From the IMG/VR virus record IMGVR_UViG_3300034418_005508, positions 1 to 64,000 of that record: 64,000 nucleotides of DNA, one strand, 5' to 3'. This DNA is from a virus. A model generated the notes under the pieces. The model had not been told where the DNA came from. It searched no databases and was given only the letters and a program-made list of their open reading frames with translations. This document shows, one piece after another, positions 1 to 64,000 of this stretch. Both the position numbers and the translations under genes were made by a program. Numbering within the stretch: position 1 is the first letter of the stretch; every line of letters starts with the position of its first letter.

Positions 1-2
1 GG

Positions 3-320
3 TATGACCCAAACCCATACCATGTGATGTTTGTATTTGACGTGCCCAAGAGCTGTCAAGCATCGTTTGAACACTATGTCAACGGCAGATACTCTGAGAT
101 AGATGACTTGTGGAAGCTCAAGATACTTGAGTTCCATGGGTTTGATATCGATGGGCATACAGGCAAGATTCTCTTTCAGTCGGATAGCTTGCGCTACGAG
201 CTTGAGGATAAGCTCGACGTAACCCTCCCACCAGATAGTGAACTGTATGATAAACCTAATCCAGAGAAAGAGATATTTAATCCTGAATACTACGATATAG
301 AATTAAGTGTACTAAAATGA
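3..320 (+). CDS. Hypothetical phage protein, 5' end outside window
   Basis: The reading frame is open from base 3 to a TGA at 318-320 and its protein-like character continues upstream of the first possible starts (GTG at 24, ATG at 27): residues reading YDPNPYHV precede MFVFDVPKSC. I therefore treat it as the C-terminal ~105 residues of a gene that begins before the window. The visible part is acidic and aromatic-rich, with alternating beta and helix character and no catalytic motif I can name. It overlaps the uracil-DNA glycosylase gene by 4 bases (ATGA), so the two are probably translated together. A start at ATG 27, coupled to a TGA at 25-27 in another frame, remains possible. Function unknown. 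Confidence 0.6.
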   Translation, partial: YDPNPYHVMFVFDVPKSCQASFEHYVNGRYSEIDDLWKLKILEFHGFDIDGHTGKILFQSDSLRYELEDKLDVTLPPDSELYDKPNPEKEIFNPEYYDIELSVLK

Positions 321-1051
321 ATGATAAGTTGAAGAACAAGCTTGGGGACTGGTGGCCGGTCCTCAAGCCCATCTTTGACTCACAGAAGTTTATGGCTCTG
401 CGTGACGCTCTTAAGCAGGAATACAGTTCAGGTCAAGTTTACCCCTCTCCGGGTAACGTATTCCGTGCTTTTGAGCTCACGCAGTTTCATGACTTGCGTG
501 TAGTCATACTAGGTCAGGACCCATATCACAATGGGATCGCCACTGGTCTAGCGTTTGCAACTAACAATGGGAAGATGTCTCCCAGTCTAAGGAATATTGT
601 CAGGGAATTGCATGACAGCTACTATGTAGATGTCAAGGATGACTTTGACACAAGCCTCGAGCACTGGGCGAAGCAGGGTGTGCTCCTCATCAATACGTCA
701 CTGACTGTGCGTAAGGGGCAGCCTAATTCTCACAAGAAGATATGGGATGGGTTTACTCTTCAGGTAATCAAACGCATCATTGCCAACCACAAGAACGTTG
801 TGTTCGTAGCGTGGGGTAAGGATGCTGCTGACCTGATGACCAAAGCCTATGTCAAACACGAAGAGCCTATCATGTCCCTCTTCCCTGAGGAATGTGAGAC
901 GTCACACTATCTGTTGACTGCACCGCATCCTGCGGCTGAAGCATACTCAGGTGGTAAGGCAGGGTTCTTTGGGTGCGACCACTTTGTCAAGATCAATAAA
1001 CATCTTGAGAAGTCCATAGATTTCTTTAACGCTATACCAGAACAAGTTTAA
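317..1051 (+). CDS. ung: Uracil-DNA glycosylase, family 1
   Basis: The enzyme removes uracil from DNA by cleaving the N-glycosidic bond, protecting phage DNA from deaminated cytosine or misincorporated dUTP. The 244-aa length is usual for family 1. Visible motifs are the water-activating loop GQDPYH (residues 66-71, catalytic Asp68), LLINTSLTVRKGQPNSH (123-139), VAWGKDAADL (about 164-173) and the leucine-loop region starting HPAAEAYSGG (His204), followed by FFGCDHF. The last motif departs from the cellular HPSPLS form but keeps the catalytic His. It is the final gene of the plus-strand block, overlaps the upstream gene by 4 bases and is followed at once by a strong hairpin. UDG genes are common in the replication blocks of crAss-like phages. 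Confidence 0.95.
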   Translation: MNDKLKNKLGDWWPVLKPIFDSQKFMALRDALKQEYSSGQVYPSPGNVFRAFELTQFHDLRVVILGQDPYHNGIATGLAFATNNGKMSPSLRNIVRELHDSYYVDVKDDFDTSLEHWAKQGVLLINTSLTVRKGQPNSHKKIWDGFTLQVIKRIIANHKNVVFVAWGKDAADLMTKAYVKHEEPIMSLFPEECETSHYLLTAPHPAAEAYSGGKAGFFGCDHFVKINKHLEKSIDFFNAIPEQV

Positions 1052-1078
1052 AAAAGGGGGCCTTACGGTCCCCCTTTT
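1051..1078. terminator. Bidirectional terminator between convergent blocks
   Basis: A run of A and G5 (AAAAAGGGGGCC) is followed by loop TTAC and then GGTCCCCCTTTT. The arms pair almost perfectly with one bulged T, leaving a T run after the stem on both strands. It lies between the ung stop and the stop of the last minus-strand gene at 1088, so it can end transcription arriving from both sides. Confidence 0.9.
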
Positions 1079-1087
1079 ACTGGCCCT

Positions 1088-1306
1088 TCAGACGAAGGTG
1101 AACTCAATTGTGATCGCTGCCCTCCTGAGGTCTGGGAACAATGTCCTGATTTCCTCATCTATTGCAGGCTGCAAGAAGTGGTGTATGACCGCTTCTTCGC
1201 TGGTCTCTGTAGAAGTGCGCTGCTTACCCGCGTCATCCATACCAGCATCGATATGCAGAAATCTCAGATCCTTAGAACATACTACTTTAACGACTTGCTT
1301 TTTCAT
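1088..1306 (-). CDS. Small hypothetical protein, last gene of late block
   Basis: A 72-aa protein with no recognised domain. It has a basic start (MKKQVVKVVC), a charged middle and a C-terminal strand-like segment (AAITIEFTFV). Its ATG lies inside the end of the preceding gene (20-base overlap), consistent with translational coupling, and its stop is 10 bases from the terminator that closes the block. No Cys cluster, signal peptide or membrane segment is visible. It is called a gene because the frame is open, the overlap arrangement matches its neighbours, and the space would otherwise be empty. Function unknown. Confidence 0.55.
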   Translation of the reverse strand: MKKQVVKVVCSKDLRFLHIDAGMDDAGKQRTSTETSEEAVIHHFLQPAIDEEIRTLFPDLRRAAITIEFTFV

Positions 1307-1505
1307 GACTTGTACAATATATGGTGGTATCCTCAGTGATAGGGGGCTGAAGGGATAACATGTGGAGAAAATCCTGCATGTCTATTTCACCATTATTGTT
1401 AAAGTCAAACTGCGCCATGTCTGATCCGGGTGTGATAGGATTACCAAACCCCACCAGCAGCAGCAGAAAGTTCATGATGTAGTTGCTCCAGTTCATACTC
1501 TGCAT
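1287..1505 (-). CDS. Small protein with EF-hand/dockerin-like loop
   Basis: The frame is open further upstream, but that part overlaps the 1275-aa gene antisensibly to normal spacing, so I chose the ATG at 1505, 20 bases after that gene's stop (72 aa); ATG 1496 is an alternative. The N-terminus has a short hydrophobic stretch (MNFLLLLVGFG, about residues 11-21) that could be a signal or membrane segment. Residues about 33-44 read DFNNNGEIDMQD, a good match to the calcium-binding loop of EF-hands and dockerin repeats (D-x-N-x-N-G-x-I-D-x-x-D). There is only one such loop. A role as an envelope-facing or particle-associated calcium-binding peptide is inference. Confidence 0.5.
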   Translation of the reverse strand: MQSMNWSNYIMNFLLLLVGFGNPITPGSDMAQFDFNNNGEIDMQDFLHMLSLQPPITEDTTIYCTSHEKASR

Positions 1506-1525
1506 ACGAGCACGAACCGATAAGG

Positions 1526-4500
1526 TTACTCTAACTGGTAGAATTTTGCAGCCTCTGCTGGATCGAGTGACTTGAATGTACCAGCCGCACCTGGGAATAT
1601 ATCCAGGAACTCTTTCACCCACTTCTTGTCACCCTTCTGGAATCTACCTGACCTACGCTGGTAGAACACATCTGCTTCGTTGTCTGCACCCAGGTAGTAC
1701 AATCCTAAGTTCTTTGTTGCCCCGAACAACTGCCACCAGTTCTTGATCGGTGTAGAGACAGCTGAGGGTGAGCTCAGTATTCTAGCAAATTCAATTGGGT
1801 TAGTGTACGCTCTCATCTCTGAGTGCAGGCGGAGTCCTTGGTATGCCAGGAAGTCTGCTACGTACGAATCCATATCGTCATCGTCAAGCATGCTACCCAT
1901 CAGTGTACCCAACAAACCCAGCATCCACACAAAGCCTTGCTCGTGCATGAACCTCGCCATGTTCTGTTTCTCTGTCTGAGTCATGCCGGCATACACGCTA
2001 CGGAGATCGGACTTGTTGTGCCAAGCGTTGGACATGACGTTGAAGAACGTTTGGTAGTAACCTTCTATGACCTGCCCACTCTCTATGTCTGTGTGTATAC
2101 CACCACTACCAAAACCAAATCTCTTACGGTACCCAGGTACAAAGTAGTTGCGGAAGAACATCAGCATCCTACCCATGGCATGTCTGTTGACCAGTGGCTT
2201 GTCCACGTTACCCTTGAGCTGGTTGGTCTTCTTGTTCAGACCATGCAGCCTACCAATGAACTCTGACTTGCTCCACTTCCTCCCATTCAGTTTAGCAACA
2301 CGCTTGTCCAAGTTGTACTGGCCGTTCTCTCCCTTTACAAACAAGTCCCACATGTCAGCAGGCTTACCATTTTTGTTGAGTATAACGTTACCGTTCTTGT
2401 CTTGGAACTTACCCTTATAGGATCTACCCAAAGCCAAGAGTCTCTCGGCTGTAGTCTGGAACTCTGCTGCGTGCTGCAAGACAAATGCACTATCCAAGTT
2501 CATCTTCTTCTTGAGTGCTGACCCTGCCTCTGTACCAAACTGACCACCAAACTCCTGCAGAGCATCTGCCCACTCCATGAGTGCCACCAGTTTGTTGTCT
2601 GTAGCAAATGGTCTAGTAACTCCTTCAGCTAATGCACCCAGCCCATTCCCGGAACGATAGGTCTTACCCCTAGCCCAGAGCAAGTCCTGCCTGCTGTAGT
2701 ATTGTCCAGCCCATGCCTCTGATGCATTCATTGTGCTATCAAGTATGATCTGGTTACCAGCTTGTATCCAGTTACCTGCTAGAGCAGTGACAGCTGTAAC
2801 GGTACCTGCAAACTGGGACAGCTTGTTACTGTCCAACTTACCTGTAATGGTAGCTATCACATCGTCCTTACGTATCATGGACTGCCCGTAGAATACGTTG
2901 TCCACGAACGACTCGAACTGCTTGAATGCATTGCTGTTCCGAGCACCCTGCCTGTCAACCATATCTATCCCAGCCTTCTTAGCTACAGCATCCTTCAGGT
3001 AATCACCTGTAGTGGCCATCTCCAATTGAGACCTGCTGATCATGGCAGCACGAGTCAAGTTCACCACACCAGTCAGCTCAGACTTTGCTTTGTATCTGTG
3101 AGCCATGTCTGCAAACTTGATGATGCTGTTAGTGATGTCCTTGGACACCAATGCTGCAGGTATGTAGTTCACATAGTACTGAGGTATCATCTTCAACGGC
3201 TCACCGTTGGCTCTTCTCAGTTCACCAAACTCTGTGTCTGTCTCCTGTGCTGTGAAGGTATCACCCAACATGTTCTTTGCAGAGTCCTTGAATCCTTTCT
3301 CTCTGTACGAGTCGTAGCTTGACTTACGTACACTTGGGAATACGAATGACACATCACTGAACTGATCTTTGAGCAGAGGGTTTCTACCGATCATTCTCTG
3401 AGTATCGTGGTACACCTCCAGCAACAACTCCATGTATTGCTTAGCCTCGATTGGCATGTTGGTGTACTTTTTGTTTTCGTACTCACTCATCTTGGGTCTA
3501 GCAAGATTACCGATGTAGACTTTCTTGCCTTGATATCTCCTGACGCTGTTACGCAGTGTGCTGGTTATATCGTTGATCTCTATGCTGAGTGCCTGCCTCT
3601 CAACTGGACTGGTGTTGGGGTCATTGATCTGCTGGAAGAGAGCAACTCTTCTACGTACAAGATCTGCCTCCACCAGTTCTGCACCGTCTATCTTCTCTGT
3701 GTTTTCGTAGTACCACTGGGCTGTAGCTTCTAGATATGCTCTCCCTTCAGCACCCTCGAAGTATTCGTCGAGGAGTGTGGGGTCTGTTGGGTAGTTGTAC
3801 TTTTCTCTGAAAGACTCGTAAGCTCTACTCCTGTTCTTGTAGAACTTGTTCATGTCCTCTTGCTGTACAAACTGTACGACTTCTTTCAACTCAGATGTCT
3901 TTGTCTCTGGGTTGTAGATAGGACGCATCACTGTCTCGTATATGTCCTCGTACAACTTGTCGGGTCTGTCTTGTCCTACCCCTTTCCAGTTAACGAAGTT
4001 CTTGAATGCATCACGCAGCTTGTACTTGACTGCTATGGTATCGTCATTAGATTGAACCAGCTTATCTCTGACTGCTGCAGCCACCAACTTGGTGATGGTG
4101 TCACTGCTGTATACTGCAGGGTCTGTCCACAGAGAGAACCAGCTGACCTTGTTATGTGTTTCACGCAACTCGTTCTCAATCTCTTCTACCCCGATTCTCT
4201 TCTCCTCCAACTGCTTGATATTCAGCTCAGTAACTGCTCTTCTGCCTTTGGTTCTAGCCTTGAGGAATCTCTTGTCGAGTCTGCTCAAACCTGAAGTGAG
4301 GAAGATGCCCTTTTCCATGTTGTCCTTCAGGTTCTTGATCTGAGAGTTCAACTGTTCGTTTATCTCGATGGGGGCAAATGAATGCAGTGTTCTCGCCAAC
4401 ACTGGGATGGCTGTGTCCAAGTACTCGTTGTTCACAGCACGCATGCTGCTCACTGCTTCCTGCAGTTTAGCCAACAGGAATGTTCTCTCAGCTTCGGTAC

Positions 4501-5353
4501 CTACTACTCCCTCCCTCAGCAACTTTGTTTCAAGCAATGCAAGCACAGACTTCTTGTCGTCCTGGTTGTAGAATGCATCGATCGACTCCTTGAGCTCAGA
4601 GATATCTCTAAGTGTCTGCATCTTCTCTTTGTCAGACATCTGATCCACCCTGTCAACATCCTTCTCGATGCGTGCTATCAATGAGTTACCTGCCTTGGCT
4701 ACGGTAGCTACATAGTCTACAAAGTCAAAGTAGTCACTTACCTTCTGGTGCTTATCTCTTACCTTTCTGAGGTTACGTTGCAACACCTTCAAGTCAGCTA
4801 TCTGCTTTCTAGTTCTGTCGCTCTCTGGTATTCTACTTATCCTCCCAATCTCATACTCCAAGTTGGTGATGATACGGTCTGTGAGTATGTCAGCATTTTC
4901 TCTGACGTCCCCGTTCTCCTCTTCTAGTTCAGACTGTTCATCTCCCTGCTCGTTATCCTTATTCGGATTGTTGAGAGCATTGCTGTTAGCATCATTTGAG
5001 TCTAGCAAGTTGAAGTCCCCGGGCAGTATGGTCATGCGTGTAAGCACGCTGTTGTCCACCCTGACTCTGTTCAGCTTCCCCAAGCTGTCTGTCAAGAAGA
5101 GTGGTTTGCCTCCTCGAAACACATCAACCGTCATTCTGTTGATGGCATTGATAACTTTCATTGAGTCCTCTGCAGCATCTGATAGTGTAACATAGCTACC
5201 TATGCCTTCATCGAACTCTACCATCCCAGACTCAGCGAACTTCTCCATTAACTGAAGAGGGGTTCTCGATCCAGGATCTGTCTCCTCAATGTAGTTGAGC
5301 ATACTGTCCAGCTCGGGAGCACTTACCCCATTGAAATCATACTTACACGCCAT
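1526..5353 (-). CDS. Giant internal virion (ejection) protein, 1275 aa
   Basis: I recognise no enzymatic motif in this 1275-aa protein. It follows the virion RNA polymerase with a one-base TAATG overlap, the position where crAss-like phages keep large cargo proteins ejected with the polymerase. Residues about 125-155 are a low-complexity Asn/Glu-rich linker; long charged helical regions follow. The C-terminal third has small-residue and hydrophobic stretches of the membrane-active type: the segment around FAGTVTAVTALAGNWIQAGN, and FVWMLGLLGTLMGSMLDDDD near the end. The design parallels internal virion proteins of podoviruses that form a trans-envelope conduit. Assignment as an ejection protein is by position and composition, not by motif. 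Confidence 0.75.
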   Translation of the reverse strand: MACKYDFNGVSAPELDSMLNYIEETDPGSRTPLQLMEKFAESGMVEFDEGIGSYVTLSDAAEDSMKVINAINRMTVDVFRGGKPLFLTDSLGKLNRVRVDNSVLTRMTILPGDFNLLDSNDANSNALNNPNKDNEQGDEQSELEEENGDVRENADILTDRIITNLEYEIGRISRIPESDRTRKQIADLKVLQRNLRKVRDKHQKVSDYFDFVDYVATVAKAGNSLIARIEKDVDRVDQMSDKEKMQTLRDISELKESIDAFYNQDDKKSVLALLETKLLREGVVGTEAERTFLLAKLQEAVSSMRAVNNEYLDTAIPVLARTLHSFAPIEINEQLNSQIKNLKDNMEKGIFLTSGLSRLDKRFLKARTKGRRAVTELNIKQLEEKRIGVEEIENELRETHNKVSWFSLWTDPAVYSSDTITKLVAAAVRDKLVQSNDDTIAVKYKLRDAFKNFVNWKGVGQDRPDKLYEDIYETVMRPIYNPETKTSELKEVVQFVQQEDMNKFYKNRSRAYESFREKYNYPTDPTLLDEYFEGAEGRAYLEATAQWYYENTEKIDGAELVEADLVRRRVALFQQINDPNTSPVERQALSIEINDITSTLRNSVRRYQGKKVYIGNLARPKMSEYENKKYTNMPIEAKQYMELLLEVYHDTQRMIGRNPLLKDQFSDVSFVFPSVRKSSYDSYREKGFKDSAKNMLGDTFTAQETDTEFGELRRANGEPLKMIPQYYVNYIPAALVSKDITNSIIKFADMAHRYKAKSELTGVVNLTRAAMISRSQLEMATTGDYLKDAVAKKAGIDMVDRQGARNSNAFKQFESFVDNVFYGQSMIRKDDVIATITGKLDSNKLSQFAGTVTAVTALAGNWIQAGNQIILDSTMNASEAWAGQYYSRQDLLWARGKTYRSGNGLGALAEGVTRPFATDNKLVALMEWADALQEFGGQFGTEAGSALKKKMNLDSAFVLQHAAEFQTTAERLLALGRSYKGKFQDKNGNVILNKNGKPADMWDLFVKGENGQYNLDKRVAKLNGRKWSKSEFIGRLHGLNKKTNQLKGNVDKPLVNRHAMGRMLMFFRNYFVPGYRKRFGFGSGGIHTDIESGQVIEGYYQTFFNVMSNAWHNKSDLRSVYAGMTQTEKQNMARFMHEQGFVWMLGLLGTLMGSMLDDDDMDSYVADFLAYQGLRLHSEMRAYTNPIEFARILSSPSAVSTPIKNWWQLFGATKNLGLYYLGADNEADVFYQRRSGRFQKGDKKWVKEFLDIFPGAAGTFKSLDPAEAAKFYQLE

Positions 5354-8300
5354 TATTCACACTTTTTTTGTATGGACATTACCTGCTTCATTTCCTCGAA
5401 GTCATCTATCGCTTTCTCTGTCTGTGCATTCAACATCTCTACAGCATAACCTGCCATAGATTTTGCACCGGTTCTGGTAACGTCCTTGTTTGCTTGTGCA
5501 GTTATGATACTGCTGGTTCCTGAGGTTGTCCCACTCTCATCACGCAAGTTAACCTCAAACAACTTACCATTGATACTCTTCTGTTGTACAGGCTCCCAGG
5601 TGTACTTGCTCTTTCTCTGCAGCAGGGTATACCTGTCAGTTTTCTTTGACCCTATGTTGCGCACCTTGATGAACACTGGGTATGCATCTGGGTTTTTCTT
5701 TGCACTGAACGTACCGTCAGCGTTCTTCTTGAACATACCCTTGAGCTTCTTGGTGTCGTACCCAACAGTCTGAACCAAGTCTCTACCATCAACTGTGGAG
5801 AGTCCGTAGGTTCTCATGTACTCGAACAAGAATGGGTCGAAGTACTGTGGGTTGTTCTGAGCTCTGCTCATCTGACGTCTGACGAACTCTGCAGCTGTAG
5901 GGAACAGCGGTGTACCGTTCTGATCCTTGAGCTCAGAGCGTCTCTTTGTCATGAAGTACTCTACAGGTATGCTGTCGAAGTACGAACCGAACGTAGGAGA
6001 TGCACCAGTTCTAACCAGTGAGTTCAAGATGAGGTCCTCAGCAAACTCCTTGATGGCTGTCTGCAGCTTTGGGTCAGAGGTATACTTCCTTGGATTCTCC
6101 AAGAGTTCCTGGAAGTCCCTCTTCATCAGGTTACGCATGTCCGTAGACTTGTCGTCTATGTTGTTCATCTCAACACCAAACGTTCTGCTCTTCTTTGTGG
6201 TCTTCACTGACGCTATCCTGGAGATTACGTAGTTGTCTTGCAGTCTAGGTACAGCTCTTCTGAGCCTAGCAGCTTTGGCTGCTATGTTGGTTCTCTTGTC
6301 CAGGAATAGCTCCTTCGCTCTCTCGGTTGTAAGCATATCAGCAAACGGATTGATGTCTGTCTGCTTCCCGTTTATGCTCACAAACTCTGGTCTGGTCATC
6401 ATCCAGTAGAACGCTGCACGGTTGACTGCTCTGTGCTGGGCAGCACTAAAGTCTCTTGTACCTACAGCTTCCATCACCCTCGTCTTGAAGTTGTTCATAG
6501 ACTGGCTGGATGAACCAAAGTAGTTGTTGGAGAGGGACAGTACTTCGGTTATCAAGTTGTAGTACGACTGTGATATACCGAACTGGTTGTCCACCAAGAA
6601 CTGTTGTACGGCACCCATGCTGATGATGGGGCTTGTATTCTTAGAATACTTCTGCAGCTTGCCAAGGTATCCTTGTATCTCCCCTATCTCACCCAACCCA
6701 TCCAGGGTATCAGGTGCAATGATCTCGTAGAACTCTTGCAGTTCTTCACCCCTCATCAGACCGATTGCAAAGTTGTTGAACAGCTTGTTCTCGAGTTCTT
6801 TGGCCTCGCCTTGCAGCCCCTTTTTACCAGCTCGGCGTGCACTCTGCAACACACTGAGTACATCGTCCTTTGTGAAACTCTGTATACGAGTCTTAGCTTT
6901 CATCTGCTTCTGGTCCATGAAGCTGATACCCATCTCCTTCAATGCCATCTTTACACTGAGAGGTCCTGTCTCACTACCGATACCCTTACGCAGTTCCACA
7001 AACTTGAGGACTGATGGTATGTTCATGAGTCCTTCTATTGCTACAAGGTCATCGTTGACTGTTGCATCTGTCATGAAAGAACCGAAGAACACTGTGGCTG
7101 CGTGTGTGAACTTGTTGTCGTTTGTCAAACCAGGGATAGGAGTCTTACCCGCATCGAGGTGTGAAGACAGCTTCTCTTGGAAGTATCCTGCCACAGCTCT
7201 AGATGATCTGATGCCTGTTCTTGACACACCATTGAGTGTGAAGTGAGACCTACCGTTAACAGATGTACCCTGCTTACCGTCTTGTACAACTTCACCCTGG
7301 CTGGCAATTGCATATCCTGCCATGGCTTTTGCATACACACCCACACCTGTTGCAGATGACTTAAACTTCTGCTCCATCTCTATCTCTACGAGTGGGTGCC
7401 AGAATGGGTAGTCTGTTTTAAGCAGGTCTTTCTTCAGTACATCTTTAGTGAACGCCTCAAGTCTGTTTGTGTTCAGAGGCTTGAACGTTTCTACAGTGTG
7501 GTTGGGGGACATAGAGATGGCCTCTATGATATCCAACATGCTGTTACGTATGGCTGACTCAGACTGCATCTCCAATGGGAGCAGTGGGTCTATAGCATCC
7601 TTTGTGAATCCTTCTCTTGCACTACCACTGAACTCAGGGAACATGGTAAACATCTTATCGATGTCAAAGTCAGAACCTGTTTGTTCGGTAATGTTGGCTG
7701 GCACCATCACAGTCTTCTTGTGAGACTTTGGGAGTATACCTGCCACTTTGGCTATCACTGTCGATGACTTACCCTGGTGTGGTATACGGTACATCACCAT
7801 ACGTCTCAACTCCTCAGGTATCTCTGACAAGTTATCTCCAGGCTTGAGACCATACTTCTTGGCTATGTCTGGTGAGATCATAACCTCAGCATGTCTTGTA
7901 AACCCGTTGTCATCCACACTCAGGTATCTCAGCTCTCTCTTCTCGTATTCACCTGTCTCGTAGTTGAACACATTGAACGTACCAGGCGCTGCAACCTGCA
8001 CCATCTCCTTACCCTTCATGAACATCTTGAACACTCTGGTACGGAACATAGAGAAGAACAAGTTCTCGTACTCCTTGAGGTATGTTGGGAAGCCAAGTGG
8101 GAGAGCGAAGTCCACCTCGTTGGTGATCGGGTCAGCTATGATGTTAAGCTGAGCTTCTATGTTCTCATCAAGCTGGTCTCTCTCCATCTTGTTTCTCAGG
8201 AACACGTCCCGCATCTTTTTGAGGGCCTCCACCTTTTTGTCCTCAGGTATCAAACCTGTTCTTGGGTCAACCTCGTCAAGTCCTAGCTCTTCCTTGAGCT

Positions 8301-11300
8301 CTTGCATTGCTCTTCTCTGAAGCTCCTTGAATGAGTTGTGGAATCGCTCCTTAATCTCCAACCCAGATATTGGTTCGGACTGTATGTCTGTACCGTAGTT
8401 GAGCACGTATGTGTCAGTTGGGTTGACAAGCATGAGTGTACTCTTGGTGATCTGCTTGTTCAATCTCACAACGTCAGTACCCTTGTCTGCTATGTTCTGA
8501 GGCATCAGCAATCTCTCACCCTGTTGCTGCACGATGACCTGCTCGTTCTTCATCTCCAAGAACTGCTCGTATGGTACAGCTCTTTCCTTGCTGCCCTTCT
8601 TGCCTGTAACAAAGTTGACCAAATCAATTGGTGCAGTGGGGTCCATCATACGTTCGTACAACCGTCCCAGCACATCACTCTGTGCAGCAATCTCAGGTGT
8701 CAGTACGAAGTATGAGTTCTTGTCTGCTTCGATGGTAAGTGTGTTGCCTCCGTGCAGTTTGAGGTTCTCGTAGTAGAACTTGTAAGGTGCAGTGTATTCT
8801 GCCTTCCACTTACCCATAGCAGCTGCTATGTTAGAACCAGCTTTGTCGAACTCTTTGTACCACTCTTCCTGTTCTGGTGTCCATCTACCATTACCCTGTT
8901 CGATCTTACGAGCGAATGCTGGGGAGATGATACCCTGTGCGTCAGTAGCATTTGCTACCCCAGTCATATATCTCTTGGCCATCCCGTCTGCCTCCTCTTC
9001 CGTAGCTCCGTTTGCCAAAGCGGCTTTCTTTATACCAGCAGCTATCTCGGTATGGACAGGGTCAGATGTAGTGAAGTCCTCTAGGGTTGCTGTGTTGAAG
9101 ATTCTCTTCATACCGTACTCCGGGCTTCTAGAGAAGTCACCCTCCATGTACATGCGGTTACCTGGTGTGTTGATCAGGCCCATACGCTTGAAGTAGTCTA
9201 CTGTATCCTTGAACATCTGAGTTCCACCACGGAATGTCTTAGACATTGAGATGCGATAGATCATATCATCTGCCACAAACTGTCTGATGGCAGAGTCAAG
9301 TCCTCCCTCGTTCTTGATGCCAGCAGAGTCAAAGCTGTGCTCGAATTTCTGTGTGCCTTCTATCTGACGTATGATACCGTAATCCTTGAGCTTCTGCCTG
9401 ACCTCACTGACTGCCTTGTTGAAGTTGTTGTCATGGAACTCTTCTGCGAGACCTATCACTTCGTTGACGGTGTCTCTGTACATGTCCCCTTCGTCCTGCT
9501 CTTTGAATGCTTTGTGCAATCTCTTAGCCAACGTTTCAAGCTTGCTGCCTTTCTTCACTCTACCAAGCAGGTAAGTATCACGGAATGTGGTATCCTGCTT
9601 TCCATACTTGTTGTGGTACCCAGGTATTAGCTCACCCCCATTCTTTATGGTCTCAAGTGCTGCACCAATACCAAGCAGGTCTTGCACCATGATGTTACGG
9701 ATGTAAGTCTTGACATCTGAGTTGGTGATACCATACTCAGTAGCAGCACCAGCCTTGGTGAGCTTAGGCAGACCCTTGATAAGTGTAAGCCTGTTACGAG
9801 TCTCCTGTGTAGATACTGCTATTGTGCTCTCTGTAGGGTTGTTGCTGTTCAGGTATGCATCTATGCGGAGTATGAGAGAGTCACGTTCAAACAAAGTCTT
9901 GTACGTAGTCTTACCTACCTCGTCTGATGTGTTCTTCACCACGTCAAACTCACCAAACATCGGGGTGAACTTGCTCTTCTTCATCAGCAGGAAGAACGGG
10001 TCTTGGAACTCTGCTCTACCATACACACTGAACCTCGGGTCTTTCTCCATCAGCTTGTGCAGTGAAGTAGCATCCCCGTTCGTTACCTGTGACATCAAGT
10101 AGTTGAAGTGTGTTGGGAGGTTGTATGCGTAACGCATCTTACCATCACCACCCACAAAGCCCATGGCCTCCATAGCTTCTATACGAGGAGCTATTTCTTT
10201 GGCCAAGTACTGTATGCCTGTATAGATTCTCTTACCTCTTGGTGTTCTTGCAGTGAACATGTCACGTACATTTTCAGAGGGGGAGATCTTACCTATGTCG
10301 TTACCTATCTGACGTGTGTCGAATGCACTACCGATCAGTTGGTTGATGAATATCTTCTGAGCAAACTGCTTCAAGACATCGATCTCATCCAGCTGCCCCT
10401 GACGTACGAGGTTCATCTCGTCTGTCTTGGCAGAGATGTATGTCTTAAGTATCTGTCTGGACAGCTCTCTTGAGTCAGTTGTTCTCAGACCCAAGTCGAA
10501 CAGCATGTCAGACATAGCCTCCACTCTGTCAGCCAAAGGTCTTGATGGGTCTTGGTATATCTGTCGGCTCTCTTCTATACGCTTAGCTCTTTCCTCTGCG
10601 TCCTTAACAGTAAGCTTACCGTTCTCATCTTCGACATAGAAAGCGTCTGGGTTCTCAATACCAAGGGTCTCACGGTTTGTTCTCCACCGCTCCAGCATCG
10701 TTCTGTCCTGAGACATTCTATCTGAGTCGTAGCTGAAGACTCTCTTCTTGTCATCAGAGAAGTCACGCTCGAACACCATGTGAGTTGTGTAGTCAAGTCT
10801 AAACAGGTTAGTGATCAGAGCATGCTCATGTGCTTGTATAGATGGGGAGTCCAAGTAGTCTACCAGTGGTCTCAACTCTGGGTTGAAACTCTGAGCCTTA
10901 CGGAGAGCATCCATGATGTTGTCTGTGCTCTGCTGGTTCTTAGCTGCAGAAACTGCTTTACGGACAATGGTATCCATGTTAGCGTAAGTGACAACCCCAA
11001 GTCTGTTGGGTGCTGCTGACTTGATCTTAGAGATTGCAATGCGAGCCATGCGAGACATGCGTGCATCGTCAAGTGGTGACATCTCGAACTGACCCTTGTC
11101 GTATATCTTGTCGAAGTGCTGTTGCTGCTCTTCTGACATTGTCTCGTACTCAGCTACTGTATCGATCAGCTTAACGTCATACCCTTTCTGCTGCAGTGAC
11201 TCAAGCATGATGCTTCTCCACCCAGTAGTCAACGGGTTCTCGAACTGATCGTTTGTGCTTTGATCATTCCAGTTCATGTACACATCCTGATACATGAACG

Positions 11301-14300
11301 AGATGTTCTGCTGCATGCTTGTTGGGAGGCCTAGCGTACCAGTATGCACGTCGTTGTGTGGCATGTCTTGTATGCCGTTCTCCTGCATATACTCTCTTGC
11401 CTCCTGCAGTTGGCCTGCATCGATCAGTGATCTGATGTACTCGAATGTATCGTTGTCCAGCTGTGAACCATTTGCATTGGACATGCTGGCTCTCAAGAAC
11501 CATGATGCTACAGACCCCTTGTCGTTCTTGTTACCGATGATGTCACCAACTGTTGCTGGGGACACCTCACCATACTCACCTTTGATCTCTGACAACCTAT
11601 CGTGGTAGTCTTTCTCAAACTGCAGAGCTATGGTTTCTCTCAGATCTCTGTGCAGTTCTTTGTGTGAAGCGTACCGCTCATTGAATCTGTTGACCCCGCC
11701 TACAGGTGGTGCCAAAGTCTTTGCTGTGCGTGCATAGCTCTTAGGAACATTGTTCGCTTCTATCAAAGAGTACAGCTGACGCATGCCTACAGGATTTGTA
11801 AGCATTGCACGTATCATGTTGTACAAGTCTCTGAAGAACTTACGGATACGGCCTGGGAGCGAGTTGGCTGTTTCTTGCTGAGCAAACACATAGTCACGGA
11901 AGTCCTCCGCCATCTTCTCTTCAAGTGCAAGCTCTCTCAGCTCTCTAGTGCTAAGCTCGGGGAACATTCTCTTGAGTGCCCCGATCTCGTCTTGGGTTGG
12001 TCTGCCGAACCTCTTCATTGCTTCAGCATACAACCCCATACGTTGTTGGTCACTGAGCAGTGTGCGGAATACAAAGTGGAATCCTTCGTGGTATTCTGTA
12101 CCTACCTCACCTTGTGTCCACAGTTTGACACCTGCACGCTCCATGTATCCGTGCACATATCCATTACCAATCTGTCTAGCCTGTTCGTAGAACTCTACTG
12201 GTATGCCCCTTGCTGACAACCATGATGCAGCCTTCTGCTTATCCAGCATCTGGTACTCCAAGGATGTCATCAGTCTTGGTACGAAGTTTATGTCAGGGAA
12301 AGACTCATTGACTGTCTTTCTAGCCTCTGCTTCTGGTATGCCTTCGTCGAGCATACGCTGATACATTGTGCTGGCTCTTCTCTTGCGTCTTTCTGCAATG
12401 CCCCTCTTTGCCCTCTCTAGTTGCTCAGCGGCTTCCTGACTTCCTTCTTCTTCCCACTGTTTAGTAAGATCCTCCAGTTCTTTCTGACCCTCTTCGTACT
12501 TCCTACGAGCTTCCTCCTCGTTGTAGGGCTCGTACTTCTTCTGCTCTGTCTGACCAATAGGTGACTGTGCAAACGGGGAGAATCCTTCGTTGTCTTGTTC
12601 TACTGTTGTGTTACGTCTAGAAGTTTCAGGAGATGGGGTAACCACATCTGATACACCCTCGTCAGTCTTGTTAGCAGTAGTTTGTGGGGGAGCTTCTTGT
12701 TGCTTCTCACCATTGACTTCAAACTTGGGGCTGAACTCCAAACCTATATCAATGAACGGGGTCTTACCATCTACATTCTTTGCAGTAGAACCAAGGATAC
12801 CTTTAGTACCATGGTCACGTGGGGCACCTGTAGCTTCGTTTGTCAGGTACTCGAAGTATGTAGCACTGCTGTTCTCTGCCTCTGGTCTCAGTGGGTTTAC
12901 AATTCTTTGCCCGGTATCGTCACCGTTCAACAGGTTCTTGTCTACCTGGAACTTCTTACGTGACAGCACGTTTCTAAGTATCGTGTCCAGGTTATCTGTC
13001 AACTCCTTGGCTTGATCCGTGTACTCAGCCGTCAACGGTGTAAACGAGACCTCACCCTCATCGTTTCTGTAAGGCTTGACTACAAGGTTGATTACCTCTG
13101 CAGTACCCTTGTTGCCTTGTGACAACAGGTCACCTCGTCTCTTACCATCATACCAACGACGTATGACCTCACTGCTCACCTGCATCATGAGCCCGTCAGG
13201 AAGCAAAGGTTCACCCTTGCTATCTACGGGTCTGAATGTGAAGATGGCTTCTCCTGTCTCACCCATCTTCTCAGCAGCCAGGAACTTGTCCTGCAGTGCT
13301 AGCTCGTTTGATTCATCAAGGAGGTATGCAACGTTCAAACCAACCAAAGCTCTGAGCATTGCTTCGTTACCCTCCTTCATATAGTCAATGGCCTTTGCCA
13401 CAGCCTCTTCTGTAAGGTTAGCTGTGTTGGCTACAATGACTCTGTGCTTACCTGTAGGGTCAGCCACGAGGAACACTACCTGACCTTTGGCGATGTTCAT
13501 GCCGTTGTCAGTGACGTCGTTGAGTCTAGCTTCTATCTCATTAACATCTGTTCTCAACTGCACCAGTTGCTCTGCAGTCATTGTTTTGGCAAGACCGTCG
13601 TCGAACAATCCTAGCTCTACTGTCTTACCCTCAGTGTCAGGGTTCTCCCCAATCACAGCTACAATGGTGTTTGGACCAAGTGCTTCTGATGGGTTGTAGA
13701 AGTGTGGGTTACGTGTGTCGCTGTTGGCTGCAGTAAAGATGTTGCTAGCCAGCATGTTAGATACAGTCGTAGTGACTGCTCTTGGATTGCCCTGCTTGGC
13801 CTGTTCCCAAGCTACCTGACGCATAGGAGAGTCTGATGCATCAAGCACCCCAACAACCTGCCCGTCTATCTCAACGTACATAGGTACGTTGTATGCGGGG
13901 TCCATCTTCTCTTCAGGTGTAGCCTCGTTGTTCCACCAGTCTGTGTCTTGTCTTACGACTATAGTGACAGTCTTACCCTCCAAGTTGTCATGGAGATATG
14001 CTCTGTTGGTTATAATGTACTGACCATCTGCAGTATGCCTACTAGTGGAATCATCTTTGTTTATCTGTTGACCACTGTCATCTACCAGCACTCTACCATT
14101 CTTATCAATCACAAGTGTAGCGCCCCTAGCCTCTCTGGTCATACGGCTAGAGTTGTCACTGACCGCTCTCTTTTGTGCTTCCCCCACAACTTCCTGCTCC
14201 TTAGCTTGAGTCTTACCCTCTTGCTCTGAGAGTGCAGCTCCTGTATCTCTACTTTCAGCAGCTTCATTTACATCCCTTTTCCGCTTGTCTGCTTTTGCTT

Positions 14301-17016
14301 TGTCGCTAGACTTCAAGTTGTGCAGAGGTTCCTCTTGCTTTCTATTCTTTATGTGTTTTTCCCACACAGCTTTCTCGAGTGGGGTCATGTCGTCTGGGTT
14401 AAGCTTCTTGACGTCACTCAGCTTCATGCCCCCAAACTCTATGTTCTTCTTTGACTCCTGCTGCTCTCTTTCTATGGCTTCATCGTCAAGTTTTTCTAGA
14501 GCTGCGTCACTTACTCCAGCAGCCCTTAACCCGTCTCTAGCTACAACAAGCTCCTTACTGGTGGCTGTCTTCCCAATCGTAGCATCAACCTGTTGGTCTA
14601 TGGACTTTTGTTCCTCGAGCCTTTCTAGAGCTATAGCTCTCTTTTTGTACAGCTCCCTCTCGTTAGGGTCTGTCATGAGCTGCTCGTAGGCTTTTGCTGC
14701 AACAGTTCTGTCATCCAACAACTTCATGAGGATGTCTCTCTCCTGCTCCAGGTTCTTCTTACGGTTCTTGCCTACATACTCACTACGCAAATCAAGATCA
14801 TTCTTCTTACCGTATCGGATACGTCTAATGGACTTATCCATCTCTTCCTGCAGTGCCTGCCGTATCTCAGCGGATACCTGTGGATTCATTTGAGGCTGTC
14901 GGTACTGTGTCTGCACCTTACCGTCTTTCTCAGATACAGCTACCTCCTGAAACATTTCTTCCCTCACTAGGTTGCGGAGCTTTTCCCCGTCAAACTTTGG
15001 GTCAAGTGTCTCGAACGTTTTGATGATGTCCTCTACCCTTTGGTCAGTATCAAACAATGAGCTCTCGTAGAACAGCAAAGCATCCTTCAATGCTTCGTTC
15101 TCTGCTATCTGATTGCGGACATTGTCTTGCCCATTCTGGGACATGAACCTACCAGCAAGACCTGTTGGGAGAGTTGGGCCTGGGAATGCATCAGAGATCT
15201 TTGCGTAGTTGTCTACTACGTTGTCTGAGCTTTCCAAGATCTGATTGATCATTTCATGCTTCTCAGCTTCTGTGACTTCTTCACCCACAATTTTGCTGAC
15301 CTCATCAGCAGGCATTGCCTTGAGCTCCTCCAGTCTTTCTTTGTACTGATCGTATGTACCGAGCTTTGCGTGCAGCAGTGCACTCTCGTTCATCAAGCGA
15401 GATCTGTAGTCGTCGTAAGACTTCTTATCACCTCTAGCTTGAGCGGCATCCATACGTGCTAGGTAGTATTGTCCCATGGCTGAGCTCTTGGCTCTAGCTC
15501 TCAGGTTGAAGAATGTCTCAGGGTCCATGTTGAGATCATTCAAAGCTTCTTCTGTAGCCTTGCTCTTTCTCTTACCTGCTTGTATAGAACCTCTACCACC
15601 ACTGATAATCCCTACCAGTGCACCGATAAGCATCTGCTCTCTACCCTCAGGTGTGTTGAGTGTTTCAAGTGCTGTGCTCCCTATGTGCTCGTAGTCTCTA
15701 ATCGCTTTTGCAAACAAGCCCCCTCTCAACAAACCCTCAGCTACTTCAGCCCCACCATACTCAGAGTACATGGCTTTAGCTCTTTCGTTCAAGCCCTCTG
15801 AGATTGCGTACTGTGACCCTTCTTGAAATGCTTCAGTAGCACCCTTCTCTATGAATGGGTAAGCAACTCTACTTGCCCTGATTCCTTTTTGTGCATATCC
15901 AGGCAGGTTATCAATGGCTTCAGTGTACTGTCTCCACCCTGCTCTTTCACCAGGCTTGGATGCGATCTTGTGTGTAAGACCTTTGCGCATACTCTTTGGA
16001 GTAAACGGCATAAGCCCTTTACCGAACATCACCAAGTTTGTAGGCATGAGTATGCCCATGTTACCGTAGAATGCAATGGCTTCTTTCTGAGCTGCGATCT
16101 CTTCAATCTTACGTCTCTCAGATACAGGTATATCATCTACACTGTCAAGCCCCATTTCTGTCATCACCTGCTGGTTCAGAGACTCAACGACTCTGTTCTT
16201 AACTTCTCTTGCTTCGACAGACGATTCTGCCATCGACATCATAGCACCAGTCTCCAAGTATCCCAGAGCGTTTGATGCTCTGTTGGTTTGACCCATTGCT
16301 TTAATGTTAGCAGCTCTTCTGATTATATCACCTGACTTCTTGGCCCCGTTCAGAGCTCTTGCTGCATGCAGGGATGCAAGACCTTTACTTACACCTGTCC
16401 CAATCTTAGCTGCTTTACCAAGTCCTGTCACCAATCCAGTTGTACCACCAGTCAGCATCATGGTAGCTACACTACCTAAGCTGTATGCCATACCGTTGGC
16501 AAACTTGTCTGCCCAGAAGTTTATACTACCCAACGACCCAAGCGTTCCTTGCTTGTCCATCTCCTCCTGTGTGTAGAAGTTAGGCATCTCCTCTTGCAAC
16601 ATCTTGTTGCGTTCGTCGAAGTACACCCCTACAGGGTTGTTTGTCATAGACTCTTGAAAGTCTTCAAACCCACTCATCACCCAGTCAGTCAAACCAAGTG
16701 CATAACCTACAGTGTTCTCTGCAGCACTACCTACAAACGTGTTGGCAGCTTTGTACAAACCGTTGCCTACTTTCTCCCAGTTGCTTTGGTTGCGGGCTCT
16801 CTCTTCTTCTAGGTTAGCGAAGGGTGAGTAGTTGACTCCATACTTAGAGAAGTCAGAGAAGTCACCAGTTCGTGCATAGCTAGTAGACAAAGGTCCCTGG
16901 GCTGTGCTAAACCTGGGACCAAAGTTTTGTTTTGTAAATGGATTTACAGGACCATCCTTCTTAGCATTTCTGCCCTGCAACGGTAACCCCGTCAGGGGAT
17001 TGATAACTTCTGACAT
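5353..17016 (-). CDS. Giant virion RNA polymerase with zincin domain, 3887 aa
   Basis: Residues 3116-3120 read DFDID within TGSDFDIDKMF, the metal-binding catalytic motif of the single-chain, double-psi-barrel RNA polymerases of crAss-like phages (type example Cellulophaga phage phi14:2 gp66). The preceding segment (RIPHQGKSS...AKVAGILP) fits the barrel that carries it. In the characterised phage the enzyme is packaged, ejected with the DNA and transcribes early genes. Here the chain is much longer and carries extra modules. A Gly/Ala-rich hydrophobic segment lies at about residues 174-200 and another near 465. A zincin metalloprotease motif HEGFH lies at 1643-1647, with candidate third ligand Glu in ELALEEKMAEDF (about 1695-1706). 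Long charged helical linkers lie between. It overlaps the next gene by one base. The polymerase assignment is secure; the protease and membrane roles are inferred. Confidence 0.93.
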   Translation of the reverse strand: MSEVINPLTGLPLQGRNAKKDGPVNPFTKQNFGPRFSTAQGPLSTSYARTGDFSDFSKYGVNYSPFANLEEERARNQSNWEKVGNGLYKAANTFVGSAAENTVGYALGLTDWVMSGFEDFQESMTNNPVGVYFDERNKMLQEEMPNFYTQEEMDKQGTLGSLGSINFWADKFANGMAYSLGSVATMMLTGGTTGLVTGLGKAAKIGTGVSKGLASLHAARALNGAKKSGDIIRRAANIKAMGQTNRASNALGYLETGAMMSMAESSVEAREVKNRVVESLNQQVMTEMGLDSVDDIPVSERRKIEEIAAQKEAIAFYGNMGILMPTNLVMFGKGLMPFTPKSMRKGLTHKIASKPGERAGWRQYTEAIDNLPGYAQKGIRASRVAYPFIEKGATEAFQEGSQYAISEGLNERAKAMYSEYGGAEVAEGLLRGGLFAKAIRDYEHIGSTALETLNTPEGREQMLIGALVGIISGGRGSIQAGKRKSKATEEALNDLNMDPETFFNLRARAKSSAMGQYYLARMDAAQARGDKKSYDDYRSRLMNESALLHAKLGTYDQYKERLEELKAMPADEVSKIVGEEVTEAEKHEMINQILESSDNVVDNYAKISDAFPGPTLPTGLAGRFMSQNGQDNVRNQIAENEALKDALLFYESSLFDTDQRVEDIIKTFETLDPKFDGEKLRNLVREEMFQEVAVSEKDGKVQTQYRQPQMNPQVSAEIRQALQEEMDKSIRRIRYGKKNDLDLRSEYVGKNRKKNLEQERDILMKLLDDRTVAAKAYEQLMTDPNERELYKKRAIALERLEEQKSIDQQVDATIGKTATSKELVVARDGLRAAGVSDAALEKLDDEAIEREQQESKKNIEFGGMKLSDVKKLNPDDMTPLEKAVWEKHIKNRKQEEPLHNLKSSDKAKADKRKRDVNEAAESRDTGAALSEQEGKTQAKEQEVVGEAQKRAVSDNSSRMTREARGATLVIDKNGRVLVDDSGQQINKDDSTSRHTADGQYIITNRAYLHDNLEGKTVTIVVRQDTDWWNNEATPEEKMDPAYNVPMYVEIDGQVVGVLDASDSPMRQVAWEQAKQGNPRAVTTTVSNMLASNIFTAANSDTRNPHFYNPSEALGPNTIVAVIGENPDTEGKTVELGLFDDGLAKTMTAEQLVQLRTDVNEIEARLNDVTDNGMNIAKGQVVFLVADPTGKHRVIVANTANLTEEAVAKAIDYMKEGNEAMLRALVGLNVAYLLDESNELALQDKFLAAEKMGETGEAIFTFRPVDSKGEPLLPDGLMMQVSSEVIRRWYDGKRRGDLLSQGNKGTAEVINLVVKPYRNDEGEVSFTPLTAEYTDQAKELTDNLDTILRNVLSRKKFQVDKNLLNGDDTGQRIVNPLRPEAENSSATYFEYLTNEATGAPRDHGTKGILGSTAKNVDGKTPFIDIGLEFSPKFEVNGEKQQEAPPQTTANKTDEGVSDVVTPSPETSRRNTTVEQDNEGFSPFAQSPIGQTEQKKYEPYNEEEARRKYEEGQKELEDLTKQWEEEGSQEAAEQLERAKRGIAERRKRRASTMYQRMLDEGIPEAEARKTVNESFPDINFVPRLMTSLEYQMLDKQKAASWLSARGIPVEFYEQARQIGNGYVHGYMERAGVKLWTQGEVGTEYHEGFHFVFRTLLSDQQRMGLYAEAMKRFGRPTQDEIGALKRMFPELSTRELRELALEEKMAEDFRDYVFAQQETANSLPGRIRKFFRDLYNMIRAMLTNPVGMRQLYSLIEANNVPKSYARTAKTLAPPVGGVNRFNERYASHKELHRDLRETIALQFEKDYHDRLSEIKGEYGEVSPATVGDIIGNKNDKGSVASWFLRASMSNANGSQLDNDTFEYIRSLIDAGQLQEAREYMQENGIQDMPHNDVHTGTLGLPTSMQQNISFMYQDVYMNWNDQSTNDQFENPLTTGWRSIMLESLQQKGYDVKLIDTVAEYETMSEEQQQHFDKIYDKGQFEMSPLDDARMSRMARIAISKIKSAAPNRLGVVTYANMDTIVRKAVSAAKNQQSTDNIMDALRKAQSFNPELRPLVDYLDSPSIQAHEHALITNLFRLDYTTHMVFERDFSDDKKRVFSYDSDRMSQDRTMLERWRTNRETLGIENPDAFYVEDENGKLTVKDAEERAKRIEESRQIYQDPSRPLADRVEAMSDMLFDLGLRTTDSRELSRQILKTYISAKTDEMNLVRQGQLDEIDVLKQFAQKIFINQLIGSAFDTRQIGNDIGKISPSENVRDMFTARTPRGKRIYTGIQYLAKEIAPRIEAMEAMGFVGGDGKMRYAYNLPTHFNYLMSQVTNGDATSLHKLMEKDPRFSVYGRAEFQDPFFLLMKKSKFTPMFGEFDVVKNTSDEVGKTTYKTLFERDSLILRIDAYLNSNNPTESTIAVSTQETRNRLTLIKGLPKLTKAGAATEYGITNSDVKTYIRNIMVQDLLGIGAALETIKNGGELIPGYHNKYGKQDTTFRDTYLLGRVKKGSKLETLAKRLHKAFKEQDEGDMYRDTVNEVIGLAEEFHDNNFNKAVSEVRQKLKDYGIIRQIEGTQKFEHSFDSAGIKNEGGLDSAIRQFVADDMIYRISMSKTFRGGTQMFKDTVDYFKRMGLINTPGNRMYMEGDFSRSPEYGMKRIFNTATLEDFTTSDPVHTEIAAGIKKAALANGATEEEADGMAKRYMTGVANATDAQGIISPAFARKIEQGNGRWTPEQEEWYKEFDKAGSNIAAAMGKWKAEYTAPYKFYYENLKLHGGNTLTIEADKNSYFVLTPEIAAQSDVLGRLYERMMDPTAPIDLVNFVTGKKGSKERAVPYEQFLEMKNEQVIVQQQGERLLMPQNIADKGTDVVRLNKQITKSTLMLVNPTDTYVLNYGTDIQSEPISGLEIKERFHNSFKELQRRAMQELKEELGLDEVDPRTGLIPEDKKVEALKKMRDVFLRNKMERDQLDENIEAQLNIIADPITNEVDFALPLGFPTYLKEYENLFFSMFRTRVFKMFMKGKEMVQVAAPGTFNVFNYETGEYEKRELRYLSVDDNGFTRHAEVMISPDIAKKYGLKPGDNLSEIPEELRRMVMYRIPHQGKSSTVIAKVAGILPKSHKKTVMVPANITEQTGSDFDIDKMFTMFPEFSGSAREGFTKDAIDPLLPLEMQSESAIRNSMLDIIEAISMSPNHTVETFKPLNTNRLEAFTKDVLKKDLLKTDYPFWHPLVEIEMEQKFKSSATGVGVYAKAMAGYAIASQGEVVQDGKQGTSVNGRSHFTLNGVSRTGIRSSRAVAGYFQEKLSSHLDAGKTPIPGLTNDNKFTHAATVFFGSFMTDATVNDDLVAIEGLMNIPSVLKFVELRKGIGSETGPLSVKMALKEMGISFMDQKQMKAKTRIQSFTKDDVLSVLQSARRAGKKGLQGEAKELENKLFNNFAIGLMRGEELQEFYEIIAPDTLDGLGEIGEIQGYLGKLQKYSKNTSPIISMGAVQQFLVDNQFGISQSYYNLITEVLSLSNNYFGSSSQSMNNFKTRVMEAVGTRDFSAAQHRAVNRAAFYWMMTRPEFVSINGKQTDINPFADMLTTERAKELFLDKRTNIAAKAARLRRAVPRLQDNYVISRIASVKTTKKSRTFGVEMNNIDDKSTDMRNLMKRDFQELLENPRKYTSDPKLQTAIKEFAEDLILNSLVRTGASPTFGSYFDSIPVEYFMTKRRSELKDQNGTPLFPTAAEFVRRQMSRAQNNPQYFDPFLFEYMRTYGLSTVDGRDLVQTVGYDTKKLKGMFKKNADGTFSAKKNPDAYPVFIKVRNIGSKKTDRYTLLQRKSKYTWEPVQQKSINGKLFEVNLRDESGTTSGTSSIITAQANKDVTRTGAKSMAGYAVEMLNAQTEKAIDDFEEMKQVMSIQKKCE

Positions 17017-17028
17017 TATGCAAATATA

Positions 17029-19836
17029 TTAAGAATGAATGAGTTGCATGTAAACAAATGCGGCTGCTTCAAGCACGTCTTGGAACCCGTTTGCTTGAGC
17101 CCAGTCCTGATCGATCCTGATGTCGCTGCTGTCAGTACCACCTCCGTTTGATTTGGACATGTGCATTTCTACTACAGGGTATCTACCAGTAAGGTCCCCC
17201 TTCTCATTACGTTCTACTGGTATGCTCACTTGTATACGTCCTGTATTTCTATTTCCTGGCAGCATTACATCTACTTCAGGCACACCACCGGATGTTGCCA
17301 ATGCATTCAAGACCTGAACTTGGAACTGGTGTGCTGGGGTGTAACCAAGTATGGCTTGTCCAAATGATCCAGTTGTGCCCAATCCAGGTTCTGCATTCAG
17401 GTATCCACGAACTGCTTGATCTGCATCCATTCTTATTACTCTGCTAACTTTATTGTTCCCCGATCCTGCAGATACATGCAGGTTTACCGTAGGTATGGTC
17501 TCACCATTGACTGACCAGAAACCGTACATGACGTTGTCAATTTTCCAATCAGACAGAGGGTTATCTGCAAACTGCTCATCTTGGTTGCCTTTAGAGTCTG
17601 TGATGATTGCAGTTCTCCATGCTGCTGTTTCTGCACCAATCTGTTGAGCTGTTGGGTCTGTAAGATCAACTGCCCCAGCAAACGAAGACAAGTCTGTTTG
17701 CGTTGCAGCTTTACGCAGTGCATCTGATTCTTCACCATCTGCATCCCCAAGCGCAACAGGGTACTCAGGCCAGTTAAATGTAGTTCTGCTAGCATCATTG
17801 ATGAATGCATCTGCAGCTTCTGATCTCTTACTTGCTTCTGCATCCAAGTTGGTCAGGAAGTTCTCATATGCCATATCCATTCCTACACCACCTTTAGGTA
17901 GAGTAGCAATTGTGTGGTCGTTCTCTGGTCCACCGACTGTAGGATTCTTTCCGTCTGGTCTTCTATTGGTGTCACTGTCAGCTTGTTTAGCATCGTACAT
18001 TCCTTGTACGTAGCTAAGTGCTGTATTAAACACCTCTCTTGCTTCTGCGGGATCAAGTCCGAGACCTGCTGTACCCTCCCCGATATCTGTGTTAGTTAAG
18101 AGTGGGGTAAGCATATCGAAGATGTTTTGATTGTTTGGTGACATAGCACTAGGTCTACCATTCCAGAAGCCTCCGTCTGTAAACAAGTCCCTTATCATCT
18201 CAAATGCAAGAGCTTCACCAGCAACCACGTTGTCTGGTCTTGTATCACCCTGTGGTCTTATGACGTAATTGATTGCATCCTGTGTGATGTCACCTGAAGC
18301 AGCAATAGCCGCACTGTGAATAGCTTGAGGAGTATTACCAACTTCAGTGTTTGCATAGTCAATCATAGCATCAACTTGGTTAGACCTGTCGGCATGGTTC
18401 ATCAAAGCACCCTGCAACTGCAAGAGGTCCTTCAATACTACTTGCTGATCTCTTTGGCCGCCGGCTGACATATCGCTAGCAAGCTCTACAACCTCGTCAT
18501 AGCTCAAGTCTTCTATGTACGACTCTACCTCTTCAAGGTTACCAGGGTCAACGTTGTTGGCCTCAAGCGCCATTGAAAGCTCTGGGTAAGCTTGTGTAGC
18601 AGCATTGAGTCTATCGATAGCTTTGTTGTGCAATGTCTCCTCCCCTTGTCTAAGAAGGTCTGCAGTAACGTTAACATTGTTAGGATCAACTCCCTGCTGC
18701 TGAGCGATGGCTGCAACAACATCTTGTGTTGTACCACTAAACACAGGTCGGTTAACCACATCCTGAGTCTGTGCTTGATTTTCAAGCTGCTTGAGCCACA
18801 ATGGGTTGATCTGGAAGGTGTTCCCTCCACCGTACACACTCTGACCTGTGAAGCGTTCTGCATCTGACTGGTAGTTGTCTACGACACGCTGCTTGTAGAT
18901 GTTAGCTACAGCCTCACGCATCTGACCCAATCTACCTGATTCTTGCGCAGTCTTCAGGTCTGCAATCTGTGCTTGTATGTTGTCTCTCTTGGTACCTGTT
19001 GCACCAGCCATCTCGAGTTCGAGTTCCTGCACTCTACCTTCTATCTGTGTCTGCAGGCTACCAGGCTCCATGTCCCACGTGTTTATCTCAGACTTGAAGT
19101 TCAAGTAGGCTTGTACCTCAGGTGATCCCAATGCAGCTTGCACTGCTTGTGATACAGCCTCGCTGTCCTTACCACTGATGGTCTGGCCTTGTGTGGTTCT
19201 GATGACAGGTATCTTCATTGTATTACCCTGCTCATCTGTATATGTCTGGAAGTCAAAGCTAGCTGCAGTATACCCACCCTCTTTCATGATAGGTAGAGCA
19301 TTGACCTGCTTGAGTATCTCTGCATTGATGTCTACCGCTTCAGGGACAGGTTCAGCTTGGTAGTATGAGCTTTGTACAACATACCCGTTCTCATCATACT
19401 CTATGCCCTGGTATGGTTGATATTCACCATTCTCGTCCCTGCGAGTGAGACTCCACCCCAACCACTTTTCATAGTCGTCAGGGTTTAGTTTTTGCTGTGC
19501 AGCAGTCTTAGCTTTCTCTCTTTCCTCGTAGTTTTTTTTCAAAGGGTTGTAGCCCTGCAAAAACTCTCCTGCATCACGTGCAATGTTTGTACCGTACATC
19601 TCGTACCTACCACTCTCTGCGTACTTCTTAGATCTAGCATCTATTGTAGCTCTCAGCTGTGCTGCTTTTTCTACATCACCTGCAAAGTCTGCAGACACCA
19701 GCATGTCTGACAATGCATTCTGTGTCAGTGTATCTGCAGCAAAAGCATCTACATATCTTTTACGAAGTATCTCGTTAATCTTTACAGACTGCGGATCTCT
19801 GTATACACTTCTATATGGTTTGAACTTGTACGCCAT
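17029..19836 (-). CDS. Large internal virion protein upstream of RNA polymerase, 935 aa
   Basis: A 935-aa soluble-looking protein with an N-terminal block (YRSVYRDPQSVKINEILRKRY) that I associate with proteins beside the polymerase in crAss-like and related marine phages. It is rich in Gln, Ala and Asp. The first ~150 residues and the middle are helical, and the last ~200 residues look like a beta domain. No catalytic motif, signal or membrane segment was seen. It starts in a TAATG overlap with the 890-aa protein and ends 12 bases before the polymerase start, so all three should be co-transcribed. A capsid cargo or tail-hub role is inferred from position. Confidence 0.75.
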   Translation of the reverse strand: MAYKFKPYRSVYRDPQSVKINEILRKRYVDAFAADTLTQNALSDMLVSADFAGDVEKAAQLRATIDARSKKYAESGRYEMYGTNIARDAGEFLQGYNPLKKNYEEREKAKTAAQQKLNPDDYEKWLGWSLTRRDENGEYQPYQGIEYDENGYVVQSSYYQAEPVPEAVDINAEILKQVNALPIMKEGGYTAASFDFQTYTDEQGNTMKIPVIRTTQGQTISGKDSEAVSQAVQAALGSPEVQAYLNFKSEINTWDMEPGSLQTQIEGRVQELELEMAGATGTKRDNIQAQIADLKTAQESGRLGQMREAVANIYKQRVVDNYQSDAERFTGQSVYGGGNTFQINPLWLKQLENQAQTQDVVNRPVFSGTTQDVVAAIAQQQGVDPNNVNVTADLLRQGEETLHNKAIDRLNAATQAYPELSMALEANNVDPGNLEEVESYIEDLSYDEVVELASDMSAGGQRDQQVVLKDLLQLQGALMNHADRSNQVDAMIDYANTEVGNTPQAIHSAAIAASGDITQDAINYVIRPQGDTRPDNVVAGEALAFEMIRDLFTDGGFWNGRPSAMSPNNQNIFDMLTPLLTNTDIGEGTAGLGLDPAEAREVFNTALSYVQGMYDAKQADSDTNRRPDGKNPTVGGPENDHTIATLPKGGVGMDMAYENFLTNLDAEASKRSEAADAFINDASRTTFNWPEYPVALGDADGEESDALRKAATQTDLSSFAGAVDLTDPTAQQIGAETAAWRTAIITDSKGNQDEQFADNPLSDWKIDNVMYGFWSVNGETIPTVNLHVSAGSGNNKVSRVIRMDADQAVRGYLNAEPGLGTTGSFGQAILGYTPAHQFQVQVLNALATSGGVPEVDVMLPGNRNTGRIQVSIPVERNEKGDLTGRYPVVEMHMSKSNGGGTDSSDIRIDQDWAQANGFQDVLEAAAFVYMQLIHS

Positions 19837-22508
19837 TATCTTCTTCTTTTACGTCTCACTGCTTTCGCTCTGCGAATATAACCACCTGTGTTACCACTTG
19901 GTCTTTTTACTCTTCTTCTCACGCGTCCTCCCAGTTGTTTTTCTTCGCTCTCCTCTAGCTTCTCTTCTTGTTGTGCTACAGCTTCCTTAGACTCTTTTTC
20001 TGCAATGTCTTGGTTGTTCTGCTCCTTCTTCTCTTGCTTCTTGCGGGCGAAGTATGCATTTATCTGCTCCTCTGTGTAGCCCATGTCTCTGAGCTGCTGT
20101 GCTTCGTATATGCCATCAGCCCCAATCTCTCTTGCAAGTCTCTCCTGAGCTCTGTATTCCAAGCTGTCTCCTGCCATACCAGCAAGTCTGTCAGCCATAG
20201 CATCAAGTGCACCAAGCTTCTCTTCACGTCTGTCTCTGATCTGCTCACGTGCAAGAGATGCAGCGAACTGACCAGCCTCCAATCCAAGTTCAGCATTGGC
20301 TTTGTTTGCCTCAAGCTTCATGCGCTTTTCTTCTGCAGACAGCTCTTTGTTTGCTTTGTTTTCTGCATTTGCAATCTCTCTATCTGCTGCTTGCTTTCTC
20401 TCCAACCCTGCAATCATGTTAACCATGCTAGCTGGACCCCCACCGCTGCCTTCAATTGCAGCCATGGTAGAACGGAAGTCATTTGCATTTGCAGAACGCT
20501 CAGCATTCAAGTTAACTCTAGGCATGTTAGGTGCCTGCACTGATGCAGCACCTGGGCCTGTTATGTATGCAGGCTGTGACTTAAATGCATAGATGGGTGG
20601 TATAAGCTGAGCTCCCATACCAAGCATTGCCAGTGTTGGGATCTCTCTAGTCTTAACGTCTTCGATGTCTCCTGGATCGTCTGGTGTTTTCTCACAGCAC
20701 TCTTGCTTCTTTGTACCATCTTCACACTCACATCCTGGAGTAGTAATAATCTCCTGCTCTACCTCTGGCATCTCCCTGCGTACTTCCCTAGGTTGTTCGG
20801 GCTTTTGCGGTATTGTAGCACTCTGAGTTTGATCACCCCACTTACCGTCTACCTTAATCTTTTGGTTGTCTGGTACACGAGAGTTGTACTCCTCTTGGTA
20901 CTTTTTTACATCCTGTGTGTCATCTACGTTAAACCCGTCCTCACCGAAGTCGATGTCTTTCACCCAGTGGCTCTCATTCTGCAGTCTACCGTCTACGTCT
21001 TTGAGTGTAACGTTAGAGTAAAGGTTATCCCCAGTCTTGAATTGTAGCAGGCCTTCTGACCAGCGAGTCACCTCTTCTCTTCTTTTAGCTGTACCAGACT
21101 CGTTGTCTGTTTCTTTAGTTACTTCACCATCTTTGATGTAGAACTTTTCTCCCTCCTTAGCATCTTTGGGGTAGAGTGGGTGGTCAGACCCGATCTCTAT
21201 TTCGCCCTCACGTATACCTGTTTTAGGCTTTTCTTTTTCTGGTGGGAGTGCATCTCCTTCTTGATACTTGCGTACACCTCCCTCTGCGTACACAGAAGAC
21301 TCTCCACCAAACTGCATCACCTTAGGGGTTCTACCAGCTTTCTTCTCTTGCATCTGAGCAAGTTTCTGTATGTCTTTCTGGCTAGCACCACCATTCAAGA
21401 GTTCTTTATGCCTCTGTGCAAACGTCTTACCACCCAGTTTCAGGTAGTCAGAGAAGATGTAGTCTGTCTTTTTACCGTCTTTTTTCATGTGTACTTTGTC
21501 CATTGTTTCCCCACCCTCGACTTCTGTCTGAGGATCGAGCATGATGCCGCCCTGTGAATGTTTCTTGCCTATGAACTCTACAGCTCCGCCCGGCAATGGC
21601 TCTGTCTTTCCTCCCTCTAGTTTGGTTCCACCGTATATGTATGACCTGCTGTACTCACCCCCATCACGCATGCCTCGCTGTGCCAGGTATGAGTTTGTGA
21701 TAGAGCCGACGTCAGCAAATCCTGTCTCACCTGATGTCTCGAACTGCTTTGCTTCTGCAGCCTGTTGTGCAAGCTGAGCTTGTTGTGCAGTACGCATTTG
21801 CTTTACAGCTTCCTTACGGTCTTTCTCTTGTTGCTTCTTCGCTTTCTTAGCTCCGAAGATACCACCAGCTACACCTGCCAAAGCTTGCAGTCCTTTACCA
21901 AACACAGGTACCTTGGCCAATGCTTGACCCACTTGGCTATCTGCTGCAGACTTAAACCCTGCACCAAACCCTGCACGCTTTGCAGCCTTACGCTCCATTA
22001 CATTGTTGCGGTATGGATCGGCTACTGCAGCCTTACCAGCCTTCTTTTCTGCATGCTTAGCAGCAAGCTGGGATAATGCATTGACTGCAGTACCCATGCT
22101 GACAGCTCCCTTCAGTCCTTCTTTGAGTCCCTTTGCCCCGTCTTCAAATATGCCTTTAACTCCCCCAGCATCTGCAAGCTCATTCTGCTTCTTCATTTTG
22201 AAGTTTTGGATGGCTCCTTTGAGTCCACCCATGTTCGTCAAACCTGAAGCTGCATCGGATACAATTGGGGTGCTTCCATCTGAGAAGTCTAGTCCCCCAC
22301 CCAAGAAGTCAAGTGCTCCACCCTCTTGCTTCTTTCGCACGTTCTCTGCAAAGATTGCTCTCTTTACTAGAGTTGGGTCGTTTGACTTTTTGGCACGGGC
22401 AATGCACTCAGCAGTTACCTTTCCTTTGCAGTATTCAGTGAACTTGCCGACAGTGCCCTTCCGCTTCATTCGCCTATTGGCTTTCTGTATCCATTTGTTA
22501 TCACTCAT
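19836..22508 (-). CDS. crAss-like cargo protein with MQFGG motif, 890 aa
   Basis: The N-terminal ~280 residues are basic and Ala/Gly/Lys-rich, with amphipathic segments and a helix rich in KKQEKDRKEA and QQAAEAKQ. Residues about 304-335 carry PLPGGAVEFIGKKHSQGG followed by DPQTEVEGGE, a signature I associate with crAss-like capsid cargo proteins. MQFGG follows at about 398-402. A linker containing TPGCECEDGTKKQECC (two CxC/CC clusters) precedes a second helical half, and the C-terminus is strongly basic (VKRPSGNTGGYIRR...RRKRRR), suggesting nucleic-acid contact. It starts in a TAATG overlap with the muzzle gene. It is probably packaged and ejected with the polymerase. MQxGG recurs in three other proteins of this window. 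Confidence 0.8.
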   Translation of the reverse strand: MSDNKWIQKANRRMKRKGTVGKFTEYCKGKVTAECIARAKKSNDPTLVKRAIFAENVRKKQEGGALDFLGGGLDFSDGSTPIVSDAASGLTNMGGLKGAIQNFKMKKQNELADAGGVKGIFEDGAKGLKEGLKGAVSMGTAVNALSQLAAKHAEKKAGKAAVADPYRNNVMERKAAKRAGFGAGFKSAADSQVGQALAKVPVFGKGLQALAGVAGGIFGAKKAKKQQEKDRKEAVKQMRTAQQAQLAQQAAEAKQFETSGETGFADVGSITNSYLAQRGMRDGGEYSRSYIYGGTKLEGGKTEPLPGGAVEFIGKKHSQGGIMLDPQTEVEGGETMDKVHMKKDGKKTDYIFSDYLKLGGKTFAQRHKELLNGGASQKDIQKLAQMQEKKAGRTPKVMQFGGESSVYAEGGVRKYQEGDALPPEKEKPKTGIREGEIEIGSDHPLYPKDAKEGEKFYIKDGEVTKETDNESGTAKRREEVTRWSEGLLQFKTGDNLYSNVTLKDVDGRLQNESHWVKDIDFGEDGFNVDDTQDVKKYQEEYNSRVPDNQKIKVDGKWGDQTQSATIPQKPEQPREVRREMPEVEQEIITTPGCECEDGTKKQECCEKTPDDPGDIEDVKTREIPTLAMLGMGAQLIPPIYAFKSQPAYITGPGAASVQAPNMPRVNLNAERSANANDFRSTMAAIEGSGGGPASMVNMIAGLERKQAADREIANAENKANKELSAEEKRMKLEANKANAELGLEAGQFAASLAREQIRDRREEKLGALDAMADRLAGMAGDSLEYRAQERLAREIGADGIYEAQQLRDMGYTEEQINAYFARKKQEKKEQNNQDIAEKESKEAVAQQEEKLEESEEKQLGGRVRRRVKRPSGNTGGYIRRAKAVRRKRRR

Positions 22509-25500
22509 TATCTGTACGAATTACGGAACTTGGTACCGGCAGAATACAAATATATCAAATTTTTGCTCTCGTTATTGCTGATAAGGCGTACTCCTAAGTA
22601 GTGTCCAATGAACTTCTTCTGTTCGTACCACTGCTTTTCCGCGTTTATGTATTCTGGGTTAGGTACCCCCTCATAGGTAAACATAGGAGTGTCCTCCCTA
22701 GTTGACTCAACTTTGGTTGTGAGTTTACCTACTACGTTAGGTTCACCTGTATTAATATAGCTATTGGTATTTACTACGACAGCGGCCAAATCTCTGAATG
22801 AGTTGATGTACCATATCCCATCCACAAGCCTACAGTTGTTGAGGTAGTTGATTTCTGTAAACTCTCCGGATATCTGCGTAGTGTTGTAGACATAGAATCT
22901 GTCAAAGATTGGGAATGTCTGCCTCTTGAACTCTGTTGTATAGTCCTCACTTCTACTCTTTGCATCAGCCCAGTAGTACACGTTGCTGTACAGTTTAGCC
23001 ATTGCTGGGTTAGCATTGTCAATGAACTCTAGCTCAAAGTTGTACAGTGTATTGTAGAAGTTACCTGGGTTGTCTTCATCGTTGTGCATGTACACACTAC
23101 CCTTGTACATTGTGTAGTATGTCTGCTCACCCGTAATGAAGATGTCTGGTACGTAGCTGTGTCTGCTGATCCATATCTGCAGGTCAGGTAAGTATGACAA
23201 TGTCCACCCACTTTGTGTAAAGTACGTAGGGTTACTCAAGCCTATAGGTCCTGATTTCACATTACCCTTGTTGGCTGGGTGGTTTATGTCAGAAGCAATC
23301 TCCCTTGCTGTGTCAGAAGGACCAAGCTTGTCTATAGCTGTGTTCTCTCTGAATGCCTCGAGATTACGTCTATGTGTGTATTCTCTCTCGCTCTTGCTGA
23401 GCTTAACACCAGTTTTAGAATTGTTCTGCTGTACAGCAAAGAACATGTTGTTCTGTATCTCTATGGTACCGTCTTGCAGCCCATCTATTAGAGTCTGTGT
23501 TGGTAGAGGTTCTCGCTTTGTAAGAATGATCCTTTTGAACTTGGGGTCATATCCTACGATAAAGCCCATGGGTACATTCGTATTTGTAGGAGCGTCTGGG
23601 TAATACGGGAACTCATGAGCATCCACGTTTATACCGTACCGTTCTATCTCAAACGGTATGTTCTCTCTGAACCAATGGTTCATGTTCCCCATCACTTCTG
23701 TGATGCCTTGGGTAAGCATGTGTACTTTTCTGCTTCTACGTGATACATAGAAGTGTCCTACTTCAGTTGTGTATGACGAAAGTCCTGACATAGTACCACC
23801 ATACCCTATCTCAGATTCCTGTAGCTCGGTTGGTGGTATTGCGAATATGTCACCGCTACCAATGAATGCCTTGACACTACCCAGCTCCAGCTGTTCATTA
23901 CCCTTAGTTTGGAAGAGAGCTTTCTCTGTATGTACATACAACGTGTCGTTCATGGTGAACATGTCTGTGATGTCACCACGCTTCTTAGGTATGTCAGCGT
24001 AATCGTTTGCCAAAAACTCCCTGTACCTGTCAGACAGTGCTCCTGTTGCAGATTTAGATCTGATGATTCTATTTCTGAACTGATCGTTCTCTTCTGTCCC
24101 CGCTCTCACTTTAGGGAATGGAACTGCTACCCTCTTATCCTGCACAAAGCTGAAGTGGTCCTCATACAACAACTGGTCTTGCTTTGTGAAGTCTTGTGTT
24201 GGGGGTGAGAACAATACCTCTGCTGCTGTATTGAAGTCAAAGAACTTCGTCGCCTGCCCCTTCTCACTGTCCTTCTGGTGCCTGAGTCCTATGTTGTCAT
24301 CAGACTCTACCATGAACGTAAACAATGACGTGACTGGGTTAGAGTTGCCTTGCTGCCAGTTGTTAGCGTTTAGCAGTGTTTCAGATATGAACGACTCTAT
24401 TTTGCCGACCTCTGTGCTGTTAGGGAACTCTGGGTATGTTGTATCTGTGATAGTAGTAATGAAATTTCCCTGCCACACACTCATACCACCTGCAGTTCCC
24501 CAGTTGGTCAAGAAGTCATTAAGACTCAAGAAGTCTGGTACGTCTTTCTGTCTAGTGTTTTGTATGTATCCCAGGTTAACACCATTAGTTCCTGGGTTAC
24601 CAATAACTTTGAGAGCATCAGTCGAATTAAGGCCAGAAGCGCCTGAAGGTCCTGCGTCACCCAAAGCACTAGACGCTCTGAACCAAGAATGGCCATAGCT
24701 ATGAGATGTAGTGCGGAATGCGTACTTAGAAATGTAAGTATCCCCACCATATACTTCTGTTGATTCTGCTCCACTGAAGTATTTTTTCACTGGAGACAAG
24801 ACCGTGCTACCACCTGCTGAAGTGAAGTCAAGATCATTTATGGCTGCGGTTGTACCAGTCTTCAATGCTGCATAACATGCCCCTTCTGCTAAATTATACT
24901 TGTCTTCCCACTCTTTGAACTCTTCATCGATTGAGTAGTAGTAACCAGTCCATACCAGTTCTTGCTTGTCGAATGGTGTATATACATCAGTTTTCAGCGA
25001 GCATACATTGATCAGCCAAGCCATAGGATAGCCCCACTCGTAGTCTGCACCAGCTAGAGTGTAGTTCAATCCTTTGAAGTTAGAATTTTCTGTGGTTACA
25101 CTCGAGCCATATAAGTACACGGCATGGTCAGGGATTGGTCGTACAGGTTTGGGATCTTTACTTGCTTGGAACCAAGCGTCAGGGAACAAGAACTTGTCGT
25201 CGTCTCCCCAAGCTGCTATGTTAAATGGTCCGTATTCACCTCCTCCGTCGTCAGATCCATCTCCCAGATACCAAGGGAATCCAGGTATTGCATTACCCTT
25301 AAATGGTACGAGTCCTTTCAAGTGAGGCAATCCACTAACTAGCGCCATAACAATTGAACTCTCCCCACCCCTGTTGAAGATGTACTGAGCTCCTTTGAAT
25401 GAACTAGACTCTGCTGTCTTCAAGTTACGTTGCCCTGGCAGGTATGTTTTGCTACCAGGGTCAAGCATGAATGTAAACTGAGAGTTTCTAGGTGCGCAGT

Positions 25501-28500
25501 AAGAATCTACAAACTCAAATCCTGCAGGTTTTATTAAAGACCAATCTTTGCCTGCGCTGTTGTACCATATGTTTTGTTGTCCATTCCATCTGTGGTCACC
25601 ACCCTTGATGATCTCTCGGTGTCTATATATCTGCTCTGGGTGATAGTGTGCACAAGCTACGTATGCCCCACCTCTGTATGAACGGATGCGGTATCTACGA
25701 GCACGCAGCTCGGACACGTCGCTGTAATCCTCTATGTCATCTACGTCTTTTTCTTTACCGCGCAGACGTCTGAATGCTCTCTTGAACAAACCACCGGGCT
25801 TGTCTTCTTGGTCAGCAGGTGGATTGTCACTACCGTAGGGATTGCTCACATCTTCATCTGCATCGATGAACGTATCAGTCACGTCATAGATCTCACCATC
25901 TACGTTGTAGTCGACAGTGTTACCCAACGCTTGTGATATCCATCCCAGTGATGGGAAGGTTGTGAGCTTTTCTTTGTTCTCCTCATCTTCTTTACGAGCC
26001 CCAAATACACCAGGCCCGCCCTGGAACTGTCTAAATGCAATAGCCGCCTGGCATTGTATGTGTGTGACTGTGTTAAGAGTTGGTCTCTTACGCAGCATGT
26101 TAAAATCGTGGAATGTAAAGACTGGGTTCGCGTAGTAACGGAACATCCTGTCTACAATCGTAGGGCCTGCGTAAGGAAACTGCTCAGCCCTGTTGGGGTT
26201 GGGTACTTGTTCCTGTCCCCTTCCTGCAGCATCTGGATTGTTGTCTGTGTGGTAAGCTGCTTTCCACTTTGACGCTACAGCCATAGCGGTCTCCATGTCG
26301 CTTCTCAATCCACCAAATGCGTAGAATGCATTGAAGTATGGCCCCTTACGCGCCAGCAGTCTGTTCTGGTTTGGGGAAGATGCATACCTAGGCATAGCTG
26401 GTATGGCCAAACTTTGCCCACTAATAAGTCTGTCAGAGTTTGTACGCTTAGCATAATAGATCTTGTACCCTTGTATTTCCTTAAGCATGTGCTTAGGAAT
26501 CTTCAGGTTCTCCAATTGTATACCAAGTATTCTTACAGTCTCACTGGTTATAAGCTTTTTCTTTACATACGAATCACTGGCAATCTTTTTATCTCTGTGA
26601 TTGGATATCCATGCTGCTCCCAGGTAATCCAAATTGTTCTGATAGGTTTGTGGTATCCCTGTAGTTGGGTCTTCAAATGCAGCCACAAAACCTCTTTGAG
26701 ATAGGTTACCTGCATTTTCAAAGAATATCCCACCGTAGTTTCGATCCCAAGCAAGTGGGCCATACTGAATGCCTGTATTGTTACCCGTCAGTATGTCCTC
26801 TCCTGCACCTGAGTATTTCACGTATGAAAAGTCAGGGTTGTAGTTAGATGGCATTCTATGATGTCTCACTTTTCTGCCATACAAGCTGTAGTACTTATGG
26901 TAGTAGCTATCAAACGAGTATCCGTCTGTATTGCCTGGGCCTATGATGTTTGTTTGTTCTCCTGTATCTCTGTCTACATCTGCGTGCACCCAATCAAAGT
27001 TCTCTGGGTATCTTTCACTCTGGTTCTCCCAGAACCCCATGTTCATTTTCAAAGCAGTATAAGCACCATCGTCTCCATGGTTAATTGGGTCACCTCCTGC
27101 GAAAGAGGTATTGTAGCTTGTATCAATGACTTGATATATACGTGCTACTTTAGACTGTTCTTTCAATTCAGGGGCGTGGAATCCGTGACTCTTAAGGTGA
27201 AGGTTCTCACCTTTGTGAGTGAACCTGTCACTCTCCATGAGGTAGTCTCCCAAACAATCTGTTTCATTGGGGTCTAGTTCGCCCAGCAAAAACTTGTAGT
27301 AAGTGTCCGTAGGTACTGGATCTCCATTGCAGAGACCAGAGTTGCTTATGATATTTGCTTGCTGCTGCGTTGTAACCAACGGAACCTCACGTCTTCCTGG
27401 TATGTGGTACGCAAAGGTCTCTGTACCGTCTCTAAGTACGAATGATACGTAGAATGCATAGACGTCACCACGTCTAAAGCTCTTACCTCTGTACGAGAAT
27501 CTGTTGTCTTTATATCCTCTACGTGTAGCCTGAGCGAGATTATAGCTAACTCCGAATTTCCCATCACCGAGTCTTAGCTGTATCTGACCGCTGTCCGGGT
27601 ATCTCAGGTAGTCTGCAATTGAACTAACGTAGTCTGGGTACATAGAGTCAACAGCATCTATACCTAGGGTAGCAGGGTTTGCGGGAGCACCGTTTTGCTC
27701 TGACTGGTAGTAGGTTTGACCTATACCATCAAATCCTGCAGGGTGTTCTTTAACCGCATAGTACGGCATGACCATGGTACCATATCCCTTGTTTAGAGTT
27801 ATGATGTCATACACCCTTCTATCAAAGCCTTCCACAGCTTTGACTACAGGCTTGATTTTAATGTTAGATGCGTATCTCTGGAACCCTATGTCTTTACGTG
27901 AGATCAGGTTACCTAAGTACAGTCTGTCGTTAAGTTGAGTAAGTGTCTTCGCAGTCAAGTACTTTACTTGATCTGCTACAATGTCAAGAAGACTTAATGT
28001 GCTTGCATCCTCTCTGCCGCTATATACGATGGTAAATATGCTGCTACTCAGCCCGAAGTTAGAACTGCTTCGTTGTTCAGATGCTTGTCCTGAAGTTTCT
28101 ACAAACGGTGCTGGAGGGGGCGATGTTCTTCTGTCTGCGACGAAATCTTCAGTATCAATACTTGGATCATTGAACGCTCCGGTAGGAGGAGTGGTGTTAC
28201 CTACGATGTCAAGTGTATTGATACTATCATATGCATCGTCATCATTTGTGCTCTGGATCTGTATTCTGTCCAGCTTGTACACGTTCTCTGCATTCCCTAT
28301 GCGCTGTATTACAGCAGGCTGCAGGTACTTGTACTGCACCGTCTTTGGTATGTATACCTCCCAGTGTACGGACTTCGTTGTTGTTGTCCCACCCTGTGCC
28401 CCAATAACAATGTCTGCTGGTACTGTTGTATCGGGTTCTGGGATGATGTAAACTGGGTTAGATACCACGAAGTAGTTCGTCTCCACAAAGTCTTCGTCAG

Positions 28501-29143
28501 CATATGCAAGTGCAAGGTGATATGTGCCTGATCTTACTGCACCACCTTCAAACACATATGCATTCTTGATACGAGAGTGTGTGCCCACTTCAGGGAACAA
28601 GCTTAGCTTATCTACAGTGTAGTTGTTCTCCCCATACAAGACCTCGAACGCACTAGCGCCAGGGGCTATGGCAAACCACTGCAGTTGTCTAGTTACATTA
28701 AATGTCCTTGGTGGGTTAAAGTCGGATACGTAAGACGCTTCTGTGATCGTCTCATCTATGACGTAGTAGTTGTCCGTGAAGTAAACAATGACATCGTTCT
28801 TAGCATCTCTTCTGTACTCACCTATAATAGGATGGGATCTCTTGAAGTTGAGTTTATCGCTGCGGTACAGTACGGTTGTCTCTTTCTTGACTGGGTCAAC
28901 AAGTATGATCTCGCAGCTTGTATTTTGATTTACCCCAATGCCGAAGATGATCAGCCTTTCTTCGTCAATTGGTATTGCACCAACGACGTCTACGTTCAAC
29001 GATACGGCAAGCTCATTGCCCCATTCGTTGCTCATAGTGCCTGTCTCTACGCTTACTGTAGCGTTGAGCGCATCTCTGTACGTCCCATCAGGCTGTTCAG
29101 CCTTGGACGTATCTTTAGCCATACCTCCAATAAACTTCTTCAT
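22508..29143 (-). CDS. Tail muzzle / stabilization protein (P22 gp10-like), 2211 aa
   Basis: The N-terminus (GGMAKDTSKAEQPDGTYRDA followed by a conserved SNEWGNE block) and the later GYGGTMSGLSSYTTEVGHFY stretch (from about residue 1779) are hallmarks of the crAss-like tail stabilization or muzzle protein. That protein belongs to the P22 gp10/T7 gp12 tail-tube family that forms the distal tube through which DNA leaves. The conserved GYKIYYAKRTNSDRL element lies mid-protein. At 2211 aa it is long for the family; the extra length is in the middle, including a charged linker around KKDVDDIEDYSDVSELRARR and Tyr/Gly-rich beta regions. It overlaps the ring-protein gene upstream by 4 bases (ATGA), matching ring-then-muzzle order in relatives. 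Confidence 0.88.
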   Translation of the reverse strand: MKKFIGGMAKDTSKAEQPDGTYRDALNATVSVETGTMSNEWGNELAVSLNVDVVGAIPIDEERLIIFGIGVNQNTSCEIILVDPVKKETTVLYRSDKLNFKRSHPIIGEYRRDAKNDVIVYFTDNYYVIDETITEASYVSDFNPPRTFNVTRQLQWFAIAPGASAFEVLYGENNYTVDKLSLFPEVGTHSRIKNAYVFEGGAVRSGTYHLALAYADEDFVETNYFVVSNPVYIIPEPDTTVPADIVIGAQGGTTTTKSVHWEVYIPKTVQYKYLQPAVIQRIGNAENVYKLDRIQIQSTNDDDAYDSINTLDIVGNTTPPTGAFNDPSIDTEDFVADRRTSPPPAPFVETSGQASEQRSSSNFGLSSSIFTIVYSGREDASTLSLLDIVADQVKYLTAKTLTQLNDRLYLGNLISRKDIGFQRYASNIKIKPVVKAVEGFDRRVYDIITLNKGYGTMVMPYYAVKEHPAGFDGIGQTYYQSEQNGAPANPATLGIDAVDSMYPDYVSSIADYLRYPDSGQIQLRLGDGKFGVSYNLAQATRRGYKDNRFSYRGKSFRRGDVYAFYVSFVLRDGTETFAYHIPGRREVPLVTTQQQANIISNSGLCNGDPVPTDTYYKFLLGELDPNETDCLGDYLMESDRFTHKGENLHLKSHGFHAPELKEQSKVARIYQVIDTSYNTSFAGGDPINHGDDGAYTALKMNMGFWENQSERYPENFDWVHADVDRDTGEQTNIIGPGNTDGYSFDSYYHKYYSLYGRKVRHHRMPSNYNPDFSYVKYSGAGEDILTGNNTGIQYGPLAWDRNYGGIFFENAGNLSQRGFVAAFEDPTTGIPQTYQNNLDYLGAAWISNHRDKKIASDSYVKKKLITSETVRILGIQLENLKIPKHMLKEIQGYKIYYAKRTNSDRLISGQSLAIPAMPRYASSPNQNRLLARKGPYFNAFYAFGGLRSDMETAMAVASKWKAAYHTDNNPDAAGRGQEQVPNPNRAEQFPYAGPTIVDRMFRYYANPVFTFHDFNMLRKRPTLNTVTHIQCQAAIAFRQFQGGPGVFGARKEDEENKEKLTTFPSLGWISQALGNTVDYNVDGEIYDVTDTFIDADEDVSNPYGSDNPPADQEDKPGGLFKRAFRRLRGKEKDVDDIEDYSDVSELRARRYRIRSYRGGAYVACAHYHPEQIYRHREIIKGGDHRWNGQQNIWYNSAGKDWSLIKPAGFEFVDSYCAPRNSQFTFMLDPGSKTYLPGQRNLKTAESSSFKGAQYIFNRGGESSIVMALVSGLPHLKGLVPFKGNAIPGFPWYLGDGSDDGGGEYGPFNIAAWGDDDKFLFPDAWFQASKDPKPVRPIPDHAVYLYGSSVTTENSNFKGLNYTLAGADYEWGYPMAWLINVCSLKTDVYTPFDKQELVWTGYYYSIDEEFKEWEDKYNLAEGACYAALKTGTTAAINDLDFTSAGGSTVLSPVKKYFSGAESTEVYGGDTYISKYAFRTTSHSYGHSWFRASSALGDAGPSGASGLNSTDALKVIGNPGTNGVNLGYIQNTRQKDVPDFLSLNDFLTNWGTAGGMSVWQGNFITTITDTTYPEFPNSTEVGKIESFISETLLNANNWQQGNSNPVTSLFTFMVESDDNIGLRHQKDSEKGQATKFFDFNTAAEVLFSPPTQDFTKQDQLLYEDHFSFVQDKRVAVPFPKVRAGTEENDQFRNRIIRSKSATGALSDRYREFLANDYADIPKKRGDITDMFTMNDTLYVHTEKALFQTKGNEQLELGSVKAFIGSGDIFAIPPTELQESEIGYGGTMSGLSSYTTEVGHFYVSRRSRKVHMLTQGITEVMGNMNHWFRENIPFEIERYGINVDAHEFPYYPDAPTNTNVPMGFIVGYDPKFKRIILTKREPLPTQTLIDGLQDGTIEIQNNMFFAVQQNNSKTGVKLSKSEREYTHRRNLEAFRENTAIDKLGPSDTAREIASDINHPANKGNVKSGPIGLSNPTYFTQSGWTLSYLPDLQIWISRHSYVPDIFITGEQTYYTMYKGSVYMHNDEDNPGNFYNTLYNFELEFIDNANPAMAKLYSNVYYWADAKSRSEDYTTEFKRQTFPIFDRFYVYNTTQISGEFTEINYLNNCRLVDGIWYINSFRDLAAVVVNTNSYINTGEPNVVGKLTTKVESTREDTPMFTYEGVPNPEYINAEKQWYEQKKFIGHYLGVRLISNNESKNLIYLYSAGTKFRNSYR

Positions 29144-30165
29144 GCTATAGAGTTGGTGCTGTAGTTACCTCTGTACAAATTCTCTCTTGTGTTGAGAGTT
29201 CCCATCACGTTGTCAAACTCGCTGATACGTGGTACGAGTCTAACCCACTGGTTCATGAACGATTCGTATCTCGCCATGTCTGGGTACTTAGCTTCATTAC
29301 GAGCCTGTGTACAGTAGAACTTCCACTGCTGGTCTGCGAAGCTGTAATCGATTCCGTTTGTTGATGGATCAAATGATGCACCAAGCAACAGCTTCTTGTA
29401 TATGTACCAGAACATAGCTTCCTTGAAGCTGATGTCGTCTGGTATCAATGGCCAGCATTCTGTATCTGTTGCAAATGCTGTGTACGACAAGCAGAGCTTA
29501 CCTGTTCTGAATGACGTCTTGATTCTATCGTTCTCTACGAGGTAACACTCGTTAGACGTAGTGAATTCGTTCACACACTTATCGCAGTGTATGCCTCTAG
29601 GGAAGTTAGTTGTGCAGTACTGTATTGGTGTGAGATTACCTACAGTCGGGTTCATGTATGCTGTATATATTACCTGAGCATCTGCAACAAGTTTGTTGAG
29701 ATCTTTGTCTGTAGTTTTTCTAGTTTTTTCTAGACCGTTTACAGTAGTGTCAAAGGCATTAGCTATTAGTGAAGTAGATTGAGCACTACTAGCGAAGAAG
29801 TTTAAACTGGTAGCTATCCCGTCTAGGTAAGGGCCATAGAGATTTCCTAGGTCGCTGTACTCTTTTGTCAGGTCTGTTATCTCTTTTCTTAGATCTGCAA
29901 TCTTAGCACTAAGAGACTGTTCTTGCTCTGTTTGATTGATCGCAACCTGGTTGATGTAGTATACATCTGGAGGTAGTGTTGCTTTGAAGTCATCTACTTC
30001 AATGATGCACCCTTTGCTTTCTACGTGCGCACCAGCACCAATGTGTTCGAGTGCTTCCCCAATCCATTCAACAGCATCGTAGATCCAGTTACCGTCACCA
30101 GGGTTCAAGTCACGCATGACTTTCCTGATGATCGCTTTACATGATATAGTCTTATATGTCGCCAT
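29140..30165 (-). CDS. Ring/collar (head-to-tail connector) protein, 341 aa
   Basis: The N-terminal pattern, an acidic-aromatic helix with DAVEWIGEALEHIGAGAH followed by an LPPDVYYINQVAI strand, is typical of a crAss-like ring protein that stacks between portal and muzzle. A coiled-coil segment follows (about residues 80-110, LSAKIADLRKEITDLTKEYS). The centre has several Cys residues, including a CDKC pair, and the C-terminal part is helical and Trp/Tyr-rich. It sits directly before the muzzle gene with a 4-base overlap. Assignment is by pattern and position; which of the several crAss ring proteins it corresponds to cannot be decided by reading. Confidence 0.72.
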   Translation of the reverse strand: MATYKTISCKAIIRKVMRDLNPGDGNWIYDAVEWIGEALEHIGAGAHVESKGCIIEVDDFKATLPPDVYYINQVAINQTEQEQSLSAKIADLRKEITDLTKEYSDLGNLYGPYLDGIATSLNFFASSAQSTSLIANAFDTTVNGLEKTRKTTDKDLNKLVADAQVIYTAYMNPTVGNLTPIQYCTTNFPRGIHCDKCVNEFTTSNECYLVENDRIKTSFRTGKLCLSYTAFATDTECWPLIPDDISFKEAMFWYIYKKLLLGASFDPSTNGIDYSFADQQWKFYCTQARNEAKYPDMARYESFMNQWVRLVPRISEFDNVMGTLNTRENLYRGNYSTNSIA

Positions 30166-30634
30166 GCTTCTTGAATCTTAAGTATGCTAAGTCATCGTTT
30201 TTCAGGAGTGATGTTAACTTCTCCTTGTTCCCCTTGATTCCTCGGGTTGGGGTAAACCTGTATGCAGACTTGTTAGATATCTTACATCTAGACTTCTGCC
30301 AGTGATATTTGCAGTACCAGGGGTCAGTGTAGTAGATAAACCACTTCTCACCTTCCCCTGATTCTGCGTCGTAGAGCTGCTTACCTTCTGCAAGCAGTTC
30401 TTGTTTGTACTTGTTGCTCTCCCACCAGTCTATCGTAGGCTTACTGGGATTGCGCTCTATGCGTCGTATTGACAAGGTGGACAGGTTGCTGCCCATGCTG
30501 AACTCCTTACCATCAAGGATCATACTGATGACCTCCATGTTGAACTCTTCACACAGTTGCTTAAACAGTCGTGTTTCGATGGGGTCTTCAATATTCTTTA
30601 CATAGTCCTTATGTATGTCCTTGATGGTATGCAT
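30152..30634 (-). CDS. Conserved crAss-like late protein, 160 aa
   Basis: A compact 160-aa protein with an N-terminal helix (FKQLCEEFNMEVISMILDGK), a glycine-containing turn (SMGSNLSTLSIRRIERN) and a C-terminal half rich in Trp, Tyr and Lys ending in RFTPTRGIKGN. The fold resembles small conserved proteins found beside ring proteins in crAss-like phages, but I cannot attach a proven function. It overlaps the 341-aa ring gene by 14 bases and begins in a TAATG overlap with the basic protein upstream, so it belongs to the same transcript. Likely a minor connector or tail-assembly factor, by position only. Confidence 0.6.
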   Translation of the reverse strand: MHTIKDIHKDYVKNIEDPIETRLFKQLCEEFNMEVISMILDGKEFSMGSNLSTLSIRRIERNPSKPTIDWWESNKYKQELLAEGKQLYDAESGEGEKWFIYYTDPWYCKYHWQKSRCKISNKSAYRFTPTRGIKGNKEKLTSLLKNDDLAYLRFKKHGDI

Positions 30635-31440
30635 TATCTAGTTATAGTCTTCTTCTTTCTTTCGTTCCTTCTGTTCATCCTACCGGCAACTCTTTCAGCC
30701 CTCTTCTTGCTTACAACTTTGCTTCTGTCTGCAGTGCGTTGGCTTTGAACTTCATACAGTTCTTTGTCTCGCCTTGTTTCTCTGCGCTTGCTGACAACTT
30801 GCTTGTTTCTCTTCACATCTACATTGCGGCGCTTTCCTTCGATCGTTCTTCTTTTCTCTCCGCGCTTTGCCATGACCTGCTCTTCTTGATACGGTCCTTC
30901 GTCTTTCTTCTTTCTCTTACCACCCAGCAACTTTGTGCTAGTGTTTATTTTCTTTCTCCTCTTGTTGTACCTAGACTCAAGCTTTTTGGCTTTTGCTCTA
31001 CGCTTGCCTACGCGGCCATCCTGTGGACCTACATCTCTGTTTGTAGTGCGTGTGACGTTCTTCTTGATTTCATAGGTGCCGTCTTCATTTTGAACAACTT
31101 CTTTAGTTCTTACTCTACGAGTTTTAACCCTACCTATATTTCTTGGCTTACTGTTGGGGGTTCGTGAAGCCAATGTGGCAGGGCCACCTTCTTGTTTGAT
31201 CACACCTCTACCCTTGAGGATGTCAGCTCTGGTCACTTTACCGTCACCAGTCAAATCAGGGAATCCACCTTCCTTCTTCTTGGAGTTGCTCATGCTACCA
31301 GGTCCTCCTGCCTTAGTGCAGCGTACACCCCAAGCATTTGCATATGCAGACGGATACACATCGAACTTAGATCTAGCTGCTGCTTTACAGGGCCCGCTGA
31401 TCTTGAATCCACCTTTCTTTTTAAAATCTGGATATTTCAT
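30634..31440 (-). CDS. Highly basic virion-type protein with YPSAYAN and dockerin-like motifs, 268 aa
   Basis: The longest frame starts at 31485, but ATG 31440 is preferred: it falls 11 bases after the upstream stop and begins MKYP behind the leader AAGAGACATG, exactly as the neighbouring 340-aa gene does. Domains in order: a Cys-containing N-terminal module with FDVYPSAYANAWGVRC (seen in small conserved proteins of marine phages); an EF-hand/dockerin-like loop PDLTGDGKVTRADILKGRGV; then ~170 residues that are extremely Lys/Arg-rich (NKRRKKIN, RNEKKK-type runs). No enzyme motif is present. The composition predicts DNA or RNA binding, perhaps as packaged cargo lying on the genome. Confidence 0.7.
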   Translation of the reverse strand: MKYPDFKKKGGFKISGPCKAAARSKFDVYPSAYANAWGVRCTKAGGPGSMSNSKKKEGGFPDLTGDGKVTRADILKGRGVIKQEGGPATLASRTPNSKPRNIGRVKTRRVRTKEVVQNEDGTYEIKKNVTRTTNRDVGPQDGRVGKRRAKAKKLESRYNKRRKKINTSTKLLGGKRKKKDEGPYQEEQVMAKRGEKRRTIEGKRRNVDVKRNKQVVSKRRETRRDKELYEVQSQRTADRSKVVSKKRAERVAGRMNRRNERKKKTITR

Positions 31441-31451
31441 GTCTCTTGTTA

Positions 31452-32474
31452 TTATTCGTATGCTCCGCATCCCCCACCTTGACATCCAGAACCGCTGTTA
31501 GATCTTTCTTTTCTACGGTTCCTTCTAGCTGTTCTTCTAGCCTGTGAAGCTGCTTTCACCTTACCTGCAAAGTCTCTAACCTTGTCACGTCTCTTTTGAC
31601 GTCTACGCTTTCTCTTCGCTTTGTTCTGAAGCTTTTCTCTGTATCTGTCGAGACCAACTTCCCCAGCACCCTGTCTGTCTGACTTCTTTCTTCTAGCACC
31701 TACGCGCTTGAATCTTTCAACTTTACGTCCTGTCTGTCTCTCGCTTCTATCGGCTTCTCTTTGTTCCTTCTTGGTACGAGTGCCCTTGATAACTTCAACG
31801 TCTATTCTATCCTGCTCTGACTTAGGCAGTTCAAACATACCCCCGTTCTGCATTTTGCCTTCTTTGCGCTTTACTCTTCTGCGAGTACGAAGTCCTTTCT
31901 TACCAATTTTATATCTAGGCTTGTCTTTGGTAGACTCGTATCTAGCATCAGGGTTAGGCATGTCTCCTGGAGGGACGCGTCTTTTCCTACGGCGATCTGG
32001 AAGTCCGCCTCTTTGTAGTGCACCAGTATCCATACCTGCACCAACAGCTGATGTATCTACACCACCACCAACAGCACCTGTCATTTCAGGCGCAGTTTCA
32101 GCCGGTTCTTCGGGTTGGTTCTTTCTGTCCTTGAACTCTTGAAGTCTATCTGCATAGCCTTCTTGTATTTTGTCAGCAAGGCCTGCATTGGCGTTGTTGT
32201 TAAATCCTCCAGCAGCACCTGCAGCAAGTCCTTTGAGTCTTTCTTTAAAGCCTTTGCCTTTGTTTGCTCTGAAGCCTTGTATAGCTCCCATGGCTCTACC
32301 GACACCAGTTCCAGACAAGAATCCTTTACGTCCTGCCTTTCTCAGTTCCTTACCTGTAAGGCCCTGTTCTTTAGCACGCTTACGTGCACCGGCACGACCT
32401 ATAAGACCTCCAATGATTTTCTTACTGACACCCTTCTTACGGCGTCCCATTCCTGGTAGTGATGGATATTTCAT
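31452..32474 (-). CDS. Highly basic cargo-like protein with MQNGG, GGLPDRR and CxxxxCGAY motifs, 340 aa
   Basis: The protein starts MKYPSLPGMGRRKKG and is Arg/Lys-rich throughout. Order: basic N-terminus; Gly/Ala-rich amphipathic segment (LKGLAAGAAGGFNNNANAG, about residues 85-103); acidic/Pro linker; GGLPDRRRKRR from residue 156; MQNGG at 208-212; a long basic helix; and a C-terminal CQGGGCGAYE (Cys331 and Cys336). No enzymatic motif. The same ordered elements occur in the 393-aa neighbour, which looks like a diverged paralogue. Four-part composition (membrane-active-like, basic, GG motifs, Cys tail) suggests a packaged DNA-binding protein. It is preceded by a G-rich hairpin. Confidence 0.7.
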   Translation of the reverse strand: MKYPSLPGMGRRKKGVSKKIIGGLIGRAGARKRAKEQGLTGKELRKAGRKGFLSGTGVGRAMGAIQGFRANKGKGFKERLKGLAAGAAGGFNNNANAGLADKIQEGYADRLQEFKDRKNQPEEPAETAPEMTGAVGGGVDTSAVGAGMDTGALQRGGLPDRRRKRRVPPGDMPNPDARYESTKDKPRYKIGKKGLRTRRRVKRKEGKMQNGGMFELPKSEQDRIDVEVIKGTRTKKEQREADRSERQTGRKVERFKRVGARRKKSDRQGAGEVGLDRYREKLQNKAKRKRRRQKRRDKVRDFAGKVKAASQARRTARRNRRKERSNSGSGCQGGGCGAYE

Positions 32475-32491
32475 GTTCTCTTAGTTAGAGA

Positions 32492-32509
32492 GGGGAGCCG
32501 GAGCTCCCC
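32492..32509 (-). terminator. G-rich hairpin after the 393-aa basic-protein gene
   Basis: On the minus strand GGGGAGC, loop TCCG and GCTCCCC form a perfect 7-bp stem in the 43-base gap between stop 32518 and start 32474. The sequence after it is only moderately T-rich (TCTCTAAC), so it may be a partial terminator or a 3'-end stabiliser rather than a full stop. Its stem sequence resembles that of the hairpin after the major capsid gene. Confidence 0.55.
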
Positions 32510-32517
32510 CCCTGTTA

Positions 32518-33699
32518 TTAGACTTTGGGTCTACCCCAGTGTCTAGTCTTTCTTGTATTCGTAGTCTTTCTGCTGCGAGTCCTAATCTTTTTAGCCCTCT
32601 TCTTGCCTTTGCTGTGGTCATAATCGTACGCTCCGCATCCACCTGGTCCGCAGCTACCTCCGCTTTGGAATTTAGCTCTACCTCTGACTCTGGTCTTGAA
32701 GCCTGTGCTCTTCCTTGTTTTCTTTCTCTTAGGCATCTTTGGTCCTCTGCCGCCATCGTATGCTGCGCAAGGCTGTCCTTTTCTACATCCGCCTCTTTGA
32801 CGTCTGTCGACCAAACCGCCCTTCAGCATCTCCTCAGTCATTGCGTCCTCTTCAGCTGCTGGATCTGCTCCTGCCATTGGATCGGCTTGAGCTGCCATAG
32901 ACTGTTGCTGAGCTGCCATACCTTGATCCGCACCCACTCCCTGCATTCCCTGCTGGAAGTTTTGCTTCATGTTCTGGACACCAGCTTTCAAGTTACCGAT
33001 ACCCTGCTTTATCTGACCAGCTCTTACACCAGCTCCTGCTGCTGCACCCGCTGCCATTCTACCGAAGAATCCTTTACCTTGAGCTTTAGCTTCTTGTCTA
33101 GCAGCACGACGTGCCATACGTCTTTCCTTACCACCTTTCAATGCAGCTGCACCCAACGCCATACCGAGAAGTGCTTTCTTAGGCTCTCCCCCATTTCTCA
33201 AACCTCTGTACGTTGTTGGCTCTGCCTCACCTCTTTTGACTGCTTGCCTAAACTCGTAGTTGTCTCTGATTCTAGCAGACGCCTTCTTCTGACGTACGCC
33301 TTTCTTCATCGTTCTTGCAGCGCTCCTAGTCTCTTTCTTGGTATTAGACTCACCAAGCATCTTCATGCCTTTCTTCATGTTAGCCTTACTCTTGGTAAGC
33401 TTCTTAGCAGAGCGCTTGATAGCCCCTGGGACTTTACCGAACTTGACTTCTTTAGAGTCTTCGATAAATGATTTTGGGTCTTTCTTTTTAGCTTCGCTCA
33501 AGCTTCCACCGGCTTGCATCTTACTTCTGTCTCCATGGGGAGCCGTTCGACGCTTCTTGAGCTCTCTCCAGCGCTTTCTTGTCTCGCGGATTTTCTTGCG
33601 ATCTTGTCTTCGAGCCTGACGCTTTTCTTTGCCTGGTTCCATGTCTTTGATCATGATGGCACCTGTTGGGCGTTTGCCGCCACGTTGTTTGTAATTCAT
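32518..33699 (-). CDS. Highly basic cargo-like protein with MQAGG, GGLVDRR and two CxxxxC-AY motifs, 393 aa
   Basis: A 393-aa basic protein. The first ~60 residues are almost continuous Arg/Lys helix (KEKRQARRQDRKK), followed by MQAGG (61-65). A basic middle leads to a Gly/Ala/Met/Gln-rich amphipathic region (about 215-285). GGLVDRR follows at 294-300, then CRKGQPCAAYD (305-315), a basic segment, SCGPGGCGAYD (Cys350 and Cys355) and a final basic tail. The order of elements matches the 340-aa protein next door, with a duplicated Cys motif. No catalytic residues were seen. Probably a nucleic-acid-binding virion component; the Cys pairs could bind metal or form disulfides. Confidence 0.7.
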   Translation of the reverse strand: MNYKQRGGKRPTGAIMIKDMEPGKEKRQARRQDRKKIRETRKRWRELKKRRTAPHGDRSKMQAGGSLSEAKKKDPKSFIEDSKEVKFGKVPGAIKRSAKKLTKSKANMKKGMKMLGESNTKKETRSAARTMKKGVRQKKASARIRDNYEFRQAVKRGEAEPTTYRGLRNGGEPKKALLGMALGAAALKGGKERRMARRAARQEAKAQGKGFFGRMAAGAAAGAGVRAGQIKQGIGNLKAGVQNMKQNFQQGMQGVGADQGMAAQQQSMAAQADPMAGADPAAEEDAMTEEMLKGGLVDRRQRGGCRKGQPCAAYDGGRGPKMPKRKKTRKSTGFKTRVRGRAKFQSGGSCGPGGCGAYDYDHSKGKKRAKKIRTRSRKTTNTRKTRHWGRPKV

Positions 33700-33708
33700 A
33701 ATTTCTAA

Positions 33709-33933
33709 TTATTTTTTCCAAGATACCCGCTTAGATGATTGTTTTCTGCGCATACCTGCTTTTGTACATGCGCTCATAGTAGGTCTGCAGGCCGGGTACC
33801 CTGTCTTCCTACTTTTCTTTGCTGACGATCTACCACAAGGGACAAACTTACCTGCGGCTTTAGCTGCTTTGCAGTCTACCCAGCCACGGCCCTGGTTACG
33901 ACCAAACCATTTTTTAAGTCCCTCGCTAGCCAT
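33709..33933 (-). CDS. Small Cys-rich basic protein (KWFGRN-WVDC-CGR type), 74 aa
   Basis: A 74-aa protein reading KKWFGRNQGRGWVDCKAA, VPCGRSSAKK, YPACRP and SACTKAGMRRK, with four Cys and about 25 percent Lys/Arg. This layout (K-x-WFGxxx-GWVDC ... PCGR ... YPxCRPT) matches a short family I know from marine phages and large viruses, close to DUF5872-like proteins, with no established function. It starts in a TAATG overlap with the 129-aa protein. Its basic, Cys-rich nature fits the surrounding cluster of presumed nucleic-acid-associated virion proteins. Confidence 0.7.
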   Translation of the reverse strand: MASEGLKKWFGRNQGRGWVDCKAAKAAGKFVPCGRSSAKKSRKTGYPACRPTMSACTKAGMRRKQSSKRVSWKK

Positions 33934-34322
33934 TACGCTTTAGTCCAGTAGCCGTATTCGTAGCTAATTTCGTCAGTTGTGCTGCTTGTTACTCTGATAC
34001 CTTTGGCTCCTTTTACTGGGAGGAATATTGCTTCTCCCTCAGCCAAGTCTGCAAAGTCTTGAGTGTTCTCTGCTGTGCTTAGGACGAGGACAGGTGTGCC
34101 TCCGTCTTTGCTTACGTACTTGATATATACGTATGTGGTATCAGTTACACCTGTACCTAGAATGGTATTTGGTCCTGTAGAACTAGTTACAGTGCCTGAG
34201 GCCAAGTTTACTACAGGGGCTTCTATGGTCAGAGAGTCTGTTACAGATATACCAAACCCTGCGGTTGTTGTTGTGGACGACCCCGTAGATGTTAGTGACA
34301 GCCTTGATTTAATGTTTCCCAT
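33933..34322 (-). CDS. Small beta-rich structural protein, 129 aa
   Basis: A Thr/Ser/Val-rich protein with no Cys. It is predominantly beta by appearance (SLTIEAPVVNLASGTVT, TTYVYIKYVSKDGG, AIFLPVKGAKGIRVTSS). The pattern resembles small phage tail or head accessory proteins that present a quantity or field along the particle; a similar-sized beta protein lies at 38510-38899. No enzymatic motif, signal peptide or membrane segment. It begins 12 bases after the stop of the DUF6321-like gene. Function unknown; virion location inferred from the module. Confidence 0.6.
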   Translation of the reverse strand: MGNIKSRLSLTSTGSSTTTTAGFGISVTDSLTIEAPVVNLASGTVTSSTGPNTILGTGVTDTTYVYIKYVSKDGGTPVLVLSTAENTQDFADLAEGEAIFLPVKGAKGIRVTSSTTDEISYEYGYWTKA

Positions 34323-34334
34323 TGTTGTTCGTTA

Positions 34335-34640
34335 TTAGCACCGGCAGTTCCACTTGCGCAGTGACTTATTGATTCTTGAATTAGGATCTCTCTTACCCTT
34401 AGATCCTGTTCTCTTTGCTTTCATTCCACACATACGTGAGCAGAATGACTTTCTCCTGGACTTGCGTTTACCTGAGGGGTTAGACTCAGTTACTGGAGCA
34501 GCAAGTTTGCTCCCCGGGTTAGCAGCTCTGTAGGATGCCCTACCTTTTGCATTGAGACCTCCGCTTGGGTTTTTACCAGCTTTCCTAGTCCAAGCAGCTC
34601 CTCTCTGATACTGTCTTTTATTTTTACTGAAGTATGTCAT
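34335..34640 (-). CDS. DUF6321-type basic protein, 101 aa
   Basis: The text AAWTRKAGKNPSGGLNAKGR, then RASYRAANPGSKLAAPVT, SFCSRMCGMK and a C-terminal LRKWNC is the signature of the short family I know as DUF6321, widespread in phages and some bacteria and of unknown function. The protein is strongly basic with four Cys. A 4-base ATGA overlap couples it to the 85-aa gene upstream. As part of the basic cluster it may bind DNA or another packaged polymer; that is inference. Confidence 0.75.
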   Translation of the reverse strand: MTYFSKNKRQYQRGAAWTRKAGKNPSGGLNAKGRASYRAANPGSKLAAPVTESNPSGKRKSRRKSFCSRMCGMKAKRTGSKGKRDPNSRINKSLRKWNCRC

Positions 34641-34894
34641 AGCCCTAGGTCTTCTGCGGTTACTACTTCAGTCCAGTCTGTACCAGCTAAGATCGCTGTG
34701 ATCTGAGAGTACGTGTATGTTGTCTTGCCTGAGAAAAAGTCAGGTAGTGGAGTCTGGTACTTGATGACAGCTTGTGTACCATCAAGTGAGTACCTCAACA
34801 CAGTCTTGTCTGTGTAGGGTAGCTGATCAAAGTCAATTGTAGAATTGACGTCATCCAACTCTGTCTTCGGTATGATTACAAACTTCTTCATCAC
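34637..34894 (-). CDS. Small hypothetical late protein, 85 aa
   Basis: An 85-aa acidic to neutral protein beginning MMKKFVIIPKTELDDVN. It mixes short strands (TVLRYSLDGTQAVIKYQTPLP) with a C-terminal helix-like segment (YSQITAILAGTDWTEVV). I recognise no family function. It overlaps both neighbours by 4 bases (ATGA), the LamG protein upstream and the DUF6321-type protein downstream, so it is a translated part of the late transcript. Probably a minor virion or assembly protein. Confidence 0.6.
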   Translation of the reverse strand: MMKKFVIIPKTELDDVNSTIDFDQLPYTDKTVLRYSLDGTQAVIKYQTPLPDFFSGKTTYTYSQITAILAGTDWTEVVTAEDLGL

Positions 34895-35697
34895 GGTGGA
34901 GTTGGGGTGGTTACAAATGCTGGATCACCTTCTGTTGTTGCAACTGTTGCCAAACTTCCTGAGTTTGTGAGATCGTTGTTAAGTCTGTACCAGTTTTGCA
35001 GAAATGCAGATGACGTGTAGTCTCCACTATCTGAGCTGATGTCGAACGTCTCTCCGCTGTTGTACAAAGCTGTGACTTCTGCTGCACTCAGTTGTGTTGT
35101 CCATGTAGCTATCTCATCAAACGTACCAGTTGCATGTCCTGAGTAAGCACCGTTCGATCCTTGATACGCACCGAATGGCATATTAAATGGGACTCCAACA
35201 AGCGTTGCTTCTTGTACTGTACCTGTAGACGCGCTTGTGCTGATCTTTTCTACCCCGTCTACGTACAACTTAAACGTACCGTTAGTACTTGCCCCACCCT
35301 TTCTTAGTGTTACTACAAAATGCACATAGTCTGATGTGCTAGGGGTACCTGCTGCTGCTAACCCTGAGTATGCAACACCTCCTAGTTTAATATTTGTTTG
35401 CCAGTATACTGCTCCAATGTTCAGCGATCTTACAAATACTGCAGTAGTGTTAGCACCTGTAGTGGTGTCAAAGCCCATCAAGTAAAATGTCTGCCAAGAA
35501 GACACTTTAACCCAGAATGAGATAGAGAAATCACTTCTCATCAAGGTCTGCAAGGCACCAGATTTATAGGTCTTAATCACATCACCTGTCCCATCTAAGT
35601 CTATGGCATGCGTATTAGAGTAGGGAGCAACTCTCTCTACACTACCTGCATCTACTATAGCAGCACCTGGACTTATATTTAGGCTGAGACCAAGCAT
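34891..35697 (-). CDS. LamG/concanavalin-like lectin domain protein, 268 aa
   Basis: Residues about 28-215 form a LamG-type jelly-roll: HAIDLDGTGDVIKTY, then FSISFWVKVSSW, YVHFVVTLRKGG, GTFKLYVDGVEKI, and GTFDEIATWTTQLSAAEVTA with ALYNSG. This set is classic for concanavalin-like glucanase/lectin domains found in bacteria and phage tails. Such domains bind glycans, so the protein may be a tail or head decoration that contacts host surface polysaccharide. The remainder is a Ser/Thr/Asn-rich C-terminal strand region. There is no signal peptide, as expected for a virion protein. One-base overlap with the next gene upstream. Confidence 0.82.
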   Translation of the reverse strand: MLGLSLNISPGAAIVDAGSVERVAPYSNTHAIDLDGTGDVIKTYKSGALQTLMRSDFSISFWVKVSSWQTFYLMGFDTTTGANTTAVFVRSLNIGAVYWQTNIKLGGVAYSGLAAAGTPSTSDYVHFVVTLRKGGASTNGTFKLYVDGVEKISTSASTGTVQEATLVGVPFNMPFGAYQGSNGAYSGHATGTFDEIATWTTQLSAAEVTALYNSGETFDISSDSGDYTSSAFLQNWYRLNNDLTNSGSLATVATTEGDPAFVTTPTPP

Positions 35698-35984
35698 TAC
35701 TCACACTTCCTGTATGCTATGATAGCTCCACCTGTAAGTTGAAGTGAGCTGAAGTTTCCGAATATTGTCACTCCTTTAGGCAGAGTAGTGTCTGTATCCA
35801 GATCGTCTATGTTAGAAACGACTCCGCTTGCATCAAGTTGGGTGCTGTCTGCGATTACAGTAAAAGCTACAAACCTACCTGTAACAATGGTTGCACCATC
35901 TATAAGAACGCCTCCGCATTCACCTGTCCTTGCCTGTCGGTCAATGGAGCTCAGCAGTCTTTCTTCGTTTGTTGTATATGCCAT
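35697..35984 (-). CDS. Small beta-rich late protein, 95 aa
   Basis: A 95-aa protein starting MAYTTNEERLLSSIDRQAR, continuing with Gly/Val/Thr-rich strands (VLIDGATIVTGRFVAFTVIA) and a C-terminal LTGGAIIAYRKCE. It resembles small marine phage proteins in structural modules that often sit beside lectin-like proteins. No enzyme motif. The gap to the upstream gene is 2 bases and it shares one base with the LamG gene, so expression should be coupled. Virion location is inferred. Confidence 0.6.
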   Translation of the reverse strand: MAYTTNEERLLSSIDRQARTGECGGVLIDGATIVTGRFVAFTVIADSTQLDASGVVSNIDDLDTDTTLPKGVTIFGNFSSLQLTGGAIIAYRKCE

Positions 35985-35986
35985 GA

Positions 35987-36670
35987 TTATTGTCCTTGTT
36001 GTTTATCGTTAACGGTGTCGTTTATACTATTTGTTAGCATAGCGAATTCACCTTGTACCAAACCTTGTGTTATAGCGCTAACCATATCTAAAGGTAATGG
36101 GTATGCCATCTGGTCGTCATAACAATAATCGTTTTCACATGTAGCAAATTTCCCTACTTCTTCGGGATCTTCGAACACGCCTCTAACGTTTATCTTTTCC
36201 ATACCGTTAGGTTCGTAGACGTAAATATACTCATCAATGACGTAATAACGTGTAAGTCTAGATGTATATTTATCGTATGGAATCCATTCCAGTTCGTAGG
36301 GTTCCATCTTAGGTATGGTGTCTGCACCGTTTACTTTACCTATGAATGTAAAAGCATCAGTGAGATTGAACCTAACAGTCTTAGGCATTCTCCTGTTGGT
36401 TCGATATATGGTACATCCTGTAGGTACTGCAGGACCTATGGTTCCTTCGCAGCATCTAGCCCAGTTGACTCTTTCTAGGTCTATGCATCCCAGGTCTTGT
36501 TCTATGGTTTTAGAGACGTACCCATTCCGTGAGTAGTCTCTACGTATCATCATAGCCCTGTAATGCTGGATGTTGAACTTTATCTGATCGATAGATATAA
36601 GTTCATCGTTACTGCTCCTGCCGCCCCTAAGCAGGTTCAGTATGTTATATGCCATTTCGTCAAGAGTCAT
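35987..36670 (-). CDS. Ring/collar (head completion) protein, 227 aa
   Basis: The N-terminal half reads EMAYNILNLLRGGRSSNDEL, then an arginine-rich helix (QHYRAMMIRRDYSRNG), QDLGCIDLERVN and a CC pair followed by GCTIYRTNRRMPK. This is the pattern of a crAss-like ring protein that attaches to the portal, related in role to P22 gp4. The C-terminal half has Tyr-rich strands and a final helix (LPLDMVSAITQGLVQGEFAM). It overlaps the next upstream gene by 11 bases. With the 341-aa and 412-aa proteins it would make at least three ring-type proteins in the particle. Confidence 0.75.
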   Translation of the reverse strand: MTLDEMAYNILNLLRGGRSSNDELISIDQIKFNIQHYRAMMIRRDYSRNGYVSKTIEQDLGCIDLERVNWARCCEGTIGPAVPTGCTIYRTNRRMPKTVRFNLTDAFTFIGKVNGADTIPKMEPYELEWIPYDKYTSRLTRYYVIDEYIYVYEPNGMEKINVRGVFEDPEEVGKFATCENDYCYDDQMAYPLPLDMVSAITQGLVQGEFAMLTNSINDTVNDKQQGQ

Positions 36671-36950
36671 CGTACTTCTTTTTAACGTGCACTAGCTCAG
36701 CACACTTTTCGTATTCTTCGTTGTCTTCAAAGTATTGTATGATGTCGTCTACAATCATGCGAAATGTCTCAGGCGCAGAGGGGTCAAAGGGCAGGAAGAT
36801 CATGTCGTCTGCTTTGTCCAAAAGCTCACGCACAGTCATCCCACCCGTAGCTATCGAATATGCATTTCGATAAGCCTCGTCAAGTATCTGTATCTCCTCT
36901 TCTAATGAGGAAATATTCTCTTCTTCGTCTCTGTCTTCAAACTCTAACAT
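36660..36950 (-). CDS. Small acidic hypothetical protein, 96 aa
   Basis: The frame is open to 37097, but ATG 36950 gives a typical 14-base overlap with the metallophosphoesterase stop; ATG 37022 is possible and would add KHIYGISPQDLRAIYRQ. The protein is acidic and helical (RDEEENISSLEEEIQILDEAYRN in part, then IVDDIIQYFEDNEEYEKCAE). The end, EKCAELVHVKKKYDD, resembles the C-terminus of small phage proteins that track tail-assembly genes. No motif of known function. Start choice is uncertain. Confidence 0.55.
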   Translation of the reverse strand: MLEFEDRDEEENISSLEEEIQILDEAYRNAYSIATGGMTVRELLDKADDMIFLPFDPSAPETFRMIVDDIIQYFEDNEEYEKCAELVHVKKKYDDS

Positions 36951-38070
36951 TTGCCTGTAAATAGCCCTCAAGTCCTGTGGACTTATTCCATATATATGCT
37001 TGCCCTGTTCTTTTAGCTTCATACCCCATTTGCTTATGCCATTCATCGTTAGGACAAATAGAAGGTATGAACCGTACTTTGATACCTCTGTACTCATTTA
37101 CCATTTCTTTGTGGAGATGCCCGCAGTGCACTTCTCGGTGTTCTGTACGTGCAAACATCTCTGGTTTTTCAGTTGCCATTATTAGTGGCATGTCTGCAGG
37201 TTTCTCCTTATCACCATGTGTGAACATGATCATGTTCGTGCCATACTCGTAGTACTTGCGTGAATCATAGTCATTGTCCACGGTGACATTGGCATCATTT
37301 CTATACCATCCTGCTAACACATCTCCTGCATAGAACATGCGTTCGTAGTCATGGTTACCTGATACAACGATTACATCTACCGGTGCTCTTTGCTTAAGGA
37401 AGTCGATCGCAGTAGTCATCAGTTGCCAGTAACCTCTAAAGGTATCCTTCCACCCAGCAGAGTCCTGCTGTGGTGTCCCTTTGGTTGTAGTACCTCTCAT
37501 ACCCTCAGAGTTCATACCGTCATTACCGATGGGAAGTATGAATCTTTCTATATCAAGTCCCGCCGCTTTTCTCCAGAGTTCTTCCACCACCTTCATGTAC
37601 TGCTTCTCAACCTGATCAAGTGTCAGGCTATGAAGCTTTCCGTAGTGGATGTCGGGCAATGAGATCTCGTACGCTACTGGCTCAAGAGCAGGCTTGTAGT
37701 CTACTCTGTTAACCTTGGGGCTGTACTTAGCTGCAAAGCTTTCTATCTCATCTTTGATTGCTTCGACGCTCATTGAGTCACCCTTTGTGACTACAGAGAA
37801 TCTCTGCTGTCCTGACACAGTCTGCCAGAACTTTACACTAGAAACGTCGGACGGGCTGATGCCGTTCTTGTCAAGGAACTGTTCGAACTCACTAATGACA
37901 CTCTCGTTATCATTCGTGTTTTCTTCATTACGTGCCAGCTTCCTGGCTTCGTACAACGCTGTCTCACAATCTTCGATAGGGCAATTAAGTCTCTCAGATA
38001 GTACGTCAGCGCTTTTCTTAAGGTATCCTCGCCTCTCGGCGATGAAGTCTTTGATTTCGTTTACAGTCAT
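36937..38070 (-). CDS. Calcineurin-like metallophosphoesterase, 377 aa
   Basis: All five metal-binding blocks are visible: DIH (residues 140-142), GND (182-184), GNHD (238-241), THGD (284-287) and GHLH (317-320). The protein is therefore a binuclear metallophosphatase; the substrate (phosphoester of nucleotides, nucleic-acid ends or other) cannot be read. The first ~60 residues look like a small helical DNA-binding or adaptor domain (SADVLSERLNCPIEDCETAL). It sits between the holin and a ring protein inside the virion block, and overlaps the holin stop by 4 bases. Similar proteins occur in marine phage late modules. Confidence 0.9.
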   Translation of the reverse strand: MTVNEIKDFIAERRGYLKKSADVLSERLNCPIEDCETALYEARKLARNEENTNDNESVISEFEQFLDKNGISPSDVSSVKFWQTVSGQQRFSVVTKGDSMSVEAIKDEIESFAAKYSPKVNRVDYKPALEPVAYEISLPDIHYGKLHSLTLDQVEKQYMKVVEELWRKAAGLDIERFILPIGNDGMNSEGMRGTTTKGTPQQDSAGWKDTFRGYWQLMTTAIDFLKQRAPVDVIVVSGNHDYERMFYAGDVLAGWYRNDANVTVDNDYDSRKYYEYGTNMIMFTHGDKEKPADMPLIMATEKPEMFARTEHREVHCGHLHKEMVNEYRGIKVRFIPSICPNDEWHKQMGYEAKRTGQAYIWNKSTGLEGYLQANVRV

Positions 38071-38513
38071 GTGTTTGGTTTACGACTCTTTTCAATTGTT
38101 CTACCTGCGAAGTATGCACCGAATGCAGTAAGCATAAGTATCTCGAGCAGAGATACATAGCTGTCCTTTACATTGAAAGGCCATGCGTCCATGGAGTCTG
38201 CTATCATTGTAGCCATGAACATCACCATCAAACAGATCAGTGTGACGGGTCTGATGTACTTCGCAAGCTTTACATCGCTACCCATGTCGGCTTTCCACCG
38301 CTCAGTAACGTTGTTTTGAAATGCTATCTCAGCATCTATCTTAGCCTTTGCTTCGGCTGGATCAATCCCTGGCTCTTTGTCCAAGAGATTCTTTACGACA
38401 CCAAGTGCACCTTGGTCAGGGAGTAGGTCACCTACTGTACTAAGTACGTTAGGTGCCTTCTCCTTTAACCATTTGCCAAGGCCGGTATCTTTTATTTTTT
38501 TACGCTCACTCAT
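38067..38513 (-). CDS. Holin, GTA-type 3TM family
   Basis: A 148-aa protein with the family signature ERWKADMGSD followed by YIRPVTL (about residues 71-92), then two clear hydrophobic segments at about 87-107 (VTLICLMVMFMATMIAD) and 118-136 (SLLEILMLTAFGAYFAG), ending RTIEKSRK. This matches the holin family first described in gene transfer agents. A weaker amphipathic N-terminal segment could be the third. It should form inner-membrane lesions that let the endolysin reach peptidoglycan; the amidase fragment at the window's end is a plausible partner. It overlaps both neighbours by 4 bases. Confidence 0.85.
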   Translation of the reverse strand: MSERKKIKDTGLGKWLKEKAPNVLSTVGDLLPDQGALGVVKNLLDKEPGIDPAEAKAKIDAEIAFQNNVTERWKADMGSDVKLAKYIRPVTLICLMVMFMATMIADSMDAWPFNVKDSYVSLLEILMLTAFGAYFAGRTIEKSRKPNT

Positions 38514-38899
38514 TTTGCTGCTCCAGCTAGAACTTCAAGACGAATGCCGTTTGAATCATTACCGTAGAGCTTAAGATCATCTCCTGTCTCAGTTCTCCAG
38601 GGGAACAGTGTAAACTGCCCAGGGCCGAGTCTCATGATCTGTTGGCTGCCTATGATTACATACAAGTACTTGCCAGTAGCTGTAGCCCGGTTCTTAAGAA
38701 AAACCAGAACGTTCTTATCTGCTCCGTAGGTAGATACTTGCAACATTGTCTCAGCAGCACCACTAGTGGTTGCCGTAATGCTACGTATGTATCTGTCTAC
38801 GTCCGAGTCTAGCGTATATGCTTTATCGTTCCTAGACGCAAAAGCGTTAGTGAATATGTTCTTAGACTGCAGCTGCAGCGTTGTATTAATCGAGGCCAT
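38510..38899 (-). CDS. Small beta-rich structural protein, 129 aa
   Basis: A Thr/Ser/Ala-rich, probably all-beta protein (YIRSITATTSGAAETMLQVS, TGKYLYVIIGSQQIMRLGPG, DDLKLYGNDSNGIRLEVLAG). The pattern of a short tail or head decoration protein is evident: no Cys, and a loop-strand repeat ending in Ala/Gly/Lys. It is the same length as, and superficially similar to, the 129-aa protein at 33933, but I cannot show homology by eye. It overlaps the 138-aa gene by 14 bases and the holin gene by 4. Function unknown. Confidence 0.6.
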   Translation of the reverse strand: MASINTTLQLQSKNIFTNAFASRNDKAYTLDSDVDRYIRSITATTSGAAETMLQVSTYGADKNVLVFLKNRATATGKYLYVIIGSQQIMRLGPGQFTLFPWRTETGDDLKLYGNDSNGIRLEVLAGAAK

Positions 38900-39302
38900 C
38901 AGTAATTATTTGTAGTATTTTTTCTACCTGCTCTCCTGTAATGTCATCAGGAAGCTGGTCTTCTCTTACGGGGTGAAGCTGGAGAGTAACGCTTTCATCA
39001 AGCATGTCCTCAACCTTTTTCATTTGGTCCTTGCGCTCTTCGATCAAGTCCTTGTTGTCTTCCTCCAACTGGTCCATAGCTTCTTTGTCTTGTGCTTCGA
39101 CGAGATCTCTCATCTGGATAGACACAGTTTGGAAAGCCGGTGAGGGAACAGCTGCCTGTTCAATTGGGTTAAGGATGTGACGAATCTCCTTCATGTTCTT
39201 GCCGACAAGCATAGCGAAGCGAGAGCCTTTAATGTCCTTAACTCCTTCCAGTCCTCTGTACAAGTTGAGGAGTTCACGGTTAGTACCTTCAAAATTGATC
39301 AT
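38886..39302 (-). CDS. Small helical assembly-type protein, 138 aa
   Basis: The N-terminus, with LLNLYRGLEGVKDIKGSRFA and LVGKNMKEIRHIL, resembles DUF1617-like phage proteins that accompany tail genes. Residues about 68-105 form a very charged coiled coil (KEAMDQLEEDNKDLIEERKD), and the end is acidic. No enzymatic motif. It follows the fibre gene after a 40-base gap containing a possible promoter element at 39328-39335, so it may start a subordinate transcript leading to the holin and metallophosphoesterase. Confidence 0.6.
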   Translation of the reverse strand: MINFEGTNRELLNLYRGLEGVKDIKGSRFAMLVGKNMKEIRHILNPIEQAAVPSPAFQTVSIQMRDLVEAQDKEAMDQLEEDNKDLIEERKDQMKKVEDMLDESVTLQLHPVREDQLPDDITGEQVEKILQIITDGLD

Positions 39303-39327
39303 AATGTTTGGGTTATAGGTTTATATG

Positions 39328-39335
39328 CAAATTTA
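39328..39335 (-). promoter_or_regulatory. Possible Bacteroidetes -7 element (TAAATTTG)
   Basis: The minus strand reads TAAATTTG, matching TAnnTTTG, 25 bases before the ATG at 39302, in one of the few gaps of this block. No TTG was found at the expected -33 position, so the call is weak. Confidence 0.25.
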
Positions 39336-39342
39336 CACAGAA

Positions 39343-40956
39343 TTAGTTTATAACTAGGAAGTTGACTCTCATAACTCCTGCAGTTGTACCAGAGTTTTCT
39401 TGGTTGTGCAGGAGTATAGTGAATGTACCTGTACCTTGGTTACCTAGAGATACTGAGTATCTAGCGTTAGCTGTCCCAGTCTTATCGAACAAGGTCAGTA
39501 GTATGAGTGAGTTTGCAGTTACTAAGCTGTTGCTTACATCAAAGGATGCGGTCGCGTCCCCTGCCAAAGTACAGGTGCTGCAAAGTGTTATCTTACCACT
39601 TGTAGTATTGAGAGTTACCCCATCTACAAACCCTGCTGTAGCTCCTTGAGTCACTGATCCCATACCTGTATGTATGATTCCGTGATCAGCGGCTGTGAGG
39701 GTTATGTCCCCGTCCGCAACTGTGAGGTCACCTGAAGTGATGTTAACTTGACCACCCGCGACTCTGAGACTACCGTTGTTTACAGTAACGTTTTGAGACT
39801 CGTCTACGGTAAGTGCATCAGTATCTGCTGTACGAATCTTTACGCTGCCATCTGTACCACTACCAGCTTTACGGCCTCCGTTAATTGTCAGTGCGCCCCC
39901 ACTACCGTTAGTATCACCGTCTCCAGCTTTGATTGTGACGTCTCCGCCTGCGTTACCTGTACCAGATGCACTTGCGCCTTGTATTGTAAAGTTGGATGTC
40001 GCTCCAGTGATGGTGTTCTTTACCGACAGGGTTTGGCTGTTACTGCCTGTGGTACCCAGAGAAATGTTGTTGGCTACGTTGAGGTCAGATGTGAAGTAAG
40101 CTGTAGGGGTAGCACTACCTATGAAGACTTTACCTGATGTGTCTATGTTAATGCCTTCGTTGGTTACGTCGTTGCTTATCCAACCACTGCCCATCCCCAG
40201 GTTGTTGTCGTCAAAGTCTACGTTGGCTGTTATACTACCAATGCTGGAAGATATCTCTATCGCACCTGCAGTATTGTTTATTGACACATTTGTGCCGGCA
40301 GTCAATGTAGACCATGCAGGCTTACCTGTAGTCTCATTGTGTATGAGAACCTGACCGTTTGCTGTAGGTGTGACTTGCTGTATGTCATTTGTGTCGTTAC
40401 CAAACAACACCCCACCTTTTACAATAGAGGACAACCCTGTACCACCGTTTGCTTCTGGAAGAATACCAGCTACATCTGTAGTAAGGGTAACTGTAGTCAG
40501 GTACTCATTGGTAGTGTTCCTAAAGTTGCTGAGGTCGTAGTTAGAGGGGTCCCACGCCAAGAGGATGTTACCCTTCGTAGTGTCGTTGGCGTCTGTTTCT
40601 TCAACAATCTGTATGGGGCAGTTTGCATTGTTGTGCTCTCCGGCACTTGGCATTGATATGCTCCCGTCAAAGTCTACTCTAAATCCTTTGAAGATGAGTG
40701 TATTGTTGTCTATACCTGTAGTGGTATCTGCGCTACCTCCTCCCACGAACAGCTTTGAAGAGTTTCCTATATTAACCAAGGACGTGCTGTTTGCACCGTT
40801 GTTATGTGCAAGCGTTCCGTTGTTCAGTTTAGGGAACACGTCTGTAATAGGCAGCTGGAATGATCTACCCGTACTTCCATTGGACAGGAGCAGTACGTCG
40901 TCAGCCGTAGTTTCCCTTTTAGATTTTACCGGTAGTGATGTAAGTCTTTTAGCCAT
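39343..40956 (-). CDS. Tail fibre protein, 537 aa
   Basis: A Gly/Thr/Asn-rich protein with the look of a trimeric tail fibre. The N-terminus (MAKRLTSLPVKSKRETTADD, LLLSNGSTGRSFQLPITDVF) resembles a virion attachment domain. A Thr/Asn/Gly-rich beta shaft contains LPEANGGTGLSS, a motif very common in phage fibres, then repeated hydrophobic-polar strands. The C-terminal domain reads VTANSLILLTLFDKTGTANA and GTFTILLHNQENSGTT, a fold I know from fibre tips. It follows the 2289-aa protein after a 1-base gap, so the two are likely made together and together set host range. No chaperone or peptidase motif was seen. Confidence 0.8.
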   Translation of the reverse strand: MAKRLTSLPVKSKRETTADDVLLLSNGSTGRSFQLPITDVFPKLNNGTLAHNNGANSTSLVNIGNSSKLFVGGGSADTTTGIDNNTLIFKGFRVDFDGSISMPSAGEHNNANCPIQIVEETDANDTTKGNILLAWDPSNYDLSNFRNTTNEYLTTVTLTTDVAGILPEANGGTGLSSIVKGGVLFGNDTNDIQQVTPTANGQVLIHNETTGKPAWSTLTAGTNVSINNTAGAIEISSSIGSITANVDFDDNNLGMGSGWISNDVTNEGINIDTSGKVFIGSATPTAYFTSDLNVANNISLGTTGSNSQTLSVKNTITGATSNFTIQGASASGTGNAGGDVTIKAGDGDTNGSGGALTINGGRKAGSGTDGSVKIRTADTDALTVDESQNVTVNNGSLRVAGGQVNITSGDLTVADGDITLTAADHGIIHTGMGSVTQGATAGFVDGVTLNTTSGKITLCSTCTLAGDATASFDVSNSLVTANSLILLTLFDKTGTANARYSVSLGNQGTGTFTILLHNQENSGTTAGVMRVNFLVIN

Positions 40957-40957
40957 T

Positions 40958-43900
40958 TTAGAATATTATTTCGTTCCCGTCTTCGTCTTGGAATCCTATG
41001 GATGAATTACCACCAAAGTCCTGGGTTCTGTTGTTAGGACCAATGCCCTGTCCTTCGTTACTTTCATAGATGCCTGAGTTTGCAAGTGGATCTATCTCAC
41101 AGTTGTCGCAGTATCTCTTGATGAAATCCACGAATGTCTGGAAGTAGTTCTCTGGGTTGCCCCCGCTTTGGAACTTGACGTTGATGCACGCTTCCCACAC
41201 TCTTTGCTTTTTGTCTGCTGTTACTCCTGGGAGTGTCATTCCAGGAGACCAATCTGACTTTGCAGTGTAGTAGCTTGACGTACTCACTCCGTTCACGACC
41301 CTCGTGTACTTGACTGTAGTTCCTTTTCTGTAGTTGCTACTTGCAGCGAATCTTTGATATCTGCCTGCAGCCCACCTTGCTTTACAGTCGATCTCTTTCA
41401 TTCTATTGCTGAAGCCTCTAACCTTACCGTTTCTCTTGACCCCGGCTTCATAGTTATCGCAGTCAAACAAACAATCAAGGTTGTTCTTTGAGCCTTCGAT
41501 GAACAAGTATGCAATAAGAGCAAGCTTGGTTGTATCTACGTCATCCAGGTGTATGCCTGCTTTGAGTCGGAACATGTACTTAAGTGCATCTCCGCTGGCG
41601 CAGGACATCAGTACCTGAGTCAACCAGTCTTTGTCGTACTCTTCATTTAGAGCTGCTTCCTCGAATATCGGGTTGCATACAATTGTAGTAGTTGTGAACG
41701 TTTCGATGGGCTCACACTCATTGTTTGCTACACTCTGCTCGCATGGTTGTTGTCCAGGGTTGCACAACTCTGGATTTAGCAAACACTCTGGATTACAATC
41801 GTTGCCTACACAAGGACAGTCACCGGTCTCTAGGCAGTTCACGATAGGTGGATTTACACAGTCCGGGTTGTTCGGGTCTGGGCAGGGATCTTCGACGCAG
41901 CCCTCTCCTGTTGGGTCATCTTCACAATCTGTACATCCTGCACCATTACAAGCGTAAGTGCACTGGCCGTTGTCTGCATTTTCCCCTCTACACTCAGGGT
42001 CGTAGTTAGTCGCACTTTGATCCGCGCAGCACTTACCTCCTCCCTCGCAATCTCTGAGGCTTGCACTGAATCCTCTACTTCCTGCTGTTAGTGTTTCATC
42101 TGCACGTTTGTCGCATAGAAGACACTCTGGGTGTGTTGGGTACAAGTCGCAGAAGTCACATGTAGTGCAGTACACACAAGTGCCATCGTCAATTGTTGCG
42201 TCTGGGTCGTAGTTCTCGGCCCCAGGGTCAGTGCAACCTGCTACGTTGTCTGGACAGTCATCCGGGTTTGTAAACTGGTTACAAGGTTGAGGACAGTCAT
42301 CTGTGTTCGTTATCATGTCAATGACATGATAAGTTTGCTCATCTGCGAACTGACCAAACTCTGCAATACAGTCTTCAAGTCCCCCGAAGTTTTCACCAAC
42401 AGCTGTTGCGTCGATGTGGGGTACTACAAACAGAAGGTATTGACCCCCAGTTAAGTCGTTGGTTGGTCCAAAGAGCGCACCTAACGGAACATTTATTTCA
42501 TATTCAGAACCCGCTAAACTTTCCCCTATACCAAATGGGTCACCGTTTGTTATAGGTGTGGTAGTCATATCCCCAACTCCTATGAAGGCTGCAGCAGTAT
42601 TACTCATAGTCAGGAATTCTCCTTCTCCTAGGCCTTGTATAGCGGTTACGTTGTTGTCGTAGAAGACCATGGCCTCACCAACAACGTTGATGTTTCCTCC
42701 GCTTACGTAGGCTACGAACAGTACAAAGTTTCCTTCGTTAGCTCCAAGTGCTCCTGTTGGGCTTGATACCGAGTAGTCTTGGACTGTGACAGTCATACTG
42801 CCATCGTAGTTCGGGTCGTAGTAATAGTACGGCTCTCCTCCATCACTGGGCTCTGCTACGTAAACGCAATCTGAGCTTGCTCTGGTTGACTCTACGTCCG
42901 TTATGAATATAGAGTTAAGTGCATCATTGAATATTTCTTCGCATGGTATGTACTCGCAGGAACCATCATCGGAGTTTGCATCCGGGTTGAAGTTCACCGC
43001 TGTCTCGTCCATACATCCCTCTACCAAGTCTACGCAGTCTTCTGAAGTTGACACGTATGAGATAAGTTCTGCGGGGCAGATTACTGATGTTGGGTTACCG
43101 TCATCGTCTACTATGTAATCTACTACATCCAGCAGACTTACAAACTGGCCGCTGTTATCTATAAGTCCAGTTGCTTGAAGTGTAACTCCTATCACAGCCT
43201 CACCCACAGATCCGTTGTTATCCTGATCGAAGTCAAAAGGACCTGCATTTATAACAGCATTTGCTCCCTGGAATGTGCTGATCACTGACTGTGTTATAGC
43301 TATCTCTGGATTAGGTACGTAGAGACCGTTTTCTACTATGTGAGAAACTACTGTCTGTTCAAGAATACCATCTACAGTTATCTCAACTATGTAATAGAAT
43401 GCAAATCCTGTCTGCGGTTCAATGAGTTGATATGCATCTCCTAGAGTTCCACCTTGTCCTGGGTCTGACTGTACAAAGAATCCATCGATAAGAATGCTGA
43501 AATTAGCTTCTCCGTACACATTTCCATTCTCGTCTGGTCCGACGCAGTCTGTAGCTATTTCTGTAAGACACCAAGAGTAGAAGTTGCCGCAAGTTACACT
43601 TTCGTCCTCTCCTTGGAACTCACATATTCTTGAGTTGAGCAATCCTGTAGATATACCATCCTCAGATGTTACACAGAAGTTAGGTGTAAATACACCGGAG
43701 CCATCTGCGAGGAATGTATTAAATTGGTCTGTTGGGGTGTTTACTCCAGGGTAGAAACTTACTCCATCCCATGGAGTTCCTTGCCACGGAGCATTGTCTG
43801 CTCCTGCATAGTTTCCTGCGGAAGTTGATGTTGGATCAGTACATTCACAGTATTCCACGAAGAAGTGGTAGGCCATGTAGTAGAACTGCTTCTGACCGCA

Positions 43901-46900
43901 AGTCTGTAGTGGTTGGAATCTAAGTACAGCTACATATTCTCTTCCTGCTTCTAGCCCTATGTCTGTTACTGTACTTGCATCATCGGGATCAAAGTTTCTA
44001 AAGTAGAATGAACTAGCATCACCAGTGTACTGGTTTGCTAGTGTTGCTACCTCATCGAAACTTTCCAACCCAACTCCAGAGAAGTTCCCAAATATATCAT
44101 AGTACACATTTGTTTGTGCAAATGTTGATCCGTCTCCATTGCTTTCTACCGCCCAACCATTACCGAACGTGTTAGCGGGCACAGTTCTGTTCTGCCAGTC
44201 GTCGTACGTATATATCTGACATACCCACCTAGAAGCAAGCTCAGAAGTAATCATATCGTTTAGTGCAACCTGATACCCACCACTATAGCTATCGTTGCCT
44301 AATTGCTGTTGAGAGCCTTGGTCAGATGCAGGTACAAGACGGTCAAGCAAAGCATCATGCCTCATAGCGAAGTATGTAAAGGCTGTATTAGGTCCTCCTC
44401 CTGATCCGCTTGTTAACGCGTTCTCTGAAGTGTTTACTGCATTAAACAAGTTACCATCCTGCCAGTCATAAATATCTGGGCTTGACGTTGGTACGTCAGC
44501 CAGTCCCCCTCCAACATTTCCTATATATGTAGCGGGGGCTGTTCCGTATAGTCCGTTTGCGCTAACACTGTCTACGTTTCCAGGAGTTGTATTTATAAGA
44601 AGTGGAAGTGCTTGCACAAAGTGTAAGGCATTTGCATCCGAGTCTAAGGCAGTTTCGCAGAAGTAACAACTGCCGTCATCCACGTTGGCGTTAGGATTGA
44701 AGTTCACTGCGTTTTCATCAGTGCACCCTTTAATAGAATTATCTGGATCTCCGTCGCCGTCGTTATCTTCAAATCCTGTGTCAATAGTGTGATCTCCTAT
44801 TACAACAAACTTCCTATTTCTGTATGGGGGTTTGTCTTTGGATACGTCGCTGCACTCTGTAGTAATACCTAACGACAGTATAGAACATTCTACCTCTGTG
44901 TTTTCCCAGCTCTGTGTCCATCCCAAGTCTACATGAGCTCTTTTAGGATCGGTTCCTGCTATTGCTAGGCTTCCTGCTGAGAACAACAGCATATGTCTGT
45001 GAGGTTCATCATCACTTGAGGCAGCACTGTTATATCCGGCTCCACCTATCGTGGCAAATACTCTTGCTTCATCTGCTGAGTCATGAACAAAGAACTGCAG
45101 GTCTTGATCTATGTATGGATCTCTGCCGGGAAAATACTTGTATGTAAAAGTATTAGTATCAGCTAAGACATCCGTTGGATCAGCCAAACTGAGGCCCAAG
45201 AACTCTGTTTGGAAGATGTCACCGTACCCATTAAATCCTAGGCCAAACTCAGAGAGAAGGACTGTCTGAGTGGAGTTGGTTGTTGTTCTGTACTCTACAG
45301 AGGTTGCAGCGGCGAGCGTTCCGTCAGCGAGGTAGTTTAAGGCGTAGCCGTTATCTACATTGGCGTTTCCTGTTACTGAGAAGTATGAGTTTACGTACAG
45401 CAGTGATGGAAAGGCATCTGCACCACCTGTCCCCGTTTCTGAGTACTGATCAGTTACAACGTTTCTAGGATATATGACTACTGTTTCAAACCTTTTGCTG
45501 TCAGGGCTAGTGCCCTTTCCGACTTCGCCTACAGGTAGTGACTCTACAACATTTCTACATCCGCACCGGTCATAGTCTAGTTCCTCGTTACATAGAGACA
45601 AGTTTCTGAATCTAACTAAGCTTGTTTCGTTTTCGTCCCCTAAAACAGCCCACGTTGCTTCAGAATTTTTATCTGTGCAGAAAGTTGAGTTTACACCATT
45701 AATGCCGTTGGCAGCTATAGCGTATGTGGGAGGTAGTGTTGAACTGCCCCCTCCGGAAGTAACGTTAACTCGGTACTTAACTCGGTGTAGGGTGTCTCCA
45801 GCTCCCTGCTCTGTTATTGGAGAAAACCCATAAACGTCAGTAAAAGTTGGTATGTCTGAAGTAGCCCAAGGCGCATAATCGTCATTACTAATCGCTATAG
45901 CTTGAGGAGACTCTGCGTATACAAATGCTGTATAAGTGAAGAGCACAGAACTTGACAAGTTCTGACTGTTAACAGCGGCTGATGCTACTGTGGGCCACCC
46001 AGAAGTTAACCCTGTAGATGCTGGCGTAAAGCCGGCTTCTCCTCCTCCTATGTTAGCTCCTATGGTTCTTGAGGCGTTGTAAAAGGTTTGGTGTATTCTG
46101 GTTGCATGGTACACACCAGAGAACAATTTATCATATGCTGGAACCAGTTCTTGGTTCTCCGAGGTAGAAATATAGTTTTGGAAACTGTGCGCTGACGTGT
46201 TGTCTGGGTCAGCCCCCATGTAAAATGCATTTGATATAAAGTCCTGCCACCCTATATTTCCGATAAGTACTGCGTTTAAAGCCTCAAGACGCATATACTG
46301 ACTGCCTCCTAGAGCTGTCTGGTTAGAGGCATCAGGATTGCCTGACGCTTCATTGTATGATGATTGAAAAGCCCAACTAGCATACCAAGCCCAAATGTTT
46401 ACGTCATTTGAGTTGATTGCACTACCTACACCATTTGTAATGTTGTAGTTAGTAGTTGAGTTTATGGTGAAGTTAGTGTTCTCCCACTTATAGAAAGTAA
46501 CATAGTGCATAAACTCAGACTGAGCATGCGGGTAGTAAGGACTTCTGTAGATACCTCTGTCTGGGTGTACTCTCAGATTCTCACACCTAGCGTTGGATCT
46601 GGTTGCTGAGTCATCATACCCGTAGGTATCTCCTAGTTCATATCCTTGGTTTGGTATGCCTAGACCTGTAGGTAGGAAATCACCACCCACGGTCTGTGGT
46701 AGGTAAGACCCACCTATAGAAGACGCACCGTATTTTGTATCTCCGTAACTAGGTCCTACTACGTACTTCCAGGCATAGAGTCCATAATTTATATATCCAT
46801 GGGTTTCCCCTATGTTTAGTTGTGGTCCGTGGAATTCAAGCAAGCTGAATTGATCGCCCTTACGCTGGCTTCTGTAAGTACTAGTACGTCTGTCTATTCT

Positions 46901-47827
46901 CTGCTGAGATTGAGGATCAACCATGTCCATCCTGTCCCTTGTCAGGTCCAGTTTTCTAAAATCTGGTTTTGAGTTCCTGCCGTATACGGCGTTTCTAAGA
47001 AAGTGTATTTGTCCGGGGGCAGTTATTGCTTCAGGGGGAAGATCAAACGCTGACCGCTGGTGCTTAGGCTGAGCTGGGGCTAGTCTACTAGCTGAACCGG
47101 GAGTACCGTTGAGCCACTTTGTTTTTGTCCTTACCGAGTTCCACTGTATACCATCGTTAGCAGTTCCTAGATCTTGAACCTTCACTGTTGCCCCTATGTT
47201 ACTGCTGTCAGCCCCAGTTAAGAATCTGGCTACGTCAACTGTGGGGTTTTGGTGTGCTTTATCGCCAGTTGATGCTGGCACTCCAGCAAGAACGAATGGT
47301 ACTTGCCTCTTATTTACAGCTACCCCTAAGTCACTTCTGCCCCCTTGTAGCAGCAAACACCCTTCTAGTATAACTATATCACCGGGCTGGACTTGATCAA
47401 AAAGCTTTTCAAGCAGATATACTTTTACTGCCAGGTGCCCATCTGTAAGATATCTGAACTCTGTCCGCTCGATGTACTCTGCTAGTGTGTTTCCTGTTAT
47501 AGTAACTAGAGTTAGGTCATCTGACTTTATTTTAATAGACGTGGGCTGCACACCTACCAGCTCTCTTATAGGCTTATTAAGCAGACCGTTCTCAAAGTTT
47601 CCCTGAAGGCCGTCACCTCCGTTAGCGCCCCCGTACAGCAAAAGATCTGCAGAAGTCCACCCCTCGTAAGCTAACTCTTCGCTTGAGAGATACCGTATTT
47701 CTGAGGGAGAATGCGCGGAATTGTGTATGAATATATCAAATGCGCTAGCGGCATGAGCCTCTACGAACGTAAATACGGGTAGATCTCTGCCCCCCTCTCT
47801 TGTAGAAAATCCAAGTACTCTAGCCAT
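40958..47827 (-). CDS. Giant adhesin-like tail protein with GCTD repeats, 2289 aa
   Basis: A 2289-aa extracellular-type protein, Gly/Asn/Asp/Thr/Tyr-rich with many short strands and turns. Four Cys repeats of the GCTDxxAxNF...DDGSC type, with partial divergence in the last, start at about residues 1034, 1604, 1864 and 1933. Near the C-terminus is a Cys/Asn/Pro-rich stretch (CNGAGCTDCEDDPTGEGC and similar). The C-terminal ~250 residues are a charged domain (SGDALKYMFRLKAGIHLDDV, EACINVKFQSGG) that may attach or fold the protein. Such GCTD repeats are common in surface proteins of marine Bacteroidetes and of some marine phages. It is probably a receptor-binding or tail-spike component. Start is ATG 47827, 9 bases after the upstream stop. 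Confidence 0.82.
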   Translation of the reverse strand: MARVLGFSTREGGRDLPVFTFVEAHAASAFDIFIHNSAHSPSEIRYLSSEELAYEGWTSADLLLYGGANGGDGLQGNFENGLLNKPIRELVGVQPTSIKIKSDDLTLVTITGNTLAEYIERTEFRYLTDGHLAVKVYLLEKLFDQVQPGDIVILEGCLLLQGGRSDLGVAVNKRQVPFVLAGVPASTGDKAHQNPTVDVARFLTGADSSNIGATVKVQDLGTANDGIQWNSVRTKTKWLNGTPGSASRLAPAQPKHQRSAFDLPPEAITAPGQIHFLRNAVYGRNSKPDFRKLDLTRDRMDMVDPQSQQRIDRRTSTYRSQRKGDQFSLLEFHGPQLNIGETHGYINYGLYAWKYVVGPSYGDTKYGASSIGGSYLPQTVGGDFLPTGLGIPNQGYELGDTYGYDDSATRSNARCENLRVHPDRGIYRSPYYPHAQSEFMHYVTFYKWENTNFTINSTTNYNITNGVGSAINSNDVNIWAWYASWAFQSSYNEASGNPDASNQTALGGSQYMRLEALNAVLIGNIGWQDFISNAFYMGADPDNTSAHSFQNYISTSENQELVPAYDKLFSGVYHATRIHQTFYNASRTIGANIGGGEAGFTPASTGLTSGWPTVASAAVNSQNLSSSVLFTYTAFVYAESPQAIAISNDDYAPWATSDIPTFTDVYGFSPITEQGAGDTLHRVKYRVNVTSGGGSSTLPPTYAIAANGINGVNSTFCTDKNSEATWAVLGDENETSLVRFRNLSLCNEELDYDRCGCRNVVESLPVGEVGKGTSPDSKRFETVVIYPRNVVTDQYSETGTGGADAFPSLLYVNSYFSVTGNANVDNGYALNYLADGTLAAATSVEYRTTTNSTQTVLLSEFGLGFNGYGDIFQTEFLGLSLADPTDVLADTNTFTYKYFPGRDPYIDQDLQFFVHDSADEARVFATIGGAGYNSAASSDDEPHRHMLLFSAGSLAIAGTDPKRAHVDLGWTQSWENTEVECSILSLGITTECSDVSKDKPPYRNRKFVVIGDHTIDTGFEDNDGDGDPDNSIKGCTDENAVNFNPNANVDDGSCYFCETALDSDANALHFVQALPLLINTTPGNVDSVSANGLYGTAPATYIGNVGGGLADVPTSSPDIYDWQDGNLFNAVNTSENALTSGSGGGPNTAFTYFAMRHDALLDRLVPASDQGSQQQLGNDSYSGGYQVALNDMITSELASRWVCQIYTYDDWQNRTVPANTFGNGWAVESNGDGSTFAQTNVYYDIFGNFSGVGLESFDEVATLANQYTGDASSFYFRNFDPDDASTVTDIGLEAGREYVAVLRFQPLQTCGQKQFYYMAYHFFVEYCECTDPTSTSAGNYAGADNAPWQGTPWDGVSFYPGVNTPTDQFNTFLADGSGVFTPNFCVTSEDGISTGLLNSRICEFQGEDESVTCGNFYSWCLTEIATDCVGPDENGNVYGEANFSILIDGFFVQSDPGQGGTLGDAYQLIEPQTGFAFYYIVEITVDGILEQTVVSHIVENGLYVPNPEIAITQSVISTFQGANAVINAGPFDFDQDNNGSVGEAVIGVTLQATGLIDNSGQFVSLLDVVDYIVDDDGNPTSVICPAELISYVSTSEDCVDLVEGCMDETAVNFNPDANSDDGSCEYIPCEEIFNDALNSIFITDVESTRASSDCVYVAEPSDGGEPYYYYDPNYDGSMTVTVQDYSVSSPTGALGANEGNFVLFVAYVSGGNINVVGEAMVFYDNNVTAIQGLGEGEFLTMSNTAAAFIGVGDMTTTPITNGDPFGIGESLAGSEYEINVPLGALFGPTNDLTGGQYLLFVVPHIDATAVGENFGGLEDCIAEFGQFADEQTYHVIDMITNTDDCPQPCNQFTNPDDCPDNVAGCTDPGAENYDPDATIDDGTCVYCTTCDFCDLYPTHPECLLCDKRADETLTAGSRGFSASLRDCEGGGKCCADQSATNYDPECRGENADNGQCTYACNGAGCTDCEDDPTGEGCVEDPCPDPNNPDCVNPPIVNCLETGDCPCVGNDCNPECLLNPELCNPGQQPCEQSVANNECEPIETFTTTTIVCNPIFEEAALNEEYDKDWLTQVLMSCASGDALKYMFRLKAGIHLDDVDTTKLALIAYLFIEGSKNNLDCLFDCDNYEAGVKRNGKVRGFSNRMKEIDCKARWAAGRYQRFAASSNYRKGTTVKYTRVVNGVSTSSYYTAKSDWSPGMTLPGVTADKKQRVWEACINVKFQSGGNPENYFQTFVDFIKRYCDNCEIDPLANSGIYESNEGQGIGPNNRTQDFGGNSSIGFQDEDGNEIIF
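41948..44728 (-). repeat. Four GCTD...DDGSC repeats within the 2289-aa protein gene
   Basis: Repeat 1 is at 44660-44728, repeat 2 at 42950-43018, repeat 3 at 42167-42238 and a diverged copy at 41948-42031. The first three share G-C-[TM]-D, A-[VE]-N-[FY], P-[DN]-A and DDG-[ST]-C at fixed spacing over 23-24 codons. The fourth starts CCADQSATNYDPE and ends NGQCTYAC with an insertion. The copies are spaced far apart by unrelated sequence rather than in tandem. Confidence 0.9.
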
Positions 47828-47836
47828 GGGTAAGGT

Positions 47837-48295
47837 TTAGCAGCCGCAAGCACAACGCTCTTGGCAAAATTCTTTTGCTTTGCGATACATGTCGTTAGCG
47901 TCGGTTTGTCTACCGTTTGTTGCAGCAAAGACAGCAGCTTGTAGCAGGAGATAAATCTTCTCCGCAAGCTTGAGATCTTCCTTGCACTTATCGCACTTAC
48001 ATGTGCAATGTATTGCGTCATGCACCAGCTTAGCGATGCAGCACTGTATGTCGGCTGTACCTACTGAGTACTCAACTGTTTTATTACCTCTACCATCGTC
48101 TATGGTTGTCTTCAATACCCCGCTTGAGTTCATAGTAAGCGCAGTAACAACCTTACCCTTCTTGGTGCGGGCTCTCTGAGAGACGGTGTCTCCGGTGAAT
48201 AGGTTTTCTACAGTTACGGTGTAGTTAGTTCCCCTAGCTGCTCCAGGAGATGCTACCAAAACTCTTTTGCCTGAGTATACAGATCTTGTTGCCAT
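47837..48295 (-). CDS. Cys-rich structural protein, 152 aa
   Basis: A basic N-terminal beta half (SGKRVLVASPGAARGTNYTV) is joined to a Cys-rich helical half with CC, CTCKCDKC, C...C and a final CACGC, at least nine Cys. Order and spacing (CC...CxCxCxxC...KIYLLLQAA...CxxxCxCGC) match a family I associate with small marine-phage structural proteins. The Cys pattern suggests a zinc- or disulfide-stabilised domain. It lies between the 384-aa protein and the giant tail protein, directly after a hairpin. Function unknown, probably a tail-hub or linker part. Confidence 0.65.
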   Translation of the reverse strand: MATRSVYSGKRVLVASPGAARGTNYTVTVENLFTGDTVSQRARTKKGKVVTALTMNSSGVLKTTIDDGRGNKTVEYSVGTADIQCCIAKLVHDAIHCTCKCDKCKEDLKLAEKIYLLLQAAVFAATNGRQTDANDMYRKAKEFCQERCACGC

Positions 48296-48311
48296 GATGA
48301 TAAGTAATAAA

Positions 48312-48334
48312 GGGGGACACCCTATGTGCCCCCC
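48312..48334 (-). terminator. Rho-independent-type hairpin after the 384-aa gene
   Basis: On the minus strand GGGGGGCAC, loop ATAGG and GTGTCCCCC form a 9-bp stem (one G-U pair) followed by TTTATTACTT. It starts 8 bases after the stop at 48343. Genes downstream face the same way, so it probably lets only part of transcription through or protects the upstream message's 3' end. Confidence 0.8.
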
Positions 48335-48342
48335 ATATTAGA

Positions 48343-49497
48343 TTAGCTCCAAACGAAACGCTTCGCAGTACGAACAGTAACTTGGAACAAAGTGTCAATT
48401 ACTGAGTTAGAGCCGTCAGCAAGGAGTGCCGTGCCAGACGAACCTACGTAGATACGAACACTGTTTGTCTGACCTGCAGGAGCAATTCCTGCACCAACTG
48501 GCCAGTTAGGAGTGTTGTAGTTGATGTCGATGACATCGTATGCAAAACCAGACTGAGTAAACGTAGTCTGATCAGTTGGGAAGTACATACGGTTGAAGTT
48601 TCCGTACTTACCTCTAGTACCCTTCTCATCAGAGATAGCCTGCCAGTCGTTACCAGCACCAATAACCAAGTTAGCCTTGGTGTTAGTCAAAGTGCTGTCT
48701 ACTGCACCAGTGTCGCTGAGGGTGATCATAATGTCAAGATCAACACCAGCATGGCGAGCAGTGTAGGTGTCACCAGACGTAGTAGTCGTAGTAACATTAA
48801 TCAACTTGCTCAAAATGCCGTGAGCATCAACTTTTTCCTCAAGCTTAGCACAGAAGCCAGCAAGGTTATCAGTAGCCAACTCAGAGTTCAGCACCTCAAT
48901 GTTGAAGACCTTGTGGTTTGTGGTATTGAAAGCTGCGAGTGGGAACTCTTTGCTTTCACCACTCAAGTCAGTCATCGTCAGGTCCTCGTTGTTTACGAAG
49001 TACTCGTAAGCAGTAGGGGTAGTTCTGATGACAAACTTGACCAGTCTGTCTTTACTAGTAGCCATTGTGTTGTCAGTGATGGTGTGCTTAGCACCTACAG
49101 AAGCAGTGTGGGGCGTGTATTGAATGCTCTTGATGTTAGCCGTAGGGATAACAGGAGTAGCAATTGGGTTTCCGCTAGGCATACCCTGAGCAAACTGCAA
49201 GTGGCTGTAGTGCCATGCTGGATTGACCGAAGTCAGAGCACTCACCTCAGTCACTACGAGTTCGTCAGCCACTTGGATACCGTCAGCAGGGTCATCTGCA
49301 TCTGTACCAACAATGTTCACGTTAGTAGTAGAGTACAACTGATTTGCAGTAATCCAAGCTTGTCCGTATGAATCCCAAATACCACACTCGTGGTTGGCAG
49401 CGGTAGTGCTACCTACAATAGATCCGAAATTGGTGGTCGCGCCCGGGATGAGCTGACCATCGTTGCAGATAAAAGTCTGCGAAAGATTAGAAGCCAT
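48343..49497 (-). CDS. Probable abundant virion protein, 384 aa
   Basis: A 384-aa protein, acidic and Thr/Ser/Asn/Val-rich, with no enzymatic motif. Many strand-like stretches (FVIRTTPTAYEYFVNNEDLT, SGFAYDVIDINYNTPNWPVG) and a conserved-looking YGNFNRMYFPTDQTTF suggest an all-beta structural protein. Codon choice is strikingly uniform, as in the MCP gene, and a strong hairpin follows, both signs of high expression. Its place after a ring protein, before the tail proteins, suggests an auxiliary capsid, head-fibre or tail-tube protein. It starts behind an A/T-rich leader without Shine-Dalgarno. Confidence 0.7.
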   Translation of the reverse strand: MASNLSQTFICNDGQLIPGATTNFGSIVGSTTAANHECGIWDSYGQAWITANQLYSTTNVNIVGTDADDPADGIQVADELVVTEVSALTSVNPAWHYSHLQFAQGMPSGNPIATPVIPTANIKSIQYTPHTASVGAKHTITDNTMATSKDRLVKFVIRTTPTAYEYFVNNEDLTMTDLSGESKEFPLAAFNTTNHKVFNIEVLNSELATDNLAGFCAKLEEKVDAHGILSKLINVTTTTTSGDTYTARHAGVDLDIMITLSDTGAVDSTLTNTKANLVIGAGNDWQAISDEKGTRGKYGNFNRMYFPTDQTTFTQSGFAYDVIDINYNTPNWPVGAGIAPAGQTNSVRIYVGSSGTALLADGSNSVIDTLFQVTVRTAKRFVWS

Positions 49498-49528
49498 GGT
49501 AATAAAGTTTTATGGCGTTCAACAAAAA

Positions 49529-50767
49529 TTACTCGCTCTCCAGGACCTCCCCAGATTGCGTTTGATATCTTGGAGACTCGAATGACTCCAGGATGCTTTT
49601 AACTGTCATCTCCACAATCTCGTGATGAGTGTGCTCTGCCAGCTCGCAGCCTATGCCCTCAGCTAAGTTGACATTTACAGGTCTGCGTAAATACTTTATA
49701 GTTACGTTGAGAGGTATCGTATGTACGTCAGAGTACAAATCTACGAAATTTTCTTGCATCGTGTACATGATGTTGTCCGTTTTTGCAGTGTTAAACGGAT
49801 CGTCAAGCAATGCAAATATGTCATCGTGTTGGACTGCCTTACAAAGTTGCCTGCTTATCTTAGTGTGGTTTTGACTTAGGTCAGCTTTTCTATTTACTTT
49901 GTATGACACTTCAGGGGATTCAAAGATTTTTCTCTCTATTCCACCGTCCTTTAGTGGTGCATATGCAGGTGCGTACTTTATCAACCCATATATACCATCA
50001 TATATCCCATCTGTAGAGTTCTGAACTTGGTGTGGCTTTGCCAACCCACTCCCGTCAGAAAGTTTTCTTACTGGGTAGCTTAGGTATATTTCGTTACCAT
50101 CTGCGTGGGGAGAGTCTGAAGTTATAGAGCTGGAGAACATGTCAGCCAAACCATCTTGGTAAGATCTTCCAGGCACATAGCCTTCAGCCCACATCAGTGG
50201 ATTTAACAGTTCCTCTAAGCTAGTTCTGCTTCCAATCGTGCTCCATATAACTTCTAACTCCCCAAAAACGTTAGCTACTGATACTTCTCGTATTACATTG
50301 CCTGGTTTTCCAGAGTCTATGGGTATTCTTAGAAACCTATCTGTTGTAGCTATCTCTTCAAACCGTACAGGCTTATTACAGTTTACTGCAAGTGTGCTCT
50401 TTATGTTGATGAGGTACATGTAATCTACAGGAAGCTTGAATCTCTCCAAGTTTATAATCTTATTTCCTGTAGCTGAGTAAACTGCCCCGAAATAACTACC
50501 CGAGCCTATTGCTTCTGATCCACCTTTTATGTTCAAAGGTGTAGAATAGTCTTCAAGTAGCGTTCTGAGGTCGTCTATCCTCTTCTGAGATTGCTCAAAC
50601 CCTTTTCCTTTGGGATTGGACATGGGATTGTAGCGCTGATTGATGAATCTGCGTACGGCCATGTTGATTTCATGGTCAATCTCTTCAGGTAAGAGATTGT
50701 CAACCTGGAAAGATGCGACTTTTTGCACCCCCAGGTTGACAGCTATATGCATCTCTTGTATTGTCAC
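49529..50767 (-). CDS. Ring/collar protein, 412 aa (GTG start)
   Basis: The N-terminus MTIQEMHIAVNLGVQKVASF, then LLPEEIDHEINMAVRRFINQ, is typical of a crAss-like ring protein: helices that bind below the portal. A charged helix (FEQSQKRIDDLRTLLEDY) and mixed domains follow; the C-terminus is acidic (VEMTVKSILESFESPRYQ). The start is a GTG at 50765-50767 that overlaps the previous stop as GTGA; an ATG five codons later is an alternative. Genes around it fit the head-to-tail connector region. Confidence 0.72.
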   Translation of the reverse strand: MTIQEMHIAVNLGVQKVASFQVDNLLPEEIDHEINMAVRRFINQRYNPMSNPKGKGFEQSQKRIDDLRTLLEDYSTPLNIKGGSEAIGSGSYFGAVYSATGNKIINLERFKLPVDYMYLINIKSTLAVNCNKPVRFEEIATTDRFLRIPIDSGKPGNVIREVSVANVFGELEVIWSTIGSRTSLEELLNPLMWAEGYVPGRSYQDGLADMFSSSITSDSPHADGNEIYLSYPVRKLSDGSGLAKPHQVQNSTDGIYDGIYGLIKYAPAYAPLKDGGIERKIFESPEVSYKVNRKADLSQNHTKISRQLCKAVQHDDIFALLDDPFNTAKTDNIMYTMQENFVDLYSDVHTIPLNVTIKYLRRPVNVNLAEGIGCELAEHTHHEIVEMTVKSILESFESPRYQTQSGEVLESE

Positions 50768-51570
50768 GCTATTGTCTTCAGTTGAGCTCTCATAGCGTTA
50801 ACCGCTCCTGAGTTCTTCTTGTTTTTAAAGTAAACTATGGCGTCGGTTTGGTTCTCTCCAATGGTCTCGTCCCCGTATATGTACTGGTTTCCGATTTTAC
50901 GCAAGACATCCTTGCTAACCATCTCTTCAATCTCTGCCTTAAGGTCGAGATCTTTGTCAGTTGCAAACTTCAAGAACTTGGCTGGGTTGTTTCCTTTGAG
51001 TTCGTACAGTTTGTTTTCAATTTCCAAGTCAGTTAGCTTCTCTGGATTAGATCCGTCGCTAAGTAGTCTTACAAGTCTTCTCATTTTGTCAACATCTGTT
51101 GAGCACTTGATGAACTCTTTGTCTGCTTCCTTGCTAACTTTTACTTTTGCGTTCTTCTTAAGAAGATCTCGTTCAGGATCGTAGATATAGAACTTTTTTA
51201 CTGGGTCTTTCTCCATATGTTCTTGACTATCTGCTACCTGTCTATGCTTCTTGCACCACTGAAAGGTGATGTAGTCCATTACGTTGTGCGGGTGACCTGT
51301 CTCATCTACTGTAATGTCCAACTCCTTACCTTCAAATGGTACCTTCAGTGCCATACTGGCCCAAAAGTCTTTTTCAAGCCTTGGCCAGGCTTCGTGTGTT
51401 GGGGGCACGTCGAGTATTCCTGTCAACAACCTGTGTGCTTCATCTCCTTCTACTCCTCTAAGAGGTTGTCTTCCAACGTAGATGGAGCCAATCGTAATTT
51501 TTGCCCCAGCTCTGATCTCTTTTGGGAGATGGTTGAGGACTTCTTTGCGTCTGATTATAACTTTTTTCAT
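50764..51570 (-). CDS. Conserved late protein after MCP, 268 aa
   Basis: A charged 268-aa protein: basic start (MKKVIIRRKEVLNHLPKEIR), a beta-containing first half with GSIYVGRQPLRGVEG, and a Lys/Glu-rich helical C-terminal half (DKEFIKCSTDVDKMRRLVRL). No catalytic motif. It directly follows the capsid gene behind an 89-base gap with a hairpin and is followed by the ring gene with a GTGA overlap. Position suggests a head-completion or auxiliary capsid role; I cannot name its family. Confidence 0.6.
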   Translation of the reverse strand: MKKVIIRRKEVLNHLPKEIRAGAKITIGSIYVGRQPLRGVEGDEAHRLLTGILDVPPTHEAWPRLEKDFWASMALKVPFEGKELDITVDETGHPHNVMDYITFQWCKKHRQVADSQEHMEKDPVKKFYIYDPERDLLKKNAKVKVSKEADKEFIKCSTDVDKMRRLVRLLSDGSNPEKLTDLEIENKLYELKGNNPAKFLKFATDKDLDLKAEIEEMVSKDVLRKIGNQYIYGDETIGENQTDAIVYFKNKKNSGAVNAMRAQLKTIA

Positions 51571-51603
51571 GTTCTTTTGAGTTAAGAATAAACTAGTCCT
51601 GGC

Positions 51604-51645
51604 TGCAAATCGGGGAGAGCCGACATTTCAGCTCCCCCCTTTGCA
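51604..51645 (-). terminator. Hairpin after the major capsid protein gene
   Basis: An inner stem GGGG-GAGC/GCTC-(T)-CCCC at 51612-51638 with a 10-base loop is extended by an outer stem TTTGCA/TGCAAA at 51604-51645. It lies 15 bases after the MCP stop (51660) in the longest gap of the head module. T run on the exit side is short, so it may act as an attenuator or as a 3'-end stabiliser of the abundant MCP message. Confidence 0.7.
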
Positions 51646-51659
51646 AACCAAACACCAAA

Positions 51660-53108
51660 TTACGATGCAGTGCAAGTCAAGTCGAGCGAAGTATCGAATC
51701 TGCGGAGCAGGATACCAGCTGTCTTCAACATGTGCACAGAAGCACCGTCTATATCTGAAGCTCGCGTGTCGGTTTCAGTGAAGCCCTTAGGCACAACTGA
51801 ACCTGCAACACACCAGCGGAGCATTTCGCGTCCCTTCTTGTTCAACATCTGGAGGTTGTTCTCCCCGTCATAAGATGACTGGTCAACAAACACCATTCTG
51901 TATGACTCAAGCGGCAATCCAGACTCAGGGTGCTTCTGAGAAGCCTGAGCAACAGGGCCGTGATCGAACAATGGGACCTTAACCACGTTCACCGTGTGAC
52001 CATCGACGTGGTCGTACGAGGTGAAGTAACCAGTGATACCCAAGCTACGACCGCTACCAGTGATAAACTTAGACTCAGTAGTTCTGAGGTAAGAGTTTGT
52101 AGTAGTACCGACACCGCTAGAGCTAACACCGTTAGCGTAGTAGCTGCGGAGAGCCTTGTCGAACTCACGTGCACCACCAATACCGGTGTACAAAGTCACC
52201 TGCTTGTCGGTAGCATCCGTCATGCCGTAGAACAAGTCACCAATCGTGTCCTCCAACTTCTTCTGCGTGAGAGTAGAGTAGGTGTCCTTATTGATGATCT
52301 GCTCGAACAAACCAGGACCAGATATAACTGGTTGGCCATTCTCGTCCAACATTCTGTTAGATCCTTTGTCATCATAAGTCTTGTTTCCGTACCAGTAGTA
52401 CATCTCACACTCTTCCTTAAACTTGAGCATGTGACGGTACTCCTCGTAGTCCATCCACAACTTCGTAGAAGAACCTTCCTTAGTTGGGAGGTTGAACTCT
52501 GCTACGTAGTCTTTAGCGTTACCAGAGAAGTGGTAAGACTTACGCACAGTACCAATCTTAGAACGGACCAACCCGGGAGCTGTCCAGTTAGAAGCGTTAC
52601 CGCGTGAGAAGTCAATACCAACGTTAGCAAACAACATGCCCCAAAGAGCACCTGCTGCACGGTCCTCTGAAGGAATAGCTGTAACGTCTGGAGAAACGAT
52701 TTGGAGTTCATACTCGTAACCGTTACCAACTGATCTAGGTTCGCTCATAATCCGAGCCAACACACCAGTCTGTGAGACCAAAGTGTATGGGAAAATGAAC
52801 CACTTGTCAGGGAAGGTCAATCTGAAGGGTGCACCTCCAGTTCCGTCTCCTGTGTTAGCGACAACTGGGCGAACGTTAACTTCATGGGTCTTGACACGAT
52901 ACTCAAATTCAAATCTATTGATTGACTTCGTGTTACCAACCCCTTCAGTCAAGAAGGAAAGAGGAAACTTCTTTTCTTCACGTCCGGCCAAGTGCGTAAT
53001 GATGGGAGAGAGCTCTTCGGGCTTCTCCATCAAAGCATTAACCAACGAGTTTGTGTCGGTCATCTGCTGGTCATTGTAGTACGTTTTAAGTACCTGCATC
53101 AAAGCCAT
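51660..53108 (-). CDS. Major capsid protein, crAss-like HK97 fold, 482 aa
   Basis: Length (482 aa), position directly after the scaffold gene and text such as FPLSFLTEGVGNTKSINRFE and RFEFEYRVKTHEVNVRPVV near the N-terminus fit the crAss-like major capsid protein, which has an HK97 fold with insertions. The N-terminal ~50 residues are helical and could be the scaffold-contacting arm. The later region has strands and a conserved-looking GIGGAREFDKALRSYYANG. Codon usage is markedly uniform, in line with a highly expressed gene. It is followed by a hairpin. Its A/T-rich leader (TAAAATAAACAATCATG) has no Shine-Dalgarno. Packed into icosahedral capsids with the help of GroES-type chaperonin cofactor, by analogy. 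Confidence 0.85.
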   Translation of the reverse strand: MALMQVLKTYYNDQQMTDTNSLVNALMEKPEELSPIITHLAGREEKKFPLSFLTEGVGNTKSINRFEFEYRVKTHEVNVRPVVANTGDGTGGAPFRLTFPDKWFIFPYTLVSQTGVLARIMSEPRSVGNGYEYELQIVSPDVTAIPSEDRAAGALWGMLFANVGIDFSRGNASNWTAPGLVRSKIGTVRKSYHFSGNAKDYVAEFNLPTKEGSSTKLWMDYEEYRHMLKFKEECEMYYWYGNKTYDDKGSNRMLDENGQPVISGPGLFEQIINKDTYSTLTQKKLEDTIGDLFYGMTDATDKQVTLYTGIGGAREFDKALRSYYANGVSSSGVGTTTNSYLRTTESKFITGSGRSLGITGYFTSYDHVDGHTVNVVKVPLFDHGPVAQASQKHPESGLPLESYRMVFVDQSSYDGENNLQMLNKKGREMLRWCVAGSVVPKGFTETDTRASDIDGASVHMLKTAGILLRRFDTSLDLTCTAS

Positions 53109-53133
53109 GATTGTTTATTTTAAAAGGTTATGC

Positions 53134-54297
53134 TTAAAAAAGCGCGTTTATGTCCAGTTGATCTGGATCAAATGATGGTTGTCTACGCTGAGCTTTACGA
53201 GCACTCTTGACTCTCTCTTCGTTAGACTGGATACGTTCCCTGAGATTTCTGACACTCTGCGTGCGTGCTTTTGTGTCAATGATATCTCCGAGATCAAATC
53301 CGCTATACATGAGATAGTCTATTGCGAGCTTGATGTCGATGTTGGCATCAGCATAGTCTAGGTCTCTTTGAGTATTGCCTTCCTCGTCTACGGGAGCGGA
53401 GATGTAATCGAAGAAGTCTTGCTTATCTGAGTCTGGGATCACTATACCTGCAAACTCATTGTCTTCTGAGATGTAGTCTGCTACATCGCCCCAGAAGTTT
53501 TCTTGCACCTGCTCTTCGTACGCTTGCGCCTCAAGTTGCTCTTGGTACAAAGCTTCTCTCTGCTGCTCTTGCATTGCAGTAAGTTCTCCTTGTGCTATCA
53601 ATGCTTTGTTGTACAGCTTACCACCTTCTTCGAAATCGTTGAGCATCTCGAGGATAAACTCATCTTGGTGGCCCATTGCTTTGTAGTACTCACCAAGCAT
53701 AGCGCGTTGGAGAGTCACATCCTGTTCCCTAAGCTCGATACGGCTGTAGTCTGACTGTGGGTTGTTTGCAGCGTAGAACTCCTGTGGGTCTCCGCCAGCC
53801 AACACAAAGTCGAGGTGAGCTTGTATCTCTGGGTACTGGTCAAACAGATCTTGCAGCTGTGCTTCTGCAACTTCTTCAGACATATCTCTGACAAAGCTGG
53901 TGAGCCCCTCTACAGTATCGGCATACTCATTTTCTAATTCAAATCCGAGAATATCAGAGATCTTATCTGCGATGGGGAGATCGTCGTATTCGTCTTCGGT
54001 GAGTTCGTCTTCAAACTCTTCGTCGTCATCTTCCTCATCATCATATTCGTCCTCTTCGTCGTAGTCGTCTTCTACGGTGTCTTCATCGTCATCGTCATCG
54101 TCGTCTTCATCGACATAGTCTTCGAAGTCTTCGTCTCCATATTCTCTAGGGTCTTCGTCGATGATGTCATCATCGTCGTAGTATTCCTCAACGTCTTGAG
54201 GCTCCTGTTCGACTGTTTCCAGTCCTGGTGCGCCTTCCCCAACGACACTGTCGAAGGTAATGGCGCTAAAGTCTAGTTTGTTGTTTGGGTCTGACAT
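53134..54297 (-). CDS. Scaffold protein with very acidic N-terminus, 387 aa
   Basis: The gene lies between the 666-aa protein and the MCP, the usual place of a scaffold. Residues about 30-105 are almost entirely Asp/Glu with scattered Tyr (runs such as VDEDDDDDDDEDTVEDD); the rest is helical with charged and Gln-rich segments (QEQQREALYQEQLEAQAY), ending in a basic helix and the C-terminal LDINALF, the part likely to bind the capsid protein. This charge layout fits an assembly core protein that leaves or is digested before packaging. The coding DNA for the acidic tract is a low-complexity GAT/GAC/GAA region. Confidence 0.8.
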   Translation of the reverse strand: MSDPNNKLDFSAITFDSVVGEGAPGLETVEQEPQDVEEYYDDDDIIDEDPREYGDEDFEDYVDEDDDDDDDEDTVEDDYDEEDEYDDEEDDDEEFEDELTEDEYDDLPIADKISDILGFELENEYADTVEGLTSFVRDMSEEVAEAQLQDLFDQYPEIQAHLDFVLAGGDPQEFYAANNPQSDYSRIELREQDVTLQRAMLGEYYKAMGHQDEFILEMLNDFEEGGKLYNKALIAQGELTAMQEQQREALYQEQLEAQAYEEQVQENFWGDVADYISEDNEFAGIVIPDSDKQDFFDYISAPVDEEGNTQRDLDYADANIDIKLAIDYLMYSGFDLGDIIDTKARTQSVRNLRERIQSNEERVKSARKAQRRQPSFDPDQLDINALF

Positions 54298-54368
54298 TAC
54301 GCAAAAATATTAATGGGTTTGGTTTGTATTTCTGTAAAATTATTTTATACAGTTGCTATTATTATATA
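54298..54368. promoter_or_regulatory. A/T-rich gap with imperfect dyad before the scaffold gene
   Basis: The 71-base gap is very A/T-rich and holds an inverted repeat CTGTAAAAT/ATTTTATACAG at 54332-54352. Just before the scaffold ATG the minus strand reads TATTTTTGCGTA, which matches TAnnTTTG but lies too close to the start for a normal promoter. A similar TATATTTGCATA precedes the RNA polymerase ATG. It may be a promoter, operator or attenuator. Confidence 0.35.
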
Positions 54369-56369
54369 TCACTTGCGCTTTCTGCGCTTCTTTCGTCTAT
54401 CTATCATTCCTCCTCTTCTACGTAGTGACTTGAGCGAGTTAAGTCCAAACTCGTAAGCTTTCATATCTTCAAAAGATATGTAGCCTGGAGCGGATTTATC
54501 TAAGTTAATTGGTTGGGGTCCTCGTGATGCTCCTGCTCTAGATACCAAAGGTTCAGAGCTGCCTGGGAGTGAAATGTTTAGCCTTCCTTGATCAGCGTGT
54601 ACATCAAAGCTTTGTCGTATTCTTATAGGTTTCCCGCCCAGCGTTTCAAATACCTCAGTATTGAAGAGTTTATTTTTTGCCCGTTCTGGGAGTTTGTTTA
54701 TTGCTTTTTTAGCTCTATTAGGAAGTCTGTCCAAGAGTGGAGAGGTTGTTCCTTGTTGAAACGGTTGGAGATCCCAGTCATCAACCATATCTACTCTCAT
54801 ACCCTTATTCATTGGGGTTGTCTCTATTCTGTATCCACCCATCACACCATATAGGTCATCAGTGTATCCTACAGATACACCTTTATTTCCTTTAAGACTT
54901 GCTTTACCAGCTGCCAGGTGTTCCCCGAATGGTATCTTAGGTCCATGTTTCCATTCATCTGAGAGAGGTGCTGTCCATTTTCCTCGTGCAATCAAATCTT
55001 TCTTTACAGCTTTGGGTATCTGAATGTCTCCCACATTGGACGCTGCAAAGTCAAGTTGGTCAGGGTCTCTTAGCTTAACCTCTCGTCCGCTGACTCCGGA
55101 AGGTTTGTATGAACCATACCGTTGTTCTTTTCCAAGACTTAACCGAACTGCATCAATTCTGTTTTCAATTTGATCTCGTTGATTTTTTGGTATTCTATCA
55201 TACGGCACAATCGGATTTATGCCCCTGCCCCTGTGTGCCCGGAATACGTTTTCTACTTGTTTCTTCTTGCTGAATACACTTTGCAAAGTTTCTTTTGGGC
55301 CCAGAGACTTTTTACCGTACCCAAAAGGAACTTTAGAGTAGGTCAACCCAAATCTAGCGGGGGCTCTAAACAGTCCTAGGGCACCCTTTCCCGTCATAAA
55401 TGCACCTGCAGGATCAAATGCTATATCTGCTGCTACTGCTTTAGCCCCAGTTAGGCCTAGTGTTGTAGACGGGGAGTAGTTTTCTTGTTTTATACCTCTG
55501 GCTGCATCTGTGTAGGCAAACGGGTTTGTATTTATTTTCTTTCCTGTAGCAGCATTGAGGAGTGCGCCTGTAGTAACTCTACCCGGCCATGACATTGCAT
55601 CTGTAGCTACGTTTATCATGTTGTTGCCTGCAGTATTGATGTCTTCTCTTACCCCAGACTCAAACTTTTTTCGCTTAGACTTATCTGTCTTGGCGTAGTC
55701 TCCTACAATGCCTGACCCTGTTCTTTTAACAGCGTCTTCTACAGAGTCTAATCCTTTCCTGTCTTTCTTTGCTACTACCTCTGCTGTCCCTAACAAGACG
55801 GGCATTTGAGTGCCGTCTTCAAACGTCATGATTCTGGTGCCTGGAACTGTATTCTTATCCAGCTTGTGTTTTTCTGACCACGTCAAGGATACTTTTTGCT
55901 TCTCCTCTTTATTATCGTCCTTAGCCCCACCAGTCTGCATCTTTTTTACTTCTCCCCCTTTTTGATACGTAGCTGGGGTTTCTATCACGGTACCGTGATT
56001 TGGTCCCGTAGGCAAGTTGGTTATGCCGGGGGGTACATTCTCGTATGACTGTATCAGATGTCCCTGCTCATCTACTTTCTTAATGTTGATAGGTGCTTTC
56101 ATACCTATCGTATTGAACGGGGTATTAGGAGGGACGTCAGGGAAGACCATAGTTTGATTGAACTCCCCGGCTTTGTGGTAGGGCCTCAGCCCTTCTTTCT
56201 GTTGTTCAGGCGTTTCTGCAACCAGCGGCTTAGCCTGTTCTTGTTGCTGTCTATGTTCAGCCAACAAATCGGTACCCTGAGCGTAGGCCTTGTATACGTC
56301 AAGTATAGAGCCCTCCATACCGGATGCTCTAAACTCCTCTAGCAATCTCCTACGATCAGCGTTTGTCAT
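54369..56369 (-). CDS. Virion-type protein with MQTGG and GGMIDRR motifs, 666 aa
   Basis: A 666-aa protein between portal and scaffold. It begins MTNADRRRLLEEFRASGM followed by GSILDVYKAYAQG, a start I associate with large virion proteins of marine phages. Next come VPPNTPFNTIGMKAP, a Gly/Lys stretch KGGEVKKMQTGG (MQTGG at 144-148), and a basic-to-mixed region with hydrophobic patches (DAMSWPGRVTTGALLNAATG). The long C-terminal domain (RPNRAKKAINKLPERAKNKLF and similar) ends SLRRRGGMIDRRKKRRKRK. The mid and C-terminal domain resemble no enzyme I can name. Shared motifs tie it to the cargo proteins elsewhere in the window, so it may be packaged rather than structural. Confidence 0.7.
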   Translation of the reverse strand: MTNADRRRLLEEFRASGMEGSILDVYKAYAQGTDLLAEHRQQQEQAKPLVAETPEQQKEGLRPYHKAGEFNQTMVFPDVPPNTPFNTIGMKAPINIKKVDEQGHLIQSYENVPPGITNLPTGPNHGTVIETPATYQKGGEVKKMQTGGAKDDNKEEKQKVSLTWSEKHKLDKNTVPGTRIMTFEDGTQMPVLLGTAEVVAKKDRKGLDSVEDAVKRTGSGIVGDYAKTDKSKRKKFESGVREDINTAGNNMINVATDAMSWPGRVTTGALLNAATGKKINTNPFAYTDAARGIKQENYSPSTTLGLTGAKAVAADIAFDPAGAFMTGKGALGLFRAPARFGLTYSKVPFGYGKKSLGPKETLQSVFSKKKQVENVFRAHRGRGINPIVPYDRIPKNQRDQIENRIDAVRLSLGKEQRYGSYKPSGVSGREVKLRDPDQLDFAASNVGDIQIPKAVKKDLIARGKWTAPLSDEWKHGPKIPFGEHLAAGKASLKGNKGVSVGYTDDLYGVMGGYRIETTPMNKGMRVDMVDDWDLQPFQQGTTSPLLDRLPNRAKKAINKLPERAKNKLFNTEVFETLGGKPIRIRQSFDVHADQGRLNISLPGSSEPLVSRAGASRGPQPINLDKSAPGYISFEDMKAYEFGLNSLKSLRRRGGMIDRRKKRRKRK

Positions 56370-58579
56370 TCTCCGTCAGGTCTTAGGTCACCCTCTTTGT
56401 TAAGGGCTTGCTGCTTAAGATCTAGCTCTCTCTGCTTTATCTCAAAGTTCTGCTGCATCTTGGCCATGTCAATGTTCAGCCTATCCTGATTGTCTGAAGC
56501 TTCAGCTTTGATAAGCGCCAACTCGATCTGCAACTGTCTGTCCTTCTCTTTGTCGACAGCCTGCTGCTGTATCTGCATCTGCTGAGTCTTCTGCTGTTCA
56601 ACTTGAGCTTGCTGTTGAGCTTGCTGTTGTTGTTGCTCCAACTCTTTCTGTGCTTTCTCAGCTTTCTTGATCTTATCCTTGATGCCTGCGTAGTTCTCAG
56701 TATCGAACAGGTCAAGTACTGCAGAAGCTGGTACCCCGTTCTGAATCATAGATTGAGACAACATCTTAGCTTGTTCAAGCTTGTCTTGGTCTCTACCTGC
56801 ATCAGACACGAAGATGCCGTACTCTGTCTCCATGTGTTGCATAGAGTCGATGTCGATCATTTCAGTAGTCATGTCAGGCATAACGTACATGGCCTTCTTA
56901 CCTGAGAGCCAGGCTTCTTTCGAGTAATCGATCAAGCCTTGCAACTCACGTTGTTCAAAGCGTGCATACTTACGGAAGATGTCTTCGGTGATATGCGATG
57001 ACTGTACGATTGCCTGCTGTGATGTAGCCTTGCCTTCGTACGGCCCGATACCACCTTGTCTTTGTCTGTTGACTCCTGATATCTTCTCCCACTCCTGCAT
57101 GATGGACTCGAGAAGATTGAGATACTGGTCGATTGTCTTGATAGACATGTCAAGTACAGACTGGTGCTGCGGTGACAGCTGTATCCCTTCTTTGTTGTAA
57201 TCTACCCACGCGATACCTGTACCTTCTACGAAGTACATGAACTTATCCATGTCCCACTTCTTGGGTATCATGTTGATGTCAAACTGGGCTATGATGTCTT
57301 TTGATCTTGCGATCGCCAACTCCATTCTATACTTAAAGATGTTGTAGTTGAGCTGGAATGGGACACCCAGTGATACAATTGATATGTTGTCAGCGTTGAT
57401 GTCTGAGTACTTTCGTCCATTGACTGGTAGTTTGCAGAGTGATGGGTTGTCAAGTGATGTACGTTGGTTGGAGATGGGGTTCATCTTGATGTAGAAGTCC
57501 CCGTCTATACGCGTGCCTTCCCACACCTCATTGACCCACTCGTATTTAATCTTAGCTCCTTGTTCTTTTAGTTCTTGCGGGATACGGAATCCGTCCTCAA
57601 CCTGCATCTCTTCGATGACTCCTGTGACTTTGTCTTTGTAAGACAAGAACCCAATGCGCTTGCGTGACTTCCAGTATACAGTAACTACTTCGATAAGTCT
57701 GTTTCTATAGATGTTGTCATCTGACCCTGTAGCCTCTGATCTGTACAACAAGTAAGACTCAGTAGACTGCTGCTTTGGGTTCTCCAACTGCAACACCTGT
57801 TCAGGCGTGAGATACGGGCTGAACATGTCCACTGCGCTTGATGCGTGCACAAACTTTCTGATGATGGCCCAGTCCCCGTCCTCCACGAACTCAATGTCTG
57901 GGTCTTTATCGAAGTCTATATCAAGAGGGTTAAGTATCTCGTAGAATGGTTCTGCATTACGCACGCCTTTGTGCGAGTACACCTCACCCGTCACCAGGTA
58001 GTGGAAGAACCCTTTCTGGAACTTGTCGTATATCTCCTGATGCTGCATGATGTAGTTCAACGCAGCCTGTCCTTTGATGGCTCTGTTGTCTACGTATGTA
58101 CGCTCGAACTGCTCCAGTACTTCTTCTGGGAGTGGGATCTCTTCGGGGTTGCCTACAAGGTCTGAGTTTCTAGCTAGTTCATTCAAGAACATCTTCTGAA
58201 CCTGAGTAAACAATGCTTGCTTCTTAGCCTCTTCTTTGCGAGTGACTGCATCTGCATTGGCTATGATAACGCTGTAGTTCAGAGGTCTCTTGGACTTCTC
58301 CCCCAGCAGCAGGTCAATGATGGGCTTGATGATTGGGTAGTTGCGCAGCTTTGATGGGAAGTTGCTTCTCGTTTTCCCGTACGGCTTAAGCACATACTTG
58401 TAGTCATCGTCATCGATGTTACCGTTGTAGTATTCATACAAGGCTTTCAGTCTGGAGCGGCGCTCTGACAGACCAAACTTAGACATATCTATGTAGGCTT
58501 CAACGCATTCCTCTGCCCACTTCTTCGTCTTCTTTGACCTCGGGATACGCTGTTGCGGTATTTTATGGGTACCGTACAT
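56366..58579 (-). CDS. Portal protein, crAss-like, 737 aa
   Basis: Directly after TerL, 737 aa, with an N-terminal helical domain and the text YIDMSKFGLSERRSRLKALY, then PIIKPIIDLLLGEKSKRPLN, a pattern of crAss-like portal proteins (dodecameric ring at one capsid vertex through which DNA is pumped). The core has mixed alpha/beta (IARSKDIIAQFDINMIPKKW) and a stem-like helix. From about residue 640 there is a Gln-rich coiled-coil tail (ELEQQQQQAQQQAQVEQQ) that probably faces the capsid interior as the barrel. It overlaps the 666-aa gene by 4 bases and follows TerL by 10. Confidence 0.88.
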   Translation of the reverse strand: MYGTHKIPQQRIPRSKKTKKWAEECVEAYIDMSKFGLSERRSRLKALYEYYNGNIDDDDYKYVLKPYGKTRSNFPSKLRNYPIIKPIIDLLLGEKSKRPLNYSVIIANADAVTRKEEAKKQALFTQVQKMFLNELARNSDLVGNPEEIPLPEEVLEQFERTYVDNRAIKGQAALNYIMQHQEIYDKFQKGFFHYLVTGEVYSHKGVRNAEPFYEILNPLDIDFDKDPDIEFVEDGDWAIIRKFVHASSAVDMFSPYLTPEQVLQLENPKQQSTESYLLYRSEATGSDDNIYRNRLIEVVTVYWKSRKRIGFLSYKDKVTGVIEEMQVEDGFRIPQELKEQGAKIKYEWVNEVWEGTRIDGDFYIKMNPISNQRTSLDNPSLCKLPVNGRKYSDINADNISIVSLGVPFQLNYNIFKYRMELAIARSKDIIAQFDINMIPKKWDMDKFMYFVEGTGIAWVDYNKEGIQLSPQHQSVLDMSIKTIDQYLNLLESIMQEWEKISGVNRQRQGGIGPYEGKATSQQAIVQSSHITEDIFRKYARFEQRELQGLIDYSKEAWLSGKKAMYVMPDMTTEMIDIDSMQHMETEYGIFVSDAGRDQDKLEQAKMLSQSMIQNGVPASAVLDLFDTENYAGIKDKIKKAEKAQKELEQQQQQAQQQAQVEQQKTQQMQIQQQAVDKEKDRQLQIELALIKAEASDNQDRLNIDMAKMQQNFEIKQRELDLKQQALNKEGDLRPDGE

Positions 58580-58589
58580 CTGGCTAAAA

Positions 58590-60542
58590 TTACTTATAAA
58601 TACGGTCGAACCAGTCGTCCGTAGATCTATCGGATAGAATTTCGGTTACCTCTCTATTATATAACTCTCGCGTGTGGTACATACCCACCATGAAAGCCAT
58701 TACCCTATCGAAGTTTCCTCTGTGGTTAAATTTAATCAATTCTTGGAGAAGTCCGGGATCGTATATCTTATGCAAGTTAAGTGTTACGTTACCGTCTTCA
58801 TCTGTGTGTCTTGGTGTCACCAACCAGTCTCTGATGTACAACTCTCCCTGCCGCTTCCGCTGCTCGGTCATGTGCATCCCGTACTGGCGTCTTACATTTC
58901 TGGATCGCAGTTCTCGCTTGTCCAGCATTTCAAATTCTTCTTGTAGCTTATGTAGTTTGCGATATCTCTTCGCGTAAGCAATGAGCTCTCCACGGTCGTT
59001 CTCGAACCCGATTTTTGCGTTGTAGTACTCCGCCAACATAAATAGATTGCGGTTGTACTCATCCTGTGTTTGTGGTCTCCCGACATAGCTTGCTACTATT
59101 ATATCATCCGGCTTGGATAGATTGTTTGGTCTCTTGATGACGTATGCAGCCCCAAGCGATTCATTGCTCGTAGACTTTGACTGAGCATAAGGGTCATGGC
59201 AGATAAGATACAAATTGTGAGGCACTTCTTTTTCGTTCGTTAGGTAGGGTGCTTCGTATACCACTACCGCCCCCTCTGTCTTATCCCCTTTTCTGTGTGG
59301 GAACTTGTAGACTGGTTGGACATCTCCAGATGGTCGGAACGATGCCTTCCCGTCTTTGTCGTAGTACATTACTCCTGCTGTCCCCTCAGTCTGTAGGCCA
59401 TGAGCTTTAACCTTGTTATACTGCTCTTTAAGACTGTTGACATCAAAAAGATTTGCTGTGACTTGTAGCGTCGCTTCTTGAGGGGTGAATGGGTGCTCCG
59501 CGACGTACTGGTCAAGCGCCTTTGGGTCATTAGCTCCCTTCTTCTTCTCCCTTTGTATCTCTTCATGTTTCTTGGCTTCTTCTATCATAGAGTTACCGTT
59601 CTCATCTATGAACCCGTCTAGGTTTTGGTAGATTGGGACAAAGTATCCGCAGACAGTTCCCATAGCTCCTGCATCCCACTCGTTGTCAAATGCCATGCAA
59701 TCATACGACTCAGGGTGGTAGAACAATTCCTCCATACCCTCGAACCCAGAGCCCTCTTCACCACCCGTACCGAATGCTATCATGGTACCCAGTGTCTTTG
59801 AGCCCTGACGCATTGTAGGCATAGCCACTTCCCAAGCTTTCAGCAGTCCTCCGAATGAACCTGCCTCCTCAAAGAAAATCAGATCACCTGCTTTACCACG
59901 GACTTTGTCTGGGTTATCCTTCAACGATACCCCTATGATTTGGGACTTCATCCCAAGTTCAACATCTGCCCCGTTTACGTTCTTCTTGTACCCGGATTGT
60001 TTGTGCATCTCACGGTCACGCAGGCGAGGTTGCGTCCATGCCGTGTTGTCGTCTATGAATGACAGGAAGTCCCAAGCTTTGCTGAGCAGTCCATCCCCGA
60101 TCAGGTACTCTTTCTGCGAGGCGAACACATAGTTCTTGGAGTTACGCATCAGGAAGTAGTTCCTGGCTAGCATAGCCCCAGCTTTGTACGAGAAACCTTT
60201 ACGTCTTGCTTTCAAGACGACCATATGCCTGTTTGTTTTTCTGCACTCGTCTACCGCAGTGAAGTACTGGTGGTCTCCGTCGTAGAAGGCAGGAAATGTT
60301 CTGTCTCTTCGGGCGATCTTTGTACCATCTGCCAGGAACTCGTCTACGACTCGGTCTATAGGGCAGAAGTTTAGGTAGAAATAGTGATACCCCGTTATGT
60401 CTAAATATCCCTGCGTGCATCTCTCTTTCTGTTCGTCCCAGTAGTCGTAGTACTCTCGCGTGCCCGGCAACGCATCGGTGTAGAACCCGAAGTCTAGGTA
60501 GTGCTGAGCAGCAGGTGAGTATTTACTGGAGTTTTTGAACAT
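58590..60542 (-). CDS. terL: Terminase large subunit, 650 aa
   Basis: The packaging motor: ATPase plus headful nuclease. Visible motifs are the Walker A-like KARRKGFSYK (about 111-120), Walker B LIFFEEAG (221-228) with catalytic Glu, a coupling motif near IAFGTGGEEG (255-264), and nuclease acidic residues in LICHDPYAQ (Asp450) and GFENDRGEL (about 508-517). Length is usual for the crAss-like clade. The start at 60542 overlaps the preceding gene's stop by 20 bases. TerL and portal are adjacent as in relatives. There is no intron or intein. No small terminase subunit could be named, although the two small genes just upstream are candidates by position. Confidence 0.93.
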   Translation of the reverse strand: MFKNSSKYSPAAQHYLDFGFYTDALPGTREYYDYWDEQKERCTQGYLDITGYHYFYLNFCPIDRVVDEFLADGTKIARRDRTFPAFYDGDHQYFTAVDECRKTNRHMVVLKARRKGFSYKAGAMLARNYFLMRNSKNYVFASQKEYLIGDGLLSKAWDFLSFIDDNTAWTQPRLRDREMHKQSGYKKNVNGADVELGMKSQIIGVSLKDNPDKVRGKAGDLIFFEEAGSFGGLLKAWEVAMPTMRQGSKTLGTMIAFGTGGEEGSGFEGMEELFYHPESYDCMAFDNEWDAGAMGTVCGYFVPIYQNLDGFIDENGNSMIEEAKKHEEIQREKKKGANDPKALDQYVAEHPFTPQEATLQVTANLFDVNSLKEQYNKVKAHGLQTEGTAGVMYYDKDGKASFRPSGDVQPVYKFPHRKGDKTEGAVVVYEAPYLTNEKEVPHNLYLICHDPYAQSKSTSNESLGAAYVIKRPNNLSKPDDIIVASYVGRPQTQDEYNRNLFMLAEYYNAKIGFENDRGELIAYAKRYRKLHKLQEEFEMLDKRELRSRNVRRQYGMHMTEQRKRQGELYIRDWLVTPRHTDEDGNVTLNLHKIYDPGLLQELIKFNHRGNFDRVMAFMVGMYHTRELYNREVTEILSDRSTDDWFDRIYK

Positions 60543-60918
60543 ACGTTTTTATTTTGCTCCAACCCATAGCAGTTTCAGACTGCAACTCTAGTTCGCTAAC
60601 TGATAGAGCTATGTAGTCTTTGTTAAGCTTAGCTTGTTCGTTAAGCATCACGCCTCTTCGGTACTTGCTGGAACTCCATATATATATCACATGTATCTTT
60701 CTTTCTTTGATGTGGTCCAGTTGTTTGATGGCTATGTCCTTCTGTATCACTGGATTAACAAAGACAGACTTAGACCTCAGAAGAGCGCAGTCATAGTAGC
60801 AAGCTGACAGTTCTCTGACATGCAGGGGTTTGCGCGAACACTTCACTCCCAGGTCACTTATAAAAGCTTTCACTTTCTTCTTGAGCTGATTGGATGCTCC
60901 TACGATTGCTATCTTCAT
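60523..60918 (-). CDS. Small Rossmann-like protein upstream of terL, 131 aa
   Basis: The N-terminal MKIAIVGASNQLKKKVKAFI has the beta strand and small-residue loop of Rossmann-type nucleotide-binding proteins, and HVIYIWSSSKYRRG could be a later strand and loop. It has four Cys in the first half and a helical C-terminus. I cannot name its family; a toprim, deoxyribosyltransferase-like or TerS role is all conceivable and unproven. It overlaps terL by 20 bases and the 165-aa gene by 4, so it is translationally coupled to both. Confidence 0.5.
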   Translation of the reverse strand: MKIAIVGASNQLKKKVKAFISDLGVKCSRKPLHVRELSACYYDCALLRSKSVFVNPVIQKDIAIKQLDHIKERKIHVIYIWSSSKYRRGVMLNEQAKLNKDYIALSVSELELQSETAMGWSKIKTYVQKLQ

Positions 60919-61412
60919 TGTGAGTACTTGTTAGTTATCACTCCTCCTCTGTTGGGGTTGTCCTTTTGTTCGTGTTTCTTGACTATGGCTTCCAGTTCTT
61001 CCAAACCGTTTACGACTTTACCCATGTTTGCCAAGTTGGCTATCAGGTCTTTGGCGTGGTAGATTGGTTTGCCGTGGTCATCTAAAACGTTCAAGTTAAT
61101 TGTGGCAAAGTACCTCTCCAGTTTAGTTACCGAACTACGTGCAGATTTAAGTAGCTTGATAGCTGAGGTTTCTGATAGTTCCTTATATTTATCTATTGCC
61201 CCCATCACTTTTGGGGTGAACTTAACCTTGAGATCCTTACCTATTTTAGTTTGTCTCTCTTCTTCCTCATACACAGCGTAGGGGGAGCGGTGGTCCGTGT
61301 AGAAGTATACAGCGCCCAGCTCCTGCCCTTTCAGACTCTTGAATTCGTCGATGGTCAGTGCGTACGCGCTTGGGATAACTACGTTGTTACTAACAGTTAT
61401 CAAGTCTCTCAT
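60915..61412 (-). CDS. Small helical late protein, 165 aa
   Basis: A charged 165-aa protein, beta-like at the start (LITVSNNVVIPSAYALTIDE) and helical later (VMGAIDKYKELSETSAIKLL, LIANLANMGKVVNGLEEL), with a flexible basic end. The helical C-terminal half could be a DNA-recognition or oligomerisation domain, consistent with a small terminase role, but no HTH signature is clear. It overlaps the 131-aa gene by 4 bases and the 173-aa gene by 4 bases. Confidence 0.55.
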   Translation of the reverse strand: MRDLITVSNNVVIPSAYALTIDEFKSLKGQELGAVYFYTDHRSPYAVYEEEERQTKIGKDLKVKFTPKVMGAIDKYKELSETSAIKLLKSARSSVTKLERYFATINLNVLDDHGKPIYHAKDLIANLANMGKVVNGLEELEAIVKKHEQKDNPNRGGVITNKYSQ

Positions 61413-61930
61413 GGGTAGGTTTCTTGAGTGCCATCGAACTCCTCTCTGTAAACCACTACGACTGTTAAATTCAGATCCGTCTCGTTCAGGTTTGGTGAAG
61501 TGGTTTCGCCGTAATATGAACTGCCGTCGCCCTCAGGGCCCAGGTCCCAGGACCCAGCTTGCACCGCTGTATTTCTCTTCACCTCGCCTGCCTGCAGGTT
61601 GTAGAATGGTGGGTCTGCATACGTATCAGCTATAGTGAAGACTATAGACTTACCTGTCATTATCTCCTCCCACATCTTTATTATAGAACCCCAGGCCCCA
61701 CCCTGAACGTCCTCGAAGCGGATTTTAACTACGTCTATTTCGTTTGTAGCATTTGTTCCGCTACCTCCACCACCTTCTTGGCGCAGCATAGTACCAAAAT
61801 ATATTTCTACATAGTTCCCAGATACTCTACGTATACCTCTGAATAGATTTGCGTGCCAGAAATGTTGGGTACCGTCACGCGTCCGGACTCGTATTAGTTT
61901 ATCTGGTATTGTGCGATACTGATTGCTCAT
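61409..61930 (-). CDS. Small beta-rich late protein, 173 aa
   Basis: The protein reads YRTIPDKLIRVRTRDGTQHF, then YVEIYFGTMLRQEGGGGSGT, VVKIRFEDVQGGAWGSIIKM and a C-terminal half containing TVVVVYREEFDGTQE. It looks like a small beta protein with a Gly-rich loop (residues about 53-60) that could be a flexible exposed segment. No catalytic or metal-binding motif. The start lies 32 bases inside the HU/IHF-like gene, so co-translation is likely. Function unknown. Confidence 0.55.
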   Translation of the reverse strand: MSNQYRTIPDKLIRVRTRDGTQHFWHANLFRGIRRVSGNYVEIYFGTMLRQEGGGGSGTNATNEIDVVKIRFEDVQGGAWGSIIKMWEEIMTGKSIVFTIADTYADPPFYNLQAGEVKRNTAVQAGSWDLGPEGDGSSYYGETTSPNLNETDLNLTVVVVYREEFDGTQETYP

Positions 61931-62120
61931 TGTTCAAGTGTTTAAGTCGTCCTGGTAGGACGTGAAACTTACCAAGGAATGGTAATCTGACTGGTTCGAA
62001 GCTGCCCTCCTTTATTATGCGTGCAGTGTATTTGAATTGGTAGTAGACTGCCTCTTCAACTTTCTGCAGCGGGAGTGCATACTTAGTCGCTAGTCTTTGA
62101 ATTATTATTTTTTCGCTCAT
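61899..62120 (-). CDS. HU/IHF-family DNA-bending protein, 73 aa
   Basis: A 73-aa protein with the compact HU/IHF layout: N-terminal helices (IIQRLATKYALPLQKVEEAVYYQ in two parts), then EPVRLPFLGKFHVLPGR, the G-[KF] strand-turn of the family that leads to the DNA-binding arm, which is short here. IHF-like subunits are a known component of crAss-like phage late modules. It probably bends DNA for packaging, head-full control or transcription. It sits between the zinc ribbon (38-base overlap) and the 173-aa gene. The small size implies dimerisation. Confidence 0.8.
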   Translation of the reverse strand: MSEKIIIQRLATKYALPLQKVEEAVYYQFKYTARIIKEGSFEPVRLPFLGKFHVLPGRLKHLNNEQSVSHNTR

Positions 62121-62454
62121 TTCTCAGTTTCTGCAGTCTCCGCTTCTTGTACACAGCATTCTCTTTTGTCTTGGACAGCTTGACTGTCTTTCCCCCACTA
62201 CCTACAACCTGTGGCTTCCATCGATCGTCGGGGCACTTTGATGTTGCCCACTTTGCCTTGTGTTCTACCACACATCCGCAGAGTCCGCACCTACCTTCTT
62301 TTTCTCTTAGGTGCTCACATCCATTGCATGTGTTCAGCCTGTCTTGGTAGTCGCTTTCGTTAACGTTAGGTGCTCCCTGCTTGGCGTATTCTACAGTTTC
62401 CTTAGCGAAATTCTTCACCATTTGGAACACTGATAACTTGTTCTTCTTGCTCAT
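62083..62454 (-). CDS. Zinc-ribbon protein, 123 aa (start uncertain)
   Basis: Cys43-x2-Cys46, Cys56-x2-Cys59-x-Cys61 and Cys74 form a rubredoxin/zinc-ribbon-like core: CNGCEHLREKEGRCGLCGC, followed by KWATSKCP. The pattern CNxC...CGxCGC...KCP is one I know from crAss-like phages (DUF6171-like). The C-terminal ~40 residues are basic (VKLSKTKENAVYKKRRLQKL), consistent with nucleic-acid binding. ATG 62421 (MVKNFAKE) is a likely shorter start, which would reduce overlap with a small gene at 62402-62560. Possibly a late transcription or packaging factor. Confidence 0.75.
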   Translation of the reverse strand: MSKKNKLSVFQMVKNFAKETVEYAKQGAPNVNESDYQDRLNTCNGCEHLREKEGRCGLCGCVVEHKAKWATSKCPDDRWKPQVVGSGGKTVKLSKTKENAVYKKRRLQKLRNERKNNNSKTSD

Positions 62455-62560
62455 AGTCTAAATTAAAAATGATTACTGTTGCTGAATCTCCTGAGGGCGA
62501 GTAGTACACTGATATAGCCCACGGGTCATAGATCCACCTTGTCTCTATTGGGCGTGGCAT
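62402..62560 (-). CDS. Small overlapping protein, 52 aa
   Basis: Between the wHTH and zinc-ribbon genes the frame from ATG 62560 to TAA 62402 encodes 52 aa beginning MPRPIETRWIYDPWAISVYY. The segment has a balanced, protein-like look with a Gly/Ser turn, hydrophobic strands (ATVIIFNLDY) and a charged end. Both ends overlap neighbours in other frames (35 bases with the wHTH end; 20-53 bases with the zinc ribbon, depending on its start), as other pairs here do. It fills what would otherwise be a 71-base gap. Function unknown. Confidence 0.5.
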   Translation of the reverse strand: MPRPIETRWIYDPWAISVYYSPSGDSATVIIFNLDYEQEEQVISVPNGEEFR

Positions 62561-62873
62561 TCTGTATGCTTATGGTTACAACGTCTTCAGATATGGTCAA
62601 CAGCTTAGATAGCTTATACCCGTTCTTGGTTTTCACTATCGCACCCTTGTCTTTCAGTCGCTTGACGTAGTTGTTCAGGGTGTTGGGGTCTTTGACATTC
62701 AGCTCTTTGGCTACGTTCTTCTTTGCATCTGCAGAGCAGAGGTTTACTGTCTTGCCCAGGTCAATGAAAGCAGACAGTACCTGTAGCTCTTTATCTGTAA
62801 GCTCTAGTATACCGTTGAATACCTGCAAGAACTGGTATGTGGTTTTGACTGCTATATTAATATTCCTGGCCAT
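62526..62873 (-). CDS. Winged-helix DNA-binding protein, 115 aa
   Basis: Residues about 24-90 form a plausible winged helix: ELTDKELQVLSAFIDLGKTV, then AKKNVAKELNVKDPNTLNNY as helix-turn-recognition helix, and GAIVKTKNGYKLSKLLTI as wing. MarR-like and phage regulator proteins share this arrangement. The N-terminus has a basic-aromatic start and the C-terminus a short strand (DVVTISIQN). It overlaps the 82-aa gene by 17 bases. With the HU/IHF-like and zinc-ribbon genes it makes a compact group of small DNA-binding proteins, probably regulators of late transcription. Confidence 0.65.
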   Translation of the reverse strand: MARNINIAVKTTYQFLQVFNGILELTDKELQVLSAFIDLGKTVNLCSADAKKNVAKELNVKDPNTLNNYVKRLKDKGAIVKTKNGYKLSKLLTISEDVVTISIQNATPNRDKVDL

Positions 62874-63105
62874 CTCTGAAAACTATTTTGGCTCTCCCCT
62901 CATCTAGGTTTATTCTACACGTGGAGGATTGCCTGTTAAACTCATCTAGGTATTCTTGTATGTTCTCTCTTGTCACCAAGAATGATAAGAATACCTCTAA
63001 CTCTCTTGCTGCTCTTTGCAGCATTTGGTCTTTCTGGTCTGTGGCTTCTTTAGCGCTCCTCAGCTCATCGAAAGACTTTAACGACACTGTGACGCTTCCC
63101 TCCAT
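62857..63105 (-). CDS. Small coiled-coil protein, 82 aa
   Basis: An 82-aa protein with a helical coiled-coil centre (SAKEATDQKDQMLQRAAREL) and a short C-terminal strand with INLDEGRAKIVF. No catalytic or DNA-binding motif. Its start shares one base with the GroES stop (TAATG), and its end overlaps the wHTH start by 17 bases. It may be an assembly or adaptor factor; nothing specific can be read. Confidence 0.55.
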   Translation of the reverse strand: MEGSVTVSLKSFDELRSAKEATDQKDQMLQRAARELEVFLSFLVTRENIQEYLDEFNRQSSTCRINLDEGRAKIVFRDGQEY

Positions 63106-63383
63106 TAGTTAGGGATAATACCGCAGATCATAAATTCGTTCACCATTACGTACTCCTTACCCTTTAGGTCTATAATTAGACCTTCAGATGTAGGATGTAC
63201 CATGACAGTGTCGCCCTCTTTGACCATCTCACACTTAGGTCCTGCGGCAACTACTTCAAGTATGTTCGTACGTAGTGAGTTTTCTGCACCCCCGTGCAGT
63301 GTAATACCGGATGCGGTCTTATTCTTACGTTGAACTGGGAGAACTACCCAGTCACGTGTGGGTTGGAAGTTGATCTTTGCCAT
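63105..63383 (-). CDS. groES: GroES-like co-chaperonin, 92 aa
   Basis: Residues 9-19 (TRDWVVLPVQR) and the mobile loop NKTASGITLHGGA (about 21-33, tripeptide ITL at 27-29 standing for the GroEL-binding IVL) are those of Cpn10; the C-terminal VNEFMICGII also fits. At 92 aa it has full family length. Phages encode GroES homologues (for example T4 gp31) that adapt the host GroEL to fold the major capsid protein. The gene has its own promoter-like sequence just upstream and lies at the head of a run of small genes leading to TerL. Confidence 0.93.
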   Translation of the reverse strand: MAKINFQPTRDWVVLPVQRKNKTASGITLHGGAENSLRTNILEVVAAGPKCEMVKEGDTVMVHPTSEGLIIDLKGKEYVMVNEFMICGIIPN

Positions 63384-63399
63384 TTGTGTTGGTTTTAGG

Positions 63400-63431
63400 C
63401 AAAGATATAAAAACTTGTCTTATATAAACAA
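63400..63431 (-). promoter_or_regulatory. Bacteroidetes-type promoter upstream of groES
   Basis: Minus-strand TTG at 63431-63429 and TATCTTTG at 63407-63400 are separated by 21 bases, close to the TTG-N19-21-TAnnTTTG pattern of Bacteroidetes housekeeping promoters. The elements lie in the gap between the oxygenase stop and the groES start, with the TTG inside the end of the oxygenase gene. Confidence 0.5.
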
Positions 63432-63818
63432 GAGTAGTACAGTTCTTTTTCCCTCATGTGGGGTTACCATGTGCTCTACGTCAGAACTGTGGATGTAGGC
63501 TGAACGGTAAATCTTATCTTCTTTCCTGTCTCTGTAGGTAAGTGTGCCCCCAGTAAACTGATCTGGTTTGGATAGCAGTACACTTGCCCCATATCTGCAC
63601 CAAAGCATGTGCTTTTTGCTGCCTGTGTCTATATGCCACCCGTGTCCTTGAGGCTTAGACTCTACTCTCCAATAAGAGTTTTCTGTAGGGGTAGCATCTA
63701 TGTGAGCTAGCACTTTTTTGAGCGGTGCAGAATCCCAGGTACGATGCTTACCTGTAGGTTGTGCTTTTAACCAGTTTACGTCATCTTCGTCTATGACGTT
63801 GTCAACTCGTTTTCTCAT
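63420..63818 (-). CDS. 2-oxoglutarate/Fe(II)-dependent oxygenase, 132 aa
   Basis: The protein has the HxD...H facial triad of the double-stranded beta-helix oxygenases: WHIDTG (His62, Asp64), a core strand GGTLTYRD (about 90-97) and VEHMVTPHEGKRTVLLLF, with His116 and Arg125 (2-oxoglutarate binder). It probably hydroxylates a protein side chain or small substrate using 2-oxoglutarate and O2; the substrate cannot be read. ATG 63818 forms an ATGA overlap with the amidase stop, so it is preferred over ATG 63860. Such genes are frequent in marine phages. Confidence 0.8.
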   Translation of the reverse strand: MRKRVDNVIDEDDVNWLKAQPTGKHRTWDSAPLKKVLAHIDATPTENSYWRVESKPQGHGWHIDTGSKKHMLWCRYGASVLLSKPDQFTGGTLTYRDRKEDKIYRSAYIHSSDVEHMVTPHEGKRTVLLLFI

Positions 63819-64000
63819 AGTATATCTGCAAACTTCTCGCTGACTTTGAAGCTGGGGCATGTTTTGTCTGAGAACTCATTGTGCCCGTGCAGCGTCAACT
63901 CTCTATCCCATACCATGCGTAGTGAGAACACCAGTTCCCTGAATGCTTCTTCTTGGCATTCGAACATTGTGTCCTTGGGGTTCATCTCAGCATCCATCCC
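63815..64000 (-). CDS. N-acetylmuramoyl-L-alanine amidase (T7 lysozyme-like), 3' part only
   Basis: The visible C-terminal ~61 residues end in LHGHNEFSDKTCPSFKV, where His and Cys eight residues apart match the zinc ligands His122 and Cys130 of T7 lysozyme (Amidase_2/PGRP family). Upstream the frame remains open to base 64000, so an internal Met at 63997 is unlikely to be the start. The enzyme would cut the amide bond between muramic acid and the peptide stem, for lysis or entry. It overlaps the oxygenase gene by 4 bases. Confidence 0.8.
   Translation of the reverse strand, partial: GMDAEMNPKDTMFECQEEAFRELVFSLRMVWDRELTLHGHNEFSDKTCPSFKVSEKFADIL

Follow-up and report, generated by a model that had tools for sequence, protein, structure and literature searches.

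Strongly basic, cysteine-containing proteins between the ring protein genes of an aquatic crAss-like phage and their relation to a module of other aquatic phages

Introduction

Tailed phages are usually held to pack their DNA with cations and polyamines, without a major role for basic proteins (PMC3281028). In the chlorella virus PBCV-1, basic proteins (A278L, A282L and others) are packaged with the dsDNA (PMC3281028). However, PBCV-1 is a eukaryotic virus of low DNA density, and the proteins described here are likened to its proteins by character and not by homology. Among crAss-like phages, phicrAss001 holds just gp42 (the crAss hallmark IHF gene) and a homing endonuclease in the slot between ring proteins R2 and R1; its gp45 is the cargo protein C1. 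In contractile-tailed T4-like cyanophages, one fused protein, T4-GC119 (SSM1_115 of S-SM1, S-SCSM1_29 and a 'structural protein' of RB11-B), combines PSAYA, DUF6321 and WVDC-like domains at the terminase locus; in the literature it was found named once in text, as a hypothetical protein. Pfam describes no function for DUF6321 (PF19846), and a literature search found no paper on this family.

The window analysed here, a 64,000-nucleotide stretch of viral DNA (IMG/VR record IMGVR_UViG_3300034418_005508), belongs to an aquatic crAss-like phage. Unlike phicrAss001, it has five more, strongly basic proteins in the R2-R1 slot (block 30634-34640), and, unlike T4-GC119, it carries the corresponding set as separate genes. 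In our judgement there is an even chance that the R2-R1 interval encodes virion-associated, probably internal, nucleic-acid-binding proteins, and that DUF6321, PSAYA and WVDC are one mobile functional unit.

Gene content of the R2-R1 interval

The genes considered are as follows.

35987..36670, minus strand: Ring protein 2 (R2), bordering the interval on one side (PF25702 CrAss_Ring_2, 5e-35)
34335..34640, minus strand: DUF6321 protein, 101 aa, pI 11.7 (PF19846, 1e-20)
33933..34322, minus strand: acidic protein, 129 aa, pI 4.6, within the basic run (ORF list, composition)
33709..33933, minus strand: WVDC protein, 74 aa, cassette partner of DUF6321 and PSAYA (alignment; weak match to phrog_23735)
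32518..33699, minus strand: p393, basic low-complexity protein, 393 aa (ORF list, composition, motif counts)
31452..32474, minus strand: p340, basic low-complexity protein, 340 aa (ORF list, composition, motif counts)
30634..31440, minus strand: YPSAYAN protein, 268 aa (PSAYA motif with two Cys; Lys/Arg-rich tail)
30152..30634, minus strand: p160, ortholog of phicrAss001 gp42 ('HU/IHF-like') (hhalign)
29140..30165, minus strand: Ring protein 1 (R1), the other border (PF24228 CrAss_Ring_1, 3e-54)
19836..22508, minus strand: C1-like cargo protein (BLASTP to phicrAss001 gp45; xQxGG motif counts)
54369..56369, minus strand: p666, 666-aa basic protein adjoining the portal gene (xQxGG motifs, basic C-terminus)

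The initial annotation had reported a cluster of five Lys/Arg-rich, Cys-bearing genes. All five were found on the minus strand at the lengths it gave, with pI values of 11.1-11.7, although the run is broken by the acidic gene and a sixth gene, p160, had been omitted between the basic run and R1. In composition (K+R 27-30%, pI >11) the five proteins are as strongly basic and Lys/Arg-rich as protamine- or histone-like viral core proteins. Net charge across the gene set ranges from +19 to +73, and Cys residues number four each in the DUF6321 protein, WVDC protein and p393 and two each in p340 and the YPSAYAN protein. The most highly charged, p393 (approximately +73), has two Cys-pair motifs, four xQxGG motifs and a Gly/Ala-rich segment, and p340 (approximately +57), which also has xQxGG motifs, resembles p393-like proteins. 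The YPSAYAN protein contains the segment FPDLTGDGKVTRADILKGRGV, and its FPDLTGDG segment is matched in gp44 of pelagiphage HTVC027P. Its ORF was listed as 283 aa (30634-31485, with an upstream start at 31485); the 268-aa form, with its start at an internal Met (MKYPDFKK...), is supported by a relative, L083, that starts at the same point.

Among the five basic proteins, the DUF6321 protein alone matched Pfam; with 74.6 bits against a cut-off of 28.5, over positions 1-72 of the 72 in PF19846, it belongs to that family. The WVDC and PSAYA proteins gave weak PHROG matches only, none of the five matched NCBIfam, and no Pfam, PHROG or NCBIfam model matched p340 or p393. Alignments revealed invariant Cys residues in DUF6321 (C67 and C99) and four in WVDC (C21, C33, C49 and C56). 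The AF2 model of DUF6321 is helical, of moderate confidence and without a fold match in the PDB; PDB sequence searches with DUF6321 and with p160 returned nothing meaningful.

Basic genes in this position are not confined to the window. Across 52 distinct related crAss-like contigs, 96 of the 151 genes between R2 and R1 (p160 left out of the count) are basic, against 4 of 504 outside (Fisher p ~1e-69, a nominal value because the contigs are related by descent). The clustering of basic genes in this slot thus exceeds chance.

The HU/IHF-like gene p160

A p160 gene was present in 51 of the 52 related intervals. Compared by hhalign with phicrAss001 gp42, which was left out of the query profile, p160 gave a probability of 98.5 (E 2e-15); on this homology and its place between R2 and R1, it is the ortholog of gp42. 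Its proposed HU/IHF-like nature draws weak-to-moderate support from three tests, the first being this hhalign comparison. Secondly, PF14848 (HU-DNA_bdg) was matched by 10 of 49 p160 homologs (best 2e-4), while the window p160 itself had no Pfam match. Thirdly, Foldseek placed HU/IHF proteins as best matches of its AF2 model (pLDDT 74.5), but with E 0.076 and probability 0.89; the order of elements in the model, H-H-E-E-..-E-H, may be set beside the two helices, beta arm and C-terminal helix taken as the HU fold. The initial annotation was aware of nothing comparable described among crAss-like phages. The five basic proteins do go beyond the phicrAss001 slot, but the statement needs qualifying, because the 'IHF/HU-like' hallmark gene gp42 already occupies that slot. 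The initial annotation did not make this connection; p160 is the copy in the window.

The DUF6321, PSAYA and WVDC module

DUF6321, PSAYA and WVDC make up one module. In marine podoviruses, a three-gene DUF6321-PSAYA-WVDC cassette precedes the T7-type terminase (TerL). HTVC027P carries FPDLTGDG, PSAYA, WVDC and DUF6321 genes in a run of small genes shortly after the portal, and in DSL-LC04 the module lies between the cement and adaptor genes. DUF6321, a stand-alone gene in the window, is instead a domain of larger proteins in T4-like cyanophages, where the module is fused and sits at the terminase locus (fusions in S-SM1, RB11-B and S-SCSM1, the last between TerS and TerL). A W domain accompanied PSAYA at 71 of 78 loci and DUF6321 did so at 44 of 78. 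The PSAYA calls use motif and PSAYA-profile searches; the YPS profile was set aside as evidence for the motif because it matches partly on Lys-rich composition and FPDLTGDG. The link between WVDC and the cyanophage W domain is weak (probability 22 by itself and 80 once intermediates are included).

At 53 of 78 PSAYA loci and 53 of 80 DUF6321 loci, a recognised virion or packaging gene lay within 7 kb. Linkage to virion genes (ring, terminase, portal and capsid) in several phage lineages is supported, and the unlinked placement elsewhere that the initial annotation had named as contrary evidence was for the most part not observed, although there are exceptions. In immuto phages, a PSAY(R)-WVDC fusion lies away from recognised structural genes, and T4-GC119 of S-SM1 directly precedes a petE/PTOX/gnd/zwf metabolic cassette.

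Since terminase, portal, adaptor and ring genes are the commonest neighbours, the module might instead be a minor assembly or packaging accessory acting on one of these components, and it would be present in virions at low copy and would not coat the DNA. Small conserved Cys domains would suit protein-protein contact or metal binding. Such an accessory, however, has no need of a very high positive charge or of long disordered basic partners, and the HU/IHF-like neighbour points to DNA; we regard this explanation as possible, if clearly less probable than nucleic-acid binding.

The xQxGG motif and cargo protein C1

The C1-like protein of the window matches phicrAss001 gp45 by BLASTP (E 9e-14 over 63 aa). 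Together with the PSAYA protein, p340, p393 and p666 it contains 12 xQxGG motifs, against 0.6 in shuffled sequences (0 of 2000 shuffles reached 12). In the basic slot proteins of relatives, a related motif has a density of 6.7 per 1000 aa, whereas ring, capsid and muzzle proteins have 0-0.4. The grouping with cargo motifs proposed initially therefore holds for C1, p340 and p393, which have xQxGG in common, although the resemblance of p340 and p393 to C1 consists of short motifs and composition, with no further homology seen. No GG-specific protease acting on xQxGG was present among the genes scanned.

The motif excess, the enrichment of the related motif and the Gly/Ala-rich segments found in p340, p393 and C1 would also fit the view that p340, p393 and their relatives are C1-like ejection proteins with membrane-active Gly/Ala-rich segments, their charge serving translocation and not DNA organisation. 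We consider this unlikely: it leaves unexplained DUF6321, PSAYA and WVDC, in which the motif is mostly missing, and a looser GG motif is not clearly enriched in phicrAss001 gp45 (174 of 2000 shuffles reach its count).

Virion association

In the cyanophage S-CREM2, gp160, with a PSAYA domain (2.8e-24) and a W-like domain (1.1e-15), was identified among the virion proteins by mass spectrometry (MS) with seven unique peptides (PMC10665884, Table 3). S-SCSM1_29, with PSAYA (6e-27) and DUF6321 (1e-37), is labelled 'virion protein' in a phage studied by MS (PMC9602691); we counted 48 such labels where the study reports 45 proteins, and the labels are thus an imperfect MS list. These cyanophage data support virion association of the recognisable families, as initially proposed. 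No homolog of p340 or p393 was found in any proteome examined. The cryo-EM paper on P-SCSP1u is without mass spectrometry, and its DUF6321 protein was not traced there by text search. Because the families occur together beside packaging genes of several unrelated aquatic phages and are reported from cyanophage virions, the proteins probably travel inside the virus alongside its DNA.

It is very improbable that they are late, nucleic-acid-binding non-virion proteins with a role in organising phage DNA during replication or in disturbing host functions, their virion detection being due to carry-over: abundant non-structural proteins may persist through CsCl purification according to the S-SCSM1 authors (PMC9602691) and some homologs lie outside structural blocks, but the position in late structural blocks recurs in unrelated phages and detection extends to a second phage, S-CREM2.

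Proposed role and implications

The preferred reading, that of virion-associated nucleic-acid-binding proteins, draws on the observed gene order, conservation, linkage and fusion and on the cyanophage virion data; internal location, DNA binding and co-ejection are inferred. Under this reading, the DUF6321/PSAYA/WVDC unit would move among aquatic phages, separate or fused, while staying by packaging or head-tail connector genes. The crAss-like version would join to this unit the disordered, Lys/Arg-rich p340, p393 and PSAYA-protein tail, beside an ancestral HU/IHF-like p160. In the likeliest mechanism, the small Cys-conserved domains would fold around disulfides or metal and would bind DNA or the portal/connector assembly; the disordered basic chains would hold on to the packaged DNA by charge, close to the portal end, and may exit together with it. 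Counting against this reading are the lack of a fold match for DUF6321 and its model of moderate confidence, the immuto and S-SM1 contexts, the failure to find p340 or p393 homologs in the proteomes examined, the mismatch of the S-SCSM1 labels, the weak W-domain link and phi14:2 gp084, which occupies the p160 slot without an MS-detected mark while R1, R2 and muzzle of that phage are marked.

The initial annotation suggested a histone- or protamine-like set; bulk charge neutralisation of the protamine kind is unlikely on space and charge. The set carries about +230 per ~133 kDa, and the 5.5 MDa cargo space of phicrAss001 (PMC10172136) would hold ~41 sets. Their ~9,500 charges would face no fewer than 131,000 phosphates; bulk packing is not favoured because ~7% of phosphates would be neutralised. 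The DNA binding, packaging with the genome, ejection and organisation of the genome in the host that the initial annotation also suggested are hypothetical. A more far-reaching proposal, which we put forward as improbable, is a tailed-phage chromatin, in which basic Cys-domain proteins and disordered proteins, transferable as a set and partnered by an HU/IHF-like protein, would be packaged on part of the genome, enter the host with it and protect or organise the DNA there. If true, protein-based genome handling would be common to unrelated aquatic phages.

These findings provide context for PF19846 and for two families without Pfam models. Several uncharacterised families that are common in the genomes of aquatic phages prove to be linked as a single module beside genes for packaging and the connector, and members have been detected in virions of cultured cyanophages; this offers a concrete way to ask whether some phages bring DNA-bound proteins into their hosts.

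A basic gene run between the ring proteins

The window covers 64,000 of the 65,550 bases of the virus record. Its structural block is crAss-like: Pfam models recognise the major capsid protein (PF23898, 1.7e-77) as well as both ring proteins, 2 (PF25702) and 1 (PF24228). The block also holds a holin gene (38067-38513; phrog_3427, 1.5e-21). At the start of the window (317-1051), the opposite strand encodes a uracil-DNA glycosylase. An acidic tail-region protein of 2289 aa (40958-47827), with 64 cysteines and an FQSGG motif near its C-terminus, had no Pfam match. The cluster of five basic genes described in the initial annotation was confirmed and lies between ring proteins 2 and 1.

19836-22508, C1-like cargo protein, 890 aa, related to C1 of phicrAss001 (E 9e-14, 52% identity across 63 aa)
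30152-30634, p160, at the end of the interval directly before ring protein 1, only mildly basic
30634-31440, YPSAYAN protein (PSAYA family), basic
31452-33699, p393 and p340, basic
33709-33933, WVDC gene, basic
33933-34322, acidic gene interrupting the basic run
34335-34640, DUF6321 gene, basic
54369-56369, 666-aa protein beside the portal, with xQxGG motifs
56366-58579, portal-like protein

In relatives, too, basic proteins are encoded at this conserved site. Among 52 distinct contigs having both rings, p160 was found in 51 and DUF6321 in 27, and 43 had some other basic gene; with p160 left out, 96 of 151 genes within the interval were basic, compared with 4 of 504 outside. In the gut and fish-pathogen crAss-like phages examined, the slot holds the HU/IHF-like gene alone or accompanied by an endonuclease, a lysozyme or one small non-basic gene.

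Judged by profile comparison (probability 98.5, E 2e-15, gp42 excluded from the query profile), p160 is orthologous to phicrAss001 gp42, which occupies the same position and is annotated 'HU/IHF-like'. The Pfam HU DNA-binding model was matched by 10 of 49 p160 homologues (best 2e-4), and an AlphaFold2 model of p160 has an HU-like order of elements, its best Foldseek matches being HU and IHF, below significance (E 0.076). This label and older IHF labels in crAss-like genomes need care, because p-crAssphage gp52 (BK010471 KP06_gp52; L188, 7-711) carries an IHF-subunit annotation but matches the Pfam model of ring protein 2 (PF25702, 5.8e-57). In phi14:2, the slot protein lacks the MS-detected mark carried by both rings and the muzzle.

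The low-complexity proteins p340 and p393 each resemble the other's relatives and bear xQxGG. Counted together, C1, the PSAYA protein, p340, p393 and the 666-aa protein have 12 copies of this motif, where shuffles give 0.6 (0 of 2000 reached 12); the remaining proteins have two versus 1.1 expected. Among relatives, it is chiefly the basic proteins of the interval that bear a related motif. The pattern supports a property in common with cargo proteins, and xQxGG is possibly a packaging tag or processing site.

A module shared with other phages

Three of the five families (DUF6321, PSAYA and WVDC) form one module that extends beyond crAss-like phages. In marine contigs L175-L187 they make up a tight cassette, DUF6321 first, then PSAYA and WVDC, except for three contigs in which DUF6321 comes after the PSAYA-WVDC pair. 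A gene of ~560 codons mostly follows, and the one tested (L183) encodes a T7-type terminase large subunit (phrog_38, 7e-92); in L175 a T7-type nozzle gene lies upstream. The order in DSL-LC04 is cement, DUF6321, PSAYA, WVDC and adaptor, with small genes in between. C72C1 has PSAYA and WVDC between its portal and small terminase genes. Pelagiphage HTVC027P encodes the portal (gp43, phrog_1216), gp44 with an FPDLTGDG segment, PSAYA (gp49), WVDC (gp50) and DUF6321 (gp52), and in the T7-like cyanophage P-SCSP1i DUF6321 immediately follows the capsid gene. The segment FPDLTGDGKVTxADILKGRGV (window 30634-31440; L207, 4989-5255) resembles an EF-hand/dockerin calcium loop and is near-identical in crAss-like basic proteins and in HTVC027P gp44, directly after the portal. 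Cultured Flavobacterium phage immuto (L197, 4740-5210) has a PSAY(R)-WVDC fusion among nucleotide-metabolism genes, not recognised structural genes.

In T4-like cyanophages the module domains are joined in a single protein (S-SM1 SSM1_115, RB11-B and S-SCSM1_29). The SSM1_115 gene (T4-GC119) directly follows the small terminase subunit, and that of S-SCSM1_29 has terminase subunits on both sides. All three match PSAYA (E 1e-25 to 1e-27) and DUF6321 (1e-36 to 1e-38). Their N-terminal domain is assigned as WVDC-like with less certainty (probability 22 in direct comparison, 80 once intermediates are included), but the cyanophage profile also picks the C72C1 and HTVC027P WVDC proteins at ~1e-3.

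The proposed linkage to virion genes was largely upheld by a neighbourhood scan. Within 7 kb of 78 further PSAYA loci, a WVDC or WVDC-like domain was found at 71, DUF6321 at 44 and a recognised virion or packaging gene at 53, the last also near 53 of 80 DUF6321 loci; these counts are lower bounds owing to the limited virion-gene query set and many short contigs. DUF6321 also occurs in 47 contigs of bacterial and archaeal assemblies, several with a portal gene, which therefore look like phage contigs.

Virion association and possible function

Virion association is now supported through two cyanophage homologues. S-CREM2 gp160 (L204, 10343-11236), a hypothetical protein with PSAYA and WVDC-like domains, is among the proteins detected in a published virion proteome (PMC10665884; 7 unique peptides, 13.1% coverage). 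Its gene is close to that of a cytidylyltransferase, likewise virion-detected. The phage record of an MS study (PMC9602691) gives S-SCSM1_29 the label 'virion protein'. Such labels follow detection closely, not exactly: the record has 48, the paper reports 45 proteins detected, and no label is attached to the terminase subunits or to several baseplate genes.

The feature picked out in the initial annotation is real and interesting: position, conservation, linkage and fusion are demonstrated, together with virion detection or labelling of homologues. One copy of each protein carries an estimated charge of about +230 in total, and the set filling a cargo space of 5.5 MDa, as in phicrAss001 (PMC10172136), would neutralise an estimated ~7% of the phosphates of a 65.5-kb genome, so that a bulk protamine role is disfavoured. 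A nucleoprotein reading of this putative DNA-binding set is plausible. The proteins would sit inside the particle, bind DNA and exit together with it, and the neighbouring genes would suit a local role, close to the portal or connector, better than a bulk one.
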